The position numbers were made by a program, and so were the translations under genes. Below are positions 1 to 64,000 of a stretch of 64,000 nt of DNA, piece by piece. Each line of letters begins with the position of its first letter. The first letter of the stretch is position 1. The DNA comes from Fimbriimonas ginsengisoli Gsoil 348 (lineage in GTDB: Bacteria; Armatimonadota; Fimbriimonadia; Fimbriimonadales; Fimbriimonadaceae): assembly GCA_945881865.1 (NCBI GenBank), contig CAMCVK010000001.1, forward strand, positions 124,001-188,000, read 5' to 3'. Below the pieces are notes generated by a model. It was not told the DNA's origin and searched no databases. It saw nothing but the letters and a program-made list of their open reading frames with translations.

Positions 1-126
1 GCAACCGTGCGTGGCGGCGGTAAAGCGACGGGGCGACTTGCCTGGACGATTTCGGCGGGCGCAAAGCCGAAATCGGTCAAATTAACCGACCCGACGACCG
101 AGCGAACCGTGCTCATTAAGTTTTAA
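1..126 (+). CDS. C-terminal fragment of an unidentified protein
   Basis: An open frame enters from the left edge in frame 1 and stops with TAA at 124-126, giving the last 41 residues of a protein that ends in ERTVLIKF. The segment is rich in Lys, Thr and small residues and looks like the end of a beta-rich domain, but no family can be named from it. The next gene starts 37 bases later on the same strand. Only the end is seen, so the product and full length are unknown. Confidence 0.5.
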   Translation, partial: ATVRGGGKATGRLAWTISAGAKPKSVKLTDPTTERTVLIKF

Positions 127-163
127 ACGGAACGAAGCCGCCGCGATTGCCTTAGAAAGTGAC

Positions 164-1048
164 ATGGCGAAGGTTGTCATCGCGGGCGGAACGGGATTCA
201 TCGGGAAGGCGGTCGCCCGGCAACTCAAGCGGGACGACTTTGAGCCAGTGATTCTCGGTCGCGGCTCGAATGCGGACGTGGTTTGGGACGCCAAGAGCCT
301 CGGCGAATGGACCAAGTGCCTGGAAGGAGCCGAAGCCGTGATTAACCTCACTGGAAGCCCGATCACCCAGCCTTGGACCGCGGAAAACCGCAAAAATATT
401 CTGGAGAGCCGAATCGAGAGCGCGCGCGTGATCGGCCAGGCCATTCAGCGGGCCGACCGTCCCCCCGCCGTTTGGATCAACGCAAGCGCCATCGGCTACT
501 ACGGAGACCGCGGCGACGAGCTTCTCACGGAGACCTCTTCTGCCGGGACCGGGTTCCTGAGCGAAGTTTGCCAGGCCTGGGAAGAGGCCCTCTTTGTCGG
601 CGACTCGCCCGCGGTTCGGGCCGCCGTCCGGATCGGCATCGTTTTGGGTCGAGATGGCGGGGCGCTTGGGCCGCTCGTTCCGCTAACCCGCGCGTTCCTC
701 GGCGGAGCGCAGGGCGACGGCAACCAGTGGATGTCTTGGATTCTGGACAGCGACCTGGCGTGGACGTTCTCCCACATCGTGAAGCAAAGAGAGTCTGGCG
801 TTTGGAATGGAGTCGGGCCGTCCCCGGTTCGAAACCGAGACTTTATGCACGCCCTCCGGTCGCAGCTGGGACGGCCATGGAGTCCGCCGGCGCCGAAGTT
901 CGCGCTGGAGGTGGCGGCGAAACTAGGCGGGCCCGATCCTTCCGTGTTGCTCTCCAGCATGCGGGTCGTGCCGCAACGGCTGCTGGACGGAGGCGCGCTG
1001 TTTACCGGCCGGGACTTGAAGCAAACCTTGGCTTCTCTAGGTCTTTAG
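164..1048 (+). CDS. TIGR01777-family epimerase/oxidoreductase (SDR39U1/YfcH-like)
   Basis: This is a 294-residue extended short-chain dehydrogenase-like protein. The N-terminus holds the NAD(P)-binding Rossmann motif GGTGFIG (residues 8-14). Two signatures of this subfamily follow: GSPITQPWT with a downstream KNILESR, and ASAIGYYG with the active-site YY. The C-terminal part, ending in GRDLKQTLASLGL, matches the DUF1731 cap seen in YfcH-like proteins, so the length is complete. Substrates of this family are not well established. The gene stands alone ahead of a hairpin-rich gap. The family call is firm; the biochemical role is open. Confidence 0.9.
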   Translation: MAKVVIAGGTGFIGKAVARQLKRDDFEPVILGRGSNADVVWDAKSLGEWTKCLEGAEAVINLTGSPITQPWTAENRKNILESRIESARVIGQAIQRADRPPAVWINASAIGYYGDRGDELLTETSSAGTGFLSEVCQAWEEALFVGDSPAVRAAVRIGIVLGRDGGALGPLVPLTRAFLGGAQGDGNQWMSWILDSDLAWTFSHIVKQRESGVWNGVGPSPVRNRDFMHALRSQLGRPWSPPAPKFALEVAAKLGGPDPSVLLSSMRVVPQRLLDGGALFTGRDLKQTLASLGL

Positions 1049-1066
1049 ACAAGCATCTCACGAAAC

Positions 1067-1190
1067 AAGATTCGCGAATCTTGAGGTATCATGTGCGGTC
1101 CCTTCGAAGGGGAGTAGCCCCCGCCTCGCGGGGTGGAACGCCGTCAACACGCCAACCAGAATCACCTGGAACGCCGGTTCCCACGCAAGT
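1067..1190. repeat. cluster of short palindromes between genes
   Basis: Three inverted repeats follow the epimerase gene: a perfect 16-bp palindrome (AAGATTCGCGAATCTT, 1067-1082), a CCCTTCGAAGGG palindrome near 1100, and a C-rich/G-rich hairpin near 1118-1133. The style (phrases such as GTAGCC and a GCCGGTT hairpin) resembles the larger clusters at 4917-5240 and 8092-8465. No T-tract follows, so I read them as REP-like elements rather than a clear terminator. Confidence 0.4.
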
Positions 1191-1224
1191 CGCAAGACCT
1201 TCGGTTTAGGATGAGGAGAAACAT

Positions 1225-1548
1225 ATGATTTGTCCCGTTTGCAAAACCGTAAACCTATCTATGATGGTGCGGAGCGGAGTCGAGATCGACTACTGCCCGC
1301 AATGCCGTGGCGTTTGGCTAGACCGAGGAGAACTCGACAAGCTGATGGAGCGCGAAAGCTCCTCGATGGAGGCCACGCCGCGCCCCGCCGCGCCCCAGAC
1401 CGGCAACGACTACCGTCCGCAAGGAGATTATCGACCCCAAGGCGAATATCGGCCGCAGGGTGAATATCGGCCCGACTACGACGACGACGACTATCGAAAG
1501 AAGAAGAAAAAGAAGGGCTTCCTTTCGGACATCTTTGATTTCGACTAA
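1225..1548 (+). CDS. TFIIB-type zinc-ribbon protein
   Basis: A 107-residue protein starting after a good AGGAG ribosome-binding site. The N-terminal half is a zf-TFIIB ribbon: CPVC at residues 3-6 and CPQCRGVWLDRGEL from residue 24, the usual four-cysteine and W-LD-GE-L pattern. A low-complexity linker repeats YRPQG(D/E) about four times and is followed by a run of Asp, a run of Lys, and a conserved-looking FLSDIFDFD tail. Proteins of this kind are widespread and of unknown function; zinc binding is the only safe inference. The stop lies 11 bases ahead of the terC start, so the two are probably cotranscribed. Confidence 0.85.
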   Translation: MICPVCKTVNLSMMVRSGVEIDYCPQCRGVWLDRGELDKLMERESSSMEATPRPAAPQTGNDYRPQGDYRPQGEYRPQGEYRPDYDDDDYRKKKKKKGFLSDIFDFD

Positions 1549-1559
1549 AGGAGGAATTC

Positions 1560-2558
1560 ATGGAAATTGCAGGGATTCCACTTTGGATCTGGGGAACGTT
1601 CCTCGGATTCGTCTTCGTCATGCTCGCGCTTGACCTTGGCGTCTTCCACAAGGAAGCGCACGAGGTTGGCATCAAGGAGGCGCTCATTTGGAGCGCCGTC
1701 TGGATCTCGCTTGCGCTCGTCTTCAACGTCGGCATCTACCAGTTCTGGGACAAGATTTACCCCGCGAGTGAGTACACAAACTCCGAGGCTGGCCTTGCCT
1801 TTCTCACTGGTTTTGTCGTGGAAAAAGCCTTAAGTGTTGACAATATCTTTGTCTTCATCATGGTCTTCGCGTACTTCAACGTCCCGCCGAAGTACCAACA
1901 TCGAGTGCTGTTCTGGGGCATCCTGGGAGCCCTGCTCTTCCGCGCGATCTTTATCGCGGCCGGAAGCGCGCTCCTCAAGGAGTTCGCGTGGATGGTGCTC
2001 GTCTTCGGTGGCTTCTTGGTCCTCACCGGTATCAAGATGGTCCTGGTTAAAGACAAGAAGATCGAGCCGGACAAGAACCCGATCATCAAAGGCATTCGCA
2101 AGCTCATTCCGGTAACGCCAGACTTCGTCGGCCAGAAGTTCTTCCACCGAATCGATGGAAGACTCTTCGCGACGCCGCTCTTCATTACCCTTGTGTTTGT
2201 CGAATTCACCGATATCGTGTTCGCCGTCGACTCGATTCCGGCCATCTTCGCCATCACGAAGGATCCGTTCATCGTGTTCACCAGTAACGTCTTCGCGATT
2301 CTCGGCCTTCGGGCATTGTATTTCGCGCTGTCGGGGCTGATGGGTATGTTCCACTTCCTGGGTTACGGCCTCGCCGCCGTGCTCGTGTTTGTGGGCGGAA
2401 AGATGATCTGGACCTACCTCCAGCACACCACGTTTGGCCAACCAGAATATAAGTTCCCCATCGGCGTCTCGCTGGGCGTCATCCTCGGAATCCTCACCAT
2501 CTCGGTCGTGGCTTCGTTGATCGCTCCGAAAAAGGATTCGCACTCCGGAACTCACTGA
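1560..2558 (+). CDS. TerC-family integral membrane protein
   Basis: A 332-residue polytopic membrane protein with a strong AGGAGG site just before the ATG. It shows the TerC/Alx hallmarks: LALDLGVFHK early, VEKALSVDNIFVFIMVF around residues 87-103, and FTDIVFAVDSIPAIFAIT in the second half, the two acidic D-N/D-S motifs thought to bind metal. About nine hydrophobic segments are visible. Members act in manganese export or metal homeostasis at the membrane, or in tellurite resistance; the substrate cannot be read here. It overlaps the next gene by one base (TGATG), pointing to translational coupling. Confidence 0.93.
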   Translation: MEIAGIPLWIWGTFLGFVFVMLALDLGVFHKEAHEVGIKEALIWSAVWISLALVFNVGIYQFWDKIYPASEYTNSEAGLAFLTGFVVEKALSVDNIFVFIMVFAYFNVPPKYQHRVLFWGILGALLFRAIFIAAGSALLKEFAWMVLVFGGFLVLTGIKMVLVKDKKIEPDKNPIIKGIRKLIPVTPDFVGQKFFHRIDGRLFATPLFITLVFVEFTDIVFAVDSIPAIFAITKDPFIVFTSNVFAILGLRALYFALSGLMGMFHFLGYGLAAVLVFVGGKMIWTYLQHTTFGQPEYKFPIGVSLGVILGILTISVVASLIAPKKDSHSGTH

Positions 2559-3535
2559 TGAGTAGCCCGATCGTTCAAAGTCTCCTTTCGCCGGCCGTTC
2601 TCGCCTTCGGGCTCGGAGCGGCGGCGAGGGCGGCAAAGAGCGATCTCAAGTTCCCGCCGGGCCTCCTCCAGGGGCTCAGCATCTACCTTCTGCTCGCGAT
2701 CGGACTGAAGGGAGGCGTTCGTCTCGCCGAGAGTGGCCTCACCGCTCTCGGCGGTCCGCTTATTGCCACCATCGCGCTCGGGCTGTGTGGAAGCTTGTCC
2801 ACGTTCTACTTTTCCCGCTACTTCGGGAAGCTCTCGGTAATCGATTCGGCGGCCATTGCCGCCCACTACGGCTCGGTTTCCGTGGTTACCTTTAGCGCCG
2901 CACAACAGTGGACGACGGCAAACGTTGCCGCCCCAGAAGGCTTCATGCCCGCCCTCGTCGCCGCGATGGAAGTGCCCGGCATCGTTTTGGCTTTGGCCAT
3001 CGCCCGACAGGCAGATGCGAACGAGGACGGCCCAAGGCCGTCGCTATGGAAGTCGACCATTCCCTTGCTCACGTCGATGTCAATGGTCCTGCTCATCGGC
3101 GGCATTCTCATCGGCGCGTTCTCGGCCAAGGAGCAAATGGACAAGGCACTTCCCCTCTTCGAATTGCTCTTCCCCGGCGTGCTGATTCTTTACATGCTGG
3201 ACCTCGGCCGCCTCGCCGTCAGTCGATTGCAGGAAGTGAACGGCCGCTGGGGATTTGTTCTGGGCCTCGGCATCGCCGGCCCCGTCGTCTTGGGTGCCCT
3301 CGGCGTCATTTTCGGCCATGCGGCCGGGCTCAGCGTGGCGGGATCTACCGTGATGGGTGCGATGGGGGCTTCGGCTTCCTATATTGCCGCTCCGCTCGCC
3401 GTGCGGCTGAGCTTGCCCAAGGCGAACCAGGGCCTAGCTCTCGCCTTGGCCATCGGCGTCTCGTTCCCTTTCAACCTCATCCTCGGCATTCCGCTCTACG
3501 CCATCATAGCGAGCTGGCTGGCCGGGGTATCTTAA
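2558..3535 (+). CDS. SbtA-like sodium-dependent bicarbonate transporter
   Basis: This 325-residue membrane protein matches the SbtA/DUF897 family. The early LKFPPGLLQGLSIYLLLAIG and the IDSAAIAAHYGSVSVVTFSAA region (about residues 93-113) are typical, as is the two-half repeat of roughly five helices each. In cyanobacteria SbtA imports bicarbonate with sodium; in heterotrophs the role may be anaplerotic bicarbonate supply. It is translationally coupled to terC. No SbtB-like PII partner is seen next to it. The family assignment is good; the substrate is inferred. Confidence 0.85.
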   Translation: MSSPIVQSLLSPAVLAFGLGAAARAAKSDLKFPPGLLQGLSIYLLLAIGLKGGVRLAESGLTALGGPLIATIALGLCGSLSTFYFSRYFGKLSVIDSAAIAAHYGSVSVVTFSAAQQWTTANVAAPEGFMPALVAAMEVPGIVLALAIARQADANEDGPRPSLWKSTIPLLTSMSMVLLIGGILIGAFSAKEQMDKALPLFELLFPGVLILYMLDLGRLAVSRLQEVNGRWGFVLGLGIAGPVVLGALGVIFGHAAGLSVAGSTVMGAMGASASYIAAPLAVRLSLPKANQGLALALAIGVSFPFNLILGIPLYAIIASWLAGVS

Positions 3536-3602
3536 TGGGTCGCCCCTGCCGGTATTTTTGGCACCCGGGCCCCTTGGGTAACCCCCCAGGAAACAAGCAG
3601 TC

Positions 3603-4886
3603 ATGACCGTTACTCGAGAGGATCTCAACCCCTGCACCGTACGCTTGAACGTTGTTTGCGAACCAGAGCAGGTTAAGCAAAGTTTTGATCGTGCCCTGAA
3701 AAAACTGGCAAAGAACATTCGCATTCCGGGATTTCGCCCGGGGCACGCTCCCAAGCACATGGTCGAGCAGCTTGTTCCGAAAGACCAATTGTTCGAAGAA
3801 GCCGCCGACATCCTGGTAAACGCGACGCTGAAGAAGGCAATCGACGCCGAACAGCTGATGCCCGACACCAGCACCGCCCCGTCGGTTGAGATCAAGAAGC
3901 TGGATCAGGAAACGAGCGAGGCCGAGTACGCGCTCAAGGTTCCGTTGCCGCCGCAGATCACCCTTGGCGAGTACAAGGGCCTGCCAAACGAACTCGAATC
4001 GGTCAGCGTGACCGAAGAAGAGGTCAATTTCCAGATTGAAGAAATGCGGAAGCGACGCTCGACCCGCGAGGCAATCACGGACCGAGGCGTTGCCGAAGGC
4101 GACGTGGTTGTCGTGAGCATCAAGGCCGATGGCGAAGCGGACGCCCGCGCGTTCATGGTCATCAACGGCAAGTCGTTCCCCGAGCTGGACGAGGCCGTGG
4201 CCGGAATGGAAGTTGAGGAAATGAAGCACCTCGAGCTTCCCTTCCCGGAGAACTTCCAGGACAAGGATTGGGCCGGAAGCACGAAGTCGGTCACCGTTTC
4301 GCTCACCTCCATTAACTCCGTGAAGTTGCCAGCCCTGGACGACGAGTTCGCCAAGAGCCTGGCCACGGAAGGCGTCGACGACCTGAAAGAACGCGTGACC
4401 ATCGGCCTCACCCGATCGAAAGAGATCGTTGCCTTCGAAGTCGCGACCGACAAGTTGCTTACCCTCGTTCAAGATTCGAGCGAGATTCACGTGAGCGACA
4501 ACATGTGGGAGTCGCTCGCCGACCGACGGATTCGAGAAACCGCCCAGGAGCAGGGCGAAAAGGGCAAGTCGCTTGAGCAGTATGCGGCCGAGCAGGGCCT
4601 GACGGTGGAACAGTTCGTAGAAGCCTGGCGCGAGCGGGCTCAGTTCGAGATTCGCCGCGCGTTGGTTATCCAGCGCATTTTCGCGGCGGAGAACCTTGGG
4701 CTGGCCAACGAAGACCTGAACCAGGAGCTGTTCGAAATGGCGAACGAGTACCAGGTTGAGCCCGCCGAGATGGTGAAGATGCTTCAGGAGAACAAGGCTC
4801 TCGACGAGCTTCAGTTCCGGGCGATCCAGCGAAAGGTTCGGCAGTTCCTCTTGGACAACGCCGTCGTAGCCGCCCCCACAGAGTAG
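3603..4886 (+). CDS. tig: trigger factor
   Basis: A 427-residue ribosome-associated chaperone. The N-terminal domain carries the GFRPG.AP ribosome-binding signature (residues 38-44). A degenerate FKBP-type prolyl-isomerase domain lies at about 155-240, followed by a long helical C-terminal arm ending near a Q..(V)RQFLLDNA helix. The length matches the family (about 430). It binds near the ribosome exit tunnel and shields nascent chains. A CCAGGAAA ribosome-binding site precedes the ATG. It usually sits with clpP/clpX, but here it is followed by a repeat-filled gap and the rplJL genes. Confidence 0.95.
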   Translation: MTVTREDLNPCTVRLNVVCEPEQVKQSFDRALKKLAKNIRIPGFRPGHAPKHMVEQLVPKDQLFEEAADILVNATLKKAIDAEQLMPDTSTAPSVEIKKLDQETSEAEYALKVPLPPQITLGEYKGLPNELESVSVTEEEVNFQIEEMRKRRSTREAITDRGVAEGDVVVVSIKADGEADARAFMVINGKSFPELDEAVAGMEVEEMKHLELPFPENFQDKDWAGSTKSVTVSLTSINSVKLPALDDEFAKSLATEGVDDLKERVTIGLTRSKEIVAFEVATDKLLTLVQDSSEIHVSDNMWESLADRRIRETAQEQGEKGKSLEQYAAEQGLTVEQFVEAWRERAQFEIRRALVIQRIFAAENLGLANEDLNQELFEMANEYQVEPAEMVKMLQENKALDELQFRAIQRKVRQFLLDNAVVAAPTE

Positions 4887-5260
4887 TTGCCCTCACGCCG
4901 CAAAGTAACGTCTGAACCCCTCTCCCATCTGTGGGAGAGGGGCAGGGGTGAGGGAATTGGACCGAACGACAATTTTAGCTGCCGGCTCCTTGCCGTCGCC
5001 GAAGGTCACGCCGGAGCAGCAGCTTCCGGGAACCCCGGCAGGGGTTCCGTAGTCGCCGGCTGGTTTTCACCGGCGTCCCGCCGGAGTGAAAAGCGGCAGC
5101 AGAGCCGCACGCACTCCAAAACCGGAGAGAAAGAAGAAAAGAAGAGCCCAGCCACGGCGGCTGGGGCTAAACGCTCCGCGTAGGGTTTCGGTGAGCCCGA
5201 AGGGCTGTAGCCGACGGCTCCGTGCCGTCGCAAAACGTCCCGCCGATCAGGTATCTTCTT
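4887..5260. repeat. modular palindromic repeat cluster A
   Basis: This non-coding stretch is built from inverted repeats. The first is an 11-bp perfect stem at 4917-4942 (CCCCTCTCCCA / TGGGAGAGGGG, loop TCTG). A GGAACCCC/GGGGTTCC hairpin near 5029 follows. Then comes a 'GTAGTCGCCGG...ACCGGCGTCCCGCCGG...GCACGCACTCC' module (about 5048-5120) and a 'GCCCAGCCACGGCGGCTGGGGC...GCCCGAAGGGC...CCGTGCCGTCGC' module (about 5149-5230). Close copies of both modules lie at 8092-8300 in the opposite order. There is no credible ORF. Confidence 0.7.
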
Positions 5261-5381
5261 TCCGTAGCTCTAGAGACAGCCGGTGATGCGAAAGCGTCTT
5301 AATCAGATTTCCTAGAAATCTGGCCCGCCGAGGGGTGAAGAATAGCGGTTTGCGCTTCCTTACAAGGTCGCGTAGGAATGC

Positions 5382-5420
5382 GTCTTCGTCGCCGGTGTGG
5401 CAACGAGGACCTTTTTGTTT
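5382..5420 (+). terminator. attenuator-like terminator in the rplJ leader
   Basis: GTCTTCGT (5382-5389) pairs with ACGAGGAC (5403-5410) as an uninterrupted 8-bp stem with one wobble pair. CTTTTTGTTT follows at once, the form of an intrinsic terminator. It ends about 30 bases before the rplJ start codon, so it lies in the leader. An alternative pairing exists: AAGGTC at 5364-5369 can pair with GACCTT at 5408-5413. The layout fits autoregulation of rplJL through leader attenuation, as known for L10 leaders in other bacteria. Confidence 0.5.
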
Positions 5421-5449
5421 ATCGGATGCGCTCGGGGCAGGTGCAAACT

Positions 5450-5989
5450 ATGCCAACCGCACAGAAAGCGCAAGTAATCGATAAGGCAACCGAATGGTAT
5501 GCCAAAGCGACCGGCGTTGTCTTTACCGACTATCGCGGTCTTAAAGTTAAGGAAATGCAGGAACTCCGACGGACCCTCCGGGCCAAAGGAGCAGAACTGC
5601 ACGTTATCAAGAACACCCTTTTCCGCAAGGCCGCCGGAGACGACGCTAAGGGACTTCCCTTCGAGCTCGACAACGGCACGACCGCATACGCGTTCGTGTT
5701 CGACAACGAGTCCGAAGTCGCCAAAGCCCTTCTCGAATTTGCGCGAACCTCGAAAAAACTCACCGTCAAAGGCGGACTTTTCGGCGGTAGAGCCTTCACT
5801 TCCAAGCAAGTTGAAGCGATCAGCGAACTCCCTCCAAAGGAAGTTCTCATCGCCCAGGTCATCGGAGCCATCGCGGCCCCGATCAGCAACTTGATTGGCA
5901 CCGTGGAAGCAATCTACGCCGCCCCGATCCGTACGATTTATGCCGTTGCCGATAAAGCCAATGAGGCTCCGGAAGAAGCTGCGGCCTAA
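5450..5989 (+). CDS. rplJ: 50S ribosomal protein L10
   Basis: A 179-residue L10 protein that anchors the L7/L12 stalk on the large subunit. The ATG at 5450 follows a GGGGCAGGTG ribosome-binding site, and the protein then begins MPTAQKAQVIDKATEWY. The conserved VVFTDYRGLKVKEMQELR and LHVIKNTLFRKA segments lie near residues 24-60. An in-frame extension back to 5378 would run through the attenuator hairpin and is rejected. The C-terminal helix that holds L12 dimers ends with EEAAA. It is followed 30 bases later by rplL, its usual partner. Confidence 0.96.
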   Translation: MPTAQKAQVIDKATEWYAKATGVVFTDYRGLKVKEMQELRRTLRAKGAELHVIKNTLFRKAAGDDAKGLPFELDNGTTAYAFVFDNESEVAKALLEFARTSKKLTVKGGLFGGRAFTSKQVEAISELPPKEVLIAQVIGAIAAPISNLIGTVEAIYAAPIRTIYAVADKANEAPEEAAA

Positions 5990-6019
5990 CCCCAAACACC
6001 CAAAAGGAAATAACAACTC

Positions 6020-6415
<396 letters not shown>

Positions 6416-6427
6416 TCGACTTACTTT

Positions 6428-6466
6428 GCCCCGTTGCTGCCTTTTGGCGGCGCGGGGCCTTTTTGT
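6428..6466 (+). terminator. intrinsic terminator after rplL
   Basis: GCCCCG (6428-6433) pairs with CGGGGC (6453-6458), extended inward by GCTGCC/GGCGGC with loop TTTT, and CTTTTTG follows. It closes the rplJL transcript. The next gene's ATG (6473) lies just after it. Confidence 0.85.
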
Positions 6467-6472
6467 ATACCA

Positions 6473-6991
6473 ATGCTCCGTCAACTACGCAGAAAAACCG
6501 AGATTCGGCGATTCCAAGAAGGGTCGCCGCTGGGCGATACCGAACTGGTCGTATGGCTGCAAGACTGGAGCGATCCGTTTAACGTCGGCGGAATGTTTCG
6601 GGTTGCCGACGCGGCGGGCGTTTCGCAGTTGATTTTGAGCGGTAAGACCCCGCAACCACCGGATGACGGCATCGCCAAAACCTCCATGGGCTCGCACCGC
6701 CGGGTGCCCTGGCGGCACGTCTTACGCAACGACGAAGCGGCCGCGATGCTTCGCGAGGCGGGCTATACGTTGGTGGCGGTGGAAGTCGCGGCGGGCGCGG
6801 TGCCCTTTGGCGAGTTCCAGTACCCGGCAAAGACCTGCCTCGTTTTGGGAAATGAAGGCGTGGGCGTCTATGCGAATGTGATGAAGCTCTGCGACGCGGC
6901 GGTGTTTATTCCAATGGCCGGCAAAGGCCGTTCGCTCAACGTCCACGTGGCGGCGGCGATTGTGTGTTTCGAAGCGAAGCTCCGGGCATAA
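6473..6991 (+). CDS. TrmH-family (SpoU) RNA methyltransferase
   Basis: A 172-residue SPOUT-fold methyltransferase. The three SpoU motifs are present: DPFNVGGMFRVADAAG (motif 1, near residue 27), CLVLGNEGVGV (motif 2, near 121), and IPMAGKGRSLNVHVAAAI (motif 3, near the C-terminus). Such enzymes 2'-O-methylate tRNA or rRNA using S-adenosylmethionine bound in a knotted C-terminal fold. The extra N-terminal substrate-binding domain is absent, as in TrmH/TrmL-type short members. An upstream in-frame start would lie inside the rplL terminator, so the ATG at 6473 is chosen. The target nucleotide is unknown. Confidence 0.9.
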   Translation: MLRQLRRKTEIRRFQEGSPLGDTELVVWLQDWSDPFNVGGMFRVADAAGVSQLILSGKTPQPPDDGIAKTSMGSHRRVPWRHVLRNDEAAAMLREAGYTLVAVEVAAGAVPFGEFQYPAKTCLVLGNEGVGVYANVMKLCDAAVFIPMAGKGRSLNVHVAAAIVCFEAKLRA

Positions 6992-7001
6992 TGTCAGCTA
7001 G

Positions 7002-7511
7002 ATGCAATCTCTCGCGAAGCCGACGATATTGATGCTGATGCTTGCGGTCAGCTTCGGCTGCCAGAAGAGCATTCCTATTCCCTCCGGCTACGAAGCAAAT
7101 GTAGAGGTCCGGGACTGGGCTGCGAACGTTTTGGCCGCAAGGCCAAGTTCTGACCAATCGGCCGTGGTTCTCTTGCAGGATAGCGCCGACCTCGGCGTGG
7201 CTGATTCGCATGTTCGTCTCCAAGGGCCGAGGCTGAGAACCTTCGCAAGTTACTTCTTGACCTCGTGTCGGCGTTCGGGGACAGAGGGACCCATCCCAGA
7301 CGATCGCTATGACCGAGCGATAACGCTGCAATTCGTTCGAGAATCCACTCCTTATTTTTGCTCTATTCGCCTAAATGATTTAGTGGAACAACACGGTCCA
7401 AATGTAGCGAAGCATAGGCAGGAGATCCGCAGGCTCCTCCTGGATGCCTACCGGGAACAGGAAGCCCGGAAAGCCGCCGAACGCAAGCGATACCCGTGGA
7501 AGAAGGAGTGA
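7002..7511 (+). CDS. predicted lipoprotein, paralogue 1
   Basis: A 169-residue exported lipoprotein. A hydrophobic signal peptide ends in a lipobox (LAVSFGC), so Cys20 would be lipidated. The mature part begins KSIPIPSGYEANVEVRDWA. It ends with a charged helix (HRQEIRRLLLDAYREQEARKAAERKRYPWKK) that is almost identical in the next gene. No known family is recognised. A start codon lies 10 bases after the methyltransferase stop. The two lipoproteins are clearly a tandem duplication whose ends are conserved while the middle has diverged. Confidence 0.75.
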   Translation: MQSLAKPTILMLMLAVSFGCQKSIPIPSGYEANVEVRDWAANVLAARPSSDQSAVVLLQDSADLGVADSHVRLQGPRLRTFASYFLTSCRRSGTEGPIPDDRYDRAITLQFVRESTPYFCSIRLNDLVEQHGPNVAKHRQEIRRLLLDAYREQEARKAAERKRYPWKKE

Positions 7512-7575
7512 CAGATTAACGCTGGCAGGACGTTTGAACCCCTCATGACTGGAACCCAATACAAAATGAATTATT

Positions 7576-8091
7576 GTGGAAATACGATCCTGCCGTAAAC
7601 TTGTGGCCGTGTCCTTCGGCCTGTTCGTAAGCCTAAGTTGTCGGCACGCAGTCCCGGTCCCGGCAGGCTACGAGGCAAACGTCGAAGTCCGAGACTGGGC
7701 TACTAAGATGCAAAGCACGCGCGCGAATGACGGGGTAACCGTACGTGTCGACAGCTTCGATGCTAGACATTTAGGGAAAGCCAATCTGACCATTCTGCTT
7801 CGTGGGACAAAGCTCGCCGAACTTGCGGGATTCCTTCTGCCCTCGTGCCGGAGGGTCGGCTCGCCGAAACCAAATCCTGTGGCTCGACCCTGGGAGTCGC
7901 TCGTCATCCATATACGAAGTGGGAACGAACGGAATTTGACTTCCATCGACTTGGACAAGCTTGAAGAACAGCATGGGCCGCAGGTGGCAAGGCACAAGGA
8001 GGAGATTCGCAAGCTCCTCCTGGACGCCTACCGGGAGCAGAAAGCCAGGAAGGCCGCCGAAAGCAAGCGGTACCCGTGGAAGAAAGATTAG
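7576..8091 (+). CDS. predicted lipoprotein, paralogue 2
   Basis: A 171-residue protein, paralogous to the gene just upstream. It starts with GTG; the nearest ATG (7566) is out of frame and meets a stop at once. A signal peptide with lipobox VSLSC precedes RHAVPVPAGYEANVEVRDWA, which matches the upstream copy. The C-terminal helix HKEEIRKLLLDAYREQKARKAAESKRYPWKK is also shared. The central 90 residues differ strongly but keep a Leu-rich segment and a conserved SCRR. The function is unknown; surface or periplasmic anchoring is inferred. Confidence 0.72.
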   Translation: MEIRSCRKLVAVSFGLFVSLSCRHAVPVPAGYEANVEVRDWATKMQSTRANDGVTVRVDSFDARHLGKANLTILLRGTKLAELAGFLLPSCRRVGSPKPNPVARPWESLVIHIRSGNERNLTSIDLDKLEEQHGPQVARHKEEIRKLLLDAYREQKARKAAESKRYPWKKD

Positions 8092-8470
8092 CCCAGCCAC
8101 GGTGGCTGGGGCTACACGCTTCGCGTAAGGTCTCGATTAGCCCGAAGGGCTGTAGTCGGCGCCTCCGTGGCGTCGCTCCAGGCTGGGAATTGGGAAACGG
8201 GTAGCCGCCGGTTGGCTTTACCGGCGTCCCGCCGGGAGAAAAGCGGCGGCAGAGCCGCACGCACTCCAAAATCCGCACCCTGGAGGGGTGCCAGATTTTC
8301 TGCGACGACTTCAGCGTCGATAGATGTGCGTGCGCTTTTTCCCCGGGTCTTCGACCCGCGGCTAACATCGGCGATCCCTCCGGGATCGAGGAAACGCGGT
8401 TGCCGCCGGTTGGTTTTTACCGGCGCAACCGAAGCCAAGCCGCGCGCACTCCGAAAACCAAACCCACGGA
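8092..8470. repeat. modular palindromic repeat cluster B
   Basis: No gene is seen here. The stretch repeats the modules of cluster A in another order. The 'GCCCAGCCACGGTGGCTGGGGC...GCCCGAAGGGC' module is at about 8092-8180. The 'GTAGCCGCCGGTTGG...ACCGGCGTCCCGCCGG...GCACGCACTCC' module is at about 8201-8270. A CCCGGGTCTTCGACCCGCGG hairpin and a GATCCCTCCGGGATC hairpin lie near 8340-8390. A second copy of the CCGGTTGG/ACCGGCG module is at about 8400-8460. The swapped order and partial copies argue for mobile or recombining modules. Confidence 0.7.
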
Positions 8471-8478
8471 CGACAAAA

Positions 8479-8769
8479 CTAAATACGGCGTGGCGCGGGC
8501 GGCGGGGTTTGGCGCAACTCGGAAACGACCGGAACGCGGGCGTCATCCAAGGCAATCGCTTGCTGGTGCAACAGCGTGCGCATCTCGGCGATGATCGCGT
8601 TCTGTTCCGCTACGTGACGGCGCAACTCATCAATCTCCAGGTTGCGGGAGGGCAAAGCACCACCACCACCGAACTTGATCTCCGCCAACCGACGATTATG
8701 GAAAAGCACCATCGCAAGCGAACCAAGAATGGTGATCATCAAGAAAAGAAAGAAAACCTCCGGAGCCAT
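8479..8769 (-). CDS. small membrane-anchored coiled-coil protein
   Basis: A 96-residue protein with one N-terminal transmembrane helix (VFFLFLMITILGSLAMVLF). A predicted coiled coil follows (NLEIDELRRHVAEQNAIIAEM) and then TLLHQQAIALDD, with a Pro-rich tail. The HQQ(A/S)IALD motif recurs in the neighbouring 94-residue protein, so the pair look like diverged tandem copies. Its start overlaps the stop of that neighbour by one base at 8769. The role is unknown; a membrane-tethered oligomer is a reasonable guess. Confidence 0.6.
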   Translation of the reverse strand: MAPEVFFLFLMITILGSLAMVLFHNRRLAEIKFGGGGALPSRNLEIDELRRHVAEQNAIIAEMRTLLHQQAIALDDARVPVVSELRQTPPPAPRRI

Positions 8770-9053
8770 CAGTTCCCCCCGTTCCGGTTCTGCAGCGACT
8801 CTTCGCCCCGGCCAAGCCGCGCCTGCGAGTTCGAAAGGTTGTCCAAGGCGATCGATTGCTGATGGACCAATGCCTTCAGTTCCGAAATATCCTGCCGCAA
8901 CTGATTCGACTCGGCGGGGTTCGCCTGCATCGAGGATCGGTACAGCTCGGCCATTCGCCGCTGGTGATCGGTCAGCAGTTTCACGATCGGAATGAGCAGG
9001 GCAAATACCGGAATTAATAGCGCCAATATTTCGGGCTGAAGGATGCGATCCAC
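8769..9053 (-). CDS. small membrane-anchored coiled-coil protein
   Basis: A 94-residue protein with a single hydrophobic segment (ILALLIPVFALLIPIVKLL), then a coiled coil (QLRQDISELKALVHQQSIALDN). GTG at 9053 is chosen: it lies 7 bases after a perfect TATAAT on the minus strand (9061-9066), an arrangement expected of a leaderless message. A longer frame reaches back into hisA but lacks support. It resembles the downstream 96-residue protein in layout and in the HQQSIALD motif. The function is unknown. Confidence 0.55.
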   Translation of the reverse strand: MDRILQPEILALLIPVFALLIPIVKLLTDHQRRMAELYRSSMQANPAESNQLRQDISELKALVHQQSIALDNLSNSQARLGRGEESLQNRNGGN

Positions 9054-9060
9054 GGCGTTT

Positions 9061-9066
9061 ATTATA
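9061..9066 (-). promoter_or_regulatory. TATAAT -10 box abutting a GTG start
   Basis: Reading the minus strand, TATAAT is followed by AAACGCC and then GTG. This places the expected transcription start on or next to the start codon. No good -35 hexamer is seen. It would give the two small genes their own promoter at the end of hisA. Confidence 0.4.
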
Positions 9067-9069
9067 GGG

Positions 9070-9813
9070 CTACGAGGATGCTGAAATGAGGCTTCCGGCC
9101 AGTCGTGCGATTGCGTCGGCCACCGTAAACCGACCTTCGTAGAGCGCCCGGCCCACAATCACCGCTTCCGGCGATGGATTGAGCGCCGAAAGGGCGTCCA
9201 GATCCTCTAGCTTCCCGACCCCGCCGGATGCAATGACATGCGCCGGCACCGCCGCCGCTAGTTCTTGCATGAACGGCAGGTTTGGCCCCGTGAGCTCGCC
9301 GTCTTTGGCGATATCGGTCACGATAAACCGCCGCGCCCCGGCCTGAACCATCAGCTGCATCAGGTCCACGGCCAGAAGTTCGCTCGCCTCGGTCCACCCG
9401 GCGGTTGCCACCCGACCATCGCGGGCATCAATCCCCGCCACGGCCCGCTCGCCCAACTCGCCAAAGGCAACCGAAGCCAGCTCCGGGTCTCGCACCAATG
9501 CGGTGCCAAAGATCACCCGGCCAACCCCCACGTCCAGCAGCCGCCGGGCGGCATCCAGGCTTCTCACGCCTCCACCGACCTCAAGCCTCCCCGGCACGGC
9601 GTTCGCGATCCGCTCAATCACGTTTAGATTGGCTTGGCTGCCCGTTCGCGCGCCGTCAAGATCAACGACGTGAATCCAGTCTGCGCCCGCCTCGGCAAAC
9701 TCCTGCGCGGTCTCCACCGGGTCAGCGGCATACGAAATCTGCCGGTCGTAGTCGCCCTGCATCAGCCGCACTGTCTTGCCGCCCAGCAGGTCGATCGCCG
9801 GGATGATCAGCAT
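9070..9813 (-). CDS. hisA: ProFAR isomerase HisA
   Basis: The 247-residue TIM-barrel enzyme of histidine synthesis converts ProFAR to PRFAR. It starts MLIIPAIDLLGGKTVRLMQGDY with the catalytic Asp8 in PAIDL. It then shows WIHVVDLDGA and a second phosphate-binding half including VTDIAKDGELTGPN with the catalytic Asp, and ends in ASGGVGKLEDL and IVGRALYEGRF. The ATG at 9813 overlaps the hisH stop by 7 bases. A longer upstream frame lies inside hisH and is ignored. hisF does not follow, unlike many his operons. Confidence 0.95.
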   Translation of the reverse strand: MLIIPAIDLLGGKTVRLMQGDYDRQISYAADPVETAQEFAEAGADWIHVVDLDGARTGSQANLNVIERIANAVPGRLEVGGGVRSLDAARRLLDVGVGRVIFGTALVRDPELASVAFGELGERAVAGIDARDGRVATAGWTEASELLAVDLMQLMVQAGARRFIVTDIAKDGELTGPNLPFMQELAAAVPAHVIASGGVGKLEDLDALSALNPSPEAVIVGRALYEGRFTVADAIARLAGSLISASS

Positions 9814-10397
9814 GCGAGAAAGTTCCCCAGGATGTGGAGTCCGGTCGCACTGCTCTTCTCGGGATGAAACTGAGTTCCCCAAACGTTGCCGCGCTGAATG
9901 GCGCTGGTAAACGGCTGGCCGTAGGTCGTCATCGCGGCAATATCGGCATCGTCCTCCGGTTCGCAAACCAGCGAATGCACAAAGTAAACCTGCGCGCCGT
10001 AGGCGACTCCCTCACCCAGGGCATATCCGGGGCGAAATTTGGCCTCATTCCAGCCCATGTGCGGCACCTTCAGACCCGCTTGCGGCGCGAAATAGCGAAC
10101 CCGACCGGGAACAAGCCCCAACCCTTCGTGCTCGCCGTATTCCTCGCTGCGCTCGAACAAAAGCTGCTGGCCAAGGCAGATGCCGAGTACCGGGTTGCCT
10201 GCCCGGGCAAAGGCGCGAATCTCGTCGGCCAGCGGAGATAAGGCTTGCATCGCCGCGCCAAACGCCCCCACGCCGGGGATGACCAACTTGGTCGCGCCGC
10301 GCAGATCTTGCTGAACTTGGCTGCCGTAACCCAGATGTTTCACGGCTTTTGAGATGGAGCTTAGGTTATTGATGCCGTAGTCCAAAATCGTGATCAA
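9807..10397 (-). CDS. hisH: imidazole glycerol phosphate synthase glutaminase HisH
   Basis: A 196-residue class I glutamine amidotransferase that supplies ammonia to HisF. The oxyanion region is LVIPGVGAFG, the nucleophile Cys sits in GICLGQQLLFE, and the His-Glu pair in GTQFHPEKS. KVPHMGWN, involved in the HisF interface, is present. It overlaps hisB by 4 bases upstream and hisA by 7 downstream, so the three are translated from one message. The catalytic triad is intact. Confidence 0.96.
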   Translation of the reverse strand: MITILDYGINNLSSISKAVKHLGYGSQVQQDLRGATKLVIPGVGAFGAAMQALSPLADEIRAFARAGNPVLGICLGQQLLFERSEEYGEHEGLGLVPGRVRYFAPQAGLKVPHMGWNEAKFRPGYALGEGVAYGAQVYFVHSLVCEPEDDADIAAMTTYGQPFTSAIQRGNVWGTQFHPEKSSATGLHILGNFLAC

Positions 10398-10999
10398 TCC
10401 AACTTTCCTTTCGTGGAAGTGGAACCGATCCGATCGCTTCGGCGGGTCGCCGAGTGAACCGCACGCCCGAAACCCTTGAAGATTCCTTCGGCGATGTGGT
10501 GGTCGTTGTCGCCGGCAATCTTGTGAATATGGATCGTGATTCCGGAATGGGCCGAGAACGCGCGGAAGAATTCGCGAATATTCTCGGTCGCCATGTCGCC
10601 CAGCATCTCGCGCTTGAAGTCGGCGTTAAACGTCAGAACGCCGCGCCCGCTAACGTCGATGGCGACCAGCGAGAGCGCTTCGTCCATTGCCGTGTGGTTG
10701 CTGGCGTACCGAACGATCGGCACCGTGTTTGCGAGCGCCTGCGAGAAAGCCTTGCCCAGCACGATTCCGCAATCTTCGATACTGTGGTGGTCGTCAATCT
10801 CGTTATCGCCTTCACAGCTGATCCCGAGGTCAAATTGACCGTGAAAAGCCATCAGCTTGAGCATATGGTCGAAGAACCCGATGCCGGTCTGTACATCCTG
10901 GCGGGTTCCGCCATCGAGGTCGAGCACCACTTGGATGCGCGTTTCGGAGGTCTCTCGGTACACCTCCGCATACCGCACGCCGGGGGTCGATTTGCTCAT
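10394..10999 (-). CDS. hisB: imidazoleglycerol-phosphate dehydratase
   Basis: A 201-residue monofunctional HisB dehydratase. The metal-binding His clusters appear as GIGFFDHMLKLMAFH, DDHHSIEDCGI and DNDHHIAEGIFKGFGRA, the standard pattern of two duplicated domains; SDRIGSTSTKG is the C-terminal tail. There is no fused phosphatase domain, so histidinol-phosphate phosphatase must be separate; a HisN-like gene lies at 31935-32708. It follows the fic gene by 19 bases on the same strand and may share its transcript. Confidence 0.96.
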   Translation of the reverse strand: MSKSTPGVRYAEVYRETSETRIQVVLDLDGGTRQDVQTGIGFFDHMLKLMAFHGQFDLGISCEGDNEIDDHHSIEDCGIVLGKAFSQALANTVPIVRYASNHTAMDEALSLVAIDVSGRGVLTFNADFKREMLGDMATENIREFFRAFSAHSGITIHIHKIAGDNDHHIAEGIFKGFGRAVHSATRRSDRIGSTSTKGKLD

Positions 11000-11018
11000 G
11001 GACGCCAGTTTACTTTCC

Positions 11019-12092
11019 TCAGACGGTGAGGGCGGTCATCAGCGCGTCGTTAACGTACAACGTTTCGCGCCACAGCTTCCGCCGCCGCAGAACGCCGATG
11101 CCTTCGAGCTGTTGCAAATACAGCGATGCCGCCTGCCGTTTCACCAGGCCGGCCGCCACCACGGTTTCGATCCGGATGTACGGCTGGCCGAACACCAGCT
11201 CAACCAGCTCTGCCGAATAGATTTTGGGAAGCTTCGCCCGGACCTCCAGCTTCGCCTGCTGAATCATCTGTTGCAGGTGCTCGATCCGGCGGCGCGTCTC
11301 CAGCGCCGTGATCTGCACGATCTCGACAAAGTACTCCAGCCAGCCGTCCCAATCTTGCCGCTCAGTAACCGCACGAAGCCGCTGATAATACTCCGCGCGA
11401 GACTCGATGATGGCCCGACTCATGTAAAGCACGGGAACCTCAAGCAGCCCCAACTGACACATCCAGAGGATGTTGAGGATGCGGCCGGTGCGGCCGTTGC
11501 CGTCTTTGAACGGGTGGATTGCCTCGAACTGATAGTGCGCGGCGGCAATGCGCACGACCGGATCCACCGGCCCACCGTCGCGAACAAATCCCAACATGTT
11601 GCTTAGTAGATCGCGAATTCGATCCGCTCCGACCGGCGGCGTATAGATGATTTCGCCGGTTGCAGGGTTCCCGATCCGCGTTCCCAGCCCGGCGCGCAAC
11701 TCCACGGGGTGGTCAATAATCGCGGTCGCCAACTGGGGCACGTCGTCGATCGCGATCTCACCGCGAGAATGCCCTTGCCACAACGCCTTCGAATACCGGA
11801 GAACCTCCTTGACTTGTGGATCGGCAGTTTCGTCAGCATGCCCCATCGATCGGTAGAGATCGTCGTTCGTGGTCACGATGTTTTCGATCTCGGACGACGA
11901 CCTTGCCTCCTGCATCACCAACGCCTGAACCAATAGGCCCTGGTTAGGGATCAGTCGACCGGCGTACTTGAGGCCCTCGAGCGCGGCACGGGCCTGAATC
12001 GTCAGCTTCAATACCGACTTCGTTTCCAGCTCGGCGGCGGGCGGAAGCTTCGGCAGCTGGTTGTAGGGCTCGGTTCGGGAGTACGGCATCAT
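11019..12092 (-). CDS. Fic-family protein adenylyltransferase with winged-helix tail
   Basis: A 357-residue Fic protein. The catalytic loop HPFKDGNGRTGR is complete at residues 193-204, so AMP transfer to a target protein is expected. An inhibitory helix motif (S/T)xxxE(G/N) is present as SSEIEN at 66-71, placing it with the class II autoinhibited enzymes. The N-terminus matches the Fic_N domain. The last 80 residues look like a winged helix (IRIETVVAAGLVKRQAASLYLQ...GIGVLRR), as in SoFic-like proteins. Three 24-bp inverted repeats lie just upstream. No antitoxin gene is adjacent. The target is unknown. Confidence 0.92.
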   Translation of the reverse strand: MMPYSRTEPYNQLPKLPPAAELETKSVLKLTIQARAALEGLKYAGRLIPNQGLLVQALVMQEARSSSEIENIVTTNDDLYRSMGHADETADPQVKEVLRYSKALWQGHSRGEIAIDDVPQLATAIIDHPVELRAGLGTRIGNPATGEIIYTPPVGADRIRDLLSNMLGFVRDGGPVDPVVRIAAAHYQFEAIHPFKDGNGRTGRILNILWMCQLGLLEVPVLYMSRAIIESRAEYYQRLRAVTERQDWDGWLEYFVEIVQITALETRRRIEHLQQMIQQAKLEVRAKLPKIYSAELVELVFGQPYIRIETVVAAGLVKRQAASLYLQQLEGIGVLRRRKLWRETLYVNDALMTALTV

Positions 12093-12199
12093 GTCGCGTT
12101 CCTAAACATGATAGCCCGATCATGTCGAAAAAGATGAGAAAAAGCGACATGACAACGATCTCGTGTCGTCAGACCGTACATGAGAACGGGCTCATGTCG
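12089..12199 (-). promoter_or_regulatory. operator array upstream of fic (three inverted repeats)
   Basis: Three copies of CGACATGA-N8-TCATGTCG lie at 12104-12127, 12145-12168 and 12176-12199, each with at most two mismatches. Their centres are 41 and 31 bp apart, close to whole helical turns. A further half-site (TCATGTCG, 12089-12096) overlaps the fic start codon. A -10-like TATCAT on the minus strand (12108-12113) sits inside the first copy, so a bound protein should repress fic. The Fic winged-helix tail is a candidate ligand. Confidence 0.65.
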
Positions 12200-12587
12200 A
12201 GAAAAGAAGGGAAATGCGACGCAAGAGGGCGGTCGACCCTTGCTCATTTGCCCAAAGCCGCAACGTCGCGGCAGACAAGAAGAACTTGGGTTCCCCGCCC
12301 CAGTTAGCTGCAAAAGCTAGGGTCTCCCGTGTGCCGACGATGACATCATTGTCCCGCCTTCGCTTCCGGCTGGGCCGGCGTCGTGCGCGCACTTTCAACT
12401 CATGTTGACGTCTACGAGGTTAGCTGTCGGATTCGGGCCATAAGTTACCCTTGCCAGCAGAAGCTGGCTTTCACCCCTAAGTTACGGTTCCCCCGCTCTC
12501 CGGCCCTTGCGGGTCCGAAAATTCGACGTTTGGCTTTGCGGCCAATTCCAACTATAACCTACGCCGCCCCGATTGTCTACGCGGGCG
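12200..12587. other. intergenic region between fic and ispH, no gene seen
   Basis: About 390 bases without a convincing gene. It contains a perfect hairpin (CCAGC-AGAA-GCTGG, 12454-12467) flanked by a direct repeat of TAAGTTAC at 12441-12448 and 12478-12485. These features could belong to a structured leader or regulatory RNA ahead of ispH, but I recognise no riboswitch or RNA family. Weak open frames here lack ribosome-binding sites and family signals. Confidence 0.4.
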
Positions 12588-12593
12588 TAGAAT
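12588..12593 (+). promoter_or_regulatory. -10 box of ispH, probably leaderless
   Basis: TAGAAT is followed by six bases and then the GTG start at 12600. The distance matches transcription beginning at the start codon. There is no ribosome-binding site, which supports this reading. No clear -35 hexamer is seen. Confidence 0.45.
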
Positions 12594-12599
12594 AAAGAT

Positions 12600-13541
12600 G
12601 TGGAGCAGATTCTCTTGGCCGCGCCGCGCGGTTTTTGTGCGGGCGTCGCCTATGCGATTGAAGTCCTGAATCTCGCCCTGAAGATTCATGGCTCGCCGGT
12701 TTACGTGCGGCACGCCATCGTGCACAACGAGTGGGTCGTTCGATCCTTCGAGTCACGCGGCGTCATTTTCGTCGAAGACATCGCCGACATTCCCAACGGA
12801 TCGGTCGTTGTTTTCTCGGCACACGGCGTTTCGCCGGCCGTCCGGGAAGAATCTGCCGCGCGAAACCTGAAGATCATCGACGCCACCTGCCCGTTGGTGA
12901 GCAAGGTCCACCACGAAGCCCGCCGATACGCTGCAAAGGGTTTCTACATGGTCTACATCGGGCACGCCGGCCACGTGGAAGCCGAAGGCACCATGGGCGA
13001 AGCTCCCGGGCGCATTCAGCTTGTCGAAGACCCGCAACACGCCGAGCACATTGAGCTACCCCCGCACGAGCGGCTGAGCGTTCTCACCCAAACCACGCTG
13101 TCCGTGGAGGAAGTGCGGGAGACCATGGCCGTCCTGAAGCGGCGTTTCCCTCACCTCGAAACCCCGTCCACCGAAGACATCTGCTACGCCACCACGAACC
13201 GGCAAGCTGCAATTCGCGAGCTTGCTCGCCAGTGCGACCTCGTGCTCGTCGTTGGCAGCACGACCTCTTCCAATTCGAACCGTTTGCGAGAAGTAGCCGA
13301 AGGGTTAGGCACTCCCGCTCATCTTCTGATGTACCCGGCCGAGGTCTTGCCGGAGTGGAAGACCAACTACCGCCGAGTCGGCATCTCATCGGGTGCTTCC
13401 ACCCCAGAATCTTTGGTTGAAGACATCATCGGCGAGCTCATTGGCGAGCGGAAAGACGTCCGGGTGGATGTTCTGGAAACGATTAAGGAGGACGTCACAT
13501 TTCGGCCCCCGCGCGAGCTGATCAACCTAGCGATGGTGTAA
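12600..13541 (+). CDS. ispH: 4-hydroxy-3-methylbut-2-enyl diphosphate reductase
   Basis: A 313-residue IspH (LytB), the last enzyme of the MEP isoprenoid pathway, making IPP and DMAPP. The three cysteines that hold the iron-sulfur cluster are in RGFCAGV, DATCPLV and DICYATTNRQ. Substrate-binding motifs HAIVHNEWVV, FSAHGVSP, VGSTTSSNSNRL and GISSGASTP are intact. The start is GTG at 12600, since an ATG two bases before is out of frame. The 3' end may overlap the start of the next gene. Confidence 0.96.
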   Translation: MEQILLAAPRGFCAGVAYAIEVLNLALKIHGSPVYVRHAIVHNEWVVRSFESRGVIFVEDIADIPNGSVVVFSAHGVSPAVREESAARNLKIIDATCPLVSKVHHEARRYAAKGFYMVYIGHAGHVEAEGTMGEAPGRIQLVEDPQHAEHIELPPHERLSVLTQTTLSVEEVRETMAVLKRRFPHLETPSTEDICYATTNRQAAIRELARQCDLVLVVGSTTSSNSNRLREVAEGLGTPAHLLMYPAEVLPEWKTNYRRVGISSGASTPESLVEDIIGELIGERKDVRVDVLETIKEDVTFRPPRELINLAMV

Positions 13542-13927
13542 CCGGGCAGGGGCCGATCCTGTTCTTTGACGGCGTGTGCACGTTCTGTAACCGCAGCGCG
13601 GATTGGGTGATGCGCCGCGACCGCCAGCGTTTGTTCCGGATGGCTTCTTTGCAGGGCGAAACCGCGAAGCGTCTGGTTCCTGAAGCCGCCGAGGATCTAA
13701 ATTCATTCGTGCTCTGGCAAGACGGCGTTGTTTGGAAGCGTTCGGATGCCGCGATTCGGGTGTTGGTCGGTCTTCGCGTTCCCGGGGCAAAAATCCTGGC
13801 CCTCGTTCCACGCCCGTTGCGTGACTTCGCCTACTCAGTGGTGGCAAAGAACCGCTATCGTTGGTTCGGCAAGCGAGAGACCTGCCGCCTGCCATCCGCC
13901 GACGAGCGATCTCGATTTCTTCCGTAG
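13499..13927 (+). CDS. DCC-family (DUF393) thiol-disulfide oxidoreductase-like protein
   Basis: The protein carries ILFFDGVCTFCN, the DxxCxxC motif that names the DCC family; the fold resembles thioredoxin-like proteins. The rest (ADWVMRRDRQRLFRMASLQG...RKRSDAAIRVL...) matches the family length of about 120-140. No ATG, GTG or TTG precedes the motif in frame. A perfect AGGAGG at 13486-13491 stands 7 bases before an in-frame ATT (13499), inside the end of ispH, so I choose ATT. A conservative start is GTG 13574, but that cuts into the motif. The function is unknown. Confidence 0.6.
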   Translation: MSAPARADQPSDGVTGQGPILFFDGVCTFCNRSADWVMRRDRQRLFRMASLQGETAKRLVPEAAEDLNSFVLWQDGVVWKRSDAAIRVLVGLRVPGAKILALVPRPLRDFAYSVVAKNRYRWFGKRETCRLPSADERSRFLP

Positions 13928-13954
13928 CTTGTTCCAGAGTTCACGGCCTCTGAG

Positions 13955-13960
13955 TAGACT
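13955..13960 (+). promoter_or_regulatory. -10-like box before moxR
   Basis: TAGACT, then TCCGTC, then ATG at 13967. This is the same 6-base spacing seen before ispH, consistent with a leaderless message, and no ribosome-binding site is visible. Confidence 0.35.
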
Positions 13961-13966
13961 TCCGTC

Positions 13967-14914
13967 ATGTCCGTTGCTTCTACCATCCGCGAGATTCGCG
14001 AAGAAGTCCGCAAAGTGATCGCCGGCCAGGATGCGGCTGTCGAGCAGGTTCTTGTTGGAATTCTTGCAAACGGGCATGTTCTCCTCGAAGGGGTTCCCGG
14101 CGTTGCCAAAACGCTTCTCGTGCGCACGGTAAGCCGGATCTTCTCGCTGGAATACGGGCGAACGCAGTTCACGCCGGACCTCATGCCGAGCGACGTCATC
14201 GGCACGATGATTTTCGACCCGAAAAGTGGCGACTTTGTGCTGCGGCGCGGCCCGATCTTCGTTGGCGTTCTGCTCGCCGACGAGATCAACCGGACACCGC
14301 CCAAGACCCAGGCCGCGCTGCTTGAGGCAATGGAAGAGCGACAGGCAACGATTGACGGCGTCACCTACCCGCTACCCGAGCCATTCCTCGTTTTTGCCAC
14401 CCAGAACCCGGTCGACTTCGAAGGAACCTATCCCCTCCCCGAAGCCCAGCAAGACCGCTTTCTGCTGAAAATCCTGGTCGGCTATCCCGATGAGGCTTCC
14501 GAGATTCAGGTGCTACACCGGCACCATGCCGGATTCCGGCCCCAAGGGCTCGACGACGCGGGCGTGCGCGCCCTCGTCTCGCTTGAACAGCTGAAGGAAA
14601 TGCAGGCCGAAGTCCAAGCGACGCGCGTGGAGGAAAAGGTTTTTCACTATATCTATCAAGTGGTTAAAGCCACGCGAAACTCGGACGACATCATGGTGGG
14701 AGCCTCGCCGCGCGCCGGCATCGCCTTGCTGAACTGCGCCAAAGCCGTCGCCCGTATCCGCGAGCGCGACTACGTGATTCCCGATGACGTGAAGGAACTC
14801 GCGCTCCCGGTGTTGCGGCACCGAGTGCTGCTGCGGCCAGAAGCCGAGGTGGAAGGGTTGTCCTCCGACAACGTTCTTTCGATTCTTCTTTCGGAACAGA
14901 CCGTGCCTCGCTAG
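13967..14914 (+). CDS. MoxR-family AAA+ ATPase
   Basis: A 315-residue MoxR-type ATPase. Walker A is GVPGVAKTLLV (residues 43-53), Walker B LLADEINRTPPKTQAALLEAMEE, sensor 1 FATQNPVDFEGTYPLPEAQQDRF. The C-terminal lid includes GASPRAGIALL and DVKELALPVLRHRV. MoxR proteins act as chaperone-like ATPases with vWA or DUF58 proteins in maturation of enzymes or membrane complexes. No DUF58 or vWA gene follows here; a strong hairpin ends the unit. The partner must lie elsewhere. Confidence 0.93.
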   Translation: MSVASTIREIREEVRKVIAGQDAAVEQVLVGILANGHVLLEGVPGVAKTLLVRTVSRIFSLEYGRTQFTPDLMPSDVIGTMIFDPKSGDFVLRRGPIFVGVLLADEINRTPPKTQAALLEAMEERQATIDGVTYPLPEPFLVFATQNPVDFEGTYPLPEAQQDRFLLKILVGYPDEASEIQVLHRHHAGFRPQGLDDAGVRALVSLEQLKEMQAEVQATRVEEKVFHYIYQVVKATRNSDDIMVGASPRAGIALLNCAKAVARIRERDYVIPDDVKELALPVLRHRVLLRPEAEVEGLSSDNVLSILLSEQTVPR

Positions 14915-14958
14915 ACGGCTGAATTTTTCAGCCGTCGCAAAATTTTCGGCCTTTTTTT
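14914..14958 (+). terminator. terminator after moxR
   Basis: GACGGCTGAA (14914-14923) and TTCAGCCGTC (14927-14936) form a perfect 10-bp stem with a 3-base loop. A GCCG/CGGC mini-stem and a run of seven T (14952-14958) follow. Termination is likely although the T-run is displaced from the first stem. Confidence 0.7.
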
Positions 14959-15037
14959 ATTAAGGTTTGCACACCAGACGTGATATTGGCAATAGCTTAA
15001 CGTAGGTTTAATCCCGGTGTGGAGTACTAGGGCGGTC

Positions 15038-15847
<810 letters not shown>

Positions 15848-15872
15848 GAAGTTAGGAGGCGAACAAACCCTT

Positions 15873-15903
15873 GGGGGCGGCCAGTGCCGTCCCCACTTTT
15901 TTT
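15873..15903 (+). terminator. terminator after the prepilin gene
   Basis: GGGG(G)CGGC pairs with GCCG(T)CCCC around a CAGT loop (15873-15894), followed by A, C and a T-run reaching 15903. This is a typical intrinsic terminator. Confidence 0.85.
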
Positions 15904-15910
15904 CAAACCC

Positions 15911-16129
15911 ATGAAAACTTTCTCGATCCTCGCCCTTTTCGCCGCCCTCCTCTGCGTTGGCTGCAACGGTGCTTCCGAAGGCAGTGCCGTCGAGACCAAA
16001 GCTTCCGACGTTAAAGTTGAGCTGACCCCAGAGCAGCAACAACAAAACGAAGCCGGGAAGAACAATCCGAACTACGACCCGTCCGAAGACGCCGCGAAAG
16101 CCCGCCAGGGCAAAGCAAACGGCAAGTAA
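15911..16129 (+). CDS. small predicted lipoprotein
   Basis: A 72-residue exported lipoprotein. MKTFSILALFAALLCVGC is a signal peptide with lipobox LCVGC; the mature 50-55 residues are polar, rich in Gln, Asn and Ala, and without a known domain. The ATG at 15911 is preferred over an in-frame GTG at 15884, which falls inside the preceding terminator stem. There is no ribosome-binding site, as the start follows the terminator T-run by a few bases. The function is unknown. Confidence 0.6.
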   Translation: MKTFSILALFAALLCVGCNGASEGSAVETKASDVKVELTPEQQQQNEAGKNNPNYDPSEDAAKARQGKANGK

Positions 16130-16203
16130 GCCCATGCCTGCCTGGTTCCGCGCGGAAACCAGGTAGGCGAACCCCACACTCCGGCAGAAATTCTTGCTAA
16201 TCT

Positions 16204-16503
16204 ATGAGCATGCGCAACGACGCGGATCACGCCGCCCTTCTCGCCAGGGTCCTCAAGCGCCAATCTCGCCTGGGACTCGCGGTGGCCGCCGTTTTTGTCG
16301 TGGTGCTCGTTGGCCTTCCGCTGGCCAATATGTTTTCGCCCGCCTCGGTTGAATTCAAAGTAGGCGGATTCACCGCAACGTGGCTTTTCCTCGGCGTTCT
16401 TTTCTACATCGTGACTGCCGGCCTCGCCTTCGTATTCGTTAACGCCTCGAACAAGATCGAAGACGAAACCATCGCCGAATACCGAGGCAAAGCGAAGCTA
16501 TGA
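16204..16503 (+). CDS. DUF485 family membrane protein
   Basis: A 99-residue protein with two transmembrane helices (LAVAAVFVVVLVGLPLANMF and TATWLFLGVLFYIVTAGLAFVFV), the DUF485/YjcH layout. In many bacteria such a gene precedes and overlaps an acetate-type symporter (actP), as here: the stop overlaps the next ATG by 4 bases. It probably helps assembly or regulation of the symporter. ATG 16204 is listed; ATG 16210 is an alternative, because TAATCT (16198-16203) would be a -10 box six bases before it. Confidence 0.85.
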   Translation: MSMRNDADHAALLARVLKRQSRLGLAVAAVFVVVLVGLPLANMFSPASVEFKVGGFTATWLFLGVLFYIVTAGLAFVFVNASNKIEDETIAEYRGKAKL

Positions 16504-18488
16504 TCCCGTTCCTTTTCGTTGTTTTGGTGACGGTTGCGACCGTCGTGATCGGGATCGTCGCCACAAGGGGAGCGAAAACGACGGCCGACTTCTTCGTTGC
16601 CGGTCGATCCGTCAGCGTCGGAATGAACGCCGCCGCGATCTCGGGCGAGTACCTCTCGGCGGCCAGTTTCATGGGCATCGCCGGACTCATCATGAAGTCC
16701 GGTTACGACGCGCTTTGGTATCCGGTCGGCTACGCGGCTGGCTATCTCTTCCTTTTGCTATTCATCGCCGGACCGCTACGCCGTTTCGGTGCTTACACGA
16801 TTCCCGACTTCGCCCAGGGCCGATTCGACAGCCCGAGCTTCCGAAAAATCGCCGTCATCTTCGTGCTGTTCATCGGGTTTTTCTACACGATGCCGCAAAT
16901 GAAGGGCGCGGGCGTCACGATGGCGGCGATCCTCAACTGGCCCTACGCCATCGGCATTATGGTCGTCGGCACCGTCATCACCTTCAACGTGGCGGTGGGC
17001 GGGATGAAGGGCATTACCCTCGTTCAAGCCTTTCAATATTGGGCGAAGCTGTTTGCAATCTCGGTCCCGGTCTTCGTTCTGGCCGCCGTTTTTGGCTCTC
17101 CGGCACCCGATTCTGGAGTGAAAAACAGCGTTGCCGGACTTCCGACGGTCGCCTCGGGCACAACGGTTAAGGTGAAAGGAAGCGCGGCGTTCCCGGCAAA
17201 CGTCCTTGCCACCCCCGTCGGCGGCATCGCCCTCGTGTTCCCGAAAGGCGCTGAAATCGAGAAGATAGCGCCGGTTCGAAAACTGGCACCGAACGAGAAG
17301 CTTGATGGCCTCGCGCGCCCAAGCGAAATCTACGGAATGACGGTTGCTGGCGGCGGCGCCGAAGGTCTGGACAAGCTCAAGGACGTCAAGTTTTTGCCCG
17401 GAACAAGGCTGACCTCGGTTCCGATCCCGGTCTTGGTCGACGGTCAACCGTTGATGAAAGACGGCAAGCCGGTCACCACAACGATGAAGTTTGAGTTTGC
17501 GACACCAACCGAGGTGAGGATGGAGGCCGTCGACGGCTCGCCCGACAGCCCGGTTGCCGCGCCAAACGCACCGAACGACAAGGCTTGGGAGCATCCCTTT
17601 GGCCCGCTAACCAGCAAGCACGGCTACCCGCTTCTGTACACGTATTCCCTCATCATCGCTCTGGTTTGCGGCACCGCGGGCCTGCCCCACATCCTGGTGC
17701 GGTTCTATACCAATCCAGACGGCCGGGCCGCGAAGCGGACCACGCTCTGGGTGATGGTCATGCTGGGGGCGTTCTACGTCTTCACGCCGCTTTGGGGCAC
17801 TTTGGGCCGCGCCCACATGCCAGAGCTCTACGCCAACAACACGACCGACGCGGTCGTCATCAAGCTGCCCATGATGCTGGAGAACAAGCTTTTGGGCGAA
17901 ATCCTTAGCGGCGTTACCAGTGCGGGCGCGTTTGCGGCGTTCATGAGCACATTCTCCGGCCTTCTCGTTAGCATGTCGGGTGCCTTCGCCCACGACATTT
18001 ACGGCAAAATGCTCCGCCCGAATGCCACCGGCGACGAGCGCATGAAGGCGTTTAAGTGGGCCGCCGTTGGCGTCGGGGTTGTCTCAATGGTCCTTGGGCT
18101 GTTCGTCGAGACCTTCGATATCGCAACGATGGTCGGCTGGGCGTTTGCCATTGGCGCCGCCTCGTACTTCCCGCTCCTTCTGCTCGGGTCCTGGTGGCGC
18201 GGTCTAACTTCGACCGGGGCGGCCAGCGGCATGCTGGTGGGCGGGGTCGCTTCGCTGTTGGCCATCGTAACGTCGATGCTTCTCGATAAGAAGATCCTGA
18301 CAATGGATGTCTCCCCGCTGGTGCGTTCGCTACTGGAGCAGCCGGCCATCTGGGGTGTGCCGCTCTCGCTCATCATCATGTTCGTGGTGAGCAAGCTCAC
18401 CGCAAGTCAAATTCCGGCGGACGTCGATGCGAAGATGCTTCGCTTGCACGCTCCCGAAGAGCTAGGCATGAGCAAGAACTACGAGTGA
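16500..18488 (+). CDS. acetate-type sodium:solute symporter with long periplasmic insert
   Basis: A 662-residue SSS-family transporter related to ActP/MctC, which take up acetate, pyruvate or other short monocarboxylates. TTADFFVAGRSVSVGMNAAAISGEYLSAASFMG near the start and GTAGLPHILVRFYT later are family signatures. Between helices at about residues 200 and 370 lies a soluble segment of some 150 residues with Val/Lys/Pro-rich sequence, absent from E. coli ActP (about 550 residues). It is coupled to the DUF485 gene. The exact substrate is not readable. Confidence 0.9.
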   Translation: MIPFLFVVLVTVATVVIGIVATRGAKTTADFFVAGRSVSVGMNAAAISGEYLSAASFMGIAGLIMKSGYDALWYPVGYAAGYLFLLLFIAGPLRRFGAYTIPDFAQGRFDSPSFRKIAVIFVLFIGFFYTMPQMKGAGVTMAAILNWPYAIGIMVVGTVITFNVAVGGMKGITLVQAFQYWAKLFAISVPVFVLAAVFGSPAPDSGVKNSVAGLPTVASGTTVKVKGSAAFPANVLATPVGGIALVFPKGAEIEKIAPVRKLAPNEKLDGLARPSEIYGMTVAGGGAEGLDKLKDVKFLPGTRLTSVPIPVLVDGQPLMKDGKPVTTTMKFEFATPTEVRMEAVDGSPDSPVAAPNAPNDKAWEHPFGPLTSKHGYPLLYTYSLIIALVCGTAGLPHILVRFYTNPDGRAAKRTTLWVMVMLGAFYVFTPLWGTLGRAHMPELYANNTTDAVVIKLPMMLENKLLGEILSGVTSAGAFAAFMSTFSGLLVSMSGAFAHDIYGKMLRPNATGDERMKAFKWAAVGVGVVSMVLGLFVETFDIATMVGWAFAIGAASYFPLLLLGSWWRGLTSTGAASGMLVGGVASLLAIVTSMLLDKKILTMDVSPLVRSLLEQPAIWGVPLSLIIMFVVSKLTASQIPADVDAKMLRLHAPEELGMSKNYE

Positions 18489-18493
18489 ATTGC

Positions 18494-18516
18494 CGGGCGG
18501 TAGGCGCTACCGCCCG
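18494..18516. terminator. hairpin between convergent genes
   Basis: CGGGCGGTAG-GCG-CTACCGCCCG is a perfect 10-bp stem at 18494-18516. It lies just after the symporter stop and contains the stop codon of the gene on the other strand. No T-run follows on either side, so termination would rely on the hairpin alone. Confidence 0.5.
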
Positions 18517-19226
18517 TCGAAGCTGCGGTTGATCTCGCCCTTCACTTCCACCCAAATGTGGTGCTTTTTCCAGTGCGCGATCACGCGCGGGAAGTATCCG
18601 AAGATGTTCAGAAAATCGCGGTGGATGTCTAGTATCGCAGCGAACTCCTCGCCGATCCGCCGCCGCCGCATGATCATAGATAGATCGTACGCGGTGTAGA
18701 AAAGCCATCCCGAGCACGCCCAGAGCGAGAGCGACATGCCCTCACTGCTCACCTTCCCGGCGACCCCGAAAACCCCAAGCGCAAAAAGCGATGCGATCCA
18801 GGGCAGAAAGAAGAACCCGACGAAGCTGAAATCTCGGCCGCAGACGAGGGCGTAGCAGGACTGAAGCGCGATCGCCACGAATAAGGGCCAGACGAAGCCC
18901 CCGCGTGCGACAATCTCATGGAGGACCCAAGAGAGCGAGAGTCCAAGCAATGGCAGCATCCAGGCCGAAACTTTCGCTTCAATCGGCAGCTCTCGCTTAA
19001 AAATGCGAAATAGGTCCAGCCCGATGACCACCGCCAGCCAGAAGAATACGGAAGTCCGAACGCCCATATCCGGCCACGGCAAATAGGAGGCGGCAAGTAT
19101 CAATCCCGTGAATAACGTATTCCCGTGGACCACCGTGCGAAGGAATCGCAGGCGGTCCCGGTAGCGGGAGGCACCTACGTTCCCTTCGACCTCTAACGGA
19201 CCGGGAACGTAGTTCGGGATGATCAT
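18507..19226 (-). CDS. multi-pass membrane protein, Bax inhibitor-1-like
   Basis: A 239-residue protein with about seven hydrophobic segments. The C-terminal stretch YTAYDLSMIMRRRRIGEEFAAILDIHRDFLNIFGYF resembles the BI-1/YccA family signature, in which an acidic residue after an A-Y-T-x-Y-D turn precedes a D-(F/I)-N-(I/L)-F helix. BI-1 proteins are membrane calcium-leak channels or stress proteins. The match is from pattern alone and the rest is divergent, so the family is tentative. It starts 14 bases after the M16 peptidase gene and is likely cotranscribed. Confidence 0.55.
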   Translation of the reverse strand: MIIPNYVPGPLEVEGNVGASRYRDRLRFLRTVVHGNTLFTGLILAASYLPWPDMGVRTSVFFWLAVVIGLDLFRIFKRELPIEAKVSAWMLPLLGLSLSWVLHEIVARGGFVWPLFVAIALQSCYALVCGRDFSFVGFFFLPWIASLFALGVFGVAGKVSSEGMSLSLWACSGWLFYTAYDLSMIMRRRRIGEEFAAILDIHRDFLNIFGYFPRVIAHWKKHHIWVEVKGEINRSFDGR

Positions 19227-19240
19227 GCCAGGTAAAAACG

Positions 19241-21934
19241 TCAGGGCTTGAACGTGACTTCTTCCGGCTTCGGCAACCCGAGGCCTTCGAGCTGCGGCAG
19301 GATCTTCGCGCGATCGCCGACCAAAACAAGCACGCCAGATTCTATTGGCAGAGCGTCTTTCACCATGCCATTGAGAAGGCCCGGAGTGATCGAATTGAGT
19401 GCGGCAAGGTCCTCATTGACCCCCGCGAAGAGCCGTCCAAATGATCCGTACTCGGTTGCGGTGCCCAGCAGTCCGCCAAACGTTGCCAGGCGATTGATCA
19501 CTTGCGTTCGTAAGCTGGCGACCGCCTTTGCCGTTTCGACCGGCGTAATGTCGCCTTTCCGAATGCCGTTGATCTCCAGAAGGAATTCCTTTATGGAAGC
19601 TCCCGTGACGTCGGCGCGGACGCTCGAACTGGCCGCAAACGTTCCGAGCGTCGGCTCAAAGCTAAAGGTCGATCCAGCGCCGTAGGTGTAGCCCTTCGCC
19701 TCTCGCAAGTTTTGGTTCAGGCGGCTGGTAAAGGTCCCGCCGAGAATGGTTCCGATAGCCTCGAACGGCAAACGCGATGACGAGTCATACGGAACGCCTG
19801 GCTGCACGAACCGGATCACGGTTTGAACGGCTTCCGGCCGGTGAACGAGAATCACGCGAAGCGGCTTTACCGGAACTTCCGGAACGGCCGGACTGATGAG
19901 CGGTGCCGTTCCGGCATACCATCCGGCAAAGAGTCGGTCGAGCTCACGCTTGAGGTCCGGCCCCGGCAACGACCCCGCCGCGTAGACCACGGCTCGCTGG
20001 GGTTGGAAGATGGCCGAATGACGCTGGACCACGTCCGTCAACGTCAGCGCGTTCACCGAGGCGGTTGTTCCGTCTGCCGGCTGCCCGAGGGGATGCGTGG
20101 CGCCAAAGAACTCGCGGTCGGCGACTTTTCGCGCGATGGAAGAGGCGTCGGTGGCCTGTTCGTCTAACCGGGCTACCCGCACTTGCTGCACCCGCGTCCA
20201 GTCTTGGATCGAGTGTTTGGGGCGACGGAGCGCGTCGGATAAGTAGGGGATTGCTAGGCTAAAGTTGCCGGCAAGCGACGAAAGCGACGCCGTGGTGAAC
20301 CGGCTGCCGGCCGAGACATTCACGCTTGCGCCGAGGGCCGAAACCGCCGACTCGAATTGGCTCGCGTCAAGGTCCCCGGCACCCTGGGTGGCCATTTCGG
20401 CCATCAGATCGGTGAGGCCCGGCTTCGCGCCGTCCGACTCCGTGCCGCCGGGGAACAACACCTGGAGCTGCATCAACGGCAGGTCTTGACGACGCCAGTA
20501 ATAAACCTTTACGCCACCGACGAGGGTGAATTCAACCGGGAGTTTCGCGGCAAAGGTGGATGGCGGCGGAACGACGGGCACCGTATCCCGCGGATTCGCC
20601 GCCGGGGTTTCGGTCATCGGCACCACGCGCAGAATCAGGCGACTCCAAAGCGAGAGGGTTTTGCCAACCGATTCCTTGATCGCCGCTGGCGTAGTGTTCC
20701 GGTAGGAATCCATCACTTTCGAGAAGGAATTGGGTTCGCCCAGATAGAACTCGTACTCGTTCAGCTTGTCGGCCTTTTGCGACAAGGATTGCAACCCGTT
20801 GACGTAGCCGGTTTCAATTTTTGCCGTTTGGCGGGCGACCTCTTCGGCCGTAGGGCCGTTTGCGATGAACTCTCGCAAAACCTGGTCGATGCCGGCCTCG
20901 AGCCGATCCTGGCTCACGCCTGGTGCCAACGTCGCGTCAATCGTGAACAGCGAGCCAAGCTGGCGGGACTCTTGGAATGCGGAAATCTCGGTCGCGAGTC
21001 GCTCTTTCACGACCAATCGATCGACCAATCGGCTGGAAACGCCGTCGCTGAGGACCGACGAAGCGATCGACATCTCCGCGTCACCCGGCTTGTAGGCGGC
21101 CGGGCTATGCCAAACCATGATCGTCTTGGCCGATTCGACCTGATCCACCATCGTGATCCGCCGAACGCCTTTAAAATCGATCGCTGGGACCGGCTTGCGC
21201 ACGGGATCATTCCCGCGCTTCAACGTTCCAAAGAGGCGGTTGATGAGCGGCTTGATCTCGCCAATCCGGAAGTCGCCCGCAACAACAAGTGACGCGTTGT
21301 TCGGAGTGTAAAACGTCTTGAAGAACGATTTCACGTCATCTACCGAGGCGGCGGTGAGGTCTTCCATCGACCCGATGACACTCGTTCCGTACGGATGATT
21401 CGCCGGGAACATGAGGCCGTTGAGGGCTTCGTAAGCCTTCCCATAGGGCACGTTCTCGGTCGTCTGGCGTCGCTCGTTCTTGACCACGTCGCGCTGAAGG
21501 TCGAGCTTTGCCAGGTCAATGTTCTCGCCTAGGCTCTCAAATCGCTCGGCGTCCAGCCACAAGAGCATGGGAAGCAGGTTCGATGGGCCGACCGAGAAAT
21601 AGTTCGTGCGATCTTCCGCGGTGGAGGCGTTGTTATAGCCGCCGTCGTTCTCCATCAGCCGGTCGAACTGGCCATTCGGCACGCGCTTGGTCCCCATGAA
21701 CATGAGGTGCTCGAACAAATGCGCAAAGCCAGAGCGCCGGGGCGGCTCATCTTTGCTACCCACCCGGAACCAAGTATTGATCGTCACGATTGGCACCGTT
21801 CGATCCTCGTGCAAGATCACGGTCATGCCATTTGGCAGCTTGTATTTTTCGACCTGGACGCTTTGGGCGAGCCCGATAGAACTGCCCAGAACACAAAGGG
21901 CCAACGTGGCGGAAAGATGCCGCAAGATTCGCAT
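19241..21934 (-). CDS. secreted M16-family zinc metallopeptidase, two-domain
   Basis: An 897-residue exported peptidase of the insulinase/pitrilysin family. A signal peptide (MRILRHLSATLALCVLGSSIGLAQ) precedes the first M16 unit, which has the inverted zinc motif HLFEH (in GFAHLFEHLMFMGT) and the distant Glu in VVKNERRQTTE. The second half is the catalytically inactive partner unit, without HxxEH, with the R/Y-type GYTYGAGSTF segment. Together they form the clamshell that degrades peptides in the periplasm or outside. The length fits fused two-unit members. The downstream membrane gene follows closely. Confidence 0.93.
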   Translation of the reverse strand: MRILRHLSATLALCVLGSSIGLAQSVQVEKYKLPNGMTVILHEDRTVPIVTINTWFRVGSKDEPPRRSGFAHLFEHLMFMGTKRVPNGQFDRLMENDGGYNNASTAEDRTNYFSVGPSNLLPMLLWLDAERFESLGENIDLAKLDLQRDVVKNERRQTTENVPYGKAYEALNGLMFPANHPYGTSVIGSMEDLTAASVDDVKSFFKTFYTPNNASLVVAGDFRIGEIKPLINRLFGTLKRGNDPVRKPVPAIDFKGVRRITMVDQVESAKTIMVWHSPAAYKPGDAEMSIASSVLSDGVSSRLVDRLVVKERLATEISAFQESRQLGSLFTIDATLAPGVSQDRLEAGIDQVLREFIANGPTAEEVARQTAKIETGYVNGLQSLSQKADKLNEYEFYLGEPNSFSKVMDSYRNTTPAAIKESVGKTLSLWSRLILRVVPMTETPAANPRDTVPVVPPPSTFAAKLPVEFTLVGGVKVYYWRRQDLPLMQLQVLFPGGTESDGAKPGLTDLMAEMATQGAGDLDASQFESAVSALGASVNVSAGSRFTTASLSSLAGNFSLAIPYLSDALRRPKHSIQDWTRVQQVRVARLDEQATDASSIARKVADREFFGATHPLGQPADGTTASVNALTLTDVVQRHSAIFQPQRAVVYAAGSLPGPDLKRELDRLFAGWYAGTAPLISPAVPEVPVKPLRVILVHRPEAVQTVIRFVQPGVPYDSSSRLPFEAIGTILGGTFTSRLNQNLREAKGYTYGAGSTFSFEPTLGTFAASSSVRADVTGASIKEFLLEINGIRKGDITPVETAKAVASLRTQVINRLATFGGLLGTATEYGSFGRLFAGVNEDLAALNSITPGLLNGMVKDALPIESGVLVLVGDRAKILPQLEGLGLPKPEEVTFKP

Positions 21935-22013
21935 GCTTCAAAGACCTTACCATCCGCCTTAGAAATCGTTCCAAAATGCTTGAACGTCACGAAAAGTTTC
22001 GTAAGCACATAAC

Positions 22014-23108
22014 ATGGAAAGAATCGTTGCCATCATGGCCGGAGGAACCGGCGAGCGGTTCTGGCCCCTCTCCCGACGTTCGCTCCCCAAACAGCTCCTT
22101 CGCTTGAATGACCCGGAGCGAACGATGCTCACCGAGACCATTGATCGGGTTTCTCCCGTCGTCGGCGACGAGAACATCTACCTCTGCGTCGCGCCACACC
22201 TCGTTGACCTTATCGCCGAGAACACGCCGCAGATCCCGGCGGACCGGATTCTGTGCGAGCCGGTACGACGGGACACCGCCGGGGGCATCGCTTGGCTGGT
22301 CGCCAACTTGCTGGCCCGCGGCTATGACCCCGCGCAAACTTCCCTTGCCGTTCTGGCTTCGGACCATCGCATCGCGCCCGACGCGGTCTTTGCCGACACC
22401 GTTCGGGCCGCTTATACTCACGCTGAGGAAACCGGCGATCTGGTGACGATGGGCATCAAACCGACTCGCCCCGCGACGGGATACGGCTACATCGAATGTG
22501 ACCGTGCTTCGGCGCCGAGGGTTGTCCAGGGCCAAACGGTTCGAAACGTCGTCGCCTTCCGCGAGAAGCCAGCTTTGCCGCAGGCGCAGGAGTTCCTGCG
22601 CTCCGGTCGCTTCCTTTGGAACAGCGGCATGTTCTTCTGGACGCTAGAAGCGCTTCTGCGGGAGTTAGCGCAGAGCTCACCCTCGCACCATTCCGCCGTG
22701 CTAGCGATCGCCGAGCTGCTGTCTGCGGACCGCCAAGCCGATGCCGTGAGCGCTTTTTCCGCACTGGGGAGCGTCTCGATCGACTACGCCCTCATGGAAA
22801 AATCTGACCGCGTTTCGGTGGTCGAGGCCCTTTTTGAGTGGGACGATCTCGGTTCTTGGGACTCGCTGGCCCGTTATCGTCCGCTGGATGAGAACGGAAA
22901 CGTTTCGCCCGAGGACGCCATCCTGGAAGACACAGAAGAGTGCGTGGTCTATCAGGCGCAGGTCGGCCAGAGAGTCTGCATGGCTGGCGTGCAGAACTTG
23001 ATTGTGGTCGTTACGGCCGACGCGATCCTGATTAGCAGTAAGCGGAATCCCGACCTGGTGAAGCGGATCGTGCGGCGGCTTCACGACGAGGAGTCCTCGC
23101 TGTTGTAA
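22014..23108 (+). CDS. manC: mannose-1-phosphate guanylyltransferase
   Basis: A 364-residue nucleotidyltransferase making GDP-mannose from GTP and mannose-1-phosphate. The signature GGTGERFWPLSR (residues 11-22) with SLPKQLLRL follows the N-terminal strand. The EKP motif appears as FREKPALPQA and SGRFLWNSGMFFW binds the sugar. The beta-helical tail seen in bifunctional ManC/AlgA with the isomerase domain is absent, so this is the short form. GDP-mannose feeds polysaccharide and fucose synthesis; no glycan cluster is adjacent. Confidence 0.92.
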   Translation: MERIVAIMAGGTGERFWPLSRRSLPKQLLRLNDPERTMLTETIDRVSPVVGDENIYLCVAPHLVDLIAENTPQIPADRILCEPVRRDTAGGIAWLVANLLARGYDPAQTSLAVLASDHRIAPDAVFADTVRAAYTHAEETGDLVTMGIKPTRPATGYGYIECDRASAPRVVQGQTVRNVVAFREKPALPQAQEFLRSGRFLWNSGMFFWTLEALLRELAQSSPSHHSAVLAIAELLSADRQADAVSAFSALGSVSIDYALMEKSDRVSVVEALFEWDDLGSWDSLARYRPLDENGNVSPEDAILEDTEECVVYQAQVGQRVCMAGVQNLIVVVTADAILISSKRNPDLVKRIVRRLHDEESSLL

Positions 23109-23127
23109 GGGATTTGGTCCGCGTGGT

Positions 23128-23204
<77 letters not shown>

Positions 23205-23225
23205 ACGCGGGCCTTAAAATGTACC

Positions 23226-23981
23226 CTAACGGGCAGCACGCCGCAACTTTGGCCGCACAAAAACCCGGTAAACAAAGCCCGCCAAGCCGTCGGAGTAGGC
23301 AATGACGATGCGTGGCAGCGCCAGCCTAGGAGCCGTTGAATGCGCCCAGCCCTTTGCTAGCGAAACCCCGCGCCGGTATCCAAGGCCGTCCGCCGCGATC
23401 AGCGTGTCGTGGTTGAACGAGCCGTAGGGATAGCAAACCGACCTGGCTCGGATTCCAAGTTGCTCCAGCCCGGCATGCGCTTGCTTGAGCTCCTCTAGCT
23501 GCTCGGCGGCCGATAGCTTCGCCAGATGCCGGTGGGTGTGCGAATGGTTGCCGATCTCGTGGCCGCGCGCCGCGGCCGCTTTCAGCAACGCCGGTTCCGC
23601 GAGCGGTCGCGCCCGGTCGCCGTCCCAATCCGATTCCGTCTTGCCGGTTACGGCAAAGAAGACGCCGGGAATGCCGTGCCGCTCCAAGATTTCTGGCGCG
23701 TGGTGCAACGTGCTGGCGTACGCGTCATCAAAAGTGAAGACCACGCATCGTGGGCGGTCGAAGGGGGTTTCGTCGTCCAGCCTTCGGCCAACGTAGCCCA
23801 AGCGGGTCAAGAAGCGGGCCTGTCGGTCGAGGTCTGCGGGCGCTACGTTCAGGAATCGGCCCTCTTCGGCTTGGGGCCCAACCTTGTGGTAACAGAGAAT
23901 CAGCTTTGCCGACGAGTTTTGCGTTACAGAACCTCCGCGAGAAGCGTCCCAAATTATGGCTGAATCGAGCTTGCTAGACAA
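23226..23981 (-). CDS. polysaccharide deacetylase family protein
   Basis: A NodB-homology carbohydrate esterase. Motif 1 is FTFDDAY, with the catalytic base and metal Asp; motif 2 is HEIGNHSHTHRHL, with the two metal His; later motifs include VCYPYGSFN. These enzymes remove N-acetyl groups from chitin, peptidoglycan or poly-GlcNAc. No signal peptide is clear. The start is uncertain: only TTG at 23981 is a normal codon upstream of LILCYHKVG, and a GCGGAGG site lies further inside without a usual codon. The tRNA-Ile gene follows 21 bases later. Confidence 0.85.
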   Translation of the reverse strand: MSSKLDSAIIWDASRGGSVTQNSSAKLILCYHKVGPQAEEGRFLNVAPADLDRQARFLTRLGYVGRRLDDETPFDRPRCVVFTFDDAYASTLHHAPEILERHGIPGVFFAVTGKTESDWDGDRARPLAEPALLKAAAARGHEIGNHSHTHRHLAKLSAAEQLEELKQAHAGLEQLGIRARSVCYPYGSFNHDTLIAADGLGYRRGVSLAKGWAHSTAPRLALPRIVIAYSDGLAGFVYRVFVRPKLRRAAR

Positions 23982-24004
23982 GGCACGCCTGCGGTGACTA
24001 CAAT
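23975..24004 (+). promoter_or_regulatory. promoter of the propeller-protein gene
   Basis: TAGACA (23975-23980) and TACAAT (23999-24004) with an 18-base spacer resemble a housekeeping promoter, each with five of six consensus bases. It overlaps the first codons of the divergent deacetylase gene. Transcription would start near 24011, which rules out earlier ATGs and supports the start at 24045. Confidence 0.55.
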
Positions 24005-24044
24005 GAGGCGAGCTTCGGATTGGACCCGGAGATTGATAGGCAAG

Positions 24045-25739
24045 ATGCGAACCATGCGCTCACTCGTCACCAGCCTCGCCACCACCTTGGTCGGCCTAGG
24101 CATCGCGGCGGCGGCTTCCGCTCAATTTGACGGACCGGCCCCGCTCGCTTGGCGTTGGAGCTATCCGGCGACGGCCGCTCCGAGCGGGTCTCCGATGGTC
24201 ATCGGGGAATCGGTTTACGCCGCAATCGGTGGACGCGTCTTCGGAATCGACCGAAGTAGCGGCAACCTGAAGTGGCGATTCCCGCAGCTTGACCCGATTC
24301 CCGGTGCCTTCCGCAGCTCGCCCGTCGCCGCTGCCGGAACCCTGGTTGCCATCGGCAGCAACCGCCTGATCTACGGAATCAACCCGGATTCTGGCGAATC
24401 GAAGTGGACCTACAACGCTCCCGGCACCCCGGTTGGCCAGCCGATCGTGGTTGCCAACAAGTACGTCGTCTTCGCTCAGAGCAATAATTCGCTCGTTGCC
24501 CTTGACGCCGCGAACGGCGAACCGGCTTGGACCGCGCCCTACTCCCCCGGCACGACGATCGTGGGCAACCTTGGTAGCTACGAAGGCAACATCCTTTATT
24601 ACACGCAGGATTCCATCGTAAGCCTAAACCTCGCCACGCAGAAGCGAGATTGGAAGACGACCCTCAACGTTCCGCAGAATGCCGCTCCGATCGTTCGCGA
24701 TGGCGTGATCTATGCGAACTCCGGCACCTTCTTGGTAGCACTGAACGCCGCAGAGGGCAACCTTCGCTGGCAGGTCGATACGAAGATGGCATTGGCCTAC
24801 GCACCGACCGTCTCGGCCGCCGGAATCCTCGTAACCACGAGAGAAGGCCTGATGAAGGTTTACAACGATGATCGCCAGCTCATCTCGAAGACCCCGATTC
24901 AGCTTTCTTCCGGGCCGGTCGCGAACCCAACCGTTGCCGGTTCGAAGTTCATCGTGGTGACGGCGAACGGCGACGTCAATCTGATTGATCCGGCAGCAGC
25001 GGCACCGATTTGGAACTACACCATTCGCCCGCTCGGTGACGCGGTTGCGGCGGCACCGGCCGCCGGTGGCGGCTTCGGCGCAGGTGGCGGATTTGGTGGC
25101 CCGGCCGGTGGCGGTCAAGGCGGCGGCTTGGGTGGCCCTCCGGGCGGATTCGGTGGCGGCCAAGGTCGCGGAGCCGGTGCCGGTGCGGCTGGAACCACTG
25201 CGGCAACCAAGGTGGTCTTCGTCCAGGCATCGGGTCCGGCGGTTCTCGCCGGCAAGACGCTGATCGTTCCGGCGAAAGACGGAAGCATCCTCGCCTTCGA
25301 CAACGAAACCGGTGTCGACTTGACGCCTCCGAAGGTAACCCTCGCATTCCCGAACCCGGGTGACCCGGTCTCCGGCCAACCACCGCTCTTCCTGCTGCTG
25401 AAAATGGAAGACGAGGCATCGGGGATCATTTCCCGATCACTCACCGTTGAAGTCGACGGTAAGCCCCTCCTGTTCACCACGGAGCGCGACGGAAGCATCG
25501 TGATCCGATTCTCCAGCTCGCAGGGCAATAAGCCGCTGACGGACGGACGAAAGCAGTTCATCATCACCGTGAGCGATTGGATGGGCAACGTTACCAAGCA
25601 GCAGTTCGTGCTGACCATCGACAACACGCTCGCACCCATCGTCCTCCCGTCGAGCTCGACGAACCCAGCCGGTGGCCCGGCGGGTGGCGGCAACAATAAG
25701 GGCGGCGGCGGAATTGGCGGTGGTGGCGGAGACGACTAG
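24045..25739 (+). CDS. exported PQQ-binding-like beta-propeller protein
   Basis: A 564-residue exported protein. After the signal peptide (MRTMRSLVTSLATTLVGLGIAAAASAQ) come at least five PQQ/BamB-type blades, each with a core such as VYAAIGGRVFGIDRSSGNLKWRF or VVFAQSNNSLVALDAANGEPAW. A striking Gly-rich linker of some 55 residues (about 345-400) interrupts the last blades. A beta-sandwich-like region (VSDWMGNVTKQQFVLTIDN) and a second Gly-rich tail follow. Function is unknown; cell-envelope binding or assembly is likely. It overlaps the start of dprA. Confidence 0.8.
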   Translation: MRTMRSLVTSLATTLVGLGIAAAASAQFDGPAPLAWRWSYPATAAPSGSPMVIGESVYAAIGGRVFGIDRSSGNLKWRFPQLDPIPGAFRSSPVAAAGTLVAIGSNRLIYGINPDSGESKWTYNAPGTPVGQPIVVANKYVVFAQSNNSLVALDAANGEPAWTAPYSPGTTIVGNLGSYEGNILYYTQDSIVSLNLATQKRDWKTTLNVPQNAAPIVRDGVIYANSGTFLVALNAAEGNLRWQVDTKMALAYAPTVSAAGILVTTREGLMKVYNDDRQLISKTPIQLSSGPVANPTVAGSKFIVVTANGDVNLIDPAAAAPIWNYTIRPLGDAVAAAPAAGGGFGAGGGFGGPAGGGQGGGLGGPPGGFGGGQGRGAGAGAAGTTAATKVVFVQASGPAVLAGKTLIVPAKDGSILAFDNETGVDLTPPKVTLAFPNPGDPVSGQPPLFLLLKMEDEASGIISRSLTVEVDGKPLLFTTERDGSIVIRFSSSQGNKPLTDGRKQFIITVSDWMGNVTKQQFVLTIDNTLAPIVLPSSSTNPAGGPAGGGNNKGGGGIGGGGGDD

Positions 25740-26769
25740 TCACCGGACTGCCTTCTGGCAGGCCATCTTGGCCGGCGAGTTTTCCGCAGGAAAGCTCGCC
25801 GGCTTTCTTTCGCAACTCGATCCCGATGACGCGACAAGCGTAGAGACGCTCATGCGTAACCCGAAACTTACGGACCGGGAACGAAGCCAAATTCGCCAGT
25901 CCCAGACGGCATCGACCGAGGGCGTCACCTGGCTGGAGGAAGCAAACTTCCCGGAGCCACTTCTGGGTGTTTCCGGCTTGCCGCCCGCGTTAACTTTTCG
26001 CGGTGACAGAGCGGCTCTGAACCTGCCTGCTATCGCCATCGTCGGCACACGCTCCGCCGGAACCTATGGTAAAGCCTGTGCCCAGAAGTTCGCGGAGGCG
26101 TTTGCGCGGGCCGGAGTCACCGTCGTATCAGGCGGAGCCCTGGGAATTGATGCAGCGGCCCACCGCGGCGCGCTGAACGTAGCCGGAAGATCCGTTGCAG
26201 TTTTGGCCACCGGCGTTGATGGGGTTTACCCCCCGCTGAACGCGGGTCTGTTCAAAGAATTGCTTCCCTCGGGCGGTCTCCTCAGCCAATATGCGGTCGG
26301 ATCGACTCCGGATAGCTACAAGTTTCTGCAGCGAAACTATCTGATTGCGGCATTAAGTCTCGCGGTTTTGGTGATCGAAGCCCCGGCAAAGAGCGGGGCT
26401 CTACGGACCGCCCAGCACGCCGCCGAGCTTGGTCGAGAGGTTTTTGTCGTTCCGGCCAACTTAGACAACCGAAACTTTTACGGATCGTTTCAGTTGATTC
26501 GAGATGGGGCGACCTTGGTGACGCATCCGGAGCAGATTCTAGAATCCCTTGGCATCGGCGGTCTATTCACCCCGGCCAACGAGCCGGCACCAGAATCGAA
26601 TTCACTGGCCGACAAGATTCTTCGGGTGCTCTCGGTCGATGCCGTCGCGCCAGAGGTTCTGGTGGCGCAGGTGGACGCCGACCCCTCGGACGTTCTTGCC
26701 GAGCTGACCGTCCTCGAAATTGATGGCCTCATCCTGCGAGACGGCGGGAAATACGCGAAAAAACCATGA
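25720..26769 (+). CDS. dprA: DNA processing protein DprA
   Basis: A 349-residue DprA/Smf protein that loads RecA on incoming single-stranded DNA during natural transformation. The Rossmann core is plain: AIVGTRSAGTYGKA, VVSGGALGIDAAAHRGAL, VLATGVDGVYPPLN, SGALRTAQHAAELGREVFVVP. The C-terminal winged helix (ILRVLSVDAVAPEVLVAQ...VLAELTVLEIDG) is present. The start lies in the Gly-rich end of the previous gene; GTG 25720 or 25723 is chosen because upstream in-frame starts would translate that repeat. It overlaps nagA by 4 bases. Confidence 0.9.
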   Translation: MVAETTSHRTAFWQAILAGEFSAGKLAGFLSQLDPDDATSVETLMRNPKLTDRERSQIRQSQTASTEGVTWLEEANFPEPLLGVSGLPPALTFRGDRAALNLPAIAIVGTRSAGTYGKACAQKFAEAFARAGVTVVSGGALGIDAAAHRGALNVAGRSVAVLATGVDGVYPPLNAGLFKELLPSGGLLSQYAVGSTPDSYKFLQRNYLIAALSLAVLVIEAPAKSGALRTAQHAAELGREVFVVPANLDNRNFYGSFQLIRDGATLVTHPEQILESLGIGGLFTPANEPAPESNSLADKILRVLSVDAVAPEVLVAQVDADPSDVLAELTVLEIDGLILRDGGKYAKKP

Positions 26770-27809
26770 GTCTTCCCCTCTTTCAAACCGTCGGCCCGTC
26801 CGGATTCGGCGTTTATGCTTTCGACGCCGCGACCTGGGAGCTCACCCGGCACGACGGATCGAGCGAGAACATCCTTGCTCCCGGCTTCGTCGATATCCAC
26901 ATCCACGGGAGCTTTGGCATCGACTTCATGTCGGCCTCAACGTCGGATATCTTGCGCTGGGCCAATGAATTGGCCCAGTTTGGATACGAATACTTCTACC
27001 CAACGACAGTGAGTGCGTCTTTACCGGACGTTCAGCGGGCGCTCGCCATTCTGCCCGAGCACCCGATGATTCCTGGCTTCCACCTGGAGGGACCCTTCCT
27101 ATCGCCGAAATTTCCCGGGGCTCAACCACCCGAGGCGATTGTGCCGATTCCGGCAGCGGATTCACTTTGGTGGGAGGTCCTGAACGACCCTCGGCTCCGC
27201 GTGATCACCCTCGCGCCCGAGTTGAACGACGCGCAAAGCCTCGTTGCCCGTCTTTCGCGCCGAGGAGTTGCCGTTTCGATGGGGCACACGAACGCGGATT
27301 CCTTCCAGACCCACTCGGCGATTCTCGCCGGAGCGCGCCACACCACCCACACCTATAACGCCATGCGACCGCTCCACCATCGCGAACCGGGCGTTCTGGG
27401 CGTCTCGCTCGGCGATCCGGGCGTGCTTTGCGAGCTGATTTACGACCGAATTCATGTCCATCCGGATGCGGCGCGGGTTCTTTTTGCGGCGAAGGGGCCG
27501 AACGGCGTGATCGCGGTGAGTGACGCCACGATGGCCGCCGGGATGGCCCCAGGGAGTGAGATCGTCATGTGGGGACTGGCTTGCACGGTCGGCGAGAAGC
27601 AGGTTCGCCTGCACGATGGAACCTTGGCCGGTAGCGGCATCACCCTCTTCGACGCCTTTCAGAATTTACTCGCGGACTTCGGGCCGGAGAAGGCGATTCG
27701 GGCGACAAGTCTCACTCCGCGGCAGTCGATGGGCTTACCGGAACCCAACTTGTACAACGTTTTCGGTCCGGACGGCGAGCTCAGAGATCAGATTCGGCGG
27801 CCCGCTTAA
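26766..27809 (+). CDS. nagA: N-acetylglucosamine-6-phosphate deacetylase
   Basis: A 347-residue amidohydrolase that turns GlcNAc-6-phosphate into glucosamine-6-phosphate in amino-sugar and wall recycling. Metal and active-site motifs are GFVDIHIHG, FHLEGPFLS, MGHTNADS, HTYNAMRPLHHREPG and AVSDATMAAG, with the catalytic Asp in the last. The ATG overlaps the dprA stop. The 3' end overlaps the convergent tsaC gene by 29 bases. Confidence 0.93.
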   Translation: MSLPLFQTVGPSGFGVYAFDAATWELTRHDGSSENILAPGFVDIHIHGSFGIDFMSASTSDILRWANELAQFGYEYFYPTTVSASLPDVQRALAILPEHPMIPGFHLEGPFLSPKFPGAQPPEAIVPIPAADSLWWEVLNDPRLRVITLAPELNDAQSLVARLSRRGVAVSMGHTNADSFQTHSAILAGARHTTHTYNAMRPLHHREPGVLGVSLGDPGVLCELIYDRIHVHPDAARVLFAAKGPNGVIAVSDATMAAGMAPGSEIVMWGLACTVGEKQVRLHDGTLAGSGITLFDAFQNLLADFGPEKAIRATSLTPRQSMGLPEPNLYNVFGPDGELRDQIRRPA

Positions 27810-28686
27810 GCCGGTCCCGAATCGCATCCCAATCTGCACCCGCCGACGGAATCTCCGCAAAAATCGTGACGTGGCCCCGACGATCTAGCTCATGCAACGC
27901 GGAGTAGAGAAGGCTGGCCGCGCGGTGAGGGTCTGTGCCCAAAGATATCTGGGAGGGCATAGCCGGGCCAAAACAGAGACCCGGGCGATCACCGATTGAC
28001 TCTACCAACACAAGTTTTGTCAGCGGGGAGTAGTGCTTAGGATGGCTACCTGGCATGCGCGGCGCGGGAGCACCGTCGTACACGGCATCCAGCTCCGCCT
28101 GCAAGATTTGCCCCGGTCTCAACACCCGCGGTTCTTCCCCCGTCAGGTCGAGAATTGTCGACTCCAAACCAACCGAACATGGCCCGCCGTCCAGTACCGC
28201 AAAGCAGTGCTGCAAAATCTCCGGATCGACATCCTCGGCGCGAGTCGCCGAGAGCCGCGTGAACCGATTCGCGCTCGGGGCGGTTAGCGGCCGACCGGCG
28301 GCTGAGATGAGAGCCTGCGCGACCGAGTGAGCCGGAAGCCGAATCGCAACCGTGTTTTGTCCGCCGGTTACCGTGAAGTCCACGCTAGAAGACTTAACCA
28401 TAACGAGCGTCAGCGGACCCGGCCAAAACCGCGACGCATAGTCGTCAGCCGCCGTCGTCCATTCCTGCACGAGCGGCTTCGCCTGGTCGACCGAGCTGAC
28501 ATGAACAATAAGCGGGTGGTCCGACGGGCGACCTTTGGCGGCAAAAGTAGCGCGAACCGCTGACGGATTCGTGGCGTCGGCAGCCAGGCCATACACCGTT
28601 TCGGTTGGCATCACGACCAGCTCCCCACGTCGCAGTGCCTCGGCGCAGCAGGCGATGTTCTCTTCCGTTGGCGTGAGCCGCCTCAT
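27781..28686 (-). CDS. tsaC: L-threonylcarbamoyladenylate synthase (Sua5 type)
   Basis: A 301-residue enzyme that makes threonylcarbamoyl-AMP for the t6A37 tRNA modification. The YrdC domain shows MPTETVYGLAADA, KGRPSDHPLIVHV and APSANRFTRLSAT. The extra C-terminal Sua5 domain (after RPGQILQAELDAV) is present, marking the long type. ATG 28686 overlaps the aroE stop by 4 bases. A longer frame reaching 28884 lies inside aroE and is rejected. The last 29 bases overlap nagA. Confidence 0.94.
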   Translation of the reverse strand: MRRLTPTEENIACCAEALRRGELVVMPTETVYGLAADATNPSAVRATFAAKGRPSDHPLIVHVSSVDQAKPLVQEWTTAADDYASRFWPGPLTLVMVKSSSVDFTVTGGQNTVAIRLPAHSVAQALISAAGRPLTAPSANRFTRLSATRAEDVDPEILQHCFAVLDGGPCSVGLESTILDLTGEEPRVLRPGQILQAELDAVYDGAPAPRMPGSHPKHYSPLTKLVLVESIGDRPGLCFGPAMPSQISLGTDPHRAASLLYSALHELDRRGHVTIFAEIPSAGADWDAIRDRLKRAAESDL

Positions 28687-29468
28687 GAGATCGCCACCAG
28701 CATGGCTTCCCGCGGCGCGGCAACGCCCAACCACCACTCCAGGGCGAGGGCCCCTTGCTCCATCAGCATCCCACGGCCGTCTTGTGCGGTCAGGCCATTC
28801 TGCAAAGCTTCCCGCATGAACGGCGACGGCTCCGCGCCATACATCAGGTCCACGGCGTGGGCGGAGGGCCGAACGCCCGCCCAATCAATTGAAAGCCCCG
28901 ACCCAAGCAGCTCCGCCGAAGTCGCATTGACCAGCAGATCCGCCCCTGCCACCGCTGCTTCTTCCCGCACCTCCCCGCCGATAAGCGCAGCGAGACTCTC
29001 CGCCCGCGACCGAGTCCGATTGTAAATCTCGACCTTCCAGCCCACATCCGCAAGCGCGACCGCGACCGCCGCCGCACTTCCCCCCGCCCCCAGAATCACG
29101 GCAAGGCCCGGTTCTTTAACGGGGAGCGACCGGAGAAAGCCCGGCCCGTCCGTGTTTCGCCCGACGAGTCCATCGAGTCGAACCGTATTCACGGCGCCGA
29201 TGCGCCGGGCTAGGTCTTCCACCTGCTCGCATGCCGCGAGCGCCTCCGCCTTATGGGGAACGGTGACGTTCACGCCGCGGTAGCTCAGGGTTCGAAGATG
29301 AAGCAAAGCGGCGCGGACTTCGCCGACGGGAACCCGAACCGCCCGGTAGGAAAGGTCTAGCCCCAGCTCACGGTAGGCAGCGGCGTGCATGGCGGGCGAC
29401 TTCGAATGCGAAATTGGGTCACCGATGACCGCAAAGTCGCCGGGAATCGCCTCTCGCCACTCGGTCAC
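28683..29468 (-). CDS. aroE: shikimate dehydrogenase
   Basis: A 261-residue NADPH-dependent enzyme of the shikimate pathway. It has SHSKSPAMHAAAYREL with the shikimate-binding Ser residues, NVTVPHKAEAL with the catalytic Lys, NTDGPGFLRSL, and a nucleotide-binding loop GAGGSAAAVAVAL followed by NRTRSRAESL. The length is normal. Its start overlaps the fusion gene upstream by 4 bases and its stop overlaps tsaC, so it lies mid-operon. Confidence 0.94.
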   Translation of the reverse strand: MTEWREAIPGDFAVIGDPISHSKSPAMHAAAYRELGLDLSYRAVRVPVGEVRAALLHLRTLSYRGVNVTVPHKAEALAACEQVEDLARRIGAVNTVRLDGLVGRNTDGPGFLRSLPVKEPGLAVILGAGGSAAAVAVALADVGWKVEIYNRTRSRAESLAALIGGEVREEAAVAGADLLVNATSAELLGSGLSIDWAGVRPSAHAVDLMYGAEPSPFMREALQNGLTAQDGRGMLMEQGALALEWWLGVAAPREAMLVAIS

Positions 29469-30526
29469 GACTTATCGGCCCGGAACGCAAACTTACGCAT
29501 CGCCCAGAAGTTCCAGATGGCGACGACTCCACTCGCGATGATGCTCGAAGGCAGAATGGGATGCCCCGGCAACGCGTTCACGACCAGCGTGTAGAGGCCT
29601 GCATTCAGCGTGACGGCAACCAAAGCGACCATCCAAAACCGTTTTGCCTGCCCGGCCCCGAGTTCGCTTCCCTTCGCGTTGAACGTCCAAGCACGGTTGA
29701 AGAGAAAGCTGTTGATGCTGGCAACGACCCAGGCCAAAATGGCAACTACCGGAGCGGCGGCACCCTGCGGTTCCTTTGCGAAGCTAAATAAGTTAGGCAC
29801 ACTATCGATCAGCCACGCACCAACCGTGTCTCCAAAACCGGTGCCTCGCAACAAGATGAGCTTCACCGCGTAATCGATGAGAAACGACGTACCGCCGACC
29901 ACCAGAAAACGGAACAGCTGTTTGATGAGAGTCTGCTGGGGAGTCACGACAACGGCGGCTTCCGACTCCGGCACCACCAGCGCTTGGTAAATCGGTCCGG
30001 TGAGCAAACGTTCGATGAACCGATTGATGGCCGTGCCCTTGAACTCATTGTGGTGAATCCGTTGCACCCAAATCGCGTCGATTCCGCTTCGGTTCGCGCC
30101 GAGAATGTCGGTCATCAGCTGGTCGCCGATCATCACTGCTTCGTTAGGCTTCCTATCGAACTTCTGCAGCGCCAGCTCATACATGTTCCGGCTGGGCTTT
30201 CGCCGCCCCCGAACGGTGGGAATCCCCAATCGCGCGCAGATGCGGTCCAGCCGTTCCACCCGGCTCGTATTGCTGAGGATACAGAGCGAAAAGCCGGCGT
30301 CTTTCGCCCGTTGGAGCCAAGCAAGCGTCGATTCCTCGAAGTCTTCTGCCTTCCACCGCACGATGGTGTTGTCCACATCGATGAGGATCAGCCGCTTCCC
30401 ACTATCCCAAAGAGCCATCAGGTCGACGTTTTCCAAAGCATCCGTCGCCTGAACGGGCAAAAACGGGTGGATGGCGGAGTTCACCCGGCTTTTCTCAAAC
30501 CGACCGCTTTGCCACTCGCGCTTCAT
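29465..30526 (-). CDS. YqeG-like HAD phosphatase fused to a GtrA membrane domain
   Basis: A 353-residue two-domain protein. Residues 1-190 are a HAD IIIA phosphatase like YqeG: motif I ILIDVDNTIV (nucleophile Asp50, Asp52), motif II ILSNTSR, a Lys in RGRRKPSRN, and motif IV MIGDQLMTDILGA. Residues 205-350 have four hydrophobic helices with GtrA features (FLVVGGTSFLIDYAVK, INSFLFNRAWTF, AIWNFWAMRKFAF). GtrA proteins flip or carry polyprenyl-linked sugars. yqeG lies near aroE in Firmicutes too. The fusion implies phosphatase action at the membrane; the substrate is unknown. Confidence 0.85.
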   Translation of the reverse strand: MKREWQSGRFEKSRVNSAIHPFLPVQATDALENVDLMALWDSGKRLILIDVDNTIVRWKAEDFEESTLAWLQRAKDAGFSLCILSNTSRVERLDRICARLGIPTVRGRRKPSRNMYELALQKFDRKPNEAVMIGDQLMTDILGANRSGIDAIWVQRIHHNEFKGTAINRFIERLLTGPIYQALVVPESEAAVVVTPQQTLIKQLFRFLVVGGTSFLIDYAVKLILLRGTGFGDTVGAWLIDSVPNLFSFAKEPQGAAAPVVAILAWVVASINSFLFNRAWTFNAKGSELGAGQAKRFWMVALVAVTLNAGLYTLVVNALPGHPILPSSIIASGVVAIWNFWAMRKFAFRADKS

Positions 30527-31539
30527 CGGCTTGTTTCCTTAAGCAAGGCCGCCTGCTCGCGTTTCCGTCTTCGAAAGTTGTTTTCGTGCATCGCCAGATC
30601 TTCAGCAAACTCGCTGTGCCCATCCGGCATCGCGACGTAATAGAGGTAATTGTGACGCGCCGGAGCCATGGCTGCCCGCAAGCTCACCACCGACGGCGAG
30701 CAAATCGGCGTGGGAGGAAGGCCGTCGTTAAGATATAGGTTGTAGGGCGAGACGATTGACTTGTACTCGCTTCGCAGCAGCGGCCGCCACTTCTGGATTC
30801 CGTAATTGATCGCGGCATCAATTTGCAGCCGCATACCCTTCCGCAGGCGATTCTCGATGACCCCCGCGACGACCTTCCGCTCCGGGTCCAGCTTCACCTC
30901 TAGTTCCACCAGAGAAGCAACCGTCACCAGGCGATGAAGGTTCTTGGGTCGCCCCAACGGAACCCACACTCGGCGCTCGAAATTTCGCAACTGACGTCGG
31001 ATGACGCCCTCGGCTCCCAGTAGTGGCGGCAGATCATAGGTGTCGGGATAAAGATATCCCTCCAAACTGTCCTTCGGCAAAGGGAACGAAACGGAGGATT
31101 GAAATTGGGCCGGTTGCTTGGTGAGCCGAACGTATGCCTCTGCCGAACACACGTTTGCCTTTTCCAAAAGGCGCGCGTTCCGCCGCACCCAGTTCGTCTC
31201 GGGCAAGCGAACCATCTGCCGAATCGGCTTTGCTAGGGTGGTCAAAAGCGTGCGTAAGGCAGACCCTTGCGAGACTTCGTAAGTTCCCGCCGGAACCTGC
31301 TGGGACCGCCAGTTAAATCGCGCCCACCATCCGGCAATCGTTGCGTTGCGAAGAATCTTCCGCTTTTCCAGGTCGGCAAGGGCTACCGAAACCGGAATCG
31401 CCTTCTCGTACCGAACGAAGACTTTTTTGCTGCCGGGCACCGGCTCCAGCTCGACCGTCAGCCAATAGAAGACACCAGCGGCCGCCGCAATAACAAGCCC
31501 CAAACCGGCCAAAATCGCCTTACGGGTTCTGGGCTTCAA
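30523..31539 (-). CDS. mltG: endolytic peptidoglycan transglycosylase MltG
   Basis: A 338-residue YceG-like enzyme that cuts nascent glycan strands. It has a single N-terminal transmembrane helix (AILAGLGLVIAAAAGVFYWL). A LysM-like segment follows, then the catalytic region VASLVELEVKLDPERKVVAGVIENRLRKGMRLQIDAAINYG, including the Glu of the ASLVE motif. NLYLNDGLPPTPICSPS and YYVAMPDGHSEFAEDLAMHENN complete the family pattern. It overlaps ruvX by 20 bases. Confidence 0.94.
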   Translation of the reverse strand: MKPRTRKAILAGLGLVIAAAAGVFYWLTVELEPVPGSKKVFVRYEKAIPVSVALADLEKRKILRNATIAGWWARFNWRSQQVPAGTYEVSQGSALRTLLTTLAKPIRQMVRLPETNWVRRNARLLEKANVCSAEAYVRLTKQPAQFQSSVSFPLPKDSLEGYLYPDTYDLPPLLGAEGVIRRQLRNFERRVWVPLGRPKNLHRLVTVASLVELEVKLDPERKVVAGVIENRLRKGMRLQIDAAINYGIQKWRPLLRSEYKSIVSPYNLYLNDGLPPTPICSPSVVSLRAAMAPARHNYLYYVAMPDGHSEFAEDLAMHENNFRRRKREQAALLKETSR

Positions 31540-31927
31540 AAAAGAACCTCTGCAAAATTTGGCACGCGGCTTCCCCGTCGCGTTTTCGTTTTCGGCCGGC
31601 GGCGGTAAGGCCGCTCGCCATCAGGTTGACTTCGGCGGCAAGACTAGTGAATGACTCGTCGACGTAGTGAACCGTTAGCCCCCGACCCTCTAAGATCGCG
31701 CCAAATTGGCGGCAAACTTTTTCCATCCGGTCGTCATCGTAGCCCGGCACGCCCAAAACCAGGGCCTGCGCCTGCTCCTTTCGGTAAGACTGGAAAACCT
31801 GTTCGGCATCGGAAGTCAGCTTGCCGACCGCCGCCAAACTAGGCCGAGGCGTCGCGACCGAAAACTCGGTTTCGCCGACCGCAATGCCGATTCGGCGAAA
31901 ACCGAGGTCAACGGCAAGCACGCGCAA
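31520..31927 (-). CDS. ruvX: Holliday junction resolvase RuvX/YqgF
   Basis: A 135-residue RNase H-like nuclease. The acidic residues lie in AVDLGFRRIGIAVG (first Asp), VDESFTSLAAE (central Glu) and RDGEAACQILQRFF (last Asp). YqgF is thought to process Holliday junctions or the 5' end of pre-16S rRNA. The size is typical. It pairs with mltG in many genomes, as here. Confidence 0.93.
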   Translation of the reverse strand: MRVLAVDLGFRRIGIAVGETEFSVATPRPSLAAVGKLTSDAEQVFQSYRKEQAQALVLGVPGYDDDRMEKVCRQFGAILEGRGLTVHYVDESFTSLAAEVNLMASGLTAAGRKRKRDGEAACQILQRFFFEAQNP

Positions 31928-31934
31928 GCCGGAC

Positions 31935-32708
31935 CTACTCGCCCCGCAGCGCCGCGAGAACTTCCTCGTGCACCAGACCGTTCGTCGTGATGAAGTCGTG
32001 TCGGCCGACGGCGTTGGGAATCAGCGCGCTTTGTCCGCCCAAGCCGGAAGCCCGGCCCCCGGCCTCGCGAACGATCAGGTCGAGCGCCGACATATCCCAA
32101 AGACTCACGCCCGGGTCGATCATGGCTTCGATTCTTCCGGTCGCCACCAGCGCGTGGCCGTAGGCGTCGTTCCAGGTTCGCTCGTCCATCGCCCGCTCGG
32201 CCAGCTTGATCACTCCGTCGAGAAGACCCTTATCTCGTAGGCGCTTCGGTCCGCTAAAGCTGACGACTCCACCGGTCATCGCCGACTTCGACGAAACCCG
32301 GCAGGGCCGACCGTTGAAAAATGCGCCGCTGCCAGTCTCGGCATAGACCACTTCATCCAATGCCGGGAAGAGGCAAATTCCTACGATCGGCTGAAAGTTC
32401 ACTTCGTAGCTCAGTAGCGTGGAATACAACGGCACGCCGGAGATGAACGCCTTCGTTCCGTCGATCGGGTCGATGATCCATCGGTCCGGAATCGTGTTGT
32501 CGCCGCCCTCTTCCTCGCCGAGAATATAGTCGTCCGGGTAGTACCGTGCGATCATCTCGCGAATCAGGCGCTCTGCCCCGCGGTCGGCCGCCGTCACCGG
32601 GGTTTCGTCCGACTTCAGGTCCACCGCCGTGCCGGTCTGAAACATAGACAGCGTGAACTTCCCGCCTCGATCAGCGGCATCCAAAGCGAAGGCGAGTCGC
32701 GGCGACAT
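31935..32708 (-). CDS. inositol monophosphatase-family phosphatase, HisN-like
   Basis: A 257-residue IMPase-fold enzyme with the metal motifs GEEEGG, WIIDPIDGTKAFISGVPLY and SLWDMSALDLIVREAGG. The phrase IDPIDGTKAFISGVPLY is closer to histidinol-phosphate phosphatases (HisN) than to inositol phosphatases, and hisB here lacks a fused phosphatase, so a histidine role is plausible. Other sugar-phosphate or 3'-phosphoadenosine targets remain possible. It is the first gene of the minus-strand unit that includes ruvX and mltG. Confidence 0.88.
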   Translation of the reverse strand: MSPRLAFALDAADRGGKFTLSMFQTGTAVDLKSDETPVTAADRGAERLIREMIARYYPDDYILGEEEGGDNTIPDRWIIDPIDGTKAFISGVPLYSTLLSYEVNFQPIVGICLFPALDEVVYAETGSGAFFNGRPCRVSSKSAMTGGVVSFSGPKRLRDKGLLDGVIKLAERAMDERTWNDAYGHALVATGRIEAMIDPGVSLWDMSALDLIVREAGGRASGLGGQSALIPNAVGRHDFITTNGLVHEEVLAALRGE

Positions 32709-32767
32709 GATGTTTTATTGTGGCCGGTTTGGAGTCCTGGGTTTACGCTGATGGGTATCGTTCGAAA

Positions 32768-33652
32768 ATGGCAACGACGCTCACTCCCGCTCAGATTTCG
32801 GACTTCATCGAAAACGGGTTTCTCAAGATCGAAGCTGGCTTCCCCGCCGAAGTCGCGCATGAATGGGCGGCGACCGCCTTCGACCGCCTAGGGATTGACG
32901 CGAACGACAAATCGACGTGGAACGTGGACCGCGTTCATATGCCGGGTTCGCGATCGGTGGACGTTGCCGAATTCGCGCCGAAGGTCTGGGCGGCGGCCTG
33001 TGAACTTTGCGGCGGTGAGGATCGCGTGGTTTCTCCGTGGAACTGGGGCGACGGCTTCATCGTGAACCTGGGCGAGCGGTCGAGCGAGCCCTGGCAGGCG
33101 GCCTCGGCAGAGTGTCCGGGCTGGCACAAAGACGGCGACTTTTTTCTGCACTTTCTGGATTCGCCCGAGCAAGGCTTGCTGACGCTCGTTCTCTGGACCG
33201 ACGTCGTGCATCAGGGCGGGCCGACCTACCTCGCCGCCGATTCGGTCGGCGTCATCGCGAGGTTTATGGCGAACCACCCGGAGGGCGTTGAGCCGGGCGG
33301 CTTCGATTTCAAGGCTCGGATTCGGGAGTGCGAGCGGTTCACCGAGGCCACCGGCAAGGCGGGCGACGTCTATCTCATCCATCCCTACGCGCTGCACGCG
33401 GTCTCGCAGAACATCCTCCGGGTGGCCCGGATCATCACGAATCCGCCGATCACCCTGCGCGAGCCGATGCAATTCGACCGGCCCGACGGTGCCTATTCTC
33501 CGGTGGAGCGGGCAATTCTGGCCGGGCTCGGGGTGGATCGGTATGCGTTTTCGCCGGCGGCGGAGCGGCGGAAGATTGTTCCGGGCCGACTTGTGGAACA
33601 GGCCCGGTTGGCCGCCGAGGAAGCCGCCCGCGCGGCGGCACGCGCTGGCTAG
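32768..33652 (+). CDS. phytanoyl-CoA dioxygenase family protein
   Basis: A 294-residue non-heme Fe(II)/2-oxoglutarate-dependent oxygenase. The iron ligands look like WHKDGDFF (His, Asp) and the distal His in YLIHPYALHAVSQN, and an Arg that could hold 2-oxoglutarate follows in VARIITNPP. The start is taken at ATG 32768, with TATCGT six bases before it (32756-32761), a possible leaderless arrangement; an upstream frame lacks support. The C-terminus ends in an Ala/Arg-rich helix. The substrate is unknown and the gene is not in an obvious pathway cluster. Confidence 0.85.
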   Translation: MATTLTPAQISDFIENGFLKIEAGFPAEVAHEWAATAFDRLGIDANDKSTWNVDRVHMPGSRSVDVAEFAPKVWAAACELCGGEDRVVSPWNWGDGFIVNLGERSSEPWQAASAECPGWHKDGDFFLHFLDSPEQGLLTLVLWTDVVHQGGPTYLAADSVGVIARFMANHPEGVEPGGFDFKARIRECERFTEATGKAGDVYLIHPYALHAVSQNILRVARIITNPPITLREPMQFDRPDGAYSPVERAILAGLGVDRYAFSPAAERRKIVPGRLVEQARLAAEEAARAAARAG

Positions 33653-33699
33653 TTTGCTTTTTTCTTGTCGTCCGCAGGGTATTATTTGTGTTCTGCCAC

Positions 33700-33775
33700 G
33701 GGGGGTTAGCTCAGTTGGTAGAGCGCCTGCTTTGCAAGCAGGATGTCAGGGGTTCGAGTCCCCTACCCTCCACCA
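33700..33775 (+). tRNA. tRNA-Ala (UGC anticodon)
   Basis: A 76-base cloverleaf with encoded CCA. The acceptor is GGGGGGT/ACCCTCC, D arm GCTC/GAGC, anticodon stem CCTGC/GCAGG around TTTGCAA (anticodon TGC), T arm AGGGG-TTCGAGT-CCCCT, discriminator A. The 3' 37 bases (33739-33775) recur at 34049-34085. Confidence 0.96.
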
Positions 33776-33787
33776 CCTACTACGGCC

Positions 33788-34042
33788 ATGTATTTGGTCT
33801 ACATCCTCCTCTCGGAAGTAACGGGGCGTTTTTACGTCGGGCATACCGTCGACATTCTAGACAGAGTGACCCGGCACAACGACGGTAGATCGGCATCCAC
33901 GAAGTCGGGCCGGCCCTGGGCGCTGGTTCACACCGAAACGTTTGAATCCCGGGCCGAGGCTATGGCGCGGGAGACGCAGATCAAGGGCTGGAAGTCTGCC
34001 GAAGCGATCCGTCGCTTAGTTGGCGAGCGTCCCGATCTTTGA
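33788..34042 (+). CDS. single-domain GIY-YIG endonuclease
   Basis: An 84-residue protein made of little but a GIY-YIG nuclease fold. MYLVYILLSEVTGRFYVGHT gives the Y-(V)Y-(I)L and YVG strands; DRVTRHNDG holds the Arg; GRPWALV, the EAMARETQIK helix with its catalytic Glu, and WKS complete the pattern. Small members like this occur singly or next to tRNA genes. The ATG at 33788 lies 12 bases after the tRNA-Ala; an earlier in-frame GTG would translate tRNA sequence. The stop falls in the hairpin before the duplicated tRNA end. Confidence 0.9.
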   Translation: MYLVYILLSEVTGRFYVGHTVDILDRVTRHNDGRSASTKSGRPWALVHTETFESRAEAMARETQIKGWKSAEAIRRLVGERPDL

Positions 34043-34048
34043 TCGGGA

Positions 34049-34085
34049 CAGGATGTCAGGGGTTCGAGCCCCCTACCCTCCACCA
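34049..34085 (+). repeat. duplicated 3' end of tRNA-Ala
   Basis: CAGGATGTCAGGGGTTCGAG, then CCCCCTACCCTCCACCA, repeats the last 37 bases of the upstream tRNA-Ala with one change. It contains the T arm, acceptor strand and CCA but lacks a 5' half, so it cannot be a tRNA. It acts as the right border of the GIY-YIG element. Confidence 0.9.
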
Positions 34086-34155
34086 AACTTTTTGCAGTAT
34101 CTCCTTCATTTCGGCTCCAATAGTCTGGCAAGTCGCGCCGAGTTATCGCAGTGTG

Positions 34156-34183
34156 CCCTTCCTTTCGTTTACGAGAGGAAGGG
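34156..34183. repeat. isolated hairpin in the gap before the KAP gene
   Basis: CCCTTCCTTTCG and CGAGAGGAAGGG pair as a 12-bp stem (one wobble) around TTTA at 34156-34183. The rest of 34086-34327 shows no gene or clear signal. No T-run follows, so the role may be REP-like rather than a terminator. Confidence 0.4.
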
Positions 34184-34327
34184 TTAGGGATGGAGAGTCC
34201 GGGAAGTCTCCTACGCAGCACCACTTTCCTCAACGCTGCCGCCGCGACACACAAAACACCCAGGGCCGTAGAAGTTTAGATACGCGGCGGCAGAACACTT
34301 TTCACGCCGGGTAACCGATTGCTAAGG

Positions 34328-34333
34328 CATAAT
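34328..34333 (+). promoter_or_regulatory. -10 box of the KAP NTPase gene
   Basis: CATAAT at 34328-34333 would start transcription near 34340, leaving an 8-base leader before ATG 34348. The TTG at 34336 would be too close to the box, which supports the ATG. No ribosome-binding site is visible. Confidence 0.35.
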
Positions 34334-34347
34334 GCTTGCGGGCGAAC

Positions 34348-36414
34348 ATGCCAAACGACGACAATTCCCCGCTAGTCCCGATTTACCTGCTTGGCGACGA
34401 GCCGCCGACGCCCGCCAAGGCGCTGGAGCTCGGAATGGAGTCGTGGGCGCGGGTCGTCGCCGGCGTCGCGGTCGGAACCGATGGACCTTTTACAATTGGG
34501 GTGTACGGTCGGTGGGGGACGGGAAAGACGTCGGTCTTGTACCGGGCGTGTCACTTGGCTTCGACGGCCGAGAACACGGAGGCGTTCGTCGTCAACGCCT
34601 GGCAACACGAACGCGCCGAGGACCCACTCGCGGCGATTGTCGGGGAGATATCGGGGGAGATCGATCGCCGGATGGGCGCGGTCGAAACCACCGACGCCGA
34701 TGTTAAAGCCTCCCGCTACATTGGTCGGTTGAACAACCTTCGAAAAATCGTGAACGTGGTCTCGGTCATCACTCAGATTGGAAAAGTTGGCGGAGCGGTC
34801 ACGGCGCTCGCGTTTCCGCCGGCGGCACCGGCCGCCTTATCCGTTGCGGGCGGCGCAACTGCGGTAGAGGGTTCCGTGAAGGCGATGCAAGAGACTCTCA
34901 AAGGCGAGGTCGAGGTTGCAACCGCCACCAAAGACGCTTTGCAGCAGCGACCACTCAACCAACAGGCGATCGTCAATGCTCGCGCGCAATATGCGCCGAA
35001 CAGCCGCATCGTGATCTTCGTGGACGACCTCGACCGATGTCATCCTGATAAAGCGGTGATGCTACTCGAAAGCATCAAACACCTCCTTTGGATTCCGGGG
35101 TTCGTTTTCGTGCTTGCGTTGGATAACGAAGTCGTCGAGCGCTATCTGGACAAGCGCTACAAAGAGGATTTCGGGCTCGACGAGGAACACATCGGTCGGA
35201 AGTACCTGCAGAAGCTGGTGCAGCTGACGCTTCCCGTTCCTGCCGCAAAGGGCAACTTTGAGCCATACGTTGAAGGCCTTGCCCAACAGTTGGCCGAACA
35301 GAACGCGGACGTTGCCGGACTTCAGCTGCTCGTTGCCGCTGCGGCTGAGCTGAACCCGCGCCAGGCGAAGCGTCTTTTCAATAACCTGGCGATTGACCTG
35401 CAACTTTGGCAGAGCGAGGAGCGCGGCGATTTCGAAGCCGCCGATGTACTAGATTGTCTGGCTGTTCACCGCATGTTTCGCGAGGTAATGTTTCAGGCAG
35501 CTTACCTGCGGTTGGTAAACAATCAGTCAGCTTGCGACCAGCTTCTCAAGATTCTGGACAGTGCCACGGATGAAGATGAGCCCTCAATACCAAAGGACGC
35601 CGAAGCGAGTAGATCGGAGTTCGATGGCATTGCGAAATCCTTGCGGGAGCGCGGCTTGGAGGAACTTTTCCAATCCGGAGCCTCAGGGCGCATTTGGCTC
35701 GTAAACGAAGAACTGCGGGTTGCGACCCACTCATTCCTTGCCATCACCCGACAAGAGGACCTTGGAACGCAGAGCGATCAAGATATCGTACTTAAAGCAA
35801 TAGCTATTTCACTGCAAATTGATCCCGGCGTCCCCGTTGGGGCCGCCGAGCGCGCTCGGGTGCAGTCCTTGAACCTCTCTGGATCCGGGTTGACGTCGCT
35901 TCAGCCCATCAAAGAACTGAAACAACTCACAACGCTTTATCTAAGCGGCACGCAGGTCACCGACCTATCGCCCATCAAAGAACTTAAACAACTCACAACG
36001 CTTTGGCTAGACAACACGCAGGTCAGAGACCTAGAGCCCATCAAAGAACTGAAACAACTCACAACGCTTGATCTAGACAACACGCAGGTCAGAGACCTAG
36101 AGCCCATCAAAGAACTGAAACAACTCACAACGCTTGGCCTAAGCAACACGCCGGTCAGAGACCTAGAGCCCATCAAGGGACTGAAGCAGCTCAAAGAGCT
36201 CTTGCTCGCTAACACGCAGGTAAGCGACCTATCGCCGATCAAAGAACTTAAGCAACTCACAACGCTTGATCTAGGCCACACGCAGGTCAGAGACCTAGAA
36301 CCGATCAAAGAACTGGAACAGCTCACAACGCTTCGTCTCCGCGGCACCCGAGTCAGCGACCGGCAAAAGGAAGAGCTCAAGAAGCACCTGCCAAATCTCA
36401 AGATCCTCGGATAA
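34348..36414 (+). CDS. KAP-family P-loop NTPase with leucine-rich-repeat tail
   Basis: A 688-residue protein. Residues 1-400 are a KAP NTPase: Walker A GRWGTGKTS at 54-62, the transmembrane-like insert (about 133-172) typical of KAP proteins, and Walker B IVIFVDDLDR at 221-230. After a helical linker, residues 508-670 form about eight leucine-rich repeats of 22 residues (core PIKELKQLTTL.L..TQV.DL). KAP proteins are membrane-linked signalling NTPases, several within phage-defence loci. With NTPase plus LRR it has an NLR-like layout. The repeats are nearly identical at DNA level. No effector gene is adjacent. Confidence 0.85.
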   Translation: MPNDDNSPLVPIYLLGDEPPTPAKALELGMESWARVVAGVAVGTDGPFTIGVYGRWGTGKTSVLYRACHLASTAENTEAFVVNAWQHERAEDPLAAIVGEISGEIDRRMGAVETTDADVKASRYIGRLNNLRKIVNVVSVITQIGKVGGAVTALAFPPAAPAALSVAGGATAVEGSVKAMQETLKGEVEVATATKDALQQRPLNQQAIVNARAQYAPNSRIVIFVDDLDRCHPDKAVMLLESIKHLLWIPGFVFVLALDNEVVERYLDKRYKEDFGLDEEHIGRKYLQKLVQLTLPVPAAKGNFEPYVEGLAQQLAEQNADVAGLQLLVAAAAELNPRQAKRLFNNLAIDLQLWQSEERGDFEAADVLDCLAVHRMFREVMFQAAYLRLVNNQSACDQLLKILDSATDEDEPSIPKDAEASRSEFDGIAKSLRERGLEELFQSGASGRIWLVNEELRVATHSFLAITRQEDLGTQSDQDIVLKAIAISLQIDPGVPVGAAERARVQSLNLSGSGLTSLQPIKELKQLTTLYLSGTQVTDLSPIKELKQLTTLWLDNTQVRDLEPIKELKQLTTLDLDNTQVRDLEPIKELKQLTTLGLSNTPVRDLEPIKGLKQLKELLLANTQVSDLSPIKELKQLTTLDLGHTQVRDLEPIKELEQLTTLRLRGTRVSDRQKEELKKHLPNLKILG
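35902..36363 (+). repeat. 66-bp tandem repeats encoding the LRR array
   Basis: Seven units of 66 bp start at 35905, 35971, 36037, 36103, 36169, 36235 and 36301, each opening CC(C/G)ATCAAAGAACTGAA or a close form. Units 1-4 and 6 are almost identical over their first 33 bases; unit 5 is the most diverged. Each encodes one 22-residue repeat. Such identity favours slippage or recombination that changes repeat number. Confidence 0.9.
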
Positions 36415-37331
36415 TCCGCTGGCCGACGATTGCGGCCTATGGCGAACAGTGGCTCACGATTGCGAACGATGGCAGACAATTGCCCGGACAGGGGAACCCG
36501 CGTCAGACCCAAATCGAGGCGTCTCGGCCTCACCCAAACCCTCACCCGAGGGAGAGGGCACCGGAAGAACCGATGAGCTCTCCGAGATGGTTCCCCTTGG
36601 AGCGAAGCGTAGCGCAGCGGAAGGGGGAAACGTGGGGGAGGGGGTCGTAGCGAAAACAACGGCCAAGCGCCTCTGAACCCGTGCACGAGCGGTCGCTAAA
36701 TGCGCTGACAATAGCCGACTATTGCTGACAATTGCCTGGAAAAGGGGAGCCCGCCTGAACGCCAAGCTGGATCGCTTCCGCCTCATCCTATCCTTCTCGC
36801 CGGGGAGAAGGACTTTCGGGGCTTGACATTACATGTGTCAATAAACCCCCTCCTCGGTGGTTCCCCCTTTCAAGGGGAACCCTTCTGAAACCCAAATCCG
36901 CACGTTTCCGCCTCATCCTAATCCTTCTCCCGAGGGAGAAGGACTTTCGAAGACGTACCTGGCAACGGGTAAGCGACTCTGAACCCTTCTCCGAGCGGAG
37001 AAGGGCAGGGATGAGGCGCAAAGTGCGCGCTAGTAGGGCAAGAGAATTCATTCTTACCGACCCAGTCTGTATATTTCCGCCTCATCCTAATCTTTCTCCC
37101 GAGGGAAAGGACTTTCAGACCCTGAATAGTTTGAGGACTACAATCCCCCTCCTCGGTGGTTCCCCCTTTCAAGGGGAACCCATCTGAACGCCAAGCCGGA
37201 TCGCTTCCGCCTCATCCTAATCCTTCTCCCGAGGGAGAAGGACTTTCGGAGCGTGCAATTACAAGCGCCAAGAAAACCCCTCCTCGGTGGTTCCCCCTTT
37301 CAAGGGGAACCCGCCTGAATTCCGAATCGGG
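36415..37331. repeat. dense array of two REP-like palindrome families
   Basis: About 0.9 kb without a gene. Family A (TCCGCCTCATCC..., a C/G stem CCTTCTCCCGAGGGAGAAGG, then ACTTTC) occurs at about 36776-36818, 36906-36949, 37076-37117 and 37205-37248. A variant lies near 36526 and an inverted relative at 36983-37018. Family B (CCCCTCCTCGGTGGTTCC, CCCTTTCAAGGGGAACCC) is at 36846-36882, 37145-37181 and 37276-37312. A direct repeat GACAATTGCC(C/T)GGA.A.GGGGA.CCCG lies near 36475 and 36727. Spacing is irregular; no transposase is adjacent. Confidence 0.8.
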
Positions 37332-37718
37332 CTAGGTGTGGCCGCCGGATTCCGGGTGCATGCGGGAGAGGATCGACCAGTAGAGCGCGGTCACGTCGGC
37401 CTCCCACTCGGGTTGCCACGCCTCCGGTTTGGCCGCGCGCAGGGTTTCCATCAGCGCGGTGAGGGCGTCCACATACAGCGATTCGTTCACGCCGTACTCC
37501 AGATGCCGCCGCCCGAGTGCGAACAGCTCGCCCTCAAGGCTCGGGCGATCCGCCTCGTTAATTAGTACGGCTAAGGTAGCCGAAAACTTATCCGCCTGCG
37601 CCGCCGGACCCGTCTGAAACAGCGCCCGCGCATCGGGCCGAAGCGCAAAAAATCGCCGGTAAAAATCTGCCGCCCACTCCGGCGACACCACTTCACGCAA
37701 GTAAGACACAAGTTCCAT
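37332..37718 (-). CDS. single-domain globin
   Basis: A 128-residue globin fold. The helix B Tyr (Y20 in AADFYRRFF) and the proximal His (H72 in LGRRHLEYGV) are both in the expected places, and the C-terminal helices (WEADVTALYWSILSRM) follow. This resembles bacterial haemoglobins of the Vitreoscilla/flavohaemoglobin globin type, without a reductase domain. It may bind oxygen or nitric oxide. Its start codon overlaps the stop of the regulator gene upstream (37718), so the pair is coupled and the globin may sense gas for the regulator. Confidence 0.8.
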   Translation of the reverse strand: MELVSYLREVVSPEWAADFYRRFFALRPDARALFQTGPAAQADKFSATLAVLINEADRPSLEGELFALGRRHLEYGVNESLYVDALTALMETLRAAKPEAWQPEWEADVTALYWSILSRMHPESGGHT

Positions 37719-39022
37719 TACACTAACCTCGCAAGTTCCACGAAGCCCAAAATGGGTTCCGGAATCCGGAATCCATCCGCCGTTCGCTCCACAAAACCAA
37801 AATCCAACATGACTTCCAGCGCTTCCACCCCGGGGCACGCCCAGGTTTCTTCTACGATGCTGGCAGAAAACGGGCTCTCAAGTTGGGCAAATTTGGGAAA
37901 GAACTCGCGCGCATCCGGCGGAAGGTGGTCCAGGTTCCACCGCATTGCAAGCTCAAACGACCGATGACGCTCCGGCTCGACCTCGCGCCGGTCGGCCAGG
38001 AGCCCATAAAAGCCCTGCGGGCGCCGCAACAGGTCCTCCGCCGGATAAACCGCCGCGCGCCGTCCGGCCAAGAGAATGGGCAGCGGCCATCCCTCCAGCT
38101 GCTTCACCAGGTTGGCGATGCCGTCCATTCCGTCGGCGGGCTGGCCGGCCGCCTGGGCCGAATCCAGATAGAGCCGAACGCTGGGGAATGCCGCCAAGTC
38201 GGCCTGGGTTCCCCCGCGCGGAACTGGAAGCGGATGCAGCCGAACGATTTTCTCGCCCGGAATGCCAAGCGGCCGAACTCCGGCACACAGCAATGGCCGC
38301 CCCGAACCAAGGCCAAGATAAGCCCGAACGGCGTCGGCGGTTGGGTTGTCGATGGTTTGCGGCGGCGAAGGCTGCAATCGCCGAACGACTTCGGCCAAGA
38401 GCACGGACTTGCCGAAGCCGGTCGGCGCCACGACGTGCACGAAGCTATCGCCGACGCGGGTCTGGTTCGCCAGCAGATCGCAAATGAACCGAACCTCGAA
38501 CTCTCGGCCCACCAGCCGCCCCGTGTCCGTCACCGGGTCCGGAAGCTCAACTAAACTTGCCATCTCGGCCAGCTGCTTTCGTTGGGCTAACACCCATTCG
38601 TCGCGGAGACCTTCGCAAAACGGGGCCGCCGAAAGCTCCAAGGCACGCTGGTGCCGCTCAAACCTCTCACGCGGGTTCGGGGCGAGCTCCGCCGAACGTA
38701 CCAATTGCAAGAAGTCATCCACGTCGACCTGAACCGCGTCCGAATCTAGCCCCACAAAGGTTCGGTCTGCGATGAGCACGTGGGAAAACTCGCCCAGCAC
38801 CCGCCGCAACCGGGAAAGCTCCTGCCGGAAACGAACCCGCGCATCTTCCAGGTCGTCCTCGGGCCATAGGTCCAAAGCCAGCGAATCGCGCAAAACTCGC
38901 TTGTTGCTCGCCCGGGCAAGGCGCGCCAAGATCAGGGCGGATCGCTGCGTTGGGAAGGCGCTGATGGTCTGGTCGGCGATCGCCAATCGCAGCCGACCGA
39001 ACAAAAACAGCAAAACCTTCAT
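37718..39022 (-). CDS. SARP/BTAD-type transcriptional regulator with ATPase domain
   Basis: A 434-residue regulator. Residues 1-95 form an OmpR-like winged helix (FGRLRLAI...FPTQRSALILARLAR...ARVRFRQELSRLRRVLG) followed by a BTAD-like helical region (about 100-155, RHQRALEL...EGLRDEWVLAQR). An ATPase segment has Walker A APTGFGKSV at 199-207. The last 200 residues hold helices but no tetratricopeptide array is plain. AfsR/DnrI-type proteins activate neighbouring genes. Its likely target is its own unit or the globin gene downstream. The type is sound; the signal is unknown. Confidence 0.75.
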   Translation of the reverse strand: MKVLLFLFGRLRLAIADQTISAFPTQRSALILARLARASNKRVLRDSLALDLWPEDDLEDARVRFRQELSRLRRVLGEFSHVLIADRTFVGLDSDAVQVDVDDFLQLVRSAELAPNPRERFERHQRALELSAAPFCEGLRDEWVLAQRKQLAEMASLVELPDPVTDTGRLVGREFEVRFICDLLANQTRVGDSFVHVVAPTGFGKSVLLAEVVRRLQPSPPQTIDNPTADAVRAYLGLGSGRPLLCAGVRPLGIPGEKIVRLHPLPVPRGGTQADLAAFPSVRLYLDSAQAAGQPADGMDGIANLVKQLEGWPLPILLAGRRAAVYPAEDLLRRPQGFYGLLADRREVEPERHRSFELAMRWNLDHLPPDAREFFPKFAQLESPFSASIVEETWACPGVEALEVMLDFGFVERTADGFRIPEPILGFVELARLV

Positions 39023-39148
39023 GCCCGCATCGAGTTTGTCACATGTTTGTCACGGATGGGGCCCAAAAGTGTCACGCGCGAGCCCCTGCGGTGTAACGGA
39101 AGCGATCTTCAATGAATCCCGTGGAGCACAGGGCTCCCATAGGAAAAC

Positions 39149-39907
39149 ATGAAAACGTTCAAGTTCGTCGCCCCGATCATCGCGATCGCTGCCATCGCCC
39201 CGGCATTCGCCGCCTTTAGCGCTTCGGCAAAGCATGCCAAAACCACCGAGCCGGAGCATTTGACTTTGGCAATAGAGTTGGTGCAAGGCATTTTAAACCA
39301 GGCGGCGGCCAACAAATTCAAGGATGCAAATGGAGTTTCGACGAACCGCTACGGCGGAGAATACGGCAAGTACTACATCACTTTTGCGGACGCCGATGTT
39401 CCGAATTCGACGTACTCGAACTACACGCGTTGCGCGCCGTTCCTAACGCAGCTGTTCAACGAGGCCTATAACTGGACGCCGCCGACGGCAATGGGCAACA
39501 GCCCAGACCCGAAGAAGTACCACAACGCGATCTCTAAGTCGATCAACGGCTTCACGTTTCGGGCGGACTTCAGCCAGTGGGCACCGGGCGACATTCTGGC
39601 CAGTCCGTACTACGACACGACGAAGAGCATCGGCCACGTGATGTTGCTGCTCAGCGCCGAGGAGATTTCAAACGACCCGGCGACCAAAACGAAGGAGTAC
39701 CACGTTTGGGTTCTGGACTCCAGCGGCGACCTGCACAGCTCGGACACCCGAGCTCTGTACGCCAGCCTGAACCAAGGCGGCGTTGGTATGGGCCAGATCC
39801 GAATCAAGACCGTCAACAACGTCATCAGCCAGTGGGCTTGGAACAAGACGACGGCCTACTACACGGCCGAAGGTCGCCCGATGACGATCGGAACGATCAA
39901 CCAGTAA
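39149..39907 (+). CDS. exported NlpC/P60-like cysteine protein
   Basis: A 252-residue protein with an Ala-rich signal peptide (residues 1-25). The mature part has a Cys in YTRCAPFLTQLF (Cys95), a PGD turn (APGDILASPYYD) and a His in SIGHVMLLL (His163), then VWVLDSSGD. The Cys...His...polar order is that of papain-like NlpC/P60 or CHAP hydrolases that act on peptidoglycan or amides. The match is by pattern only. A TAGGAAAAC site precedes the ATG. It ends at a hairpin shared with the convergent gene. Confidence 0.6.
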   Translation: MKTFKFVAPIIAIAAIAPAFAAFSASAKHAKTTEPEHLTLAIELVQGILNQAAANKFKDANGVSTNRYGGEYGKYYITFADADVPNSTYSNYTRCAPFLTQLFNEAYNWTPPTAMGNSPDPKKYHNAISKSINGFTFRADFSQWAPGDILASPYYDTTKSIGHVMLLLSAEEISNDPATKTKEYHVWVLDSSGDLHSSDTRALYASLNQGGVGMGQIRIKTVNNVISQWAWNKTTAYYTAEGRPMTIGTINQ

Positions 39908-39919
39908 GGTTGCCGAATG

Positions 39920-39941
39920 CCCCGGCCGATAGTGGCCGGGG
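39920..39941. terminator. hairpin between convergent genes
   Basis: CCCCGGCC (39920-39927) and GGCCGGGG (39934-39941) form a perfect 8-bp stem just after the stop of the NlpC-like gene and 7 bases from the stop of the SGNH-like gene. T-runs are absent. It may end transcription in both directions. Confidence 0.5.
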
Positions 39942-39947
39942 AATCCG

Positions 39948-40799
39948 TTACTTGCTTGCCGATACGGCTTGCCAGGCCAAGCGCTGCAACTGCGCCGCCT
40001 GATCCTTCGGAAGGTTCGTGACCGGTGCCCCGCCCCAGATCCCTTTGGTGAGGCCCGACGCGCCGACCGGCGACTCGCCATAGATCGAGGCGTACATCAT
40101 GCAAGCGATGTAGTAGTTGCCGGTGCTTTTTAGGTGAATGTTGTCCGACATCACGGCGCGGATGTTCTTGCCGATCGAAGGAAGCTTCCCGGCTTCCAAT
40201 TCGTCATAGAGCAATCCCATTGCGGTGTGGCCAGGGGCCAGGGTGATCGCCGGACCCTTTGTCGATCGTGGGTCGCGGGTGGCGTCCGCCGCGACCTGGG
40301 CAAACAGTTTGCCGTCGGCTTCGGTGCGTCGCCGCCAGGTCGGAAGGTCCGGTACGTCCTTCCACCAGTCATCCTGCTTGATGCCGACCCAGGTCGAATA
40401 GAGCATCACACGGGCTTTAGGGTTGAACTTCAGCGCGTGGTTCCGCCATCGGATCACGTTACCAACGGAGTCTTCCCATTTGATGCACTCGGCGATGGCG
40501 ACGCGCTCGGTGAGAATGACCGCGTCGAATGGCGGCTTCGAGCGTGCGATTTCGGCCTTCAGGTCGCCGTACAGATTTTCCGGATGCTTCTCTGCGTTTT
40601 GGCTTTCTCTCCAGTTGAGGCTGAGGGGCGAGCCGTTGATGATCTGTTCGTACACAACCATCGACTTGCCCTTGCTCTCCGCGATGCCACGCAAAATCTG
40701 CGGGATGTCGTGGTTCACCAAGGAGTGGCCCACCAGCCCAACTTTTAGCGGAGCGGGAGGAGCCAACACGATCGAGACGAGCAACGAAGCAAAGACCAT
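39948..40799 (-). CDS. exported SGNH-hydrolase-like protein
   Basis: A 283-residue protein with a short hydrophobic leader. GLVGHSLVN near residue 21 resembles the SGNH block I with Ser26, and DNIHLKSTGNYY near residue 217 resembles block V with its D-x-x-H pair. The segment IIPQILRGIAESKG after the Ser also fits such enzymes. Members remove acetyl groups or act on lipids and glycans. Other motifs are weak, so the enzyme class is tentative. It lies downstream of the metal-efflux operon on the same strand, with a 50-base gap from the cusA-like gene's stop. Confidence 0.6.
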   Translation of the reverse strand: MVFASLLVSIVLAPPAPLKVGLVGHSLVNHDIPQILRGIAESKGKSMVVYEQIINGSPLSLNWRESQNAEKHPENLYGDLKAEIARSKPPFDAVILTERVAIAECIKWEDSVGNVIRWRNHALKFNPKARVMLYSTWVGIKQDDWWKDVPDLPTWRRRTEADGKLFAQVAADATRDPRSTKGPAITLAPGHTAMGLLYDELEAGKLPSIGKNIRAVMSDNIHLKSTGNYYIACMMYASIYGESPVGASGLTKGIWGGAPVTNLPKDQAAQLQRLAWQAVSASK

Positions 40800-40849
40800 G
40801 CTAAATCGACGGTCGGACGGGTGGCTGCGTTACCTTCCCGGCCGACCAA

Positions 40850-43800
40850 CTAGAAGGATTTTTCCGGGCTGGCCTCCTTTTCGAACCAGGTGTATAGGGC
40901 CGGCAACACTAAGAGCGTGAGCAACGTCGCTGAGACGATTCCGCCGATGACGACGGTTGCCAACGGCCGCTGAACCTCCGCACCGATTCCGGTGTTGAGC
41001 GCCATCGGGATAAACCCAAGGGCCGCCACCAACGCCGTCATCAAGACGGGCCGAAGCCGTTGGAACGCGCCTTCACGCACCGCCTCCGTAATCGGCTTCC
41101 CTTCGGCGCGGAGCCGATTGATGCCCGAAACCATCACGACGCCGTTCAGCACCGCCACCCCGGAAAGGGCGATGAAGCCGACGCCAGCCGTGATGCTAAA
41201 GGGCATTCCGCGCAAGAACAGCGCGATGATCCCGCCGGTGATCGCAAGCGGAACACCGGTGAAGATCAAGATCGCCTGCTTTAGCGAGCCGAACGTTGTG
41301 AAGAGCAGCAAGAAGATCAGCGATAGCGCCAACGGCACGACCACCGCAAGGCGCGCCGACGCTTTTTGCAGATTTTCGAACTGCCCGCCCCAGGTGATGT
41401 AGTAGCCCTCTTTCAGCTGGACCTGCTCTTTGATGGCTTGTTGCGCCTGCGAGACGAACGTCCCGAGGTCGCTTCCGCGAACGTTGAGCTGCACCACCAC
41501 CCGGCGCTTGCCCATCTCCCGCGAAATCTGGGCCGGAGCGGTCACCATTTCAACCTTCGCCAAGTCGGAAAGAGGCAACGATCCGCCGTCCGGGGTCGGA
41601 ATGGAGATCGACTTCAACGCTTCCGCGTCGTTCCGCACCGCATCCGGTAGCTTCACCGTGAGGGCAAAGCGGCGATCCCCTTCGATGATTTGGCCCACGG
41701 CTTCGCCGCCCAACGCAACTTTGATGACCTCCTGGATGTCATCCACGTTCACGCCAACGCGCGAAATCGCGTCACGATCGATCCCGATTTGGAGCACCGG
41801 AACTTCGTCCACTTGCTCGACTTCGACATCCTGTGCTCCCGGCAGTTCACGCACGATCGCCGCGATCTGGTCGGCTTGCGCCTTTAATTCGCGAAGATCT
41901 TCGCCGAACACTTTGATGCCGACATCTGCCTTAACTCCCGATACAAGCTCGGCAAACCGCATCTGAATCGGCTGCGAGAAGTTGTATCCCTGGCCCGGTA
42001 CTTCGTTCACCTTCGCGGTGAGCTCCTCCACCAGCTTCTCCTTGGTGAGTCCCGGCCGCCACTGCTCGCGCGGCTTCAGCATCAAGAACGAGTCCGTAAG
42101 GCTAAGCGGCATCGGGTCGGTGGCAACCTCGGGGGTTCCGCTTCGCGAGAAAACGGTCGTCACCTCGGGGACTTCCCGCACTTTCTTCTCGAAAGCCGTC
42201 ACTAGCTTCAGCGTTTCTTCGGCGTCTACGGTCCGAACGCGCACCGGCTGGATCACCAGGGAACCTTCGTCGAGCTGAGGAACGAATTCCGATCCAAGCC
42301 GCGTGAACAAACCGCCTGCCAAGGCAAGCAGCGCGACCGCCACCCCGACGACCACCGCGCGCCGCCGCAGCGCAAAGCCGAGGACCTTTTGGTAGGCGCG
42401 GCCCAAAAATTCCATGATCGGATTTCGGCCCTCCTTCGTGTCTCCCGAAAGAAACATACTCGCCAGAACCGGAACTAAGGTCATCGTGAGCACCAATGCC
42501 CCGATGAGCGCAAACACGACCGTGAAGGCCATCGGCCGGAACATCTTTCCTTCCGTGCCTTCTAGCGCAAGAATTGGGAGATAAACAACGGTAATGATCG
42601 TCACCGCGAACGCGGTTGGCTTCGCCACCTCGCGGCAGGACTCCCAAACTGACTTCCGAACCTCGCTGCGGTCGAGCGTGCTTCCCTTATGCTCGCGCGC
42701 CTCGGCAAGTCGCCGAACCGCGTTCTCCACCATCACGACCGCGCCGTCCACGATCAGGCCAAAGTCGATGGCCCCCAGGCTCATCAGGTTCCCCGAGATG
42801 CCAAACCGGTTCATTCCGATGATGGCGAACAGCATGGAAAGCGGAATCGCCAGCGCGACGATGATCGCCCCCCGCCAGTTCCCTAGCAGCAGAAGCAGCA
42901 CGGCGATGACGAGAATTCCGCCTTCGATCAGGCTCTTCTCGACGGTGTGCACCGCTTCTTCCACTAGGTCCGAGCGGTTGTAGACCGTCGTGAGGGAGAC
43001 GTCCTCAGACAGCTGTTCGCGAATCTCGCGAACACGCGCATCGACCGCGTCCGCCACCTTGCGACCGTTCGCACCCTTCAGCATCATGACGGTCACGAGC
43101 ATCGCCTCTTTGCCGTCCTTCGTACTGATTCCCGTGAGCACCGGAATGCCGAACTGCACTTTCGCGACGTCTCGAACCAGAACCGGGACGCCCGCTTCGG
43201 CCTTGAGCACGACCTTCTCGACATCCTCGACCGTTGTCGCCAGGCCGACGGTTCGAATCAGGACGCGTTCGCCGTTCCGTTCCAAAACGCCGCCGCCGGC
43301 GTTCTGGTTGTTTTTTTGCAGGGCCGCGACCACGTCAGCCACGGAAAGTCCACGCGCTTGGAGCGCGCGCGGATCGACGATGACCTGATACTGCTTGACG
43401 GAGCCATCCGCCACGTTGACTTCAGCCACCCCCGGCACGGTGCGAAGCTGCGGGGCAAGCGTCCAGTCTTGCAGCGTGCGCAACTCCATTGGGCTGCGCG
43501 TCTCGCTTTCGATCGTATACATGTAGATGTCGCCGAGCCCCGTCGAGACCGGGCCCATTTGCGGCGCCTCGATGCCGTCGGGAAGCGATTCCTTCACAGT
43601 ACTGAGCCGCTCATTGACCAAAGTCCGTGCGAAGTAGGTGTCCACATCATCGCGAAACGTCACCGTAACCTGCGAAAGGCCGTATTGGCTCAGACTACGC
43701 ACATGCTCGACGCCAGGAATTCCTCCCATCGCGGTTTCGATGGGGAACGTCACCAGCTTCTCCACCTCTTCCGGGCTCATTCCGCCGGTTTCGGTGTTGA

Positions 43801-43945
43801 TGGCAACCTGGTTGGTCGTGATGTCCGGCACCGCGTCTAGCGTGAGTTGCTGCCAGGAGGCCAGGCCCACTCCCACCAGTAGCAAAGTAGCTACGACAAC
43901 TAGGAACCGCTGGGTGAGGCTGAAATGCAGGATTTTGTCAAGCAT
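40850..43945 (-). CDS. CzcA/CusA-type heavy-metal efflux RND pump
   Basis: A 1031-residue inner-membrane pump of the HME-RND family. The start MLDKILHFSLTQRFLVVV and the GGIPGVEHVRSLSQYGLSQVTVTF segment are typical of CzcA/CusA. Twelve transmembrane helices split around two large periplasmic loops are visible, and GFIALSGVAVLNGVVMVSGINRLR belongs to the conserved helix near the C-terminus. It exports metal cations such as Co, Zn, Cd, Cu or Ag driven by protons; the ion cannot be told. Its start overlaps the adaptor stop by one base. Confidence 0.93.
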   Translation of the reverse strand: MLDKILHFSLTQRFLVVVATLLLVGVGLASWQQLTLDAVPDITTNQVAINTETGGMSPEEVEKLVTFPIETAMGGIPGVEHVRSLSQYGLSQVTVTFRDDVDTYFARTLVNERLSTVKESLPDGIEAPQMGPVSTGLGDIYMYTIESETRSPMELRTLQDWTLAPQLRTVPGVAEVNVADGSVKQYQVIVDPRALQARGLSVADVVAALQKNNQNAGGGVLERNGERVLIRTVGLATTVEDVEKVVLKAEAGVPVLVRDVAKVQFGIPVLTGISTKDGKEAMLVTVMMLKGANGRKVADAVDARVREIREQLSEDVSLTTVYNRSDLVEEAVHTVEKSLIEGGILVIAVLLLLLGNWRGAIIVALAIPLSMLFAIIGMNRFGISGNLMSLGAIDFGLIVDGAVVMVENAVRRLAEAREHKGSTLDRSEVRKSVWESCREVAKPTAFAVTIITVVYLPILALEGTEGKMFRPMAFTVVFALIGALVLTMTLVPVLASMFLSGDTKEGRNPIMEFLGRAYQKVLGFALRRRAVVVGVAVALLALAGGLFTRLGSEFVPQLDEGSLVIQPVRVRTVDAEETLKLVTAFEKKVREVPEVTTVFSRSGTPEVATDPMPLSLTDSFLMLKPREQWRPGLTKEKLVEELTAKVNEVPGQGYNFSQPIQMRFAELVSGVKADVGIKVFGEDLRELKAQADQIAAIVRELPGAQDVEVEQVDEVPVLQIGIDRDAISRVGVNVDDIQEVIKVALGGEAVGQIIEGDRRFALTVKLPDAVRNDAEALKSISIPTPDGGSLPLSDLAKVEMVTAPAQISREMGKRRVVVQLNVRGSDLGTFVSQAQQAIKEQVQLKEGYYITWGGQFENLQKASARLAVVVPLALSLIFLLLFTTFGSLKQAILIFTGVPLAITGGIIALFLRGMPFSITAGVGFIALSGVAVLNGVVMVSGINRLRAEGKPITEAVREGAFQRLRPVLMTALVAALGFIPMALNTGIGAEVQRPLATVVIGGIVSATLLTLLVLPALYTWFEKEASPEKSF

Positions 43946-45492
43946 CAGTGCTCGTGCCCCTTCAGGTCGGCCTTCTTCTGCTCGCTCAGCAGTACGAATC
44001 CGCCCTCGGAAACCACGGTGTCGCCGGACTTGATTCCGCTTTGGATCGCCACGAACTCACCTTCAGCCTCACCCAATACGACTTCAGCCTTTTCGAACTC
44101 GTCCGCCGTTTTGACGAAGACAAAGGACTTCCCGTCTTCGGTGACGATCGCCGTCTTTGGCACAACGAGGGCACGAACTGCGGCGCCGACTCCGATGCGC
44201 ACCGTCGCGAACATATCCGGCTTCAGGCGTCCGCCCGCCGACGGAATAAGGCACTGCGTCGGGATCGACCGCGTCTTCGGGTCGATTCGAGAGCCGACAA
44301 CTTGAACGATTCCCGAGAACGTTTGCCCAGGCAGCGATGCCACCGAGACCTCGACCGCCATCCCTTTTTGAACCTTTGCGAACTCCTTCTCGGGCACGTT
44401 GGCGGTAACCCAAACCGAGTTCAAGTCCTCTACCTCGAGGAGCGCCTGGGTGCGGTCCACAGCCTGGCCGGGTGTTACGTCGATGTGCGTAATCGTGCCG
44501 GAGATAGGCGCGACCAGCATGACTTGGCCGCGCGATCCTCCTCCGGTTCCAGCAGTCGAACGATACACCGATTGCGCATTAAGAACCGACCTCTTTGCGC
44601 TGAGCACGGCAGTCTGAGCTGACCGCAGGCGAAGCCGCGACCGCTCCAGTTCCAGCTGCGCCGATCGCACCTCGGCGTCAGCGGTCTGCAATTCCTTGGC
44701 GTTCAGCAGTCCGCGGCCCGCGATATTCTTCTCGCGCTCGTAGGTGGCCTTGGCGTTTTCGATCTTTGCCTTCGCCCGATCCAGCCGAATCTGATCCTGT
44801 TGAAGCTCCAAGCGAGCCGCTTCCAGTTCCGATTTCGACACGATGCCTTCGCGGAAAAGGTTCTCCAGCCGTCGCAGTTGGTCGGCATGGCTCGCCTGCT
44901 CCTTTTGAACGCTGAGCAGTTCGCTTTGCGCGTCGTTCAGCTCGCTTTGGGCCTGCTGCACCGGGGCTTGGCTGAACGCTCCTGCTCGGACCAGTTCCTT
45001 TTGTCGACGCAAGACTTCTCCTGCCGAGCGAACCTTTGCCATTGCGAGCGCAATCTCGGAACTGGCCTGGCTGACGTCGGCGACGGCGGCATCACGCAAC
45101 CTTTGGGCATCCTCAATTCGCGACCATTCGGCCGCAAGCTCGGGAGATTCGATGACCGCCAGAACTTGGCCCTGCTTCACCGATTCGCCCAACTTAGCAT
45201 CGAGCCTGACCAGCCGGCCGCCGATTGGTGGTGTCACCACCGCCTTGCCCGTCGTGGTGCTGGTTACGGTTCCCGGCAAGATCAATGAGGACTGGATATC
45301 ACGCGTTCGGGCGACAACGGTCTTTACTCCCGCAATTTTTTGCGCCTCGGTCGAGAGGGTCACATGGCTATCCGTGTGCTCTTCTTCGTGCACGTGCTCA
45401 TCCGCCACCGGCTTCGCAACCGGCTTGGCCGCCGGGTCATTACAGCCGAAGAGAAACAAGCCAATTGCCAGAATCCAAGTAACGCGCTTCAT
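43945..45492 (-). CDS. CzcB/CusB-type efflux adaptor lipoprotein
   Basis: A 515-residue periplasmic membrane-fusion protein. A lipobox (LFLFGC) ends the signal peptide, and a His/Glu-rich stretch DEHVHEEEHTDSH near residue 33 probably binds metal. The barrel-sandwich halves appear as GRLVRLDAKLGESVKQGQVLAVI and, later, LVAPISGTITHIDVTPGQAVD. Between them lies a long alpha-helical hairpin of about 200 residues, longer than in E. coli CusB. It links the pump to the outer-membrane channel. The start overlaps the stop of the TolC-like gene by 4 bases. Confidence 0.9.
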   Translation of the reverse strand: MKRVTWILAIGLFLFGCNDPAAKPVAKPVADEHVHEEEHTDSHVTLSTEAQKIAGVKTVVARTRDIQSSLILPGTVTSTTTGKAVVTPPIGGRLVRLDAKLGESVKQGQVLAVIESPELAAEWSRIEDAQRLRDAAVADVSQASSEIALAMAKVRSAGEVLRRQKELVRAGAFSQAPVQQAQSELNDAQSELLSVQKEQASHADQLRRLENLFREGIVSKSELEAARLELQQDQIRLDRAKAKIENAKATYEREKNIAGRGLLNAKELQTADAEVRSAQLELERSRLRLRSAQTAVLSAKRSVLNAQSVYRSTAGTGGGSRGQVMLVAPISGTITHIDVTPGQAVDRTQALLEVEDLNSVWVTANVPEKEFAKVQKGMAVEVSVASLPGQTFSGIVQVVGSRIDPKTRSIPTQCLIPSAGGRLKPDMFATVRIGVGAAVRALVVPKTAIVTEDGKSFVFVKTADEFEKAEVVLGEAEGEFVAIQSGIKSGDTVVSEGGFVLLSEQKKADLKGHEH

Positions 45493-46697
45493 TTCAACTC
45501 CTCCTTCAAAACCCCGTACGCCCGGTACCGGGCGATCACCGTTTGGGCGAGCTGCAACCTCGCATCGACCAGTTCTTGTTCCACCTCGCGGAGGGCGCGG
45601 CTCGCATCTAAAACCTCCATTTGTGTTCCAAAGCCCTCGGAGTAGCCTCGCTGCGACTTCTCTGCTAGGTCCCGCGCCGAGGTTAGAATTGCCTGGTAGC
45701 TCTGCACCCGTCGCTCCTGAGCTGCCAACAACAGCTCTGCGGCACGCACCTCCGCCTTCGCACGAGCCGTAGCGTCTTCAAGCCGTCGCCTTGCGGCCTC
45801 TGCGCGGAGACGTGCGGAAGCGCGCTCGTTTTTGGCACGACCGTTGTCCGAGATCGCCCAGGTGAGCTGGATTCGTCCCGCGAAGTAGCCTCGCTCCGTG
45901 TTCCAAGGCGACCGGAGAAGCTGGACGTTCAGCTCGGGACGATTCGAAACTTTTGCCAGACCCGCCTCGGCTTCCGCGACATCCACTTCGGCTGCGGCCA
46001 GCATCACTTCGGGACGACCATCAACCGAAAGGCCCTGAACACCGACGAAGACGGTGTCCGTCGGGACTTCAAGCTCCGTCTCGTCGATGCCCAAGGCGCC
46101 GCCGAGCGTGGCAAGTGCTGCTCTGCCCTCCGACTCGGCGGAGTCGGCGAACTGCTTCGCTCGCTCTACTTCGATTGAGGCGCGAGTGAGTTGCGTTTCG
46201 GCCACTTTGCCCTCGTCGAACCGCCTTTTGGTGGCGGTAAAGAGGCCTTCGGCAATCTTCAGAAGTCCGTCGGCGACAGCCTTTTTCTGCCGGGCGGCGA
46301 CCGACCTATAGAACGCATCCAGAACTTCGTTTTGGACACCGAGGGCTACCTCCCGGTACTCAGCGAGTGCGACGCGAACCCCGGCAGAACCAACGGCCCG
46401 GTTTGCTGCGCGACGACCAAAGAGGTCGAGCGGCTGAGAAAGTTGGAGATCCTGGTCGGTGGAGCCAAGCTCGCTGCGAGTGGAACCGCCCAGGGAGAAG
46501 ATCAACGGCTCAGCGGCGGATTGCGCCTTTGCCGCCGTTTCCGCCTGAGTGACGAGGAGTTTTGCTGACGTCAGCACCGCCCGGTTCTTTGAGGCAAGGC
46601 TCAGCGCATCACAGTCGCTAAGCAGCTTTTGACAGTGGCCAACGGACGCGGCCAAGACGAGAGAGAAGATGAAAGGAATTTTCAAAACGTGCTCCAA
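45489..46697 (-). CDS. TolC/CzcC-family outer-membrane efflux protein
   Basis: A 402-residue outer-membrane channel subunit. A signal peptide (about 22 residues) precedes two repeats of helical hairpins; segments such as LSLASKNRAVLTSAKLLVTQAETA and ARAKAEVRAAELLLAAQERRV are typical. With the adaptor and pump it forms the tripartite efflux complex. Order and spacing (channel, adaptor, pump, each overlapping) match czcCBA operons. A 32-base gap separates it from the Cys-rich gene upstream. Confidence 0.9.
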   Translation of the reverse strand: MEHVLKIPFIFSLVLAASVGHCQKLLSDCDALSLASKNRAVLTSAKLLVTQAETAAKAQSAAEPLIFSLGGSTRSELGSTDQDLQLSQPLDLFGRRAANRAVGSAGVRVALAEYREVALGVQNEVLDAFYRSVAARQKKAVADGLLKIAEGLFTATKRRFDEGKVAETQLTRASIEVERAKQFADSAESEGRAALATLGGALGIDETELEVPTDTVFVGVQGLSVDGRPEVMLAAAEVDVAEAEAGLAKVSNRPELNVQLLRSPWNTERGYFAGRIQLTWAISDNGRAKNERASARLRAEAARRRLEDATARAKAEVRAAELLLAAQERRVQSYQAILTSARDLAEKSQRGYSEGFGTQMEVLDASRALREVEQELVDARLQLAQTVIARYRAYGVLKEELK

Positions 46698-46729
46698 CGC
46701 GGTTTAGGGCTGGAGCAAGCGTTGACGGC

Positions 46730-47146
46730 CTAGGTGACAGGCGCGAACTTGCTTCCAGCGGATGGCAGGGGAAGCAAGCGAAACGGCGGCGCACGGGAGG
46801 CGCAGATGCCGGGCGGACCGGTCGGCGGGGCCGACTCTTGATACACCGGAACGGAAAACTCGATCAATCGAGCCGGGATGAAAAGCTCAGAAATCAGTGG
46901 CAGCGAAATGACAAGTTCGCTCGCAACGGCGGCCGAAACAATAAGGTCATTTTGCGAATCATCGTCGCAGGCCCGAATCTCGCAGCAGTCGTGACAGTCG
47001 TTGTGGACCGTACCTTCGTCAGGCGCGTCAACAAGTTTCGGGCACGTATTGCAGGTTCGGCCATCCCGGAATTGGTAGGTCGGCTCGCACAGATGAAACT
47101 GCCCAAGAACGATCAACCAAGCCAGAAGCAGGTGGACCCACCTCAC
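46730..47146 (-). CDS. exported Cys/His-rich protein heading the efflux operon
   Basis: A 138-residue protein. It starts at GTG (47146), giving RWVHLLLAWLIVLGQFHLC as a signal peptide, and the preceding TACAGT box (minus strand, 47154-47159) has seven bases between it and the start. The mature N-terminus is rich in metal ligands: CEPTYQFRDGRTCNTCPKL and HNDCHDCCEIRACDDD. A Pro-rich tail follows. It resembles small metal-binding periplasmic partners of efflux systems, but no family is recognised. A longer frame back to 47194 overlaps the divergent gene and is less likely. Confidence 0.6.
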   Translation of the reverse strand: MRWVHLLLAWLIVLGQFHLCEPTYQFRDGRTCNTCPKLVDAPDEGTVHNDCHDCCEIRACDDDSQNDLIVSAAVASELVISLPLISELFIPARLIEFSVPVYQESAPPTGPPGICASRAPPFRLLPLPSAGSKFAPVT

Positions 47147-47193
47147 AAACGAGACTGTACCTTGTCTGGCAAATCGGTTAAGCTCTGGCCGCA

Positions 47194-48477
47194 ATGATGC
47201 AGGACTGGTTTCCCGACGCTAAGCTAGGCATTTTCATCCACTACGGCATTTACGCCGTGAACGGCATCGCCGAGAGTTGGTCATTTTTTGGCGGGCATAT
47301 TAGCCACGCCGATTACATGAAGCAGCTGGACGGTTTCACCGCCGAGAAGTATGACCCCGAGGAGTGGTGCGACCTGTTCGTTCGAGCCGGTGCCAAGTAC
47401 GCGGTTCTAACCACGAAGCACCACGACGGGGTGGCGCTGTGGGACACCAAGGCGAACGACCTGAGCGTCGTGCAGAAGACCCCCGCCGGCCGGGACCTCA
47501 TCACCCCGTATGTGGAAGCCTGCCGCAAGTACGGCCTCAAAGTTGGCTTCTACTATTCCCACCTCGACTGGACCCACCCCGACTACGCCACGATTCGCCC
47601 CAAGAAGCACTCGGTTGAGATGCCCGACCCGGATGGTTATGGCAAGCACGGATTTTCGTTCCCGCCGCGCGGCGAGGAAGACGAGGGCCGCTGGGCAAAC
47701 TTCATCAAGTTTCATCGCGCCCAGCTAGAGGAGCTCTCGACCCAGTTCGGCCAGATCGACATCTACTGGTTCGATGGCGAATGGGAGCGCGACCCGGAGC
47801 AGTTCGACATGGCCGGGCTTCGCGAGCAGCTAACCGCCTGGCAACCGAAGGCAATTTTCAACAGCCGCCTCCTCGACCACGGCGACTATGCCACGCCCGA
47901 GCAGGGCATTCCCATCAACCCGCCGGAAGGGCCCTGGGAGTTCTGCGTCACCATCAACGACTCGTGGGGCTATCAAACCCACGACCACAACCACAAGTCG
48001 GTTCGGCAGATCGTCCGGATGTTCGCCGAGACGATCGGCATGGGCGGAAACATGCTCCTCGACGTCGGCCCATACGCGGACGGCTCGCTTCAGCCGGAGC
48101 AGGTGAAGCGACTCGAGGGCCTCGGCGACTGGATCGGCCGACACAAAGAAGCCATCTACGGAACCGTTGCCGGTCTGCCGCTGGGCTTGTTCTACGGTGC
48201 GTCCACATTCAGCAAGGACCACAAAACGCTGTACCTGTTCTTCTTCGATCGACCGTTCGACGAGATCGCGGTGAAGGGGCTCCAGAGCCCGGTCAAGCGC
48301 GTAACCGTGCTTTCGAACGGACGCGAGCTCGATCATCGGCGAATCGGTGGCCTTGGCCACACTCCCGGAATCGAGTGGATCAGCATTCCGGAAGAGATCA
48401 TCGACGACAACGCGACCGTTATCAAGTTGGAGTTTGACGAGCCGGCGAAGGTGTACACCGGAACCGGTCGCGGCTAA
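47194..48477 (+). CDS. GH29 alpha-L-fucosidase
   Basis: A 427-residue glycoside hydrolase. WFPDAKLGIFIHYGIYAV, AKYAVLTTKHHDGVALWDT and KVGFYYSHLDW are GH29 hallmarks, and the nucleophile Asp is D194 in IYWFDGEW. The C-terminal beta domain is short (about residues 340-427). It has no signal peptide, so it acts in the cytoplasm, perhaps on imported fuco-oligosaccharides. ATG 47194 lies 47 bases from the divergent Cys-rich gene. Its stop overlaps the convergent last gene of the large operon by 4 bases. Confidence 0.92.
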   Translation: MMQDWFPDAKLGIFIHYGIYAVNGIAESWSFFGGHISHADYMKQLDGFTAEKYDPEEWCDLFVRAGAKYAVLTTKHHDGVALWDTKANDLSVVQKTPAGRDLITPYVEACRKYGLKVGFYYSHLDWTHPDYATIRPKKHSVEMPDPDGYGKHGFSFPPRGEEDEGRWANFIKFHRAQLEELSTQFGQIDIYWFDGEWERDPEQFDMAGLREQLTAWQPKAIFNSRLLDHGDYATPEQGIPINPPEGPWEFCVTINDSWGYQTHDHNHKSVRQIVRMFAETIGMGGNMLLDVGPYADGSLQPEQVKRLEGLGDWIGRHKEAIYGTVAGLPLGLFYGASTFSKDHKTLYLFFFDRPFDEIAVKGLQSPVKRVTVLSNGRELDHRRIGGLGHTPGIEWISIPEEIIDDNATVIKLEFDEPAKVYTGTGRG

Positions 48478-48770
48478 CCCTCAACCAAAAGCGCGAGCCG
48501 CCGCACCGCATCGTCGTTGCGGCCGGCTCGCCGTTGAAGCTCCAAGAGGCGGCGTGAAAGTGGAAGATATGCATCTTCCATCGCGTTCGTGAGAGATAGC
48601 CGAGCCTGGAGGATTTTCGTCTCCTGCCCCCACTGCCCGGTTCGCTGGGCGTCGCCGTGGGCGGCCTCCAGGAGCGTTCGCGCGATATCTCGATCGTCAG
48701 AGGTCAAGAACGCAAATGTTGCATTGCCTTCCATCTGGGCGATCTCGTAACCAAGTTCAATCTCGCTCAT
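48474..48770 (-). CDS. 98-residue helical protein, last gene of the tubulin/Hsp70 operon
   Basis: A small all-helical, acidic-basic protein, with no signal peptide. The arrangement of two helical pairs (LEAAHGDAQRTGQWGQETKI and LLELQRRAGRNDDAVRRLAL) is faintly like a tetratricopeptide unit. I recognise no family. It overlaps the MotB-like stop by 4 bases, so it is translated with the operon; a small adaptor or immunity-like role is only a guess. Its end overlaps the convergent fucosidase gene. Confidence 0.55.
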   Translation of the reverse strand: MSEIELGYEIAQMEGNATFAFLTSDDRDIARTLLEAAHGDAQRTGQWGQETKILQARLSLTNAMEDAYLPLSRRLLELQRRAGRNDDAVRRLALLVEG

Positions 48771-49495
48771 TTCAGGTTTAGGTCTGGTTCCGGCCGGTCT
48801 CCGTAAAAGACGATGATGTCCACGCGGCCAGCGGCCCCTCGCACTCCGGCGGACGCACGGCTGTAAAGCTCGGCCTTCCCGTAGTCGATGGCGAATCGGG
48901 GATCAATTTTCCCCTCCGATTTGGCTTCTTCTTTGGTTCGCGCGATGGCGCCTTGCGCAACAAAGAAGTCGTAAACCGCCTGAGCCCGCCGCACTGAGAC
49001 CTCGCGGCTGCTCATGCCACTGGCCTCGCCGGGTTCGGTGATTCCATGAAAGTACACGTACGTCGCCTGGCGTTCCACCATCGCCTTTTGAATTACTTTT
49101 GCGAGTTGAGCAAGCGTTCCGCGGGCGTCTGGCCTCAGGCGAAGCCCTCCCCTTTCGAACAGCCCCGGCACCTCGATACGTTGGTAGGAGCCGTTCGTCC
49201 AGACCCGGAGCAGAAGCGTTCTATCCGGAAGTCGTATCTCAATATTCCGCTTTTTGTCGTACTCGTTATCTCTCTGGTTGATCGGATTCGGCTTGAGCTC
49301 TGCGTAGGAGCCGTCTTTGAGAACTGCCACGATGCCGTCCTTCACGATCGTTTGCCGCTCGTCGCGATTCATATCGGCAAGACTTTTGCTGAGCGCGATG
49401 CTGCAAATCGCAAAAATAAAGGAAAGCGCAATCGTCACGTCGGCAAAAGCCACGAACGGGTTGGGGGCAAGACGAGTACGGGAGCGACGTGCCAT
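48767..49495 (-). CDS. MotB/ZorB-like membrane protein with OmpA-type domain
   Basis: A 242-residue protein. One transmembrane helix (residues 13-36) carries an acidic residue at its start (Asp19 in FVAFADVTIALSFIFAI), the place of the proton-binding Asp of MotB, ExbD and ZorB. A periplasmic OmpA-like domain spans about residues 110-215, including VYFHGITEPGEA and SVRRAQAVYDFFVAQG, which should bind peptidoglycan. It follows the MotA-like gene by 7 bases. With it, an ion-driven stator-like channel is expected. Confidence 0.8.
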   Translation of the reverse strand: MARRSRTRLAPNPFVAFADVTIALSFIFAICSIALSKSLADMNRDERQTIVKDGIVAVLKDGSYAELKPNPINQRDNEYDKKRNIEIRLPDRTLLLRVWTNGSYQRIEVPGLFERGGLRLRPDARGTLAQLAKVIQKAMVERQATYVYFHGITEPGEASGMSSREVSVRRAQAVYDFFVAQGAIARTKEEAKSEGKIDPRFAIDYGKAELYSRASAGVRGAAGRVDIIVFYGDRPEPDLNLK

Positions 49496-49502
49496 CTCGA
49501 AG

Positions 49503-51038
49503 TTACGGCTTCCCCAGTAGCTTCTTCCAGATCGGCCGCTCCATACGGGCCGTTACCTGCTCCAAGCTTTCGTTTGCGCTGGCCGCTTCCTGCTTCGCTT
49601 GTTCGACGCTCTTCCGAAGGTCGGCAAACTCCGATTCGATTCTTCCCAGCGACAAGCGGATCGAAGCCTCGGCTGTTTCCAAGTCCGCCCTGGCGGCGGC
49701 AATCTGGTTGGCATCGCGGTACTGCAATTCTTTGGTCTCGGTGACGGCACCGTTCAAGTCACGCATGAGGGCGGCGGCCGGCACACTGAGCGGCATTGCA
49801 TGGAGCATCTCAGAGTATTGGCTGAGCAGACTGCGAAGTCGTCCCAGCTCATCGGCAAAGCTTCCCACGACTCCCCGCAATTCGGCCGTTTGCTGTTGCA
49901 TCGACGCTTCAAGCCGGGCGTCACTAGCGACGAGCGAATCACGGACGCCCTGCGAAACGCCTTCGCTGGCCCCGACGAAGCTGTTGATGCTCGCTTCTGC
50001 CTTGACGACGGCAAGTGAGAAACCCGCCGAATTCTTCAGGAGGGGCTCGAGGCCCTCGATGGCTTTCACCTGCTTTTCCAGCCAAGTGTCCATCGAGGTC
50101 GCCGTGTTGTGGATCGGCTTCACAACGATACGCAGTTTCTCGGTCGCGTCCCTCAGCTGGCCCATGACCTCTTGCATTTGGCCCGCATTCGAATTGATCG
50201 TAGATGCCGCAAGCTCGAACTTGCCGATGAGCGCGAGTAGGGCTTCGTTCGTCGCCTTCACACGAACAAACGCTTCTTCAGTGGTATGGGCGGTCCTGCG
50301 AAGCTCAGTGATACCGTTGGCGAAAACGGTGGCCACCTTGCCAATCTCAAAGGCGAGGGCCTCGCGCATCCCGCGCACAATCGAATCCGCAAGCGCGTTC
50401 CCGGTTGCGGTCGCAAGCGATGGCATCACTTCCTCGGCCAGGTACCGCTCCAGCTCTCGCTCAAAACCTTCTAGTTTCTCGTCAAACCGATTCAGCTGCC
50501 AGCTGAGCTGTAGCGTCACCAGCACCCCAAACAGAGCCGAGACAAACGCACTTCCAAAGCCACCAACAATGACGAGGATCTGGGTTTTCAGGGTCTCCGT
50601 GTCGCTCCCGAGATTGCGAAAGCCGGTCACCGCAAGCGTCAGTCCGAGAAGTGTTCCTGCCAAGCCAAGATACACCGCCGAGGCGGCCACGGAACGAGTG
50701 AACGCCGCACCCGCGCCAAACTCATCCACCACCTGACCGGCGACTTGGTTGGCCACCCCGCTCGAGGCGCCGCCGGCGATCCGTTTTCTCAGGCTTTCGC
50801 GCGCACGAACAATCCATGCGGCCCCTAGCTCGGCGAAAAAGTCCTTGCCTCCACTGGCAGGAATCGCCCTCGAGGAAGCGCGCAAAGTCAGCCACGCCGC
50901 AACCCAGACCGCCGCGAGAAGAAAAGCGAAGGCAACGGTGACGAATCCCTTCGCATCGTTCGGCAAAAAGAGTCCATAAACACCGGCGCCCGCCACCGTC
51001 CCAACGACGACGGCGGGCAGAAGGGCAGACGGCTTCAT
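49503..51038 (-). CDS. MotA/ExbB/ZorA-like channel protein with long coiled tail
   Basis: A 511-residue protein with four transmembrane helices: about 8-25, 32-52, 119-139 and 154-180. The last two (YLGLAGTLLGLTLAVTGF and VGGFGSAFVSALFGVLVTLQ) match the MotA/TolQ/ExbB channel pattern of small residues. The remaining 330 residues form a long cytoplasmic coiled coil, as in ZorA of Zorya systems, where the tail acts as a shaft. It precedes the MotB-like gene and follows the tubulin-like gene by 3 bases. A proton- or sodium-driven motor is inferred; the family match is good, the machine unknown. Confidence 0.78.
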   Translation of the reverse strand: MKPSALLPAVVVGTVAGAGVYGLFLPNDAKGFVTVAFAFLLAAVWVAAWLTLRASSRAIPASGGKDFFAELGAAWIVRARESLRKRIAGGASSGVANQVAGQVVDEFGAGAAFTRSVAASAVYLGLAGTLLGLTLAVTGFRNLGSDTETLKTQILVIVGGFGSAFVSALFGVLVTLQLSWQLNRFDEKLEGFERELERYLAEEVMPSLATATGNALADSIVRGMREALAFEIGKVATVFANGITELRRTAHTTEEAFVRVKATNEALLALIGKFELAASTINSNAGQMQEVMGQLRDATEKLRIVVKPIHNTATSMDTWLEKQVKAIEGLEPLLKNSAGFSLAVVKAEASINSFVGASEGVSQGVRDSLVASDARLEASMQQQTAELRGVVGSFADELGRLRSLLSQYSEMLHAMPLSVPAAALMRDLNGAVTETKELQYRDANQIAAARADLETAEASIRLSLGRIESEFADLRKSVEQAKQEAASANESLEQVTARMERPIWKKLLGKP

Positions 51039-51041
51039 GAA

Positions 51042-54000
51042 TTAGCCAAAGTTACCTTCTGGTGCGACAACCGGTCCTGCGTTCGGGACCACCGCCGGTG
51101 CCGCAACCGCAGCTCCGCGCAGGGCCGCGATCTCGTAGTAGCCCGGCATGAGGAGCGAGTAGCCGCAGTTCGGACAGGTCTCGGGCAGCGGTAGCTGGTT
51201 CCCCGCTGGTCGCAAAAGCCTCTTGCATGAATCGGTCGGGCAGTAGTAACCCGCCGGTTTTTGTTGGCCGTTGAAGTCCAGGCCCGCCGCACCTGCCGCG
51301 CGGAAGTACTCCTCCGGCGTTTGGTGATAGTCCGTGATGTACGTGACGCAGTAGTCGCGGAACGCATCCTGATTCGTCCGAATCAGCTTGACAAGGGCGT
51401 CTCGCACGAAGTTCCTTGGAATCAGCTGCACCGCTTGGTTGCCCGCCTGCACCGGCACATATCGGTACCGGAGGCTAGGATAGAGCACGGTGTGCTGGCG
51501 AATCATCCGGTCCAGTTCGATCAGCAGCTTGGCGCGGTTCACCGCATTGGCCGCCTGGCCGAACTGCTGCCGCAGATAGATTCGGTAGATTCCGTTCTCG
51601 AACGTTGCAATCTTGTAGCCAGCCATTTCGATTTCCTCCGGCAGCCGAATTGGCGTCTGCCCTGGAATCGATAGGAAGTACGGTTCGTCGACCGCGTGAT
51701 GGTTCTGGATGACTCCCGTTGCCAAACCGAAGAGGAACAAGCTCATCGACTCATCCAAATCGTGGTGGAGCGGCTGCCCGTCCAGCGTACGCCAAACGAC
51801 GTCGGTTCGCGATTCCAGCCGTCCTTGGTTCATCCCTTCGGCCTGCGCGTGGAAGGCGGCGAAGGCGTCGATGCCTACGATATCGCCCGCCGCGAAGGTC
51901 GTTCGTCCTTGAAGAATGAGCAGTTTCGTGGGGTCCTGTGTAGGCACGATGTTGTTCGCCGGATCGATGAGGTCCTGCAGAGCTTCCCGAGTCTGAACGT
52001 ACGGGAACACTTCCGCCTTTCCGTTAAAGATGAACGCAAACCGAGGTGTTCGAAGGTCTTGGCCCTGAATCGGCCCCAGGGGAGACTCGTTGTCGTTCAC
52101 CTGGATCAGCGCGGCAGCTTGCTCGGCGACCTGGAGTAGCGCCGGCACCGCGCCTGCCGCCTGGTTATTCTGCTCACCAAAGAGTTCAACCAATGCATTG
52201 CGCTCCCAAAGGTGCATAAAGTAAGCCTTCTTGACCCGATTGATGAACTCCAGGGTGAGGGCAGCTTTCTGCTCGTCTGCGGTTTGTTCATCTTGCAGCG
52301 CGGTGGTTCGGCCGTCGAATGGGCTCTTGTTATGCTCCGCCGAAAGTGCGCTGTTGAGGAGTGGCCAATCGATGATGGTGCGCGCCATGGCGTAGGCGAG
52401 CCCAACCCGATTTGGGCGAATGCGGATATCCCGCTCTGGCACCACGCGCCTCATGGCCTCGGTGAGCTCAGCCGGAACCGTTAATCCAGGTTCAAAGAGC
52501 GCAACCCCCCGCACGTTCGGCCGCTCGCCGGTTCGCCGGGCCGCTTCTGCGGCGGCCAACGAACCGATGGATTGCGTCAGCGGCACCAGCGCCATTTCGT
52601 GGCCGTCCAACCGGGCCTTTACGCGCTGGGCGAATTCTCGGATCTCCGCCAGTTGGTCCGACTCAACGATCCCGCAGGCGTCGTCGATTCGCACTGTGTA
52701 GTACTGCCGCGCGGCGTGGTACCAGTCTTCGGCCAGTTTGGCTAGGGCCATGCCTTTGAAGCCCAAGCCGCCAAGCAGCTTGCTGTTGTTGACCTCGTCC
52801 AGCATCGCTTCCTTCTCGCGCATCACGCGGCCGCGATCGCCTTCGCGCTCGTGCTCGGCCTGACTGGTCGATTGCTCGCGCATCTCGCCGATTCGAAGCA
52901 AGATCGCGTCGGCGAAGGTTCGGCACCAATTCGGGCCCTCTTCCATCGTGAGTAATGCCTGATCCATGCGCTTTTGAAGTCGCGATAGGACCGTGCCGGT
53001 GGTTGTCTTCTTGTTCTTCTCGATGGCTTCGAGGACCGCCCGAGGCCCGATTCCGCCGTTAATCTGCGTGCGAGCCGCGAAGCCTTCCTCGATCTGATCC
53101 TTGGCAGTTTTGATCGCCCCGAGGTCGCCGCGCGCCGCCGCCGTTTGTGCACTCTTTAGCCGAACATCAACCGCATCCTCGATATTCTCCTGGCCGCTCT
53201 CCCGATTGAGAAGCTGCTGCCGCATATCTTCGCGAGTCAGTTGCGTCTCCGCCGCGTTCAGCAAAACAGCCGCCGCGCCCGGATCGATGCCCGGGGAGGC
53301 TAACCACTCGCCAAGCGCCGAAGCGATAACCGACGCGGCACCGCCCTTACCAATGTGGTCTGCCGGAAACTCGAGCGTGGCTGCGCCCAAGCTCTGGAAG
53401 TTCATGTGTCGGCCCCGGCTCTTTACGCCAAAGAGCGATCCGGCCGGGTCAACAATCTTCGAATAGACTTCGTCGGCCATGGAGGTGCACGCGGCGGTGT
53501 ACAAGTATTCGGCGGCCGCCGTGTAAGTTCCCTTGAAGTCGGCCGGAGTTGCTCCCGCCGGCATCAAGAGAAGCGAAGACTGGTACGGTGCCGTTGCGTA
53601 GTACTCGATGGGAGCGGGAAAAACCGCCGGAAGCGGAAGCGACTGGCGATAGTGCGAGCCATCCGTAAGATAGTGGTTGAGTTCCCGCAGCGCCTGGTAG
53701 GCGTTTGCGCGATGTCGGACCGAACCGCCCTGCGGGTGCGGCATTCCAAAGACACCGTAGCTCTGGACGCCGATTCCGATGGACCGTGCATACGCCCGAA
53801 GGTAGTAACCCAGGTCGATAAAGGCACCGCTGCAGGTGCCGCCGGTAAGAGTTCCGCAAACAAAGATCCGAATGCCATCTCCGCCCACTTCGGCCTGGGG
53901 CAGGCCAGCCGCCTGGGCGGCGACCGCCAGATTAAGCTGCTGCAAGCGGTTCAGCCTTGCCTTTACCGCGTCATGGATCTTTACAAAGACGTTCGGGTGC

Positions 54001-54341
54001 AGAATGCTGGCTCGCCCGATCATCCGGACATTGCTCGCTCCGTGATCCGAAGCGGCGTTGCCCTGGAAGACTTGCCGGTCCGACCATCGCTCGAACTCGA
54101 TTGAGCTGAGGCTTGCCGGGTTGTGGACAAATGTTCGGAAGCTCTGCTCCGGAAGCCCAACGTGGACCCAGTCCTTCTTCGCGAGCGAAAGCCCACGGAT
54201 GCGGTCGGTGTCGAACGCAACTACCTGTAGCCAGGGCGCGGCGTCCATCGATCCAAACCGTGCGACCACCCGATCGATGACTTCCGAGACGATTTGTGCG
54301 CCGGAGGTACCGACGCCGATTAAAAGTGTTTTGTGTGGCAT
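51042..54341 (-). CDS. large tubulin/FtsZ-like GTPase with C-terminal zinc ribbon
   Basis: A 1099-residue protein starting MPHKTLLIGVGTSG, the first nucleotide-binding loop. The tubulin signature GGTGSG appears as GGTCSG at residues 167-172 within FVCGTLTGGTCSGAFIDLG. The GTPase-like core is followed by about 600 residues of helical and mixed segments. A zinc ribbon near the C-terminus has CPTDSC and CPNC. It belongs to the Tubulin_2-type family, whose members are uncharacterised. In the operon it lies between membrane proteins, so it probably binds or polymerises at the inner membrane. GTP binding is likely; polymerisation is unproven. Confidence 0.8.
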   Translation of the reverse strand: MPHKTLLIGVGTSGAQIVSEVIDRVVARFGSMDAAPWLQVVAFDTDRIRGLSLAKKDWVHVGLPEQSFRTFVHNPASLSSIEFERWSDRQVFQGNAASDHGASNVRMIGRASILHPNVFVKIHDAVKARLNRLQQLNLAVAAQAAGLPQAEVGGDGIRIFVCGTLTGGTCSGAFIDLGYYLRAYARSIGIGVQSYGVFGMPHPQGGSVRHRANAYQALRELNHYLTDGSHYRQSLPLPAVFPAPIEYYATAPYQSSLLLMPAGATPADFKGTYTAAAEYLYTAACTSMADEVYSKIVDPAGSLFGVKSRGRHMNFQSLGAATLEFPADHIGKGGAASVIASALGEWLASPGIDPGAAAVLLNAAETQLTREDMRQQLLNRESGQENIEDAVDVRLKSAQTAAARGDLGAIKTAKDQIEEGFAARTQINGGIGPRAVLEAIEKNKKTTTGTVLSRLQKRMDQALLTMEEGPNWCRTFADAILLRIGEMREQSTSQAEHEREGDRGRVMREKEAMLDEVNNSKLLGGLGFKGMALAKLAEDWYHAARQYYTVRIDDACGIVESDQLAEIREFAQRVKARLDGHEMALVPLTQSIGSLAAAEAARRTGERPNVRGVALFEPGLTVPAELTEAMRRVVPERDIRIRPNRVGLAYAMARTIIDWPLLNSALSAEHNKSPFDGRTTALQDEQTADEQKAALTLEFINRVKKAYFMHLWERNALVELFGEQNNQAAGAVPALLQVAEQAAALIQVNDNESPLGPIQGQDLRTPRFAFIFNGKAEVFPYVQTREALQDLIDPANNIVPTQDPTKLLILQGRTTFAAGDIVGIDAFAAFHAQAEGMNQGRLESRTDVVWRTLDGQPLHHDLDESMSLFLFGLATGVIQNHHAVDEPYFLSIPGQTPIRLPEEIEMAGYKIATFENGIYRIYLRQQFGQAANAVNRAKLLIELDRMIRQHTVLYPSLRYRYVPVQAGNQAVQLIPRNFVRDALVKLIRTNQDAFRDYCVTYITDYHQTPEEYFRAAGAAGLDFNGQQKPAGYYCPTDSCKRLLRPAGNQLPLPETCPNCGYSLLMPGYYEIAALRGAAVAAPAVVPNAGPVVAPEGNFG

Positions 54342-54354
54342 TCTTTAAAATTCC

Positions 54355-54909
54355 TTAGAATCCGCCCTTGTCGCCGCCAGTCGTTGCGCCCGCGGTCGTA
54401 CCGGCAGTAGTTGCTCCGCCGGTGGTTGCTCCGGCGTCGGTGCCGTAGCCTCCCGCCCCAGCATCTGTCCCGTACCCACCGTCGCCGGCGGTGCTTGGCT
54501 CGCCTGAGGTCGTCCCGGCCTTGTCCTTTTCTTTTTCCTTGTCTTTGTCCTTCTCTTGGTTCTTCTGGTTGGCCGTCAGAAGTTTTTGAAACTCTGTGTT
54601 GGTGGCATACAGCCCGATCGGAATCAAAAGAATGCCAACGATGATGCCGACCGCGAGACCGGTTTTGGTGGCGCGCACGGCGCCCTTGCTTTCCATTCCG
54701 GAGCGGAAGAAGAGGAAGGCGATGCCGTAAGCAAGCATGAGAGCAAGAATGACCCACATACCCAACTGCAGCCAGAAGGTTTGCGTGAGCATTGGCGTGT
54801 TGTCCACCGGTTTTTCCGGTGCTTGCTTGGGAACTTCCTGTGCCCAGGAAAGTGCGCCGAATGCAAGGCCCGCGAGCGATAGAGGGATACGATATTTCAT
54901 AAGATTCAC
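54355..54909 (-). CDS. small two-helix membrane protein with low-complexity tail
   Basis: A 184-residue protein. A signal-like segment (residues 1-24, cleaved after Ala-Gln) precedes a Pro-rich stretch, transmembrane helices at about 46-68 and 83-102, and a charged KDKEKEKDK region. The tail is Gly/Thr/Ala repeats (GYGTDAG, TTGGATT). No family is known to me. Its start overlaps the vWA-like gene's stop by 4 bases; it is probably a membrane partner of the tubulin-like protein. Confidence 0.6.
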   Translation of the reverse strand: MNLMKYRIPLSLAGLAFGALSWAQEVPKQAPEKPVDNTPMLTQTFWLQLGMWVILALMLAYGIAFLFFRSGMESKGAVRATKTGLAVGIIVGILLIPIGLYATNTEFQKLLTANQKNQEKDKDKEKEKDKAGTTSGEPSTAGDGGYGTDAGAGGYGTDAGATTGGATTAGTTAGATTGGDKGGF

Positions 54910-56165
54910 TTTTCCTTTGTCGTCGTGAGCACAACCTCAAAAGTGGCTTGCTGGTTGTCGGCGAATTTCACCCTAGTCTCTTTTTTGAGTGCGGCATCCG
55001 AAACGGTGCGGCCATCGATGACCAAGGTGAAGGGGCGTTTGGCCCGCAGGACCGGCGTGCTGGCGAACCACCCGAGCTCGATGGTTGCGACAATATTGCC
55101 GGAACCAGCCGTATTAACTTTGGCGGTGGGAACAAGGAGCGCGCCGTCGGCTCCCGGCTTAGAAGATGTCGTTTCGATCTTCACGGTCTTGCCACGGGTC
55201 AGGAAGACCGTGTTGCTACCGGCGATCTGGAAGCGATATCGGGTTCGCAGGAGCAATCCTGCCCCGGCTCCGGCCCCGATGATGGCGACGCCAAGCAAGA
55301 TGATTGGCAGCACGTTCGGCGATGGGCTGGGTTCCGGCCGCCGGTTGCCGCCCGGCTTCGGGTCTGGGTCGGTCCGCGGCCGAATGGGCGGCTCTGCCAC
55401 AAACTTGACCGGTCCGTAGGTCCAGATGTACACATCAAACGGCCGCTGTCCTCGACCTGGCGCCTCGGTTGTGTAGGGGCTGCTGTCGGAATACGCCACA
55501 AAGTCCGTACCGTTCAGCAGTCCCTCGCGTGCATTGATCGCCCGGATGCGCTGATCGTTCCCCGGATTGTCCGGATCCTGATTGATCCCCATTGCCGTCA
55601 TCTGAATCACAACCGTCTGGCGGTTCTTCGGATTGGCGTTGATGAAGTCGAGTAGCTCTCGCCGCGCGCCGGAACTGTCATGCCCGCGCCCCTTGTATCC
55701 CGGTTCGGCTAACGACGTGCCCGGCATCTTTGCAATCAGCTTGCTAAGATTGTCAGAAGTCAGATACTGAGACTGTGTGACGTGGGGTCCGTCCTTGATC
55801 AGCTTGAGCTGATAAGGAAAGAAGAACAGCCGATGCCGCTGTTCCATCGGGATTCCCGCATTTCCTTGCGGAAAGCCAAAATCCTTACCAAACCGCAGAA
55901 TGAAGCTTTTCGTAAAAGCAATGTAAGCCTCCTTCGTGTTGAATTGGGACGTATCGACCAAAAAGACCAGATTAAGCGGCGTCCGGACCAGCGCCGCCGG
56001 GTCCTTCTGCGTACCCGAACGACTCGCGAACTCACGCGCAATTTGGGTGGCGACGTCTTTGGCCGCCTTTTCGGATTTGCTCAATTCCCGATCCTGGGCA
56101 CTTGCCATGCCGGCGAGGCCAAGGAACGAGACAAGCCCAACAATGATGAGATGGAATGATTTCAT
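54906..56165 (-). CDS. exported vWA-like single-pass membrane protein
   Basis: A 419-residue protein. A signal peptide (MKSFHLIIVGLVSFLGLAGMASA) leads to a vWA-like fold with LNLVFLVDTSQF (a degenerate MIDAS, D71-T-S) and an alpha/beta pattern to about residue 250. A Pro-rich linker precedes one transmembrane helix (286-306). The last 113 residues are a beta-rich cytoplasmic domain. The ATG at 56165 is preferred over an upstream frame inside the propeller gene. A vWA domain outside the membrane suggests adhesion or metal-dependent partner binding. Confidence 0.7.
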   Translation of the reverse strand: MKSFHLIIVGLVSFLGLAGMASAQDRELSKSEKAAKDVATQIAREFASRSGTQKDPAALVRTPLNLVFLVDTSQFNTKEAYIAFTKSFILRFGKDFGFPQGNAGIPMEQRHRLFFFPYQLKLIKDGPHVTQSQYLTSDNLSKLIAKMPGTSLAEPGYKGRGHDSSGARRELLDFINANPKNRQTVVIQMTAMGINQDPDNPGNDQRIRAINAREGLLNGTDFVAYSDSSPYTTEAPGRGQRPFDVYIWTYGPVKFVAEPPIRPRTDPDPKPGGNRRPEPSPSPNVLPIILLGVAIIGAGAGAGLLLRTRYRFQIAGSNTVFLTRGKTVKIETTSSKPGADGALLVPTAKVNTAGSGNIVATIELGWFASTPVLRAKRPFTLVIDGRTVSDAALKKETRVKFADNQQATFEVVLTTTKEK

Positions 56166-57544
56166 GCTGTTACGCTGTAGCGAGCAAAAATGAGGTCCGT
56201 ACCGTGGAACCGAACAAAGAGGAATCCGTCCTCCGTACCCAGCAACCGCGCAAACTCCAAATTTCCCGCAATTTGATTTTCCGCTGTTAGCACTTGACCC
56301 GTTGTGATGTTTCTCAATTCCAGGTGGCAATGCACCCTTTCTTTACACAGAATCACGACCACCTGGGTTGCACCCGAAAGCCCGATCGTCGCAAGGGCGC
56401 TCAAACTATCTGGCAGTGTAAACGCAACGCGATCTTCGATGAAGTTCTCACGGTAGACCAGCGCCCTCGTGGCCGAGAGTCCGGCTCCGCCGCCGCCCTG
56501 GCGCACGGTCACCAGGAGGTTGGGAGATCCCGTGAAAAACATGGTCCGTGAACGGTCGATTCCGAGATCGGTTTTCGTGGTGCCAGAGGCGAAGGGGTGC
56601 TTCAAAGCGAACGATTGCGCCCGAACATTGCCAAGGTTTTGGCTCGGAATGACGACGGTATCGCCTTGCAGCCATGGATCCTGAAGATCGCTTTCCTTCA
56701 CCTGAGCATCCACGACGCCGTTCCAGACGCCGGTCGCGCTTACGAGCCCGACATTTCCGTCGGCAAGCTGAACGATGACGCCTTCCGGCGATCCCAGGAA
56801 GGACAGCACCTTCTCCGTTCCTGCCCGTACGACCGTCTCCGTCCAACCGCCTTCCGAGGAAAGCGTACGCAAGACGAGACCTCGGTCGTGGGCCGCGAGC
56901 AAATGTCCACCGGCCAGAGCGTAGATCTGGTGGGCGTCTTCACCGGTGACGACGCTCGCCGTACCGGTAAGAATGTCTACATGGACGATGCCGGGCTTCA
57001 CGCGGGCAAAAACATTCCAACCGGACGCCGTGAGTCTTCCAACGGTGGGATAGTTCAGGCTGATTCGGGTCGGAATCGAGCCATCGAGCTCGTCCCAGAT
57101 GACCAGGTCCCGATCCGACATAACGACGGTTTGGCCAGAGGTCCGCACCGCGTCAAGCGGCACTGGGTTCTGGCGAAAATGCGCAGTACCGCGTCGCTCT
57201 GCCGTGAAGTCAAACGCGTTCTTTTTGAGCGAGACGGTGCGGGTGACGCCGGGTCCGCCAAAGTTAGGCCAATCCACAACGTATGAATCCGTCGGCTCGC
57301 CGACTTCCTCTCCGTGCCGATAGGCGCGGCCGCTTCGCAGGTCCTGGCTGCGCGCGAGAGGTCGTCGACAGTTGGGGCAAGTCCACCGGCTGTCGCCATC
57401 GGCAATCACGGCAATGTTCCGCTCGCCGCAGCCATACGGGCACTCTTGCAGCCTCGGCCAGCCACAATGTACGCAGAACCGGGATGTCCCGTTGGGCAAG
57501 TTCGCCGGCGGAAACTTCCCACAGCAGAGGCAAGCTTGGTTCAT
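56162..57544 (-). CDS. zinc-ribbon plus beta-propeller-like protein
   Basis: A 460-residue protein. The first 60 residues hold nine Cys in a ribbon pattern (CLCCGK, FCVHCG, CPYGCG, CPNC), probably two zinc sites. The rest repeats short beta segments with Val/Leu-rich strands and WD-like or kelch-like spacing (DRDLVIWDELDGSIP, GIVHVDILTGTASVV), suggesting a propeller. There is no signal peptide, so it acts in the cytoplasm. Its ends overlap both neighbours by 4 bases. The fold is an inference. Confidence 0.6.
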   Translation of the reverse strand: MNQACLCCGKFPPANLPNGTSRFCVHCGWPRLQECPYGCGERNIAVIADGDSRWTCPNCRRPLARSQDLRSGRAYRHGEEVGEPTDSYVVDWPNFGGPGVTRTVSLKKNAFDFTAERRGTAHFRQNPVPLDAVRTSGQTVVMSDRDLVIWDELDGSIPTRISLNYPTVGRLTASGWNVFARVKPGIVHVDILTGTASVVTGEDAHQIYALAGGHLLAAHDRGLVLRTLSSEGGWTETVVRAGTEKVLSFLGSPEGVIVQLADGNVGLVSATGVWNGVVDAQVKESDLQDPWLQGDTVVIPSQNLGNVRAQSFALKHPFASGTTKTDLGIDRSRTMFFTGSPNLLVTVRQGGGGAGLSATRALVYRENFIEDRVAFTLPDSLSALATIGLSGATQVVVILCKERVHCHLELRNITTGQVLTAENQIAGNLEFARLLGTEDGFLFVRFHGTDLIFARYSVTA

Positions 57545-58830
57545 TCTCGTGTTAAATCCTCGTTCGATGTCTCGGCGGTGTCGCTGACTTGCACCTTGGG
57601 TACCTCGCTGAAAGGCAACGACTCTTGCGCCGTAGGCTTGACCTCTGCGGTCGGTACCGGTGCTTGCGGAGTTTCCTCCTCGGTTGAGGGTGACTCTACC
57701 GGGACGACAACCGGTGCCGGTGGCGCGGAGACCGCCGCTGGAGTGGTGGGCGGAGTCAAAGTCCCCTGCACGTAAACCGTCACGAACGCCTTCTGACCGA
57801 CGCGATTCCCGTTTATCCAGCCGGGGGCATTCACCGCCGCCACCATTCCGTACAAACCTGGATTCGAAGTTGCGACCTCGCCATCCTTGTTATGCCGCTC
57901 GGAAGAAAATCGCTCCGAGTTCACGACCGGCAGTAGGATCTGGTAGCCCTTATCCTTCAGTTGCGCGGTCAAATAGGTACGTATCGCCTCCAGCCTCCGT
58001 TTCATCGTGAACGCCTCCGATTGACGCTCGAACGGCATTAGCGTCGGGTCAAGCTTGTTCGGCAGTAGAGACTGGTAAGCGGATCGGTCGTCGAGCCGGT
58101 CGGCGGCCAGCGATTGAACATGCTGGTCGGTCGACTGCAGAATTGACTTCACCTCGGTGAAGAATTGAAAAACCGGCCCGGAGGCAGCTTCAGCGGCGAG
58201 CAGCTCGGCGTCCTCTAACAGCCTCTGGTGCAGCTCCCGATACTGTTCGTCAGTCGTGGGAACGACTTCAATTCCGGCACTCTCATTCGCCGCATCGCGC
58301 TCGCGCTCGGCAGTGGCTTTGGCCGCTTCAGCGTCGGCCCTTGCCGTTTCGGCTTCTTTTGCACGTTGCTCAAACGCGGCCACTTGGTTCCGTAGGCCCC
58401 CAATGTTCTCACGGAGCGTGGGAAGTTGATCACCGATCGCCAAGATTTTGGAGTCGTGGAGCTTGGCGGCGGCCTCCAATGCATCGATGTGGTCTTTTGC
58501 CGCCGTCAATGCCTTCTGGAATAACTCCTTCGTCGTCGCCAGTTCGTCCATTACTCCTTCGAGATTCTTCATCTGGTCGGAGACTTTCTTGATTTTCTGC
58601 TCGACGGCGTCGTTTTGTTGGTTCATTTCTTTTCTAAGATCCGAAAGGAGCGACGCGACGTCCGGGTCGGAAGACTTCGTACGTCGGGAATTGAGAAGTT
58701 GAAAAACGGCAAGAATGAGCACCAGTAGGAGCGTCAGCCCAACGAACAACCACAACGGGCCCAAATCAACCTGCCCAATCGTGACTCCACCTGAGTTCTC
58801 CCCCGCGCCAAATAATTCGACTTTTTCCAT
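57541..58830 (-). CDS. membrane-anchored coiled-coil protein
   Basis: A 429-residue protein. One transmembrane helix (about residues 25-45: LWLFVGLTLLLVLILAVFQLL) is followed by a coiled coil at roughly 60-200 (KEMNQQNDAVEQKIKKVSDQ..., AKEAETARADAEAAKATAER). A compact helical domain spans about 205-345. A Pro/Val-rich tail ends the chain. It recalls membrane scaffold proteins but belongs to no family I know. It follows the Hsp70-like gene by 9 bases. Its job may be to tether the ATPase to the membrane. Confidence 0.6.
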   Translation of the reverse strand: MEKVELFGAGENSGGVTIGQVDLGPLWLFVGLTLLLVLILAVFQLLNSRRTKSSDPDVASLLSDLRKEMNQQNDAVEQKIKKVSDQMKNLEGVMDELATTKELFQKALTAAKDHIDALEAAAKLHDSKILAIGDQLPTLRENIGGLRNQVAAFEQRAKEAETARADAEAAKATAERERDAANESAGIEVVPTTDEQYRELHQRLLEDAELLAAEAASGPVFQFFTEVKSILQSTDQHVQSLAADRLDDRSAYQSLLPNKLDPTLMPFERQSEAFTMKRRLEAIRTYLTAQLKDKGYQILLPVVNSERFSSERHNKDGEVATSNPGLYGMVAAVNAPGWINGNRVGQKAFVTVYVQGTLTPPTTPAAVSAPPAPVVVPVESPSTEEETPQAPVPTAEVKPTAQESLPFSEVPKVQVSDTAETSNEDLTRE

Positions 58831-58839
58831 AGCTTTAGA

Positions 58840-61422
58840 TTAGAACTCCAGCGTAAAGCCCTTGCTGGCCGAGTCGGTTGGGGAAACGCCGTCTACTTTG
58901 AACGTGATTTCCGCCTTTGCCTGCGTGACTACGGCTTCCGCCACGATGGTCGTCGGTACGTCGTAAGGCCCGAACCGGAACCGCTTTACGTCGACCGTCT
59001 CGGTGCCCGTGGGAGTTGACTTGCCCGGCAGCATCGCCTTGGTGGGCACCGCCTCTTTAACGGGCAGGGCCGCTTGCATCAGCACTTCCATCGTCTCCCC
59101 GATTTCCAACTGGCGCGAGACCTCCTTCACAATCTTCGCACGAACGGCGAGCCCCAGATCGACCTTCAAAAAGACGTCGGCTTCCTGTCTTAGATCAACT
59201 GCGGTAACCGTGTCCGTGAGAGTTAGACCGACCGGTAGCGTCCGAACCGAGACGTCGTACTTTCTCGCCGCCCCGCGGCAGACGGCAACATCGACGTAGT
59301 CGCCAAACGTGACCAACCGTTCGCGATTGCCCGCCGAGAAAAGCTCGTGAACCTTCTCGCGGAATCGCGACAACCTCGACGATCCTCCGATGATGGCCAC
59401 ATGCTGAATGCCGGCAACCGTAACACCGGTTGCCTTGAGGAACTGCAGCACACCAACAAAAAGCTCATCTACCGGCTTGTTGACCGCCCAATCGTAGTGG
59501 ACACGGAGGAGCCGCGGTTCCCAAGTGAAATCTCCGCCCCTGAAGCCGCTCGTGGTACCCACGAACTTGACCTCGGCGGTCAGGTCGGCATCTTCGCCCT
59601 GGACCGAAGAGCGCGTGGACTTGGTGGTTGCCTTCAGCACCGGGTGCTGGTACGCAATCGCGTTGGCAAACAGCCGCTTCGCAACCTCAACTTCTCCGGC
59701 AAGCCGCGGAAAGCGATTGAGCCAACACTTGCTGTCGGCCTGCGAGGGCTCCCCGGTTGCTTCGTTAAACTCTGTCCAACTACCCAGATCTGCGCCGGTG
59801 TTTCGAGCATAGCTGCCCGTAACCAATGCATCGATCACGGACTTTAGCGCCTGCACGCGGACTTTCTGGTCCTCCTCCGTCGGCGAAACATTCCGGTGAG
59901 GACCGGGATAGTTGAGGTCCGGAAACACCCAGCTCATGCCCATGCGGAAGGTCACCAAAGTGCCCCCAAACTGGTTCTTCCCCACTACCGCGCTGCCGTT
60001 CATCTGCTCCCGGAAGTAAAGAATGCCGCTGTCGATACCAATCGTCGCCAGCGTGATGTCGGTCGTGCCACCGCCGCAGTCCAGGACAAGCAGTTTGTCG
60101 CCGTCCTTGAACTGTCGATGCGTTGAGTTGCCGCGGAGAACCTCCAGGGCACCGCCATCCGGTTCCAGCATGGTGCTGACTCGCCATCCGCGCGACTCGT
60201 CCTCCATTCCGGCTCGCTTTGCAGCGGCCAAAATTCGCTCTACATAGTTGCGGTACAGGTGGCCTTTTTCGGGATCATCCGATTTGTCCAGCACCGGAAC
60301 CGTGAGCACGAACTCCCGAGTAAGACGGCCGTCTGGGTCAATACCGAGGAGGTGCGGCTCGATCAACTCGCTGAGCAACCGCGAAAAATAGAACTCCAAA
60401 ACGTCGTCGGCGTCGGCTCCACCGGGAAGCGGCGCTTCTTCCTCACGCCGCAACAGCGTCTTCAAGTTCAAAATCTTATCGCTGTCGGAGATTCCCTCCA
60501 GACCGGAAAGTGCCCGCCAGGCAGACCGGTTGGTTGACGGGGCGTAAATCTCGGTCGGCCACCGATCCGATCCCTCTCCGCCGTCGGGCGATTTCAGCCG
60601 GATAGCGGTTGGCTCCGCCCCGTCGATCGTGGGCTGAATCACAAACGAGCTTGTATTACTCGTGCCAAAGTCGATGGCGATCAACAAGCCCGGCTTACGG
60701 CTCGACTTCGCCCCCGGAGGCAAACAAAGGAAGAGCTTTTTCAGCAGTGTGCCATCCCCGGAGCGAAGCTCTACCGCGCCCGTCCCTGGGATGCCTGTGG
60801 CTTTGAAAATCAGCTCCACCTTTCCGCCGGCGGGAAGCTGGAAGCCAACCGCTTTATCGATGGAACTCAGTTCGAAATCGCCCGAAACCGTTGGCGCGCC
60901 GATCGAGATCGGCAGCAAGCCATTGTTGTACAGGGTAACCGCGCGCTCCCGGCTGCCCGGTAAAAATAGGAGGAGCTCGGCGGAAGCCGAGATTCTCACT
61001 TCGCCGGAGAGCTTGCGAAGTCGAACCGTGCGCGACCGCACGAGAGGCGCCGAAAAGATGTTGTTCGGGTCGCGTGGACCGTCGGCCGAGGCGAATTCAC
61101 CGATGAGGACATCGGCCGAACCAAAGGAAATCTCGGCGCTCGGCGGTACCGACTTCCAATTGACCTCAAACTGGTTTTCTGTTCCGGCAGGCCGGAAGCT
61201 CGCCTTAACTTCGCTTCCTGTGCCCGTCGTCTGAACCTCGAGAAGCGCGGTATCGCCGTCCCGGCTGACCAGCGAAACTTCTCCCTGCCCTTTCGGGTCG
61301 TTCACAAGCGTCACTTCCCCTGCCGAGCAGCCACACGCAGGGCAGAAAGTCCAGCCATCACCACTTAAGGTCAAAAGGGGGCATTGTGCTTTAGAGACTC
61401 CTGTTCCCCGGCAAGTTCTCAT
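58840..61422 (-). CDS. Hsp70/actin-fold ATPase with N-terminal zinc ribbon
   Basis: An 860-residue protein and the first gene of the operon. Residues 1-35 hold a zinc-ribbon-like set (C4, C14, C28, C31, C33). About 200 beta-rich residues follow. The Hsp70-like ATPase begins near residue 246 with phosphate 1 loop IAIDFGTSNTSSF, phosphate 2 LVLDCGGGTTDITLA, and an adenosine-type HVAIIGGSSRLSRF. A substrate-domain-like beta part ends the chain. It resembles atypical DnaK-like proteins of conflict systems. The ATG follows TATACT plus 7 bases, so the message may be leaderless. Confidence 0.8.
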   Translation of the reverse strand: MRTCRGTGVSKAQCPLLTLSGDGWTFCPACGCSAGEVTLVNDPKGQGEVSLVSRDGDTALLEVQTTGTGSEVKASFRPAGTENQFEVNWKSVPPSAEISFGSADVLIGEFASADGPRDPNNIFSAPLVRSRTVRLRKLSGEVRISASAELLLFLPGSRERAVTLYNNGLLPISIGAPTVSGDFELSSIDKAVGFQLPAGGKVELIFKATGIPGTGAVELRSGDGTLLKKLFLCLPPGAKSSRKPGLLIAIDFGTSNTSSFVIQPTIDGAEPTAIRLKSPDGGEGSDRWPTEIYAPSTNRSAWRALSGLEGISDSDKILNLKTLLRREEEAPLPGGADADDVLEFYFSRLLSELIEPHLLGIDPDGRLTREFVLTVPVLDKSDDPEKGHLYRNYVERILAAAKRAGMEDESRGWRVSTMLEPDGGALEVLRGNSTHRQFKDGDKLLVLDCGGGTTDITLATIGIDSGILYFREQMNGSAVVGKNQFGGTLVTFRMGMSWVFPDLNYPGPHRNVSPTEEDQKVRVQALKSVIDALVTGSYARNTGADLGSWTEFNEATGEPSQADSKCWLNRFPRLAGEVEVAKRLFANAIAYQHPVLKATTKSTRSSVQGEDADLTAEVKFVGTTSGFRGGDFTWEPRLLRVHYDWAVNKPVDELFVGVLQFLKATGVTVAGIQHVAIIGGSSRLSRFREKVHELFSAGNRERLVTFGDYVDVAVCRGAARKYDVSVRTLPVGLTLTDTVTAVDLRQEADVFLKVDLGLAVRAKIVKEVSRQLEIGETMEVLMQAALPVKEAVPTKAMLPGKSTPTGTETVDVKRFRFGPYDVPTTIVAEAVVTQAKAEITFKVDGVSPTDSASKGFTLEF

Positions 61423-61429
61423 GGGGGGG

Positions 61430-61435
61430 AGTATA
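61430..61435 (-). promoter_or_regulatory. -10 box of the tubulin/Hsp70 operon
   Basis: On the minus strand TATACT is followed by CCCCCCC and then ATG of the Hsp70-like gene at 61422. This places the transcription start at the ATG. The region between the divergent genes is only 68 bases. No -35 box is clear. Confidence 0.45.
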
Positions 61436-61490
61436 CGACAAGCCTAATTGTGGGGCGTGACTTTTCTCACCTGGTTATACTCACGGCATC

Positions 61491-62147
61491 GTGAACCGAT
61501 TGGAAGCACTTCGCAACGAGGTGGCGTGGGCGAACAAGATGTTGCCCGCCGCCGGATTGGTCACGATGCATTCTGGCAATGCCAGCGGCATCGACCGCGA
61601 GTCCGGCATCCTCGTCATCAAGCCGAGCGGCATGGACTACGACCGGATTACACCCGAGAATTTAGTCGCGGTCAATCTTTCGGACGGCAGCGAGATCGAC
61701 TCTGACCTGCGCCCGAGCGTCGACTTGCCCCACCACCTGTTCCTGTACCGAAACGACCCAAGCATTGGTGGGGTGATCCACACCCACAGCAATCACGCCA
61801 CGGCGTTCGCCACCGTCGGCCAATCGATTCCGTGTGCGCTCACCGCTATCGCTGACGAGTTCGGCGGAGAAATCCCTTGTACGCCTTACGTCGATAACGA
61901 AGACGAGCACATTGGCGAAGCTATTCTTGAATACCGGAAGCGAGCCCCGGCAATATTGCTAGGTAACCACGGGGTTTTTGCCTGGGGAGCCAACGTTCGG
62001 TCCGCGCTGAAGGCCGCCGTCATGGTGGAAGACGTCGCCAAGACGTTGCTTCTCGCTCGGCAGCTTGGCGATCCACAACCAATACCCCCCGAAGAAGCCG
62101 AAAAATGGTATGACCGATACCATAACCGTTATGGCCAGAATGGATAG
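61491..62147 (+). CDS. araD: L-ribulose-5-phosphate 4-epimerase
   Basis: A 218-residue class II aldolase/epimerase that converts L-ribulose-5-phosphate to D-xylulose-5-phosphate. Zinc-binding His residues lie in HTHSNHATAFA, and RPSVDLPHHLFLYR and AILLGNHGVFAWG are typical. The C-terminal end KWYDRYHNRYGQNG matches araD-type enzymes. It starts at GTG 61491. TATACT (61476-61481) stands nine bases before it. Its end overlaps the next gene by 8 bases. Neighbours do not include other arabinose genes. Confidence 0.85.
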   Translation: MNRLEALRNEVAWANKMLPAAGLVTMHSGNASGIDRESGILVIKPSGMDYDRITPENLVAVNLSDGSEIDSDLRPSVDLPHHLFLYRNDPSIGGVIHTHSNHATAFATVGQSIPCALTAIADEFGGEIPCTPYVDNEDEHIGEAILEYRKRAPAILLGNHGVFAWGANVRSALKAAVMVEDVAKTLLLARQLGDPQPIPPEEAEKWYDRYHNRYGQNG

Positions 62148-64000
62148 TTCTGCCGCAAGCCGGATAGCGGAGTTGCGAGCGCAGATCGAAGCGATTCACT
62201 CCAAGGACCGGCTGGCTCCGGTTTGGGTGATCGTGCGTTCTGGCCGCCAGCTGGTGCCGCTGCGACGTCGCCTGGCTGACTTTGGAGCTGGCGGGCTGGC
62301 GAACGTTCGGATCCACACGCTTCGCAGCCTGGCGGCCGATCTCGCCGCCGGACGTCTGGCCGAGCTCAACCGCTTCCCGCGCACACCTATGCAAGACCGT
62401 GCCGCGACCGTTCGCGCCATGCGCGAAGTCGAAACTCAATTCACGCCGTTCAGGCTTTTGCCCGCGACCGTGTCTGCCGTTTTACGCACCGCGCAAGAGT
62501 TGGAATCTACGAACCTGCGGGCCGAGGCCGACATCGCTGGCCTCTTTTCTCGCCTCGCCGCGGTGCGGGACTCCGTCGGCTACGGCGAGCAGGAGCTGTT
62601 TGAAACCGCCGCTGCGCAACGAATGCCCGCGAAACTCATTTCGTTCCTCACGGAACGCGACCAAGCTCGGCTCTCCCCAGGCGAAACCAAATTCCTCAAG
62701 GCCCTAGGAGACCTACCGTCAATTGCCGAACCGGAAGCGTCCCCAGAGATTGAGGCTTGGTGGATGCCAAGCGAAGATGCCGAAGCACGCGCTTGCACGG
62801 CATCGATCCTTGAACATCTGCAGAACGGGATTCACGCCCATCGAATCGTCGTCCTCATGCCCGGTTATCGAACCGATGGCGGCCTCTTGCGCGAGCGCCT
62901 AGAGAGCGCAGGCATTGCCTACCAAGACCGCCGGCACTACTCCAACTCGCCGGTCGCAATGTTGGTGTTTCGACTTTTCAACGGGAATTTCGCATTCGAG
63001 GACCTCGACGCGCTACTGACACTACTCCCGCTGGAAAAGCGCATCTGGCGCAAGCATCTGCGGGAAGCCAACGTTTTGAACGGCCTTGCGCCCGTGCTGG
63101 GTTACCTCACCGCCCGGCAGGCGCATGGAACGGAGACAACGGTGGGAGATTTGATCGTCTTCCTCGAACAGCTCCGCTCGCTCGGCGAGCCGCCGAAAAC
63201 CGGCACGTGGCCAGAGCACGTCACCTGGCATCGGGCCGCCGTTACTCTCGTTGGAACCACCGACGACCTGGCCGAACTCTTTGAGGAACTGACGAAAAAC
63301 GCCGCCGTCGATCCGATTGTCTCGCATGATGAGTACCGCCTCGCCTTTCAGTTGGCGATGGCCGACCTGCGTTCGTCGACGGCGCGAACTGGAGTCGTCT
63401 TGGGCGACCTCACCGAGGCAGGGGCCATCGAAGCCGACGTCGTCTTCGCGATTGGCCTAGGTGAGAGCCGAGTTTCGCAATCACCACTGGCAACCTCTTT
63501 GCTCACGCCCGCCGAGCGAGAGACCCTGGGTCTGCCCGAGGAGGATGCGAGTGCCGGCGTCCCCCGGGAGGATCTCTTCGCCGACCTGATGCATTCCGCG
63601 CCGCGCGTCGTGCTCTCGGCCCCGCGCACCCGCGCCGCTTCTGGCTCGGAGTCCCGTCCCGCCTGGGAGTTCCTCGCGGCCGTCGCAAAACTCACCGGCC
63701 ATGAGTCTGTCACTTTCGAAAACTTGGCGGAAATTCCTTCAAGCCCGCAGTTCCGTAATCCGGCGTCTCTCGGAGAAGATTTAGGTAACCGGCGGGCGAT
63801 CACCGAAACCGAATTCCGGCTCCAAAACAAGCAATTGCATCTGCCGCGAACCGAAGAAGCCATGGCCGCGCGAAGGAGCGAACGCTACTCCGTTTGGGAC
63901 GGCCACGTGCCGAAGGCCGGTGCCGCCGCGACCGCCAAGGAGCTATCCGCGACCGGAGTAGAAACTTATGCCGAATGCCCCTACCGGTTCTTTTTGTCCA
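62140..64000 (+). CDS. AddB/RexB-like helicase-nuclease subunit, 5' part
   Basis: An open frame begins at ATG 62140, overlapping the araD stop, and continues without a stop to the right edge (620 codons seen). Segments such as GVVLGDLTEAGAIEADVVFAIGL match the conserved helicase motif of UvrD-like AddB proteins, and TGVETYAECPYRFFLS at the end has the first Cys region of the iron-sulfur PD-(D/E)XK nuclease domain. It would work with AddA in double-strand break repair. The rest lies outside, so the fold is judged from these motifs. Confidence 0.7.
   Translation, partial: MDSSAASRIAELRAQIEAIHSKDRLAPVWVIVRSGRQLVPLRRRLADFGAGGLANVRIHTLRSLAADLAAGRLAELNRFPRTPMQDRAATVRAMREVETQFTPFRLLPATVSAVLRTAQELESTNLRAEADIAGLFSRLAAVRDSVGYGEQELFETAAAQRMPAKLISFLTERDQARLSPGETKFLKALGDLPSIAEPEASPEIEAWWMPSEDAEARACTASILEHLQNGIHAHRIVVLMPGYRTDGGLLRERLESAGIAYQDRRHYSNSPVAMLVFRLFNGNFAFEDLDALLTLLPLEKRIWRKHLREANVLNGLAPVLGYLTARQAHGTETTVGDLIVFLEQLRSLGEPPKTGTWPEHVTWHRAAVTLVGTTDDLAELFEELTKNAAVDPIVSHDEYRLAFQLAMADLRSSTARTGVVLGDLTEAGAIEADVVFAIGLGESRVSQSPLATSLLTPAERETLGLPEEDASAGVPREDLFADLMHSAPRVVLSAPRTRAASGSESRPAWEFLAAVAKLTGHESVTFENLAEIPSSPQFRNPASLGEDLGNRRAITETEFRLQNKQLHLPRTEEAMAARRSERYSVWDGHVPKAGAAATAKELSATGVETYAECPYRFFLS

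What the first reader, a model, noticed from the sequence alone, without database searches (positions are those of the whole stretch)
48474..61422. Nine-gene operon joining an actin-fold ATPase, a tubulin-fold GTPase and a MotAB-type channel
One minus-strand unit, with overlaps of 4 bases or gaps of at most 13, encodes Hsp70-like, coiled-coil membrane, zinc-ribbon propeller, vWA-like, small membrane, tubulin-like, MotA-like, MotB-like and a 98-residue protein. The gene order and stacked membrane segments point to one complex across the envelope. I know no named system with this set. MotA/MotB-like pairs occur in Zorya defence (established knowledge); here tubulin and Hsp70 partners replace ZorC/D/E. 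Defence, cell-surface motility or division-like roles are all possible; that is inference.
Basis: partly seen in the sequence, partly recalled or inferred. Interest (0 to 1): 0.92.

Follow-up and report, generated by a model that had tools for sequence, protein, structure and literature searches.

The report
Tubulin-like operon with a ZorAB-type motor
A nine-gene bacterial operon joins a tubulin-like protein of unknown role (FtsZl1) to an ion-driven membrane motor like that of the Zorya antiviral system and to an Hsp70-type switch; the tubulin-plus-motor part recurs in cyanobacteria, Deinococcus and Armatimonadota, so it looks like a real, widespread and uncharacterised machine.

Summary
The operon is real: nine minus-strand ORFs with 4-base overlaps or gaps of 3-13 bases. 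HSP70, Tubulin_2, MotA_ExbB and OmpA are confirmed by Pfam. The vWA fold has moderate support; "propeller" was not shown. The operon is not without precedent. Its tubulin-like protein is FtsZl1 (PF13809), which Makarova & Koonin (2010) placed in a predicted vWA/FtsZl1/OmpA membrane-remodelling system; Kaur et al. (2020) predicted conflict systems containing tubulin, HSP70 and vWA.

What appears new: (1) the gene after FtsZl1 is a ZorA/MotA-type channel subunit, and the "OmpA" protein is its ZorB/MotB-type partner with an invariant intramembrane Asp. FtsZl1-MotA-MotB is adjacent in 51 of 67 testable loci (49 of 55 cyanobacterial) and on a Deinococcus plasmid. (2) The coiled-coil membrane protein ends in a GrpE-like domain, so genes A and B are probably an Hsp70 and its exchange factor. 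(3) The full order A-B-C-D-F-G-H recurs in two other Armatimonadota at only 20-35% identity. One copy lies among ArdC, Abi_C and serine-recombinase genes.

Best reading: an envelope-anchored ion motor coupled to a tubulin-like cytoplasmic protein, with an Hsp70/GrpE switch and a vWA sensor, more likely defence than division or motility. It works like Zorya but is not Zorya. Function is untested.

The parts
58840..61422 (-). A: Hsp70-like actin-fold ATPase (860 aa) with N-terminal zinc ribbon (C14, C27, C30) and a domain of about 200 aa before the ATPase domain; ATPase motifs DFGTSNTS (251-), DCGGGTTD (448-455), IGGSS (678-)
   Evidence: Pfam HSP70 2.4e-6; motifs conserved in L024 and L025; solved DnaK/SSB1/BiP chains as best profile matches
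57541..58830 (-). B: membrane-anchored coiled-coil protein (429 aa, TM near 28-46) with a GrpE-like C-terminal domain (about residues 276-355): probable nucleotide-exchange partner of A
   Evidence: Three-member profile against 22 GrpE of relatives: hhalign probability 75.3, pairwise E 2.5e-5, controls 0.2 or less; positional counterpart in Acidobacteria L076 passes the Pfam GrpE cut-off beside an HSP70 of 2.5e-25
56162..57544 (-). C: double-zinc-ribbon protein (460 aa) with a beta-rich remainder (fold unproven)
   Evidence: CxxC at 5, 24, 56; L030 homologue DZR 4.4e-6, 27.2 bits against cut-off 27.3; model pLDDT 35
54906..56165 (-). D: signal peptide, vWA-like domain (about 45-260), one TM (about 288-305), C-terminal beta domain (419 aa); MIDAS degenerate (VDTSQF)
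   Evidence: start; TM; vWA fold Z up to 7.6; homologues beside FtsZl1 in Armatimonadota and Deinococcus
54355..54909 (-). E: small membrane protein (184 aa, 2 TM, Gly/Thr-rich tail); small membrane proteins hold the same slot before F in L015, L031, L032, L054 and Deinococcus L218, absent from L024
   Evidence: homology of these small proteins not shown
51042..54341 (-). F: FtsZl1 / Tubulin_2 protein (1099 aa), T4-like loop TGGTCSG (166-172), C-terminal zinc-binding cysteines (1034, 1039, 1056, 1059)
   Evidence: Pfam Tubulin_2 5.4e-39; alignment; tree
49503..51038 (-). G: ZorA/MotA/TolQ-type channel subunit (511 aa): core GLxGTLxGL (125-133) and AFxSA (164-168), then a helical cytoplasmic tail of about 300 residues
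   Evidence: Pfam MotA_ExbB 1.5e-6; all 12 family members hit PADLOC ZorA1; profile best match ZorA 8vvn E 1.9e-15; the only MotA_ExbB protein found in this genome
48767..49495 (-). H: ZorB/MotB-type subunit (242 aa): N12-P-F-V-A-F-A-D19 TM with invariant Asp, then OmpA-like domain (112-200) in which the peptidoglycan-site His is Ile152
   Evidence: Pfam OmpA 5.2e-6; profile best match ZorB 8vvn E 1.1e-11 with the Asp aligned; D19 in 64 of 64 residues at that column
48474..48770 (-). I: 98-aa accessory protein; not recognised in the other operons
   Evidence: Only a sub-threshold UBA_4 hit (0.0036)
61423..61490 (.). Intergenic space between A and a divergent class II aldolase gene: presumed operon promoter region
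   Evidence: Coordinates, aldolase; no sigma-70-like site found there

Best explanation
The operon encodes one envelope-associated machine of the FtsZl1 kind. G and H form an ion-driven inner-membrane motor or gated channel of the ZorAB/MotAB type (expected 5:2): H carries the ion-binding Asp and reaches into the periplasm, and the long cytoplasmic tail of G reports or transmits its state. The tubulin-like FtsZl1 protein F is the cytoplasmic partner of the motor, assembling or changing state when the motor is gated. D (periplasmic vWA, one TM, cytoplasmic tail) is a sensor or tether, C an adaptor, and A with B an Hsp70/GrpE-type ATP switch that controls assembly or disassembly of F. The most likely role is defence or conflict: sensing envelope disturbance, as proposed for Zorya, and answering through a tubulin/Hsp70 module instead of ZorC-E. 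Shown: gene content, conserved order, family membership of A, F, G, H, a moderate case for D and B. Inferred: complex formation, stoichiometry, ion flow, F polymerisation, defence role.
For: Families. ZorAB likeness; TM Asp in 64/64 and channel motif T129 in 63 of 65. F-G-H linkage: 51 of 67 testable loci, 49 of 55 cyanobacterial, plus a Deinococcus plasmid. Full A-B-C-D-F-G-H order in two other Armatimonadota at 20-35% identity. Hsp70-GrpE module. Accessory, mobile behaviour: Tubulin_2 in only 12 of 61 genomes of the relatives set; same-genus flank orthologues are mostly 60-78% identical while the operon proteins are 24-35%; G003 copy flanked by ArdC, Abi_C and a serine recombinase, with a conjugative coupling-protein gene further out; FtsZl1 genes on plasmids of Deinococcus and Thermus, one near brxL. 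Zorya needs the ZorB Asp, peptidoglycan binding and ZorA tail (PMC11890865).
Against: No experiment. No effector with nuclease or other evident toxic activity in the window operon. The window copy has ordinary flanks (fucosidase, aldolase), normal G+C and no demonstrable empty site. In cyanobacteria the cassette forms one compact clade, which can mean long vertical inheritance and a housekeeping role. H in the window and in L024 and L123 lacks the His that ZorB needs for peptidoglycan binding. F lacks two consensus glycines of GGGTG(S/T)G, so GTP hydrolysis is uncertain.
Confidence: 0.5

Rival explanations
1. Membrane or envelope remodelling machine, the published proposal for FtsZl1: a tubulin-like polymer works on the inner membrane, powered or positioned by the MotAB-like unit, with vWA and Hsp70 as regulators; no role in immunity.
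For: Makarova & Koonin proposed it from context. Most partners are membrane proteins. The cassette is compact and clade-like in cyanobacteria and occurs on ordinary chromosomal ground in the window.
Against: Patchy: 12 of 61 genomes of the relatives set and 31-35 of 146 cyanobacteria. Same-genus operons far more diverged than their hosts' genes; mobile and defence-type neighbours in G003, plasmid location elsewhere.
Confidence: 0.27
2. It is a true Zorya type whose effector is a tubulin/Hsp70 module, that is, ZorAB of the window descends from within Zorya.
For: Best solved and PADLOC relatives are ZorA and ZorB.
Against: No ZorC, D, E, F or G family found; similarity of the window proteins is weak (ZorA1 1.4e-5, ZorB1 7e-3); MotA, TolQ and OmpA proteins are also relatives; the peptidoglycan His is lost; FtsZl1, not ZorAB, is the constant component across loci. 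No tree with ZorA was made.
Confidence: 0.1
3. Surface-motility, adhesion or secretion engine: the motor drives an external structure, with FtsZl1 as cytoplasmic track or scaffold.
For: MotAB-type motors drive gliding, type 9 secretion and flagella (established knowledge). The vWA protein is predicted periplasmic; small membrane proteins recur before F.
Against: No appendage, adhesin or secretion gene in the operon; G is the only MotA_ExbB protein found in the genome.
Confidence: 0.1
4. Two or three unrelated modules that merely sit together.
For: A-B-C-D-F occurs without G-H (L025, and L076 as far as its contig reaches) and D-F-G-H without A (L028, L125).
Against: Overlapping, probably translationally coupled genes, and the same order kept in three operons at 20-35% identity.
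Confidence: 0.03

Closest known systems
FtsZl1 (Tubulin_2, PF13809) / vWA / OmpA predicted membrane-remodelling system (Makarova & Koonin 2010, PMC2875224)
   Same: F is an FtsZl1 protein; a vWA protein precedes it and an OmpA-domain protein follows; membrane proteins dominate
   Different: The paper's main text does not mention MotA, TolQ or DnaK by those names (supplements not readable here); it reads the OmpA protein as a porin- or adhesin-like protein, whereas here it is the motor's B subunit; the window lacks the protein kinase and P-loop GTPase listed as frequent partners
Zorya (ZorAB core; PDB 8vvn, 8vvi, 8qyd; PMC11890865)
   Same: MotA-type subunit with long helical cytoplasmic tail plus MotB-type subunit with intramembrane Asp and OmpA-like domain
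   Different: No ZorC/D/E/F/G; tubulin, vWA and Hsp70/GrpE partners; peptidoglycan-site His replaced by Ile in the window clade
DO-GTPase/GAP1 conflict systems with tubulin, HSP70-GrpE and vWA (Kaur et al. 2020, PMC7159879)
   Same: Tubulin-domain proteins with coiled-coil or helical tails, HSP70 with GrpE, vWA, zinc ribbons, membrane proteins
   Different: Defined by TRAFAC DO-GTPase and GAP1; no Walker A motif occurs in any of the nine proteins; the paper does not mention MotA or MotB and finds those systems nearly absent from cyanobacteria
Flagellar MotAB, TolQR, ExbBD
   Same: MotA_ExbB channel core; OmpA-type periplasmic domain in MotB
   Different: Long cytoplasmic tail on G; no flagellar, Tol or Ton gene beside it; sole MotA_ExbB protein found in the genome

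Membership tests
FtsZl1 (Tubulin_2) family and system | Tubulin_2 domain at the N terminus of a protein of about 1000 aa | tested here: met
   PF13809 5.4e-39, residues 6-339 of 1099
FtsZl1 (Tubulin_2) family and system | Linked vWA protein | tested here: met
   D: vWA fold by structural second look, moderate strength, weak model; homologues hold the same slot
FtsZl1 (Tubulin_2) family and system | Linked OmpA-domain protein (several genomes) | tested here: met
   H, PF00691 5.2e-6 at the 27.2-bit cut-off
FtsZl1 (Tubulin_2) family and system | GTP-binding loop GGGTG(S/T)G | tested here: inconclusive
   Window reads TGGTCSG at 166-172: core kept, two glycines changed
FtsZl1 (Tubulin_2) family and system | Frequent (not universal) protein kinase or P-loop GTPase partner | tested here: not met
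   No kinase hit and no Walker A motif in the nine proteins; not a universal feature of the family
FtsZl1 (Tubulin_2) family and system | Filament formation, membrane remodelling | not testable with these tools
   Needs biochemistry and microscopy
Zorya | ZorA: MotA core plus long cytoplasmic tail | tested here: met
   As a likeness; window G itself weak (PADLOC 1.4e-5)
Zorya | ZorB: TM Asp (D24/D21) | tested here: met
   D19 invariant and aligned to ZorB
Zorya | ZorB peptidoglycan-site His (H186/H141) | tested here: not met
   Ile152 in the window, Ile or Leu in L024 and L123; His in 58 of 65 family members
Zorya | ZorC+ZorD, ZorE, or ZorF+ZorG effector genes | tested here: not met
   No PADLOC hit of the nine proteins to these
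Zorya | Anti-phage activity | not testable with these tools
   Needs phage challenge
DO-GTPase/GAP1 conflict systems | TRAFAC DO-GTPase and GAP1 | tested here: not met
   No Walker A motif in the nine proteins and no GTPase Pfam hit; GAP1 itself had no model to test
Hsp70 with GrpE | Hsp70 nucleotide-binding motifs | tested here: met
   PF00012 2.4e-6; phosphate and adenosine motifs conserved
Hsp70 with GrpE | GrpE domain in B | tested here: inconclusive
   Family profile 75.3% against GrpE with clean controls, window sequence alone 0.2%; no Pfam hit except the L076 counterpart

The most novel reading that the evidence does not exclude
A widespread machine in which a ZorAB-type ion-driven rotary motor drives or gates a tubulin-superfamily protein, with an actin-fold Hsp70/GrpE pair as its reset switch: a direct link between ion motive force and a bacterial cytoskeletal element, used in immunity.
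Probability: 0.33. Interest if true: 0.92.

Novelty: new variant of a known kind. Interest (0 to 1): 0.72.

Why it matters
FtsZl1 has been an orphan branch of the FtsZ/tubulin superfamily since 2010, with an inferred membrane role and no mechanism. If its constant neighbour is a ZorAB-type motor, the question becomes testable: ion conduction, the conserved TM Asp, motor-tail contact with FtsZl1, phage challenge. It would also show that ZorAB-like motors plug into several cytoplasmic modules, and would tie tubulin-fold and Hsp70-fold proteins to a proposed bacterial immune or envelope-sensing machine. The systems occur in cultivable cyanobacteria and Deinococcus.

Tried and rejected
Empty-site test: orthologues of the two flanking genes are not neighbours in relatives and gene order around them is not kept, so insertion could not be shown. 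G+C anomaly: none. tRNA-adjacent insertion: none at the window operon; L123 has two tRNA-Ala genes a few kb downstream, not followed. Foldseek for D: no match at E 0.001 or better; only the VIA second look showed vWA, and Z under 8 alone would be weak, but the listed chains are almost all vWA-type domains. Structure of C: too poor to search. Window G alone against the PDB by phmmer: nothing; only the family profile reaches ZorA. FtsZl1 profile against the PDB: no credible solved relative. Direct hmmsearch of the B family for the L076 GrpE protein: no hit. Window D profile against the cyanobacterial vWA protein: no significant match (hhalign 0.5%), so their equivalence is positional only. L015 774-aa protein as a member of A: not supported by the profile comparison, though a phosphate motif is shared. 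Chance clustering rejected because the order is kept at 20-35% identity. Literature searches found no paper on FtsZl1 with ZorAB; only open-licence PMC text was searched and supplements were not readable, so a description elsewhere is not excluded.
Full report
WHAT IS THERE. The window lies in a 3.2-Mb draft genome of a Fimbriimonas-like armatimonadote (G000, contig C1, 124001-188000; the genus name is inferred from named relatives). Nine minus-strand ORFs fill 61422-48474, with 4-base overlaps or gaps of 3-13 bases. Upstream a class II aldolase gene is divergent after 68 bases; downstream an alpha-L-fucosidase gene converges with a 4-base overlap. Pfam assigns A to HSP70 (2.4e-6), F to Tubulin_2 (5.4e-39), G to MotA_ExbB (1.5e-6) and H to OmpA (5.2e-6); B, C, D, E and I have no accepted family.

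THE UNASSIGNED GENES. D has a signal peptide, one TM helix and a core whose predicted model, weak as it is (pLDDT 56), aligns almost only to vWA domains in the second look (VWF A3 Z 7.6); its MIDAS reads VDTSQF, so metal binding is doubtful. B has one TM, a coiled coil and a C-terminal domain. A profile of its three relatives aligns colinearly with 22 GrpE proteins of related genomes (probability 75.3, pairwise E 2.5e-5), while reversed and unrelated controls give 0.2 or less. The window sequence alone does not reach GrpE. The protein in the same slot in an acidobacterial operon (L076) passes the Pfam GrpE cut-off beside an HSP70 of 2.5e-25. I read A and B as Hsp70 with its exchange factor, moderately supported.

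THE MOTOR. Profiles of G and H find ZorA and ZorB of Shewanella Zorya I (8vvn) as their best solved relatives (1.9e-15 and 1.1e-11). All 12 aligned G proteins hit the PADLOC ZorA1 model. In 65 H proteins the TM Asp is invariant, as are two arginines (positions 170 and 224; one gap each at positions 19 and 224); in 65 G proteins GLxGTxxG and AF are nearly invariant. The His needed for peptidoglycan binding in ZorB is present in 58 of 65 H proteins but is Ile or Leu in the window and in its two full-order counterparts, so anchoring may differ there. G is the only MotA_ExbB protein found in this genome.

LINKAGE ELSEWHERE. Of 79 FtsZl1 loci fetched from GTDB genomes, 67 have enough downstream sequence: 51 have G and H directly after F, 2 have G alone, 14 neither. 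Among cyanobacteria it is 49 of 55. The sample is biased to relatives of the query. D-E-F-G-H occurs on Deinococcus deserti plasmid 2 (profile E 2.1e-14 for G, 3.4e-37 for H, 4.8e-23 for D, all for a seven-protein search). A-B-C-D-F-G-H occurs in G003 (L024/L030) and G165 (L123), A-C-D-F without motor in G012 (L025/L032), D-F-G-H without A in G089 and G184. So a tubulin core (D-F, often E) is joined by a motor module (G-H), by a chaperone module (A-B-C), or by both. The tree of FtsZl1 domains puts motor-linked proteins in two well-supported, separated clades, one mostly armatimonadote (9 rows, 100/99) and one cyanobacterial (13 rows, 100/100): ancient association with losses, or repeated recruitment.

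MOBILITY. Tubulin_2 is found in 12 of 61 genomes of the relatives set and 31-35 of 146 cyanobacteria. Within one genus the flanking fucosidase and aldolase orthologues are mostly 60-78% identical, but F, G, H and A of the window and of G003 are 24-35%, so they are not simple vertical orthologues. The G003 copy is flanked by ArdC, an Abi_C protein and a serine recombinase, and further out by a conjugative coupling-protein gene. FtsZl1 genes lie on plasmids of Deinococcus, Thermus, Meiothermus and others; on Thermus oshimai pTHEOS01 brxL is the second gene downstream. The window copy itself shows no island features.

MECHANISM. Best reading (confidence 0.5): an ion-driven motor or gated channel of ZorAB type signals through its cytoplasmic tail to an FtsZl1 protein; a periplasmic vWA protein senses or tethers; an Hsp70/GrpE pair sets or resets the state of FtsZl1. 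Because of patchiness, plasmid and island locations, divergence beyond that of the host, and likeness to ZorAB, I favour defence or conflict. Each functional step is inference; sequence shows only parts, motifs and linkage. The published alternative, membrane remodelling, remains the main rival (0.27), helped by the compact cyanobacterial clade.

COMPARISON WITH THE KNOWN. Makarova & Koonin (2010) defined FtsZl1 and noted vWA, kinase, GTPase and OmpA neighbours; their main text mentions neither MotA, TolQ nor DnaK by name (supplements unread). Kaur et al. (2020) described DO-GTPase systems with tubulin, HSP70-GrpE and vWA as predicted conflict systems, nearly absent from cyanobacteria. Zorya has the same kind of motor but other effectors. 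The operon is a member of the FtsZl1 kind, works like Zorya in its motor, and is not a member of Zorya or of the DO-GTPase systems (membership table). I rate it a new variant of a known kind; the motor-tubulin link is the part a specialist should find surprising.

Noticed in passing
L129 (G035:C5:325000-344900), 9361-16202: Another ZorAB-like pair (MotA_ExbB 0.00094, OmpA 0.00064) followed by a zinc-binding protein, two vWA proteins, a PP2C phosphatase and a protein kinase, next to a Replic_Relax gene: looks like a ZorAB-type motor joined to a TerY-P-like triad.
   Followed up: partly
L220 (Thermus oshimai pTHEOS01), 6712-20777: TROVE-domain gene, vWA, FtsZl1, a 677-aa protein of unknown family, brxL, 3'-5' exonuclease and RecQ in one run: an FtsZl1 gene in a defence-like neighbourhood.
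   Followed up: no
L219 (Deinococcus radiophilus pRadio2), 12977-17270: The FtsZl1 gene is shorter than in D. deserti and an IS630 transposase gene follows it directly inside the operon, so this copy is probably broken.
   Followed up: no
L218 18049-23236 and L219 19495-23705: Both Deinococcus operons continue with an LRV-repeat protein and a beta-helix protein, the latter fused to a protein kinase in D. deserti.
   Followed up: no
L123 11014-12802: Two tandem MotB-like genes, both with the TM Asp, follow the MotA-like gene in G165.
   Followed up: no
L015 (G008) 2937-5258: FtsZl1 operon with a 774-aa protein carrying actin-fold-like phosphate motifs but no Pfam hit.
   Followed up: partly
L018, L019, L020, just after F: A second gene starting FYPTxVxxVGD, resembling the start of a tubulin-like protein, follows FtsZl1 in another family of the order; possible FtsZl1 paralogue pair.
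   Followed up: no
window 12394-12538 (-): c-di-AMP riboswitch (ydaO/yuaA), 85.4 bits against a gathering score of 38.
   Followed up: no
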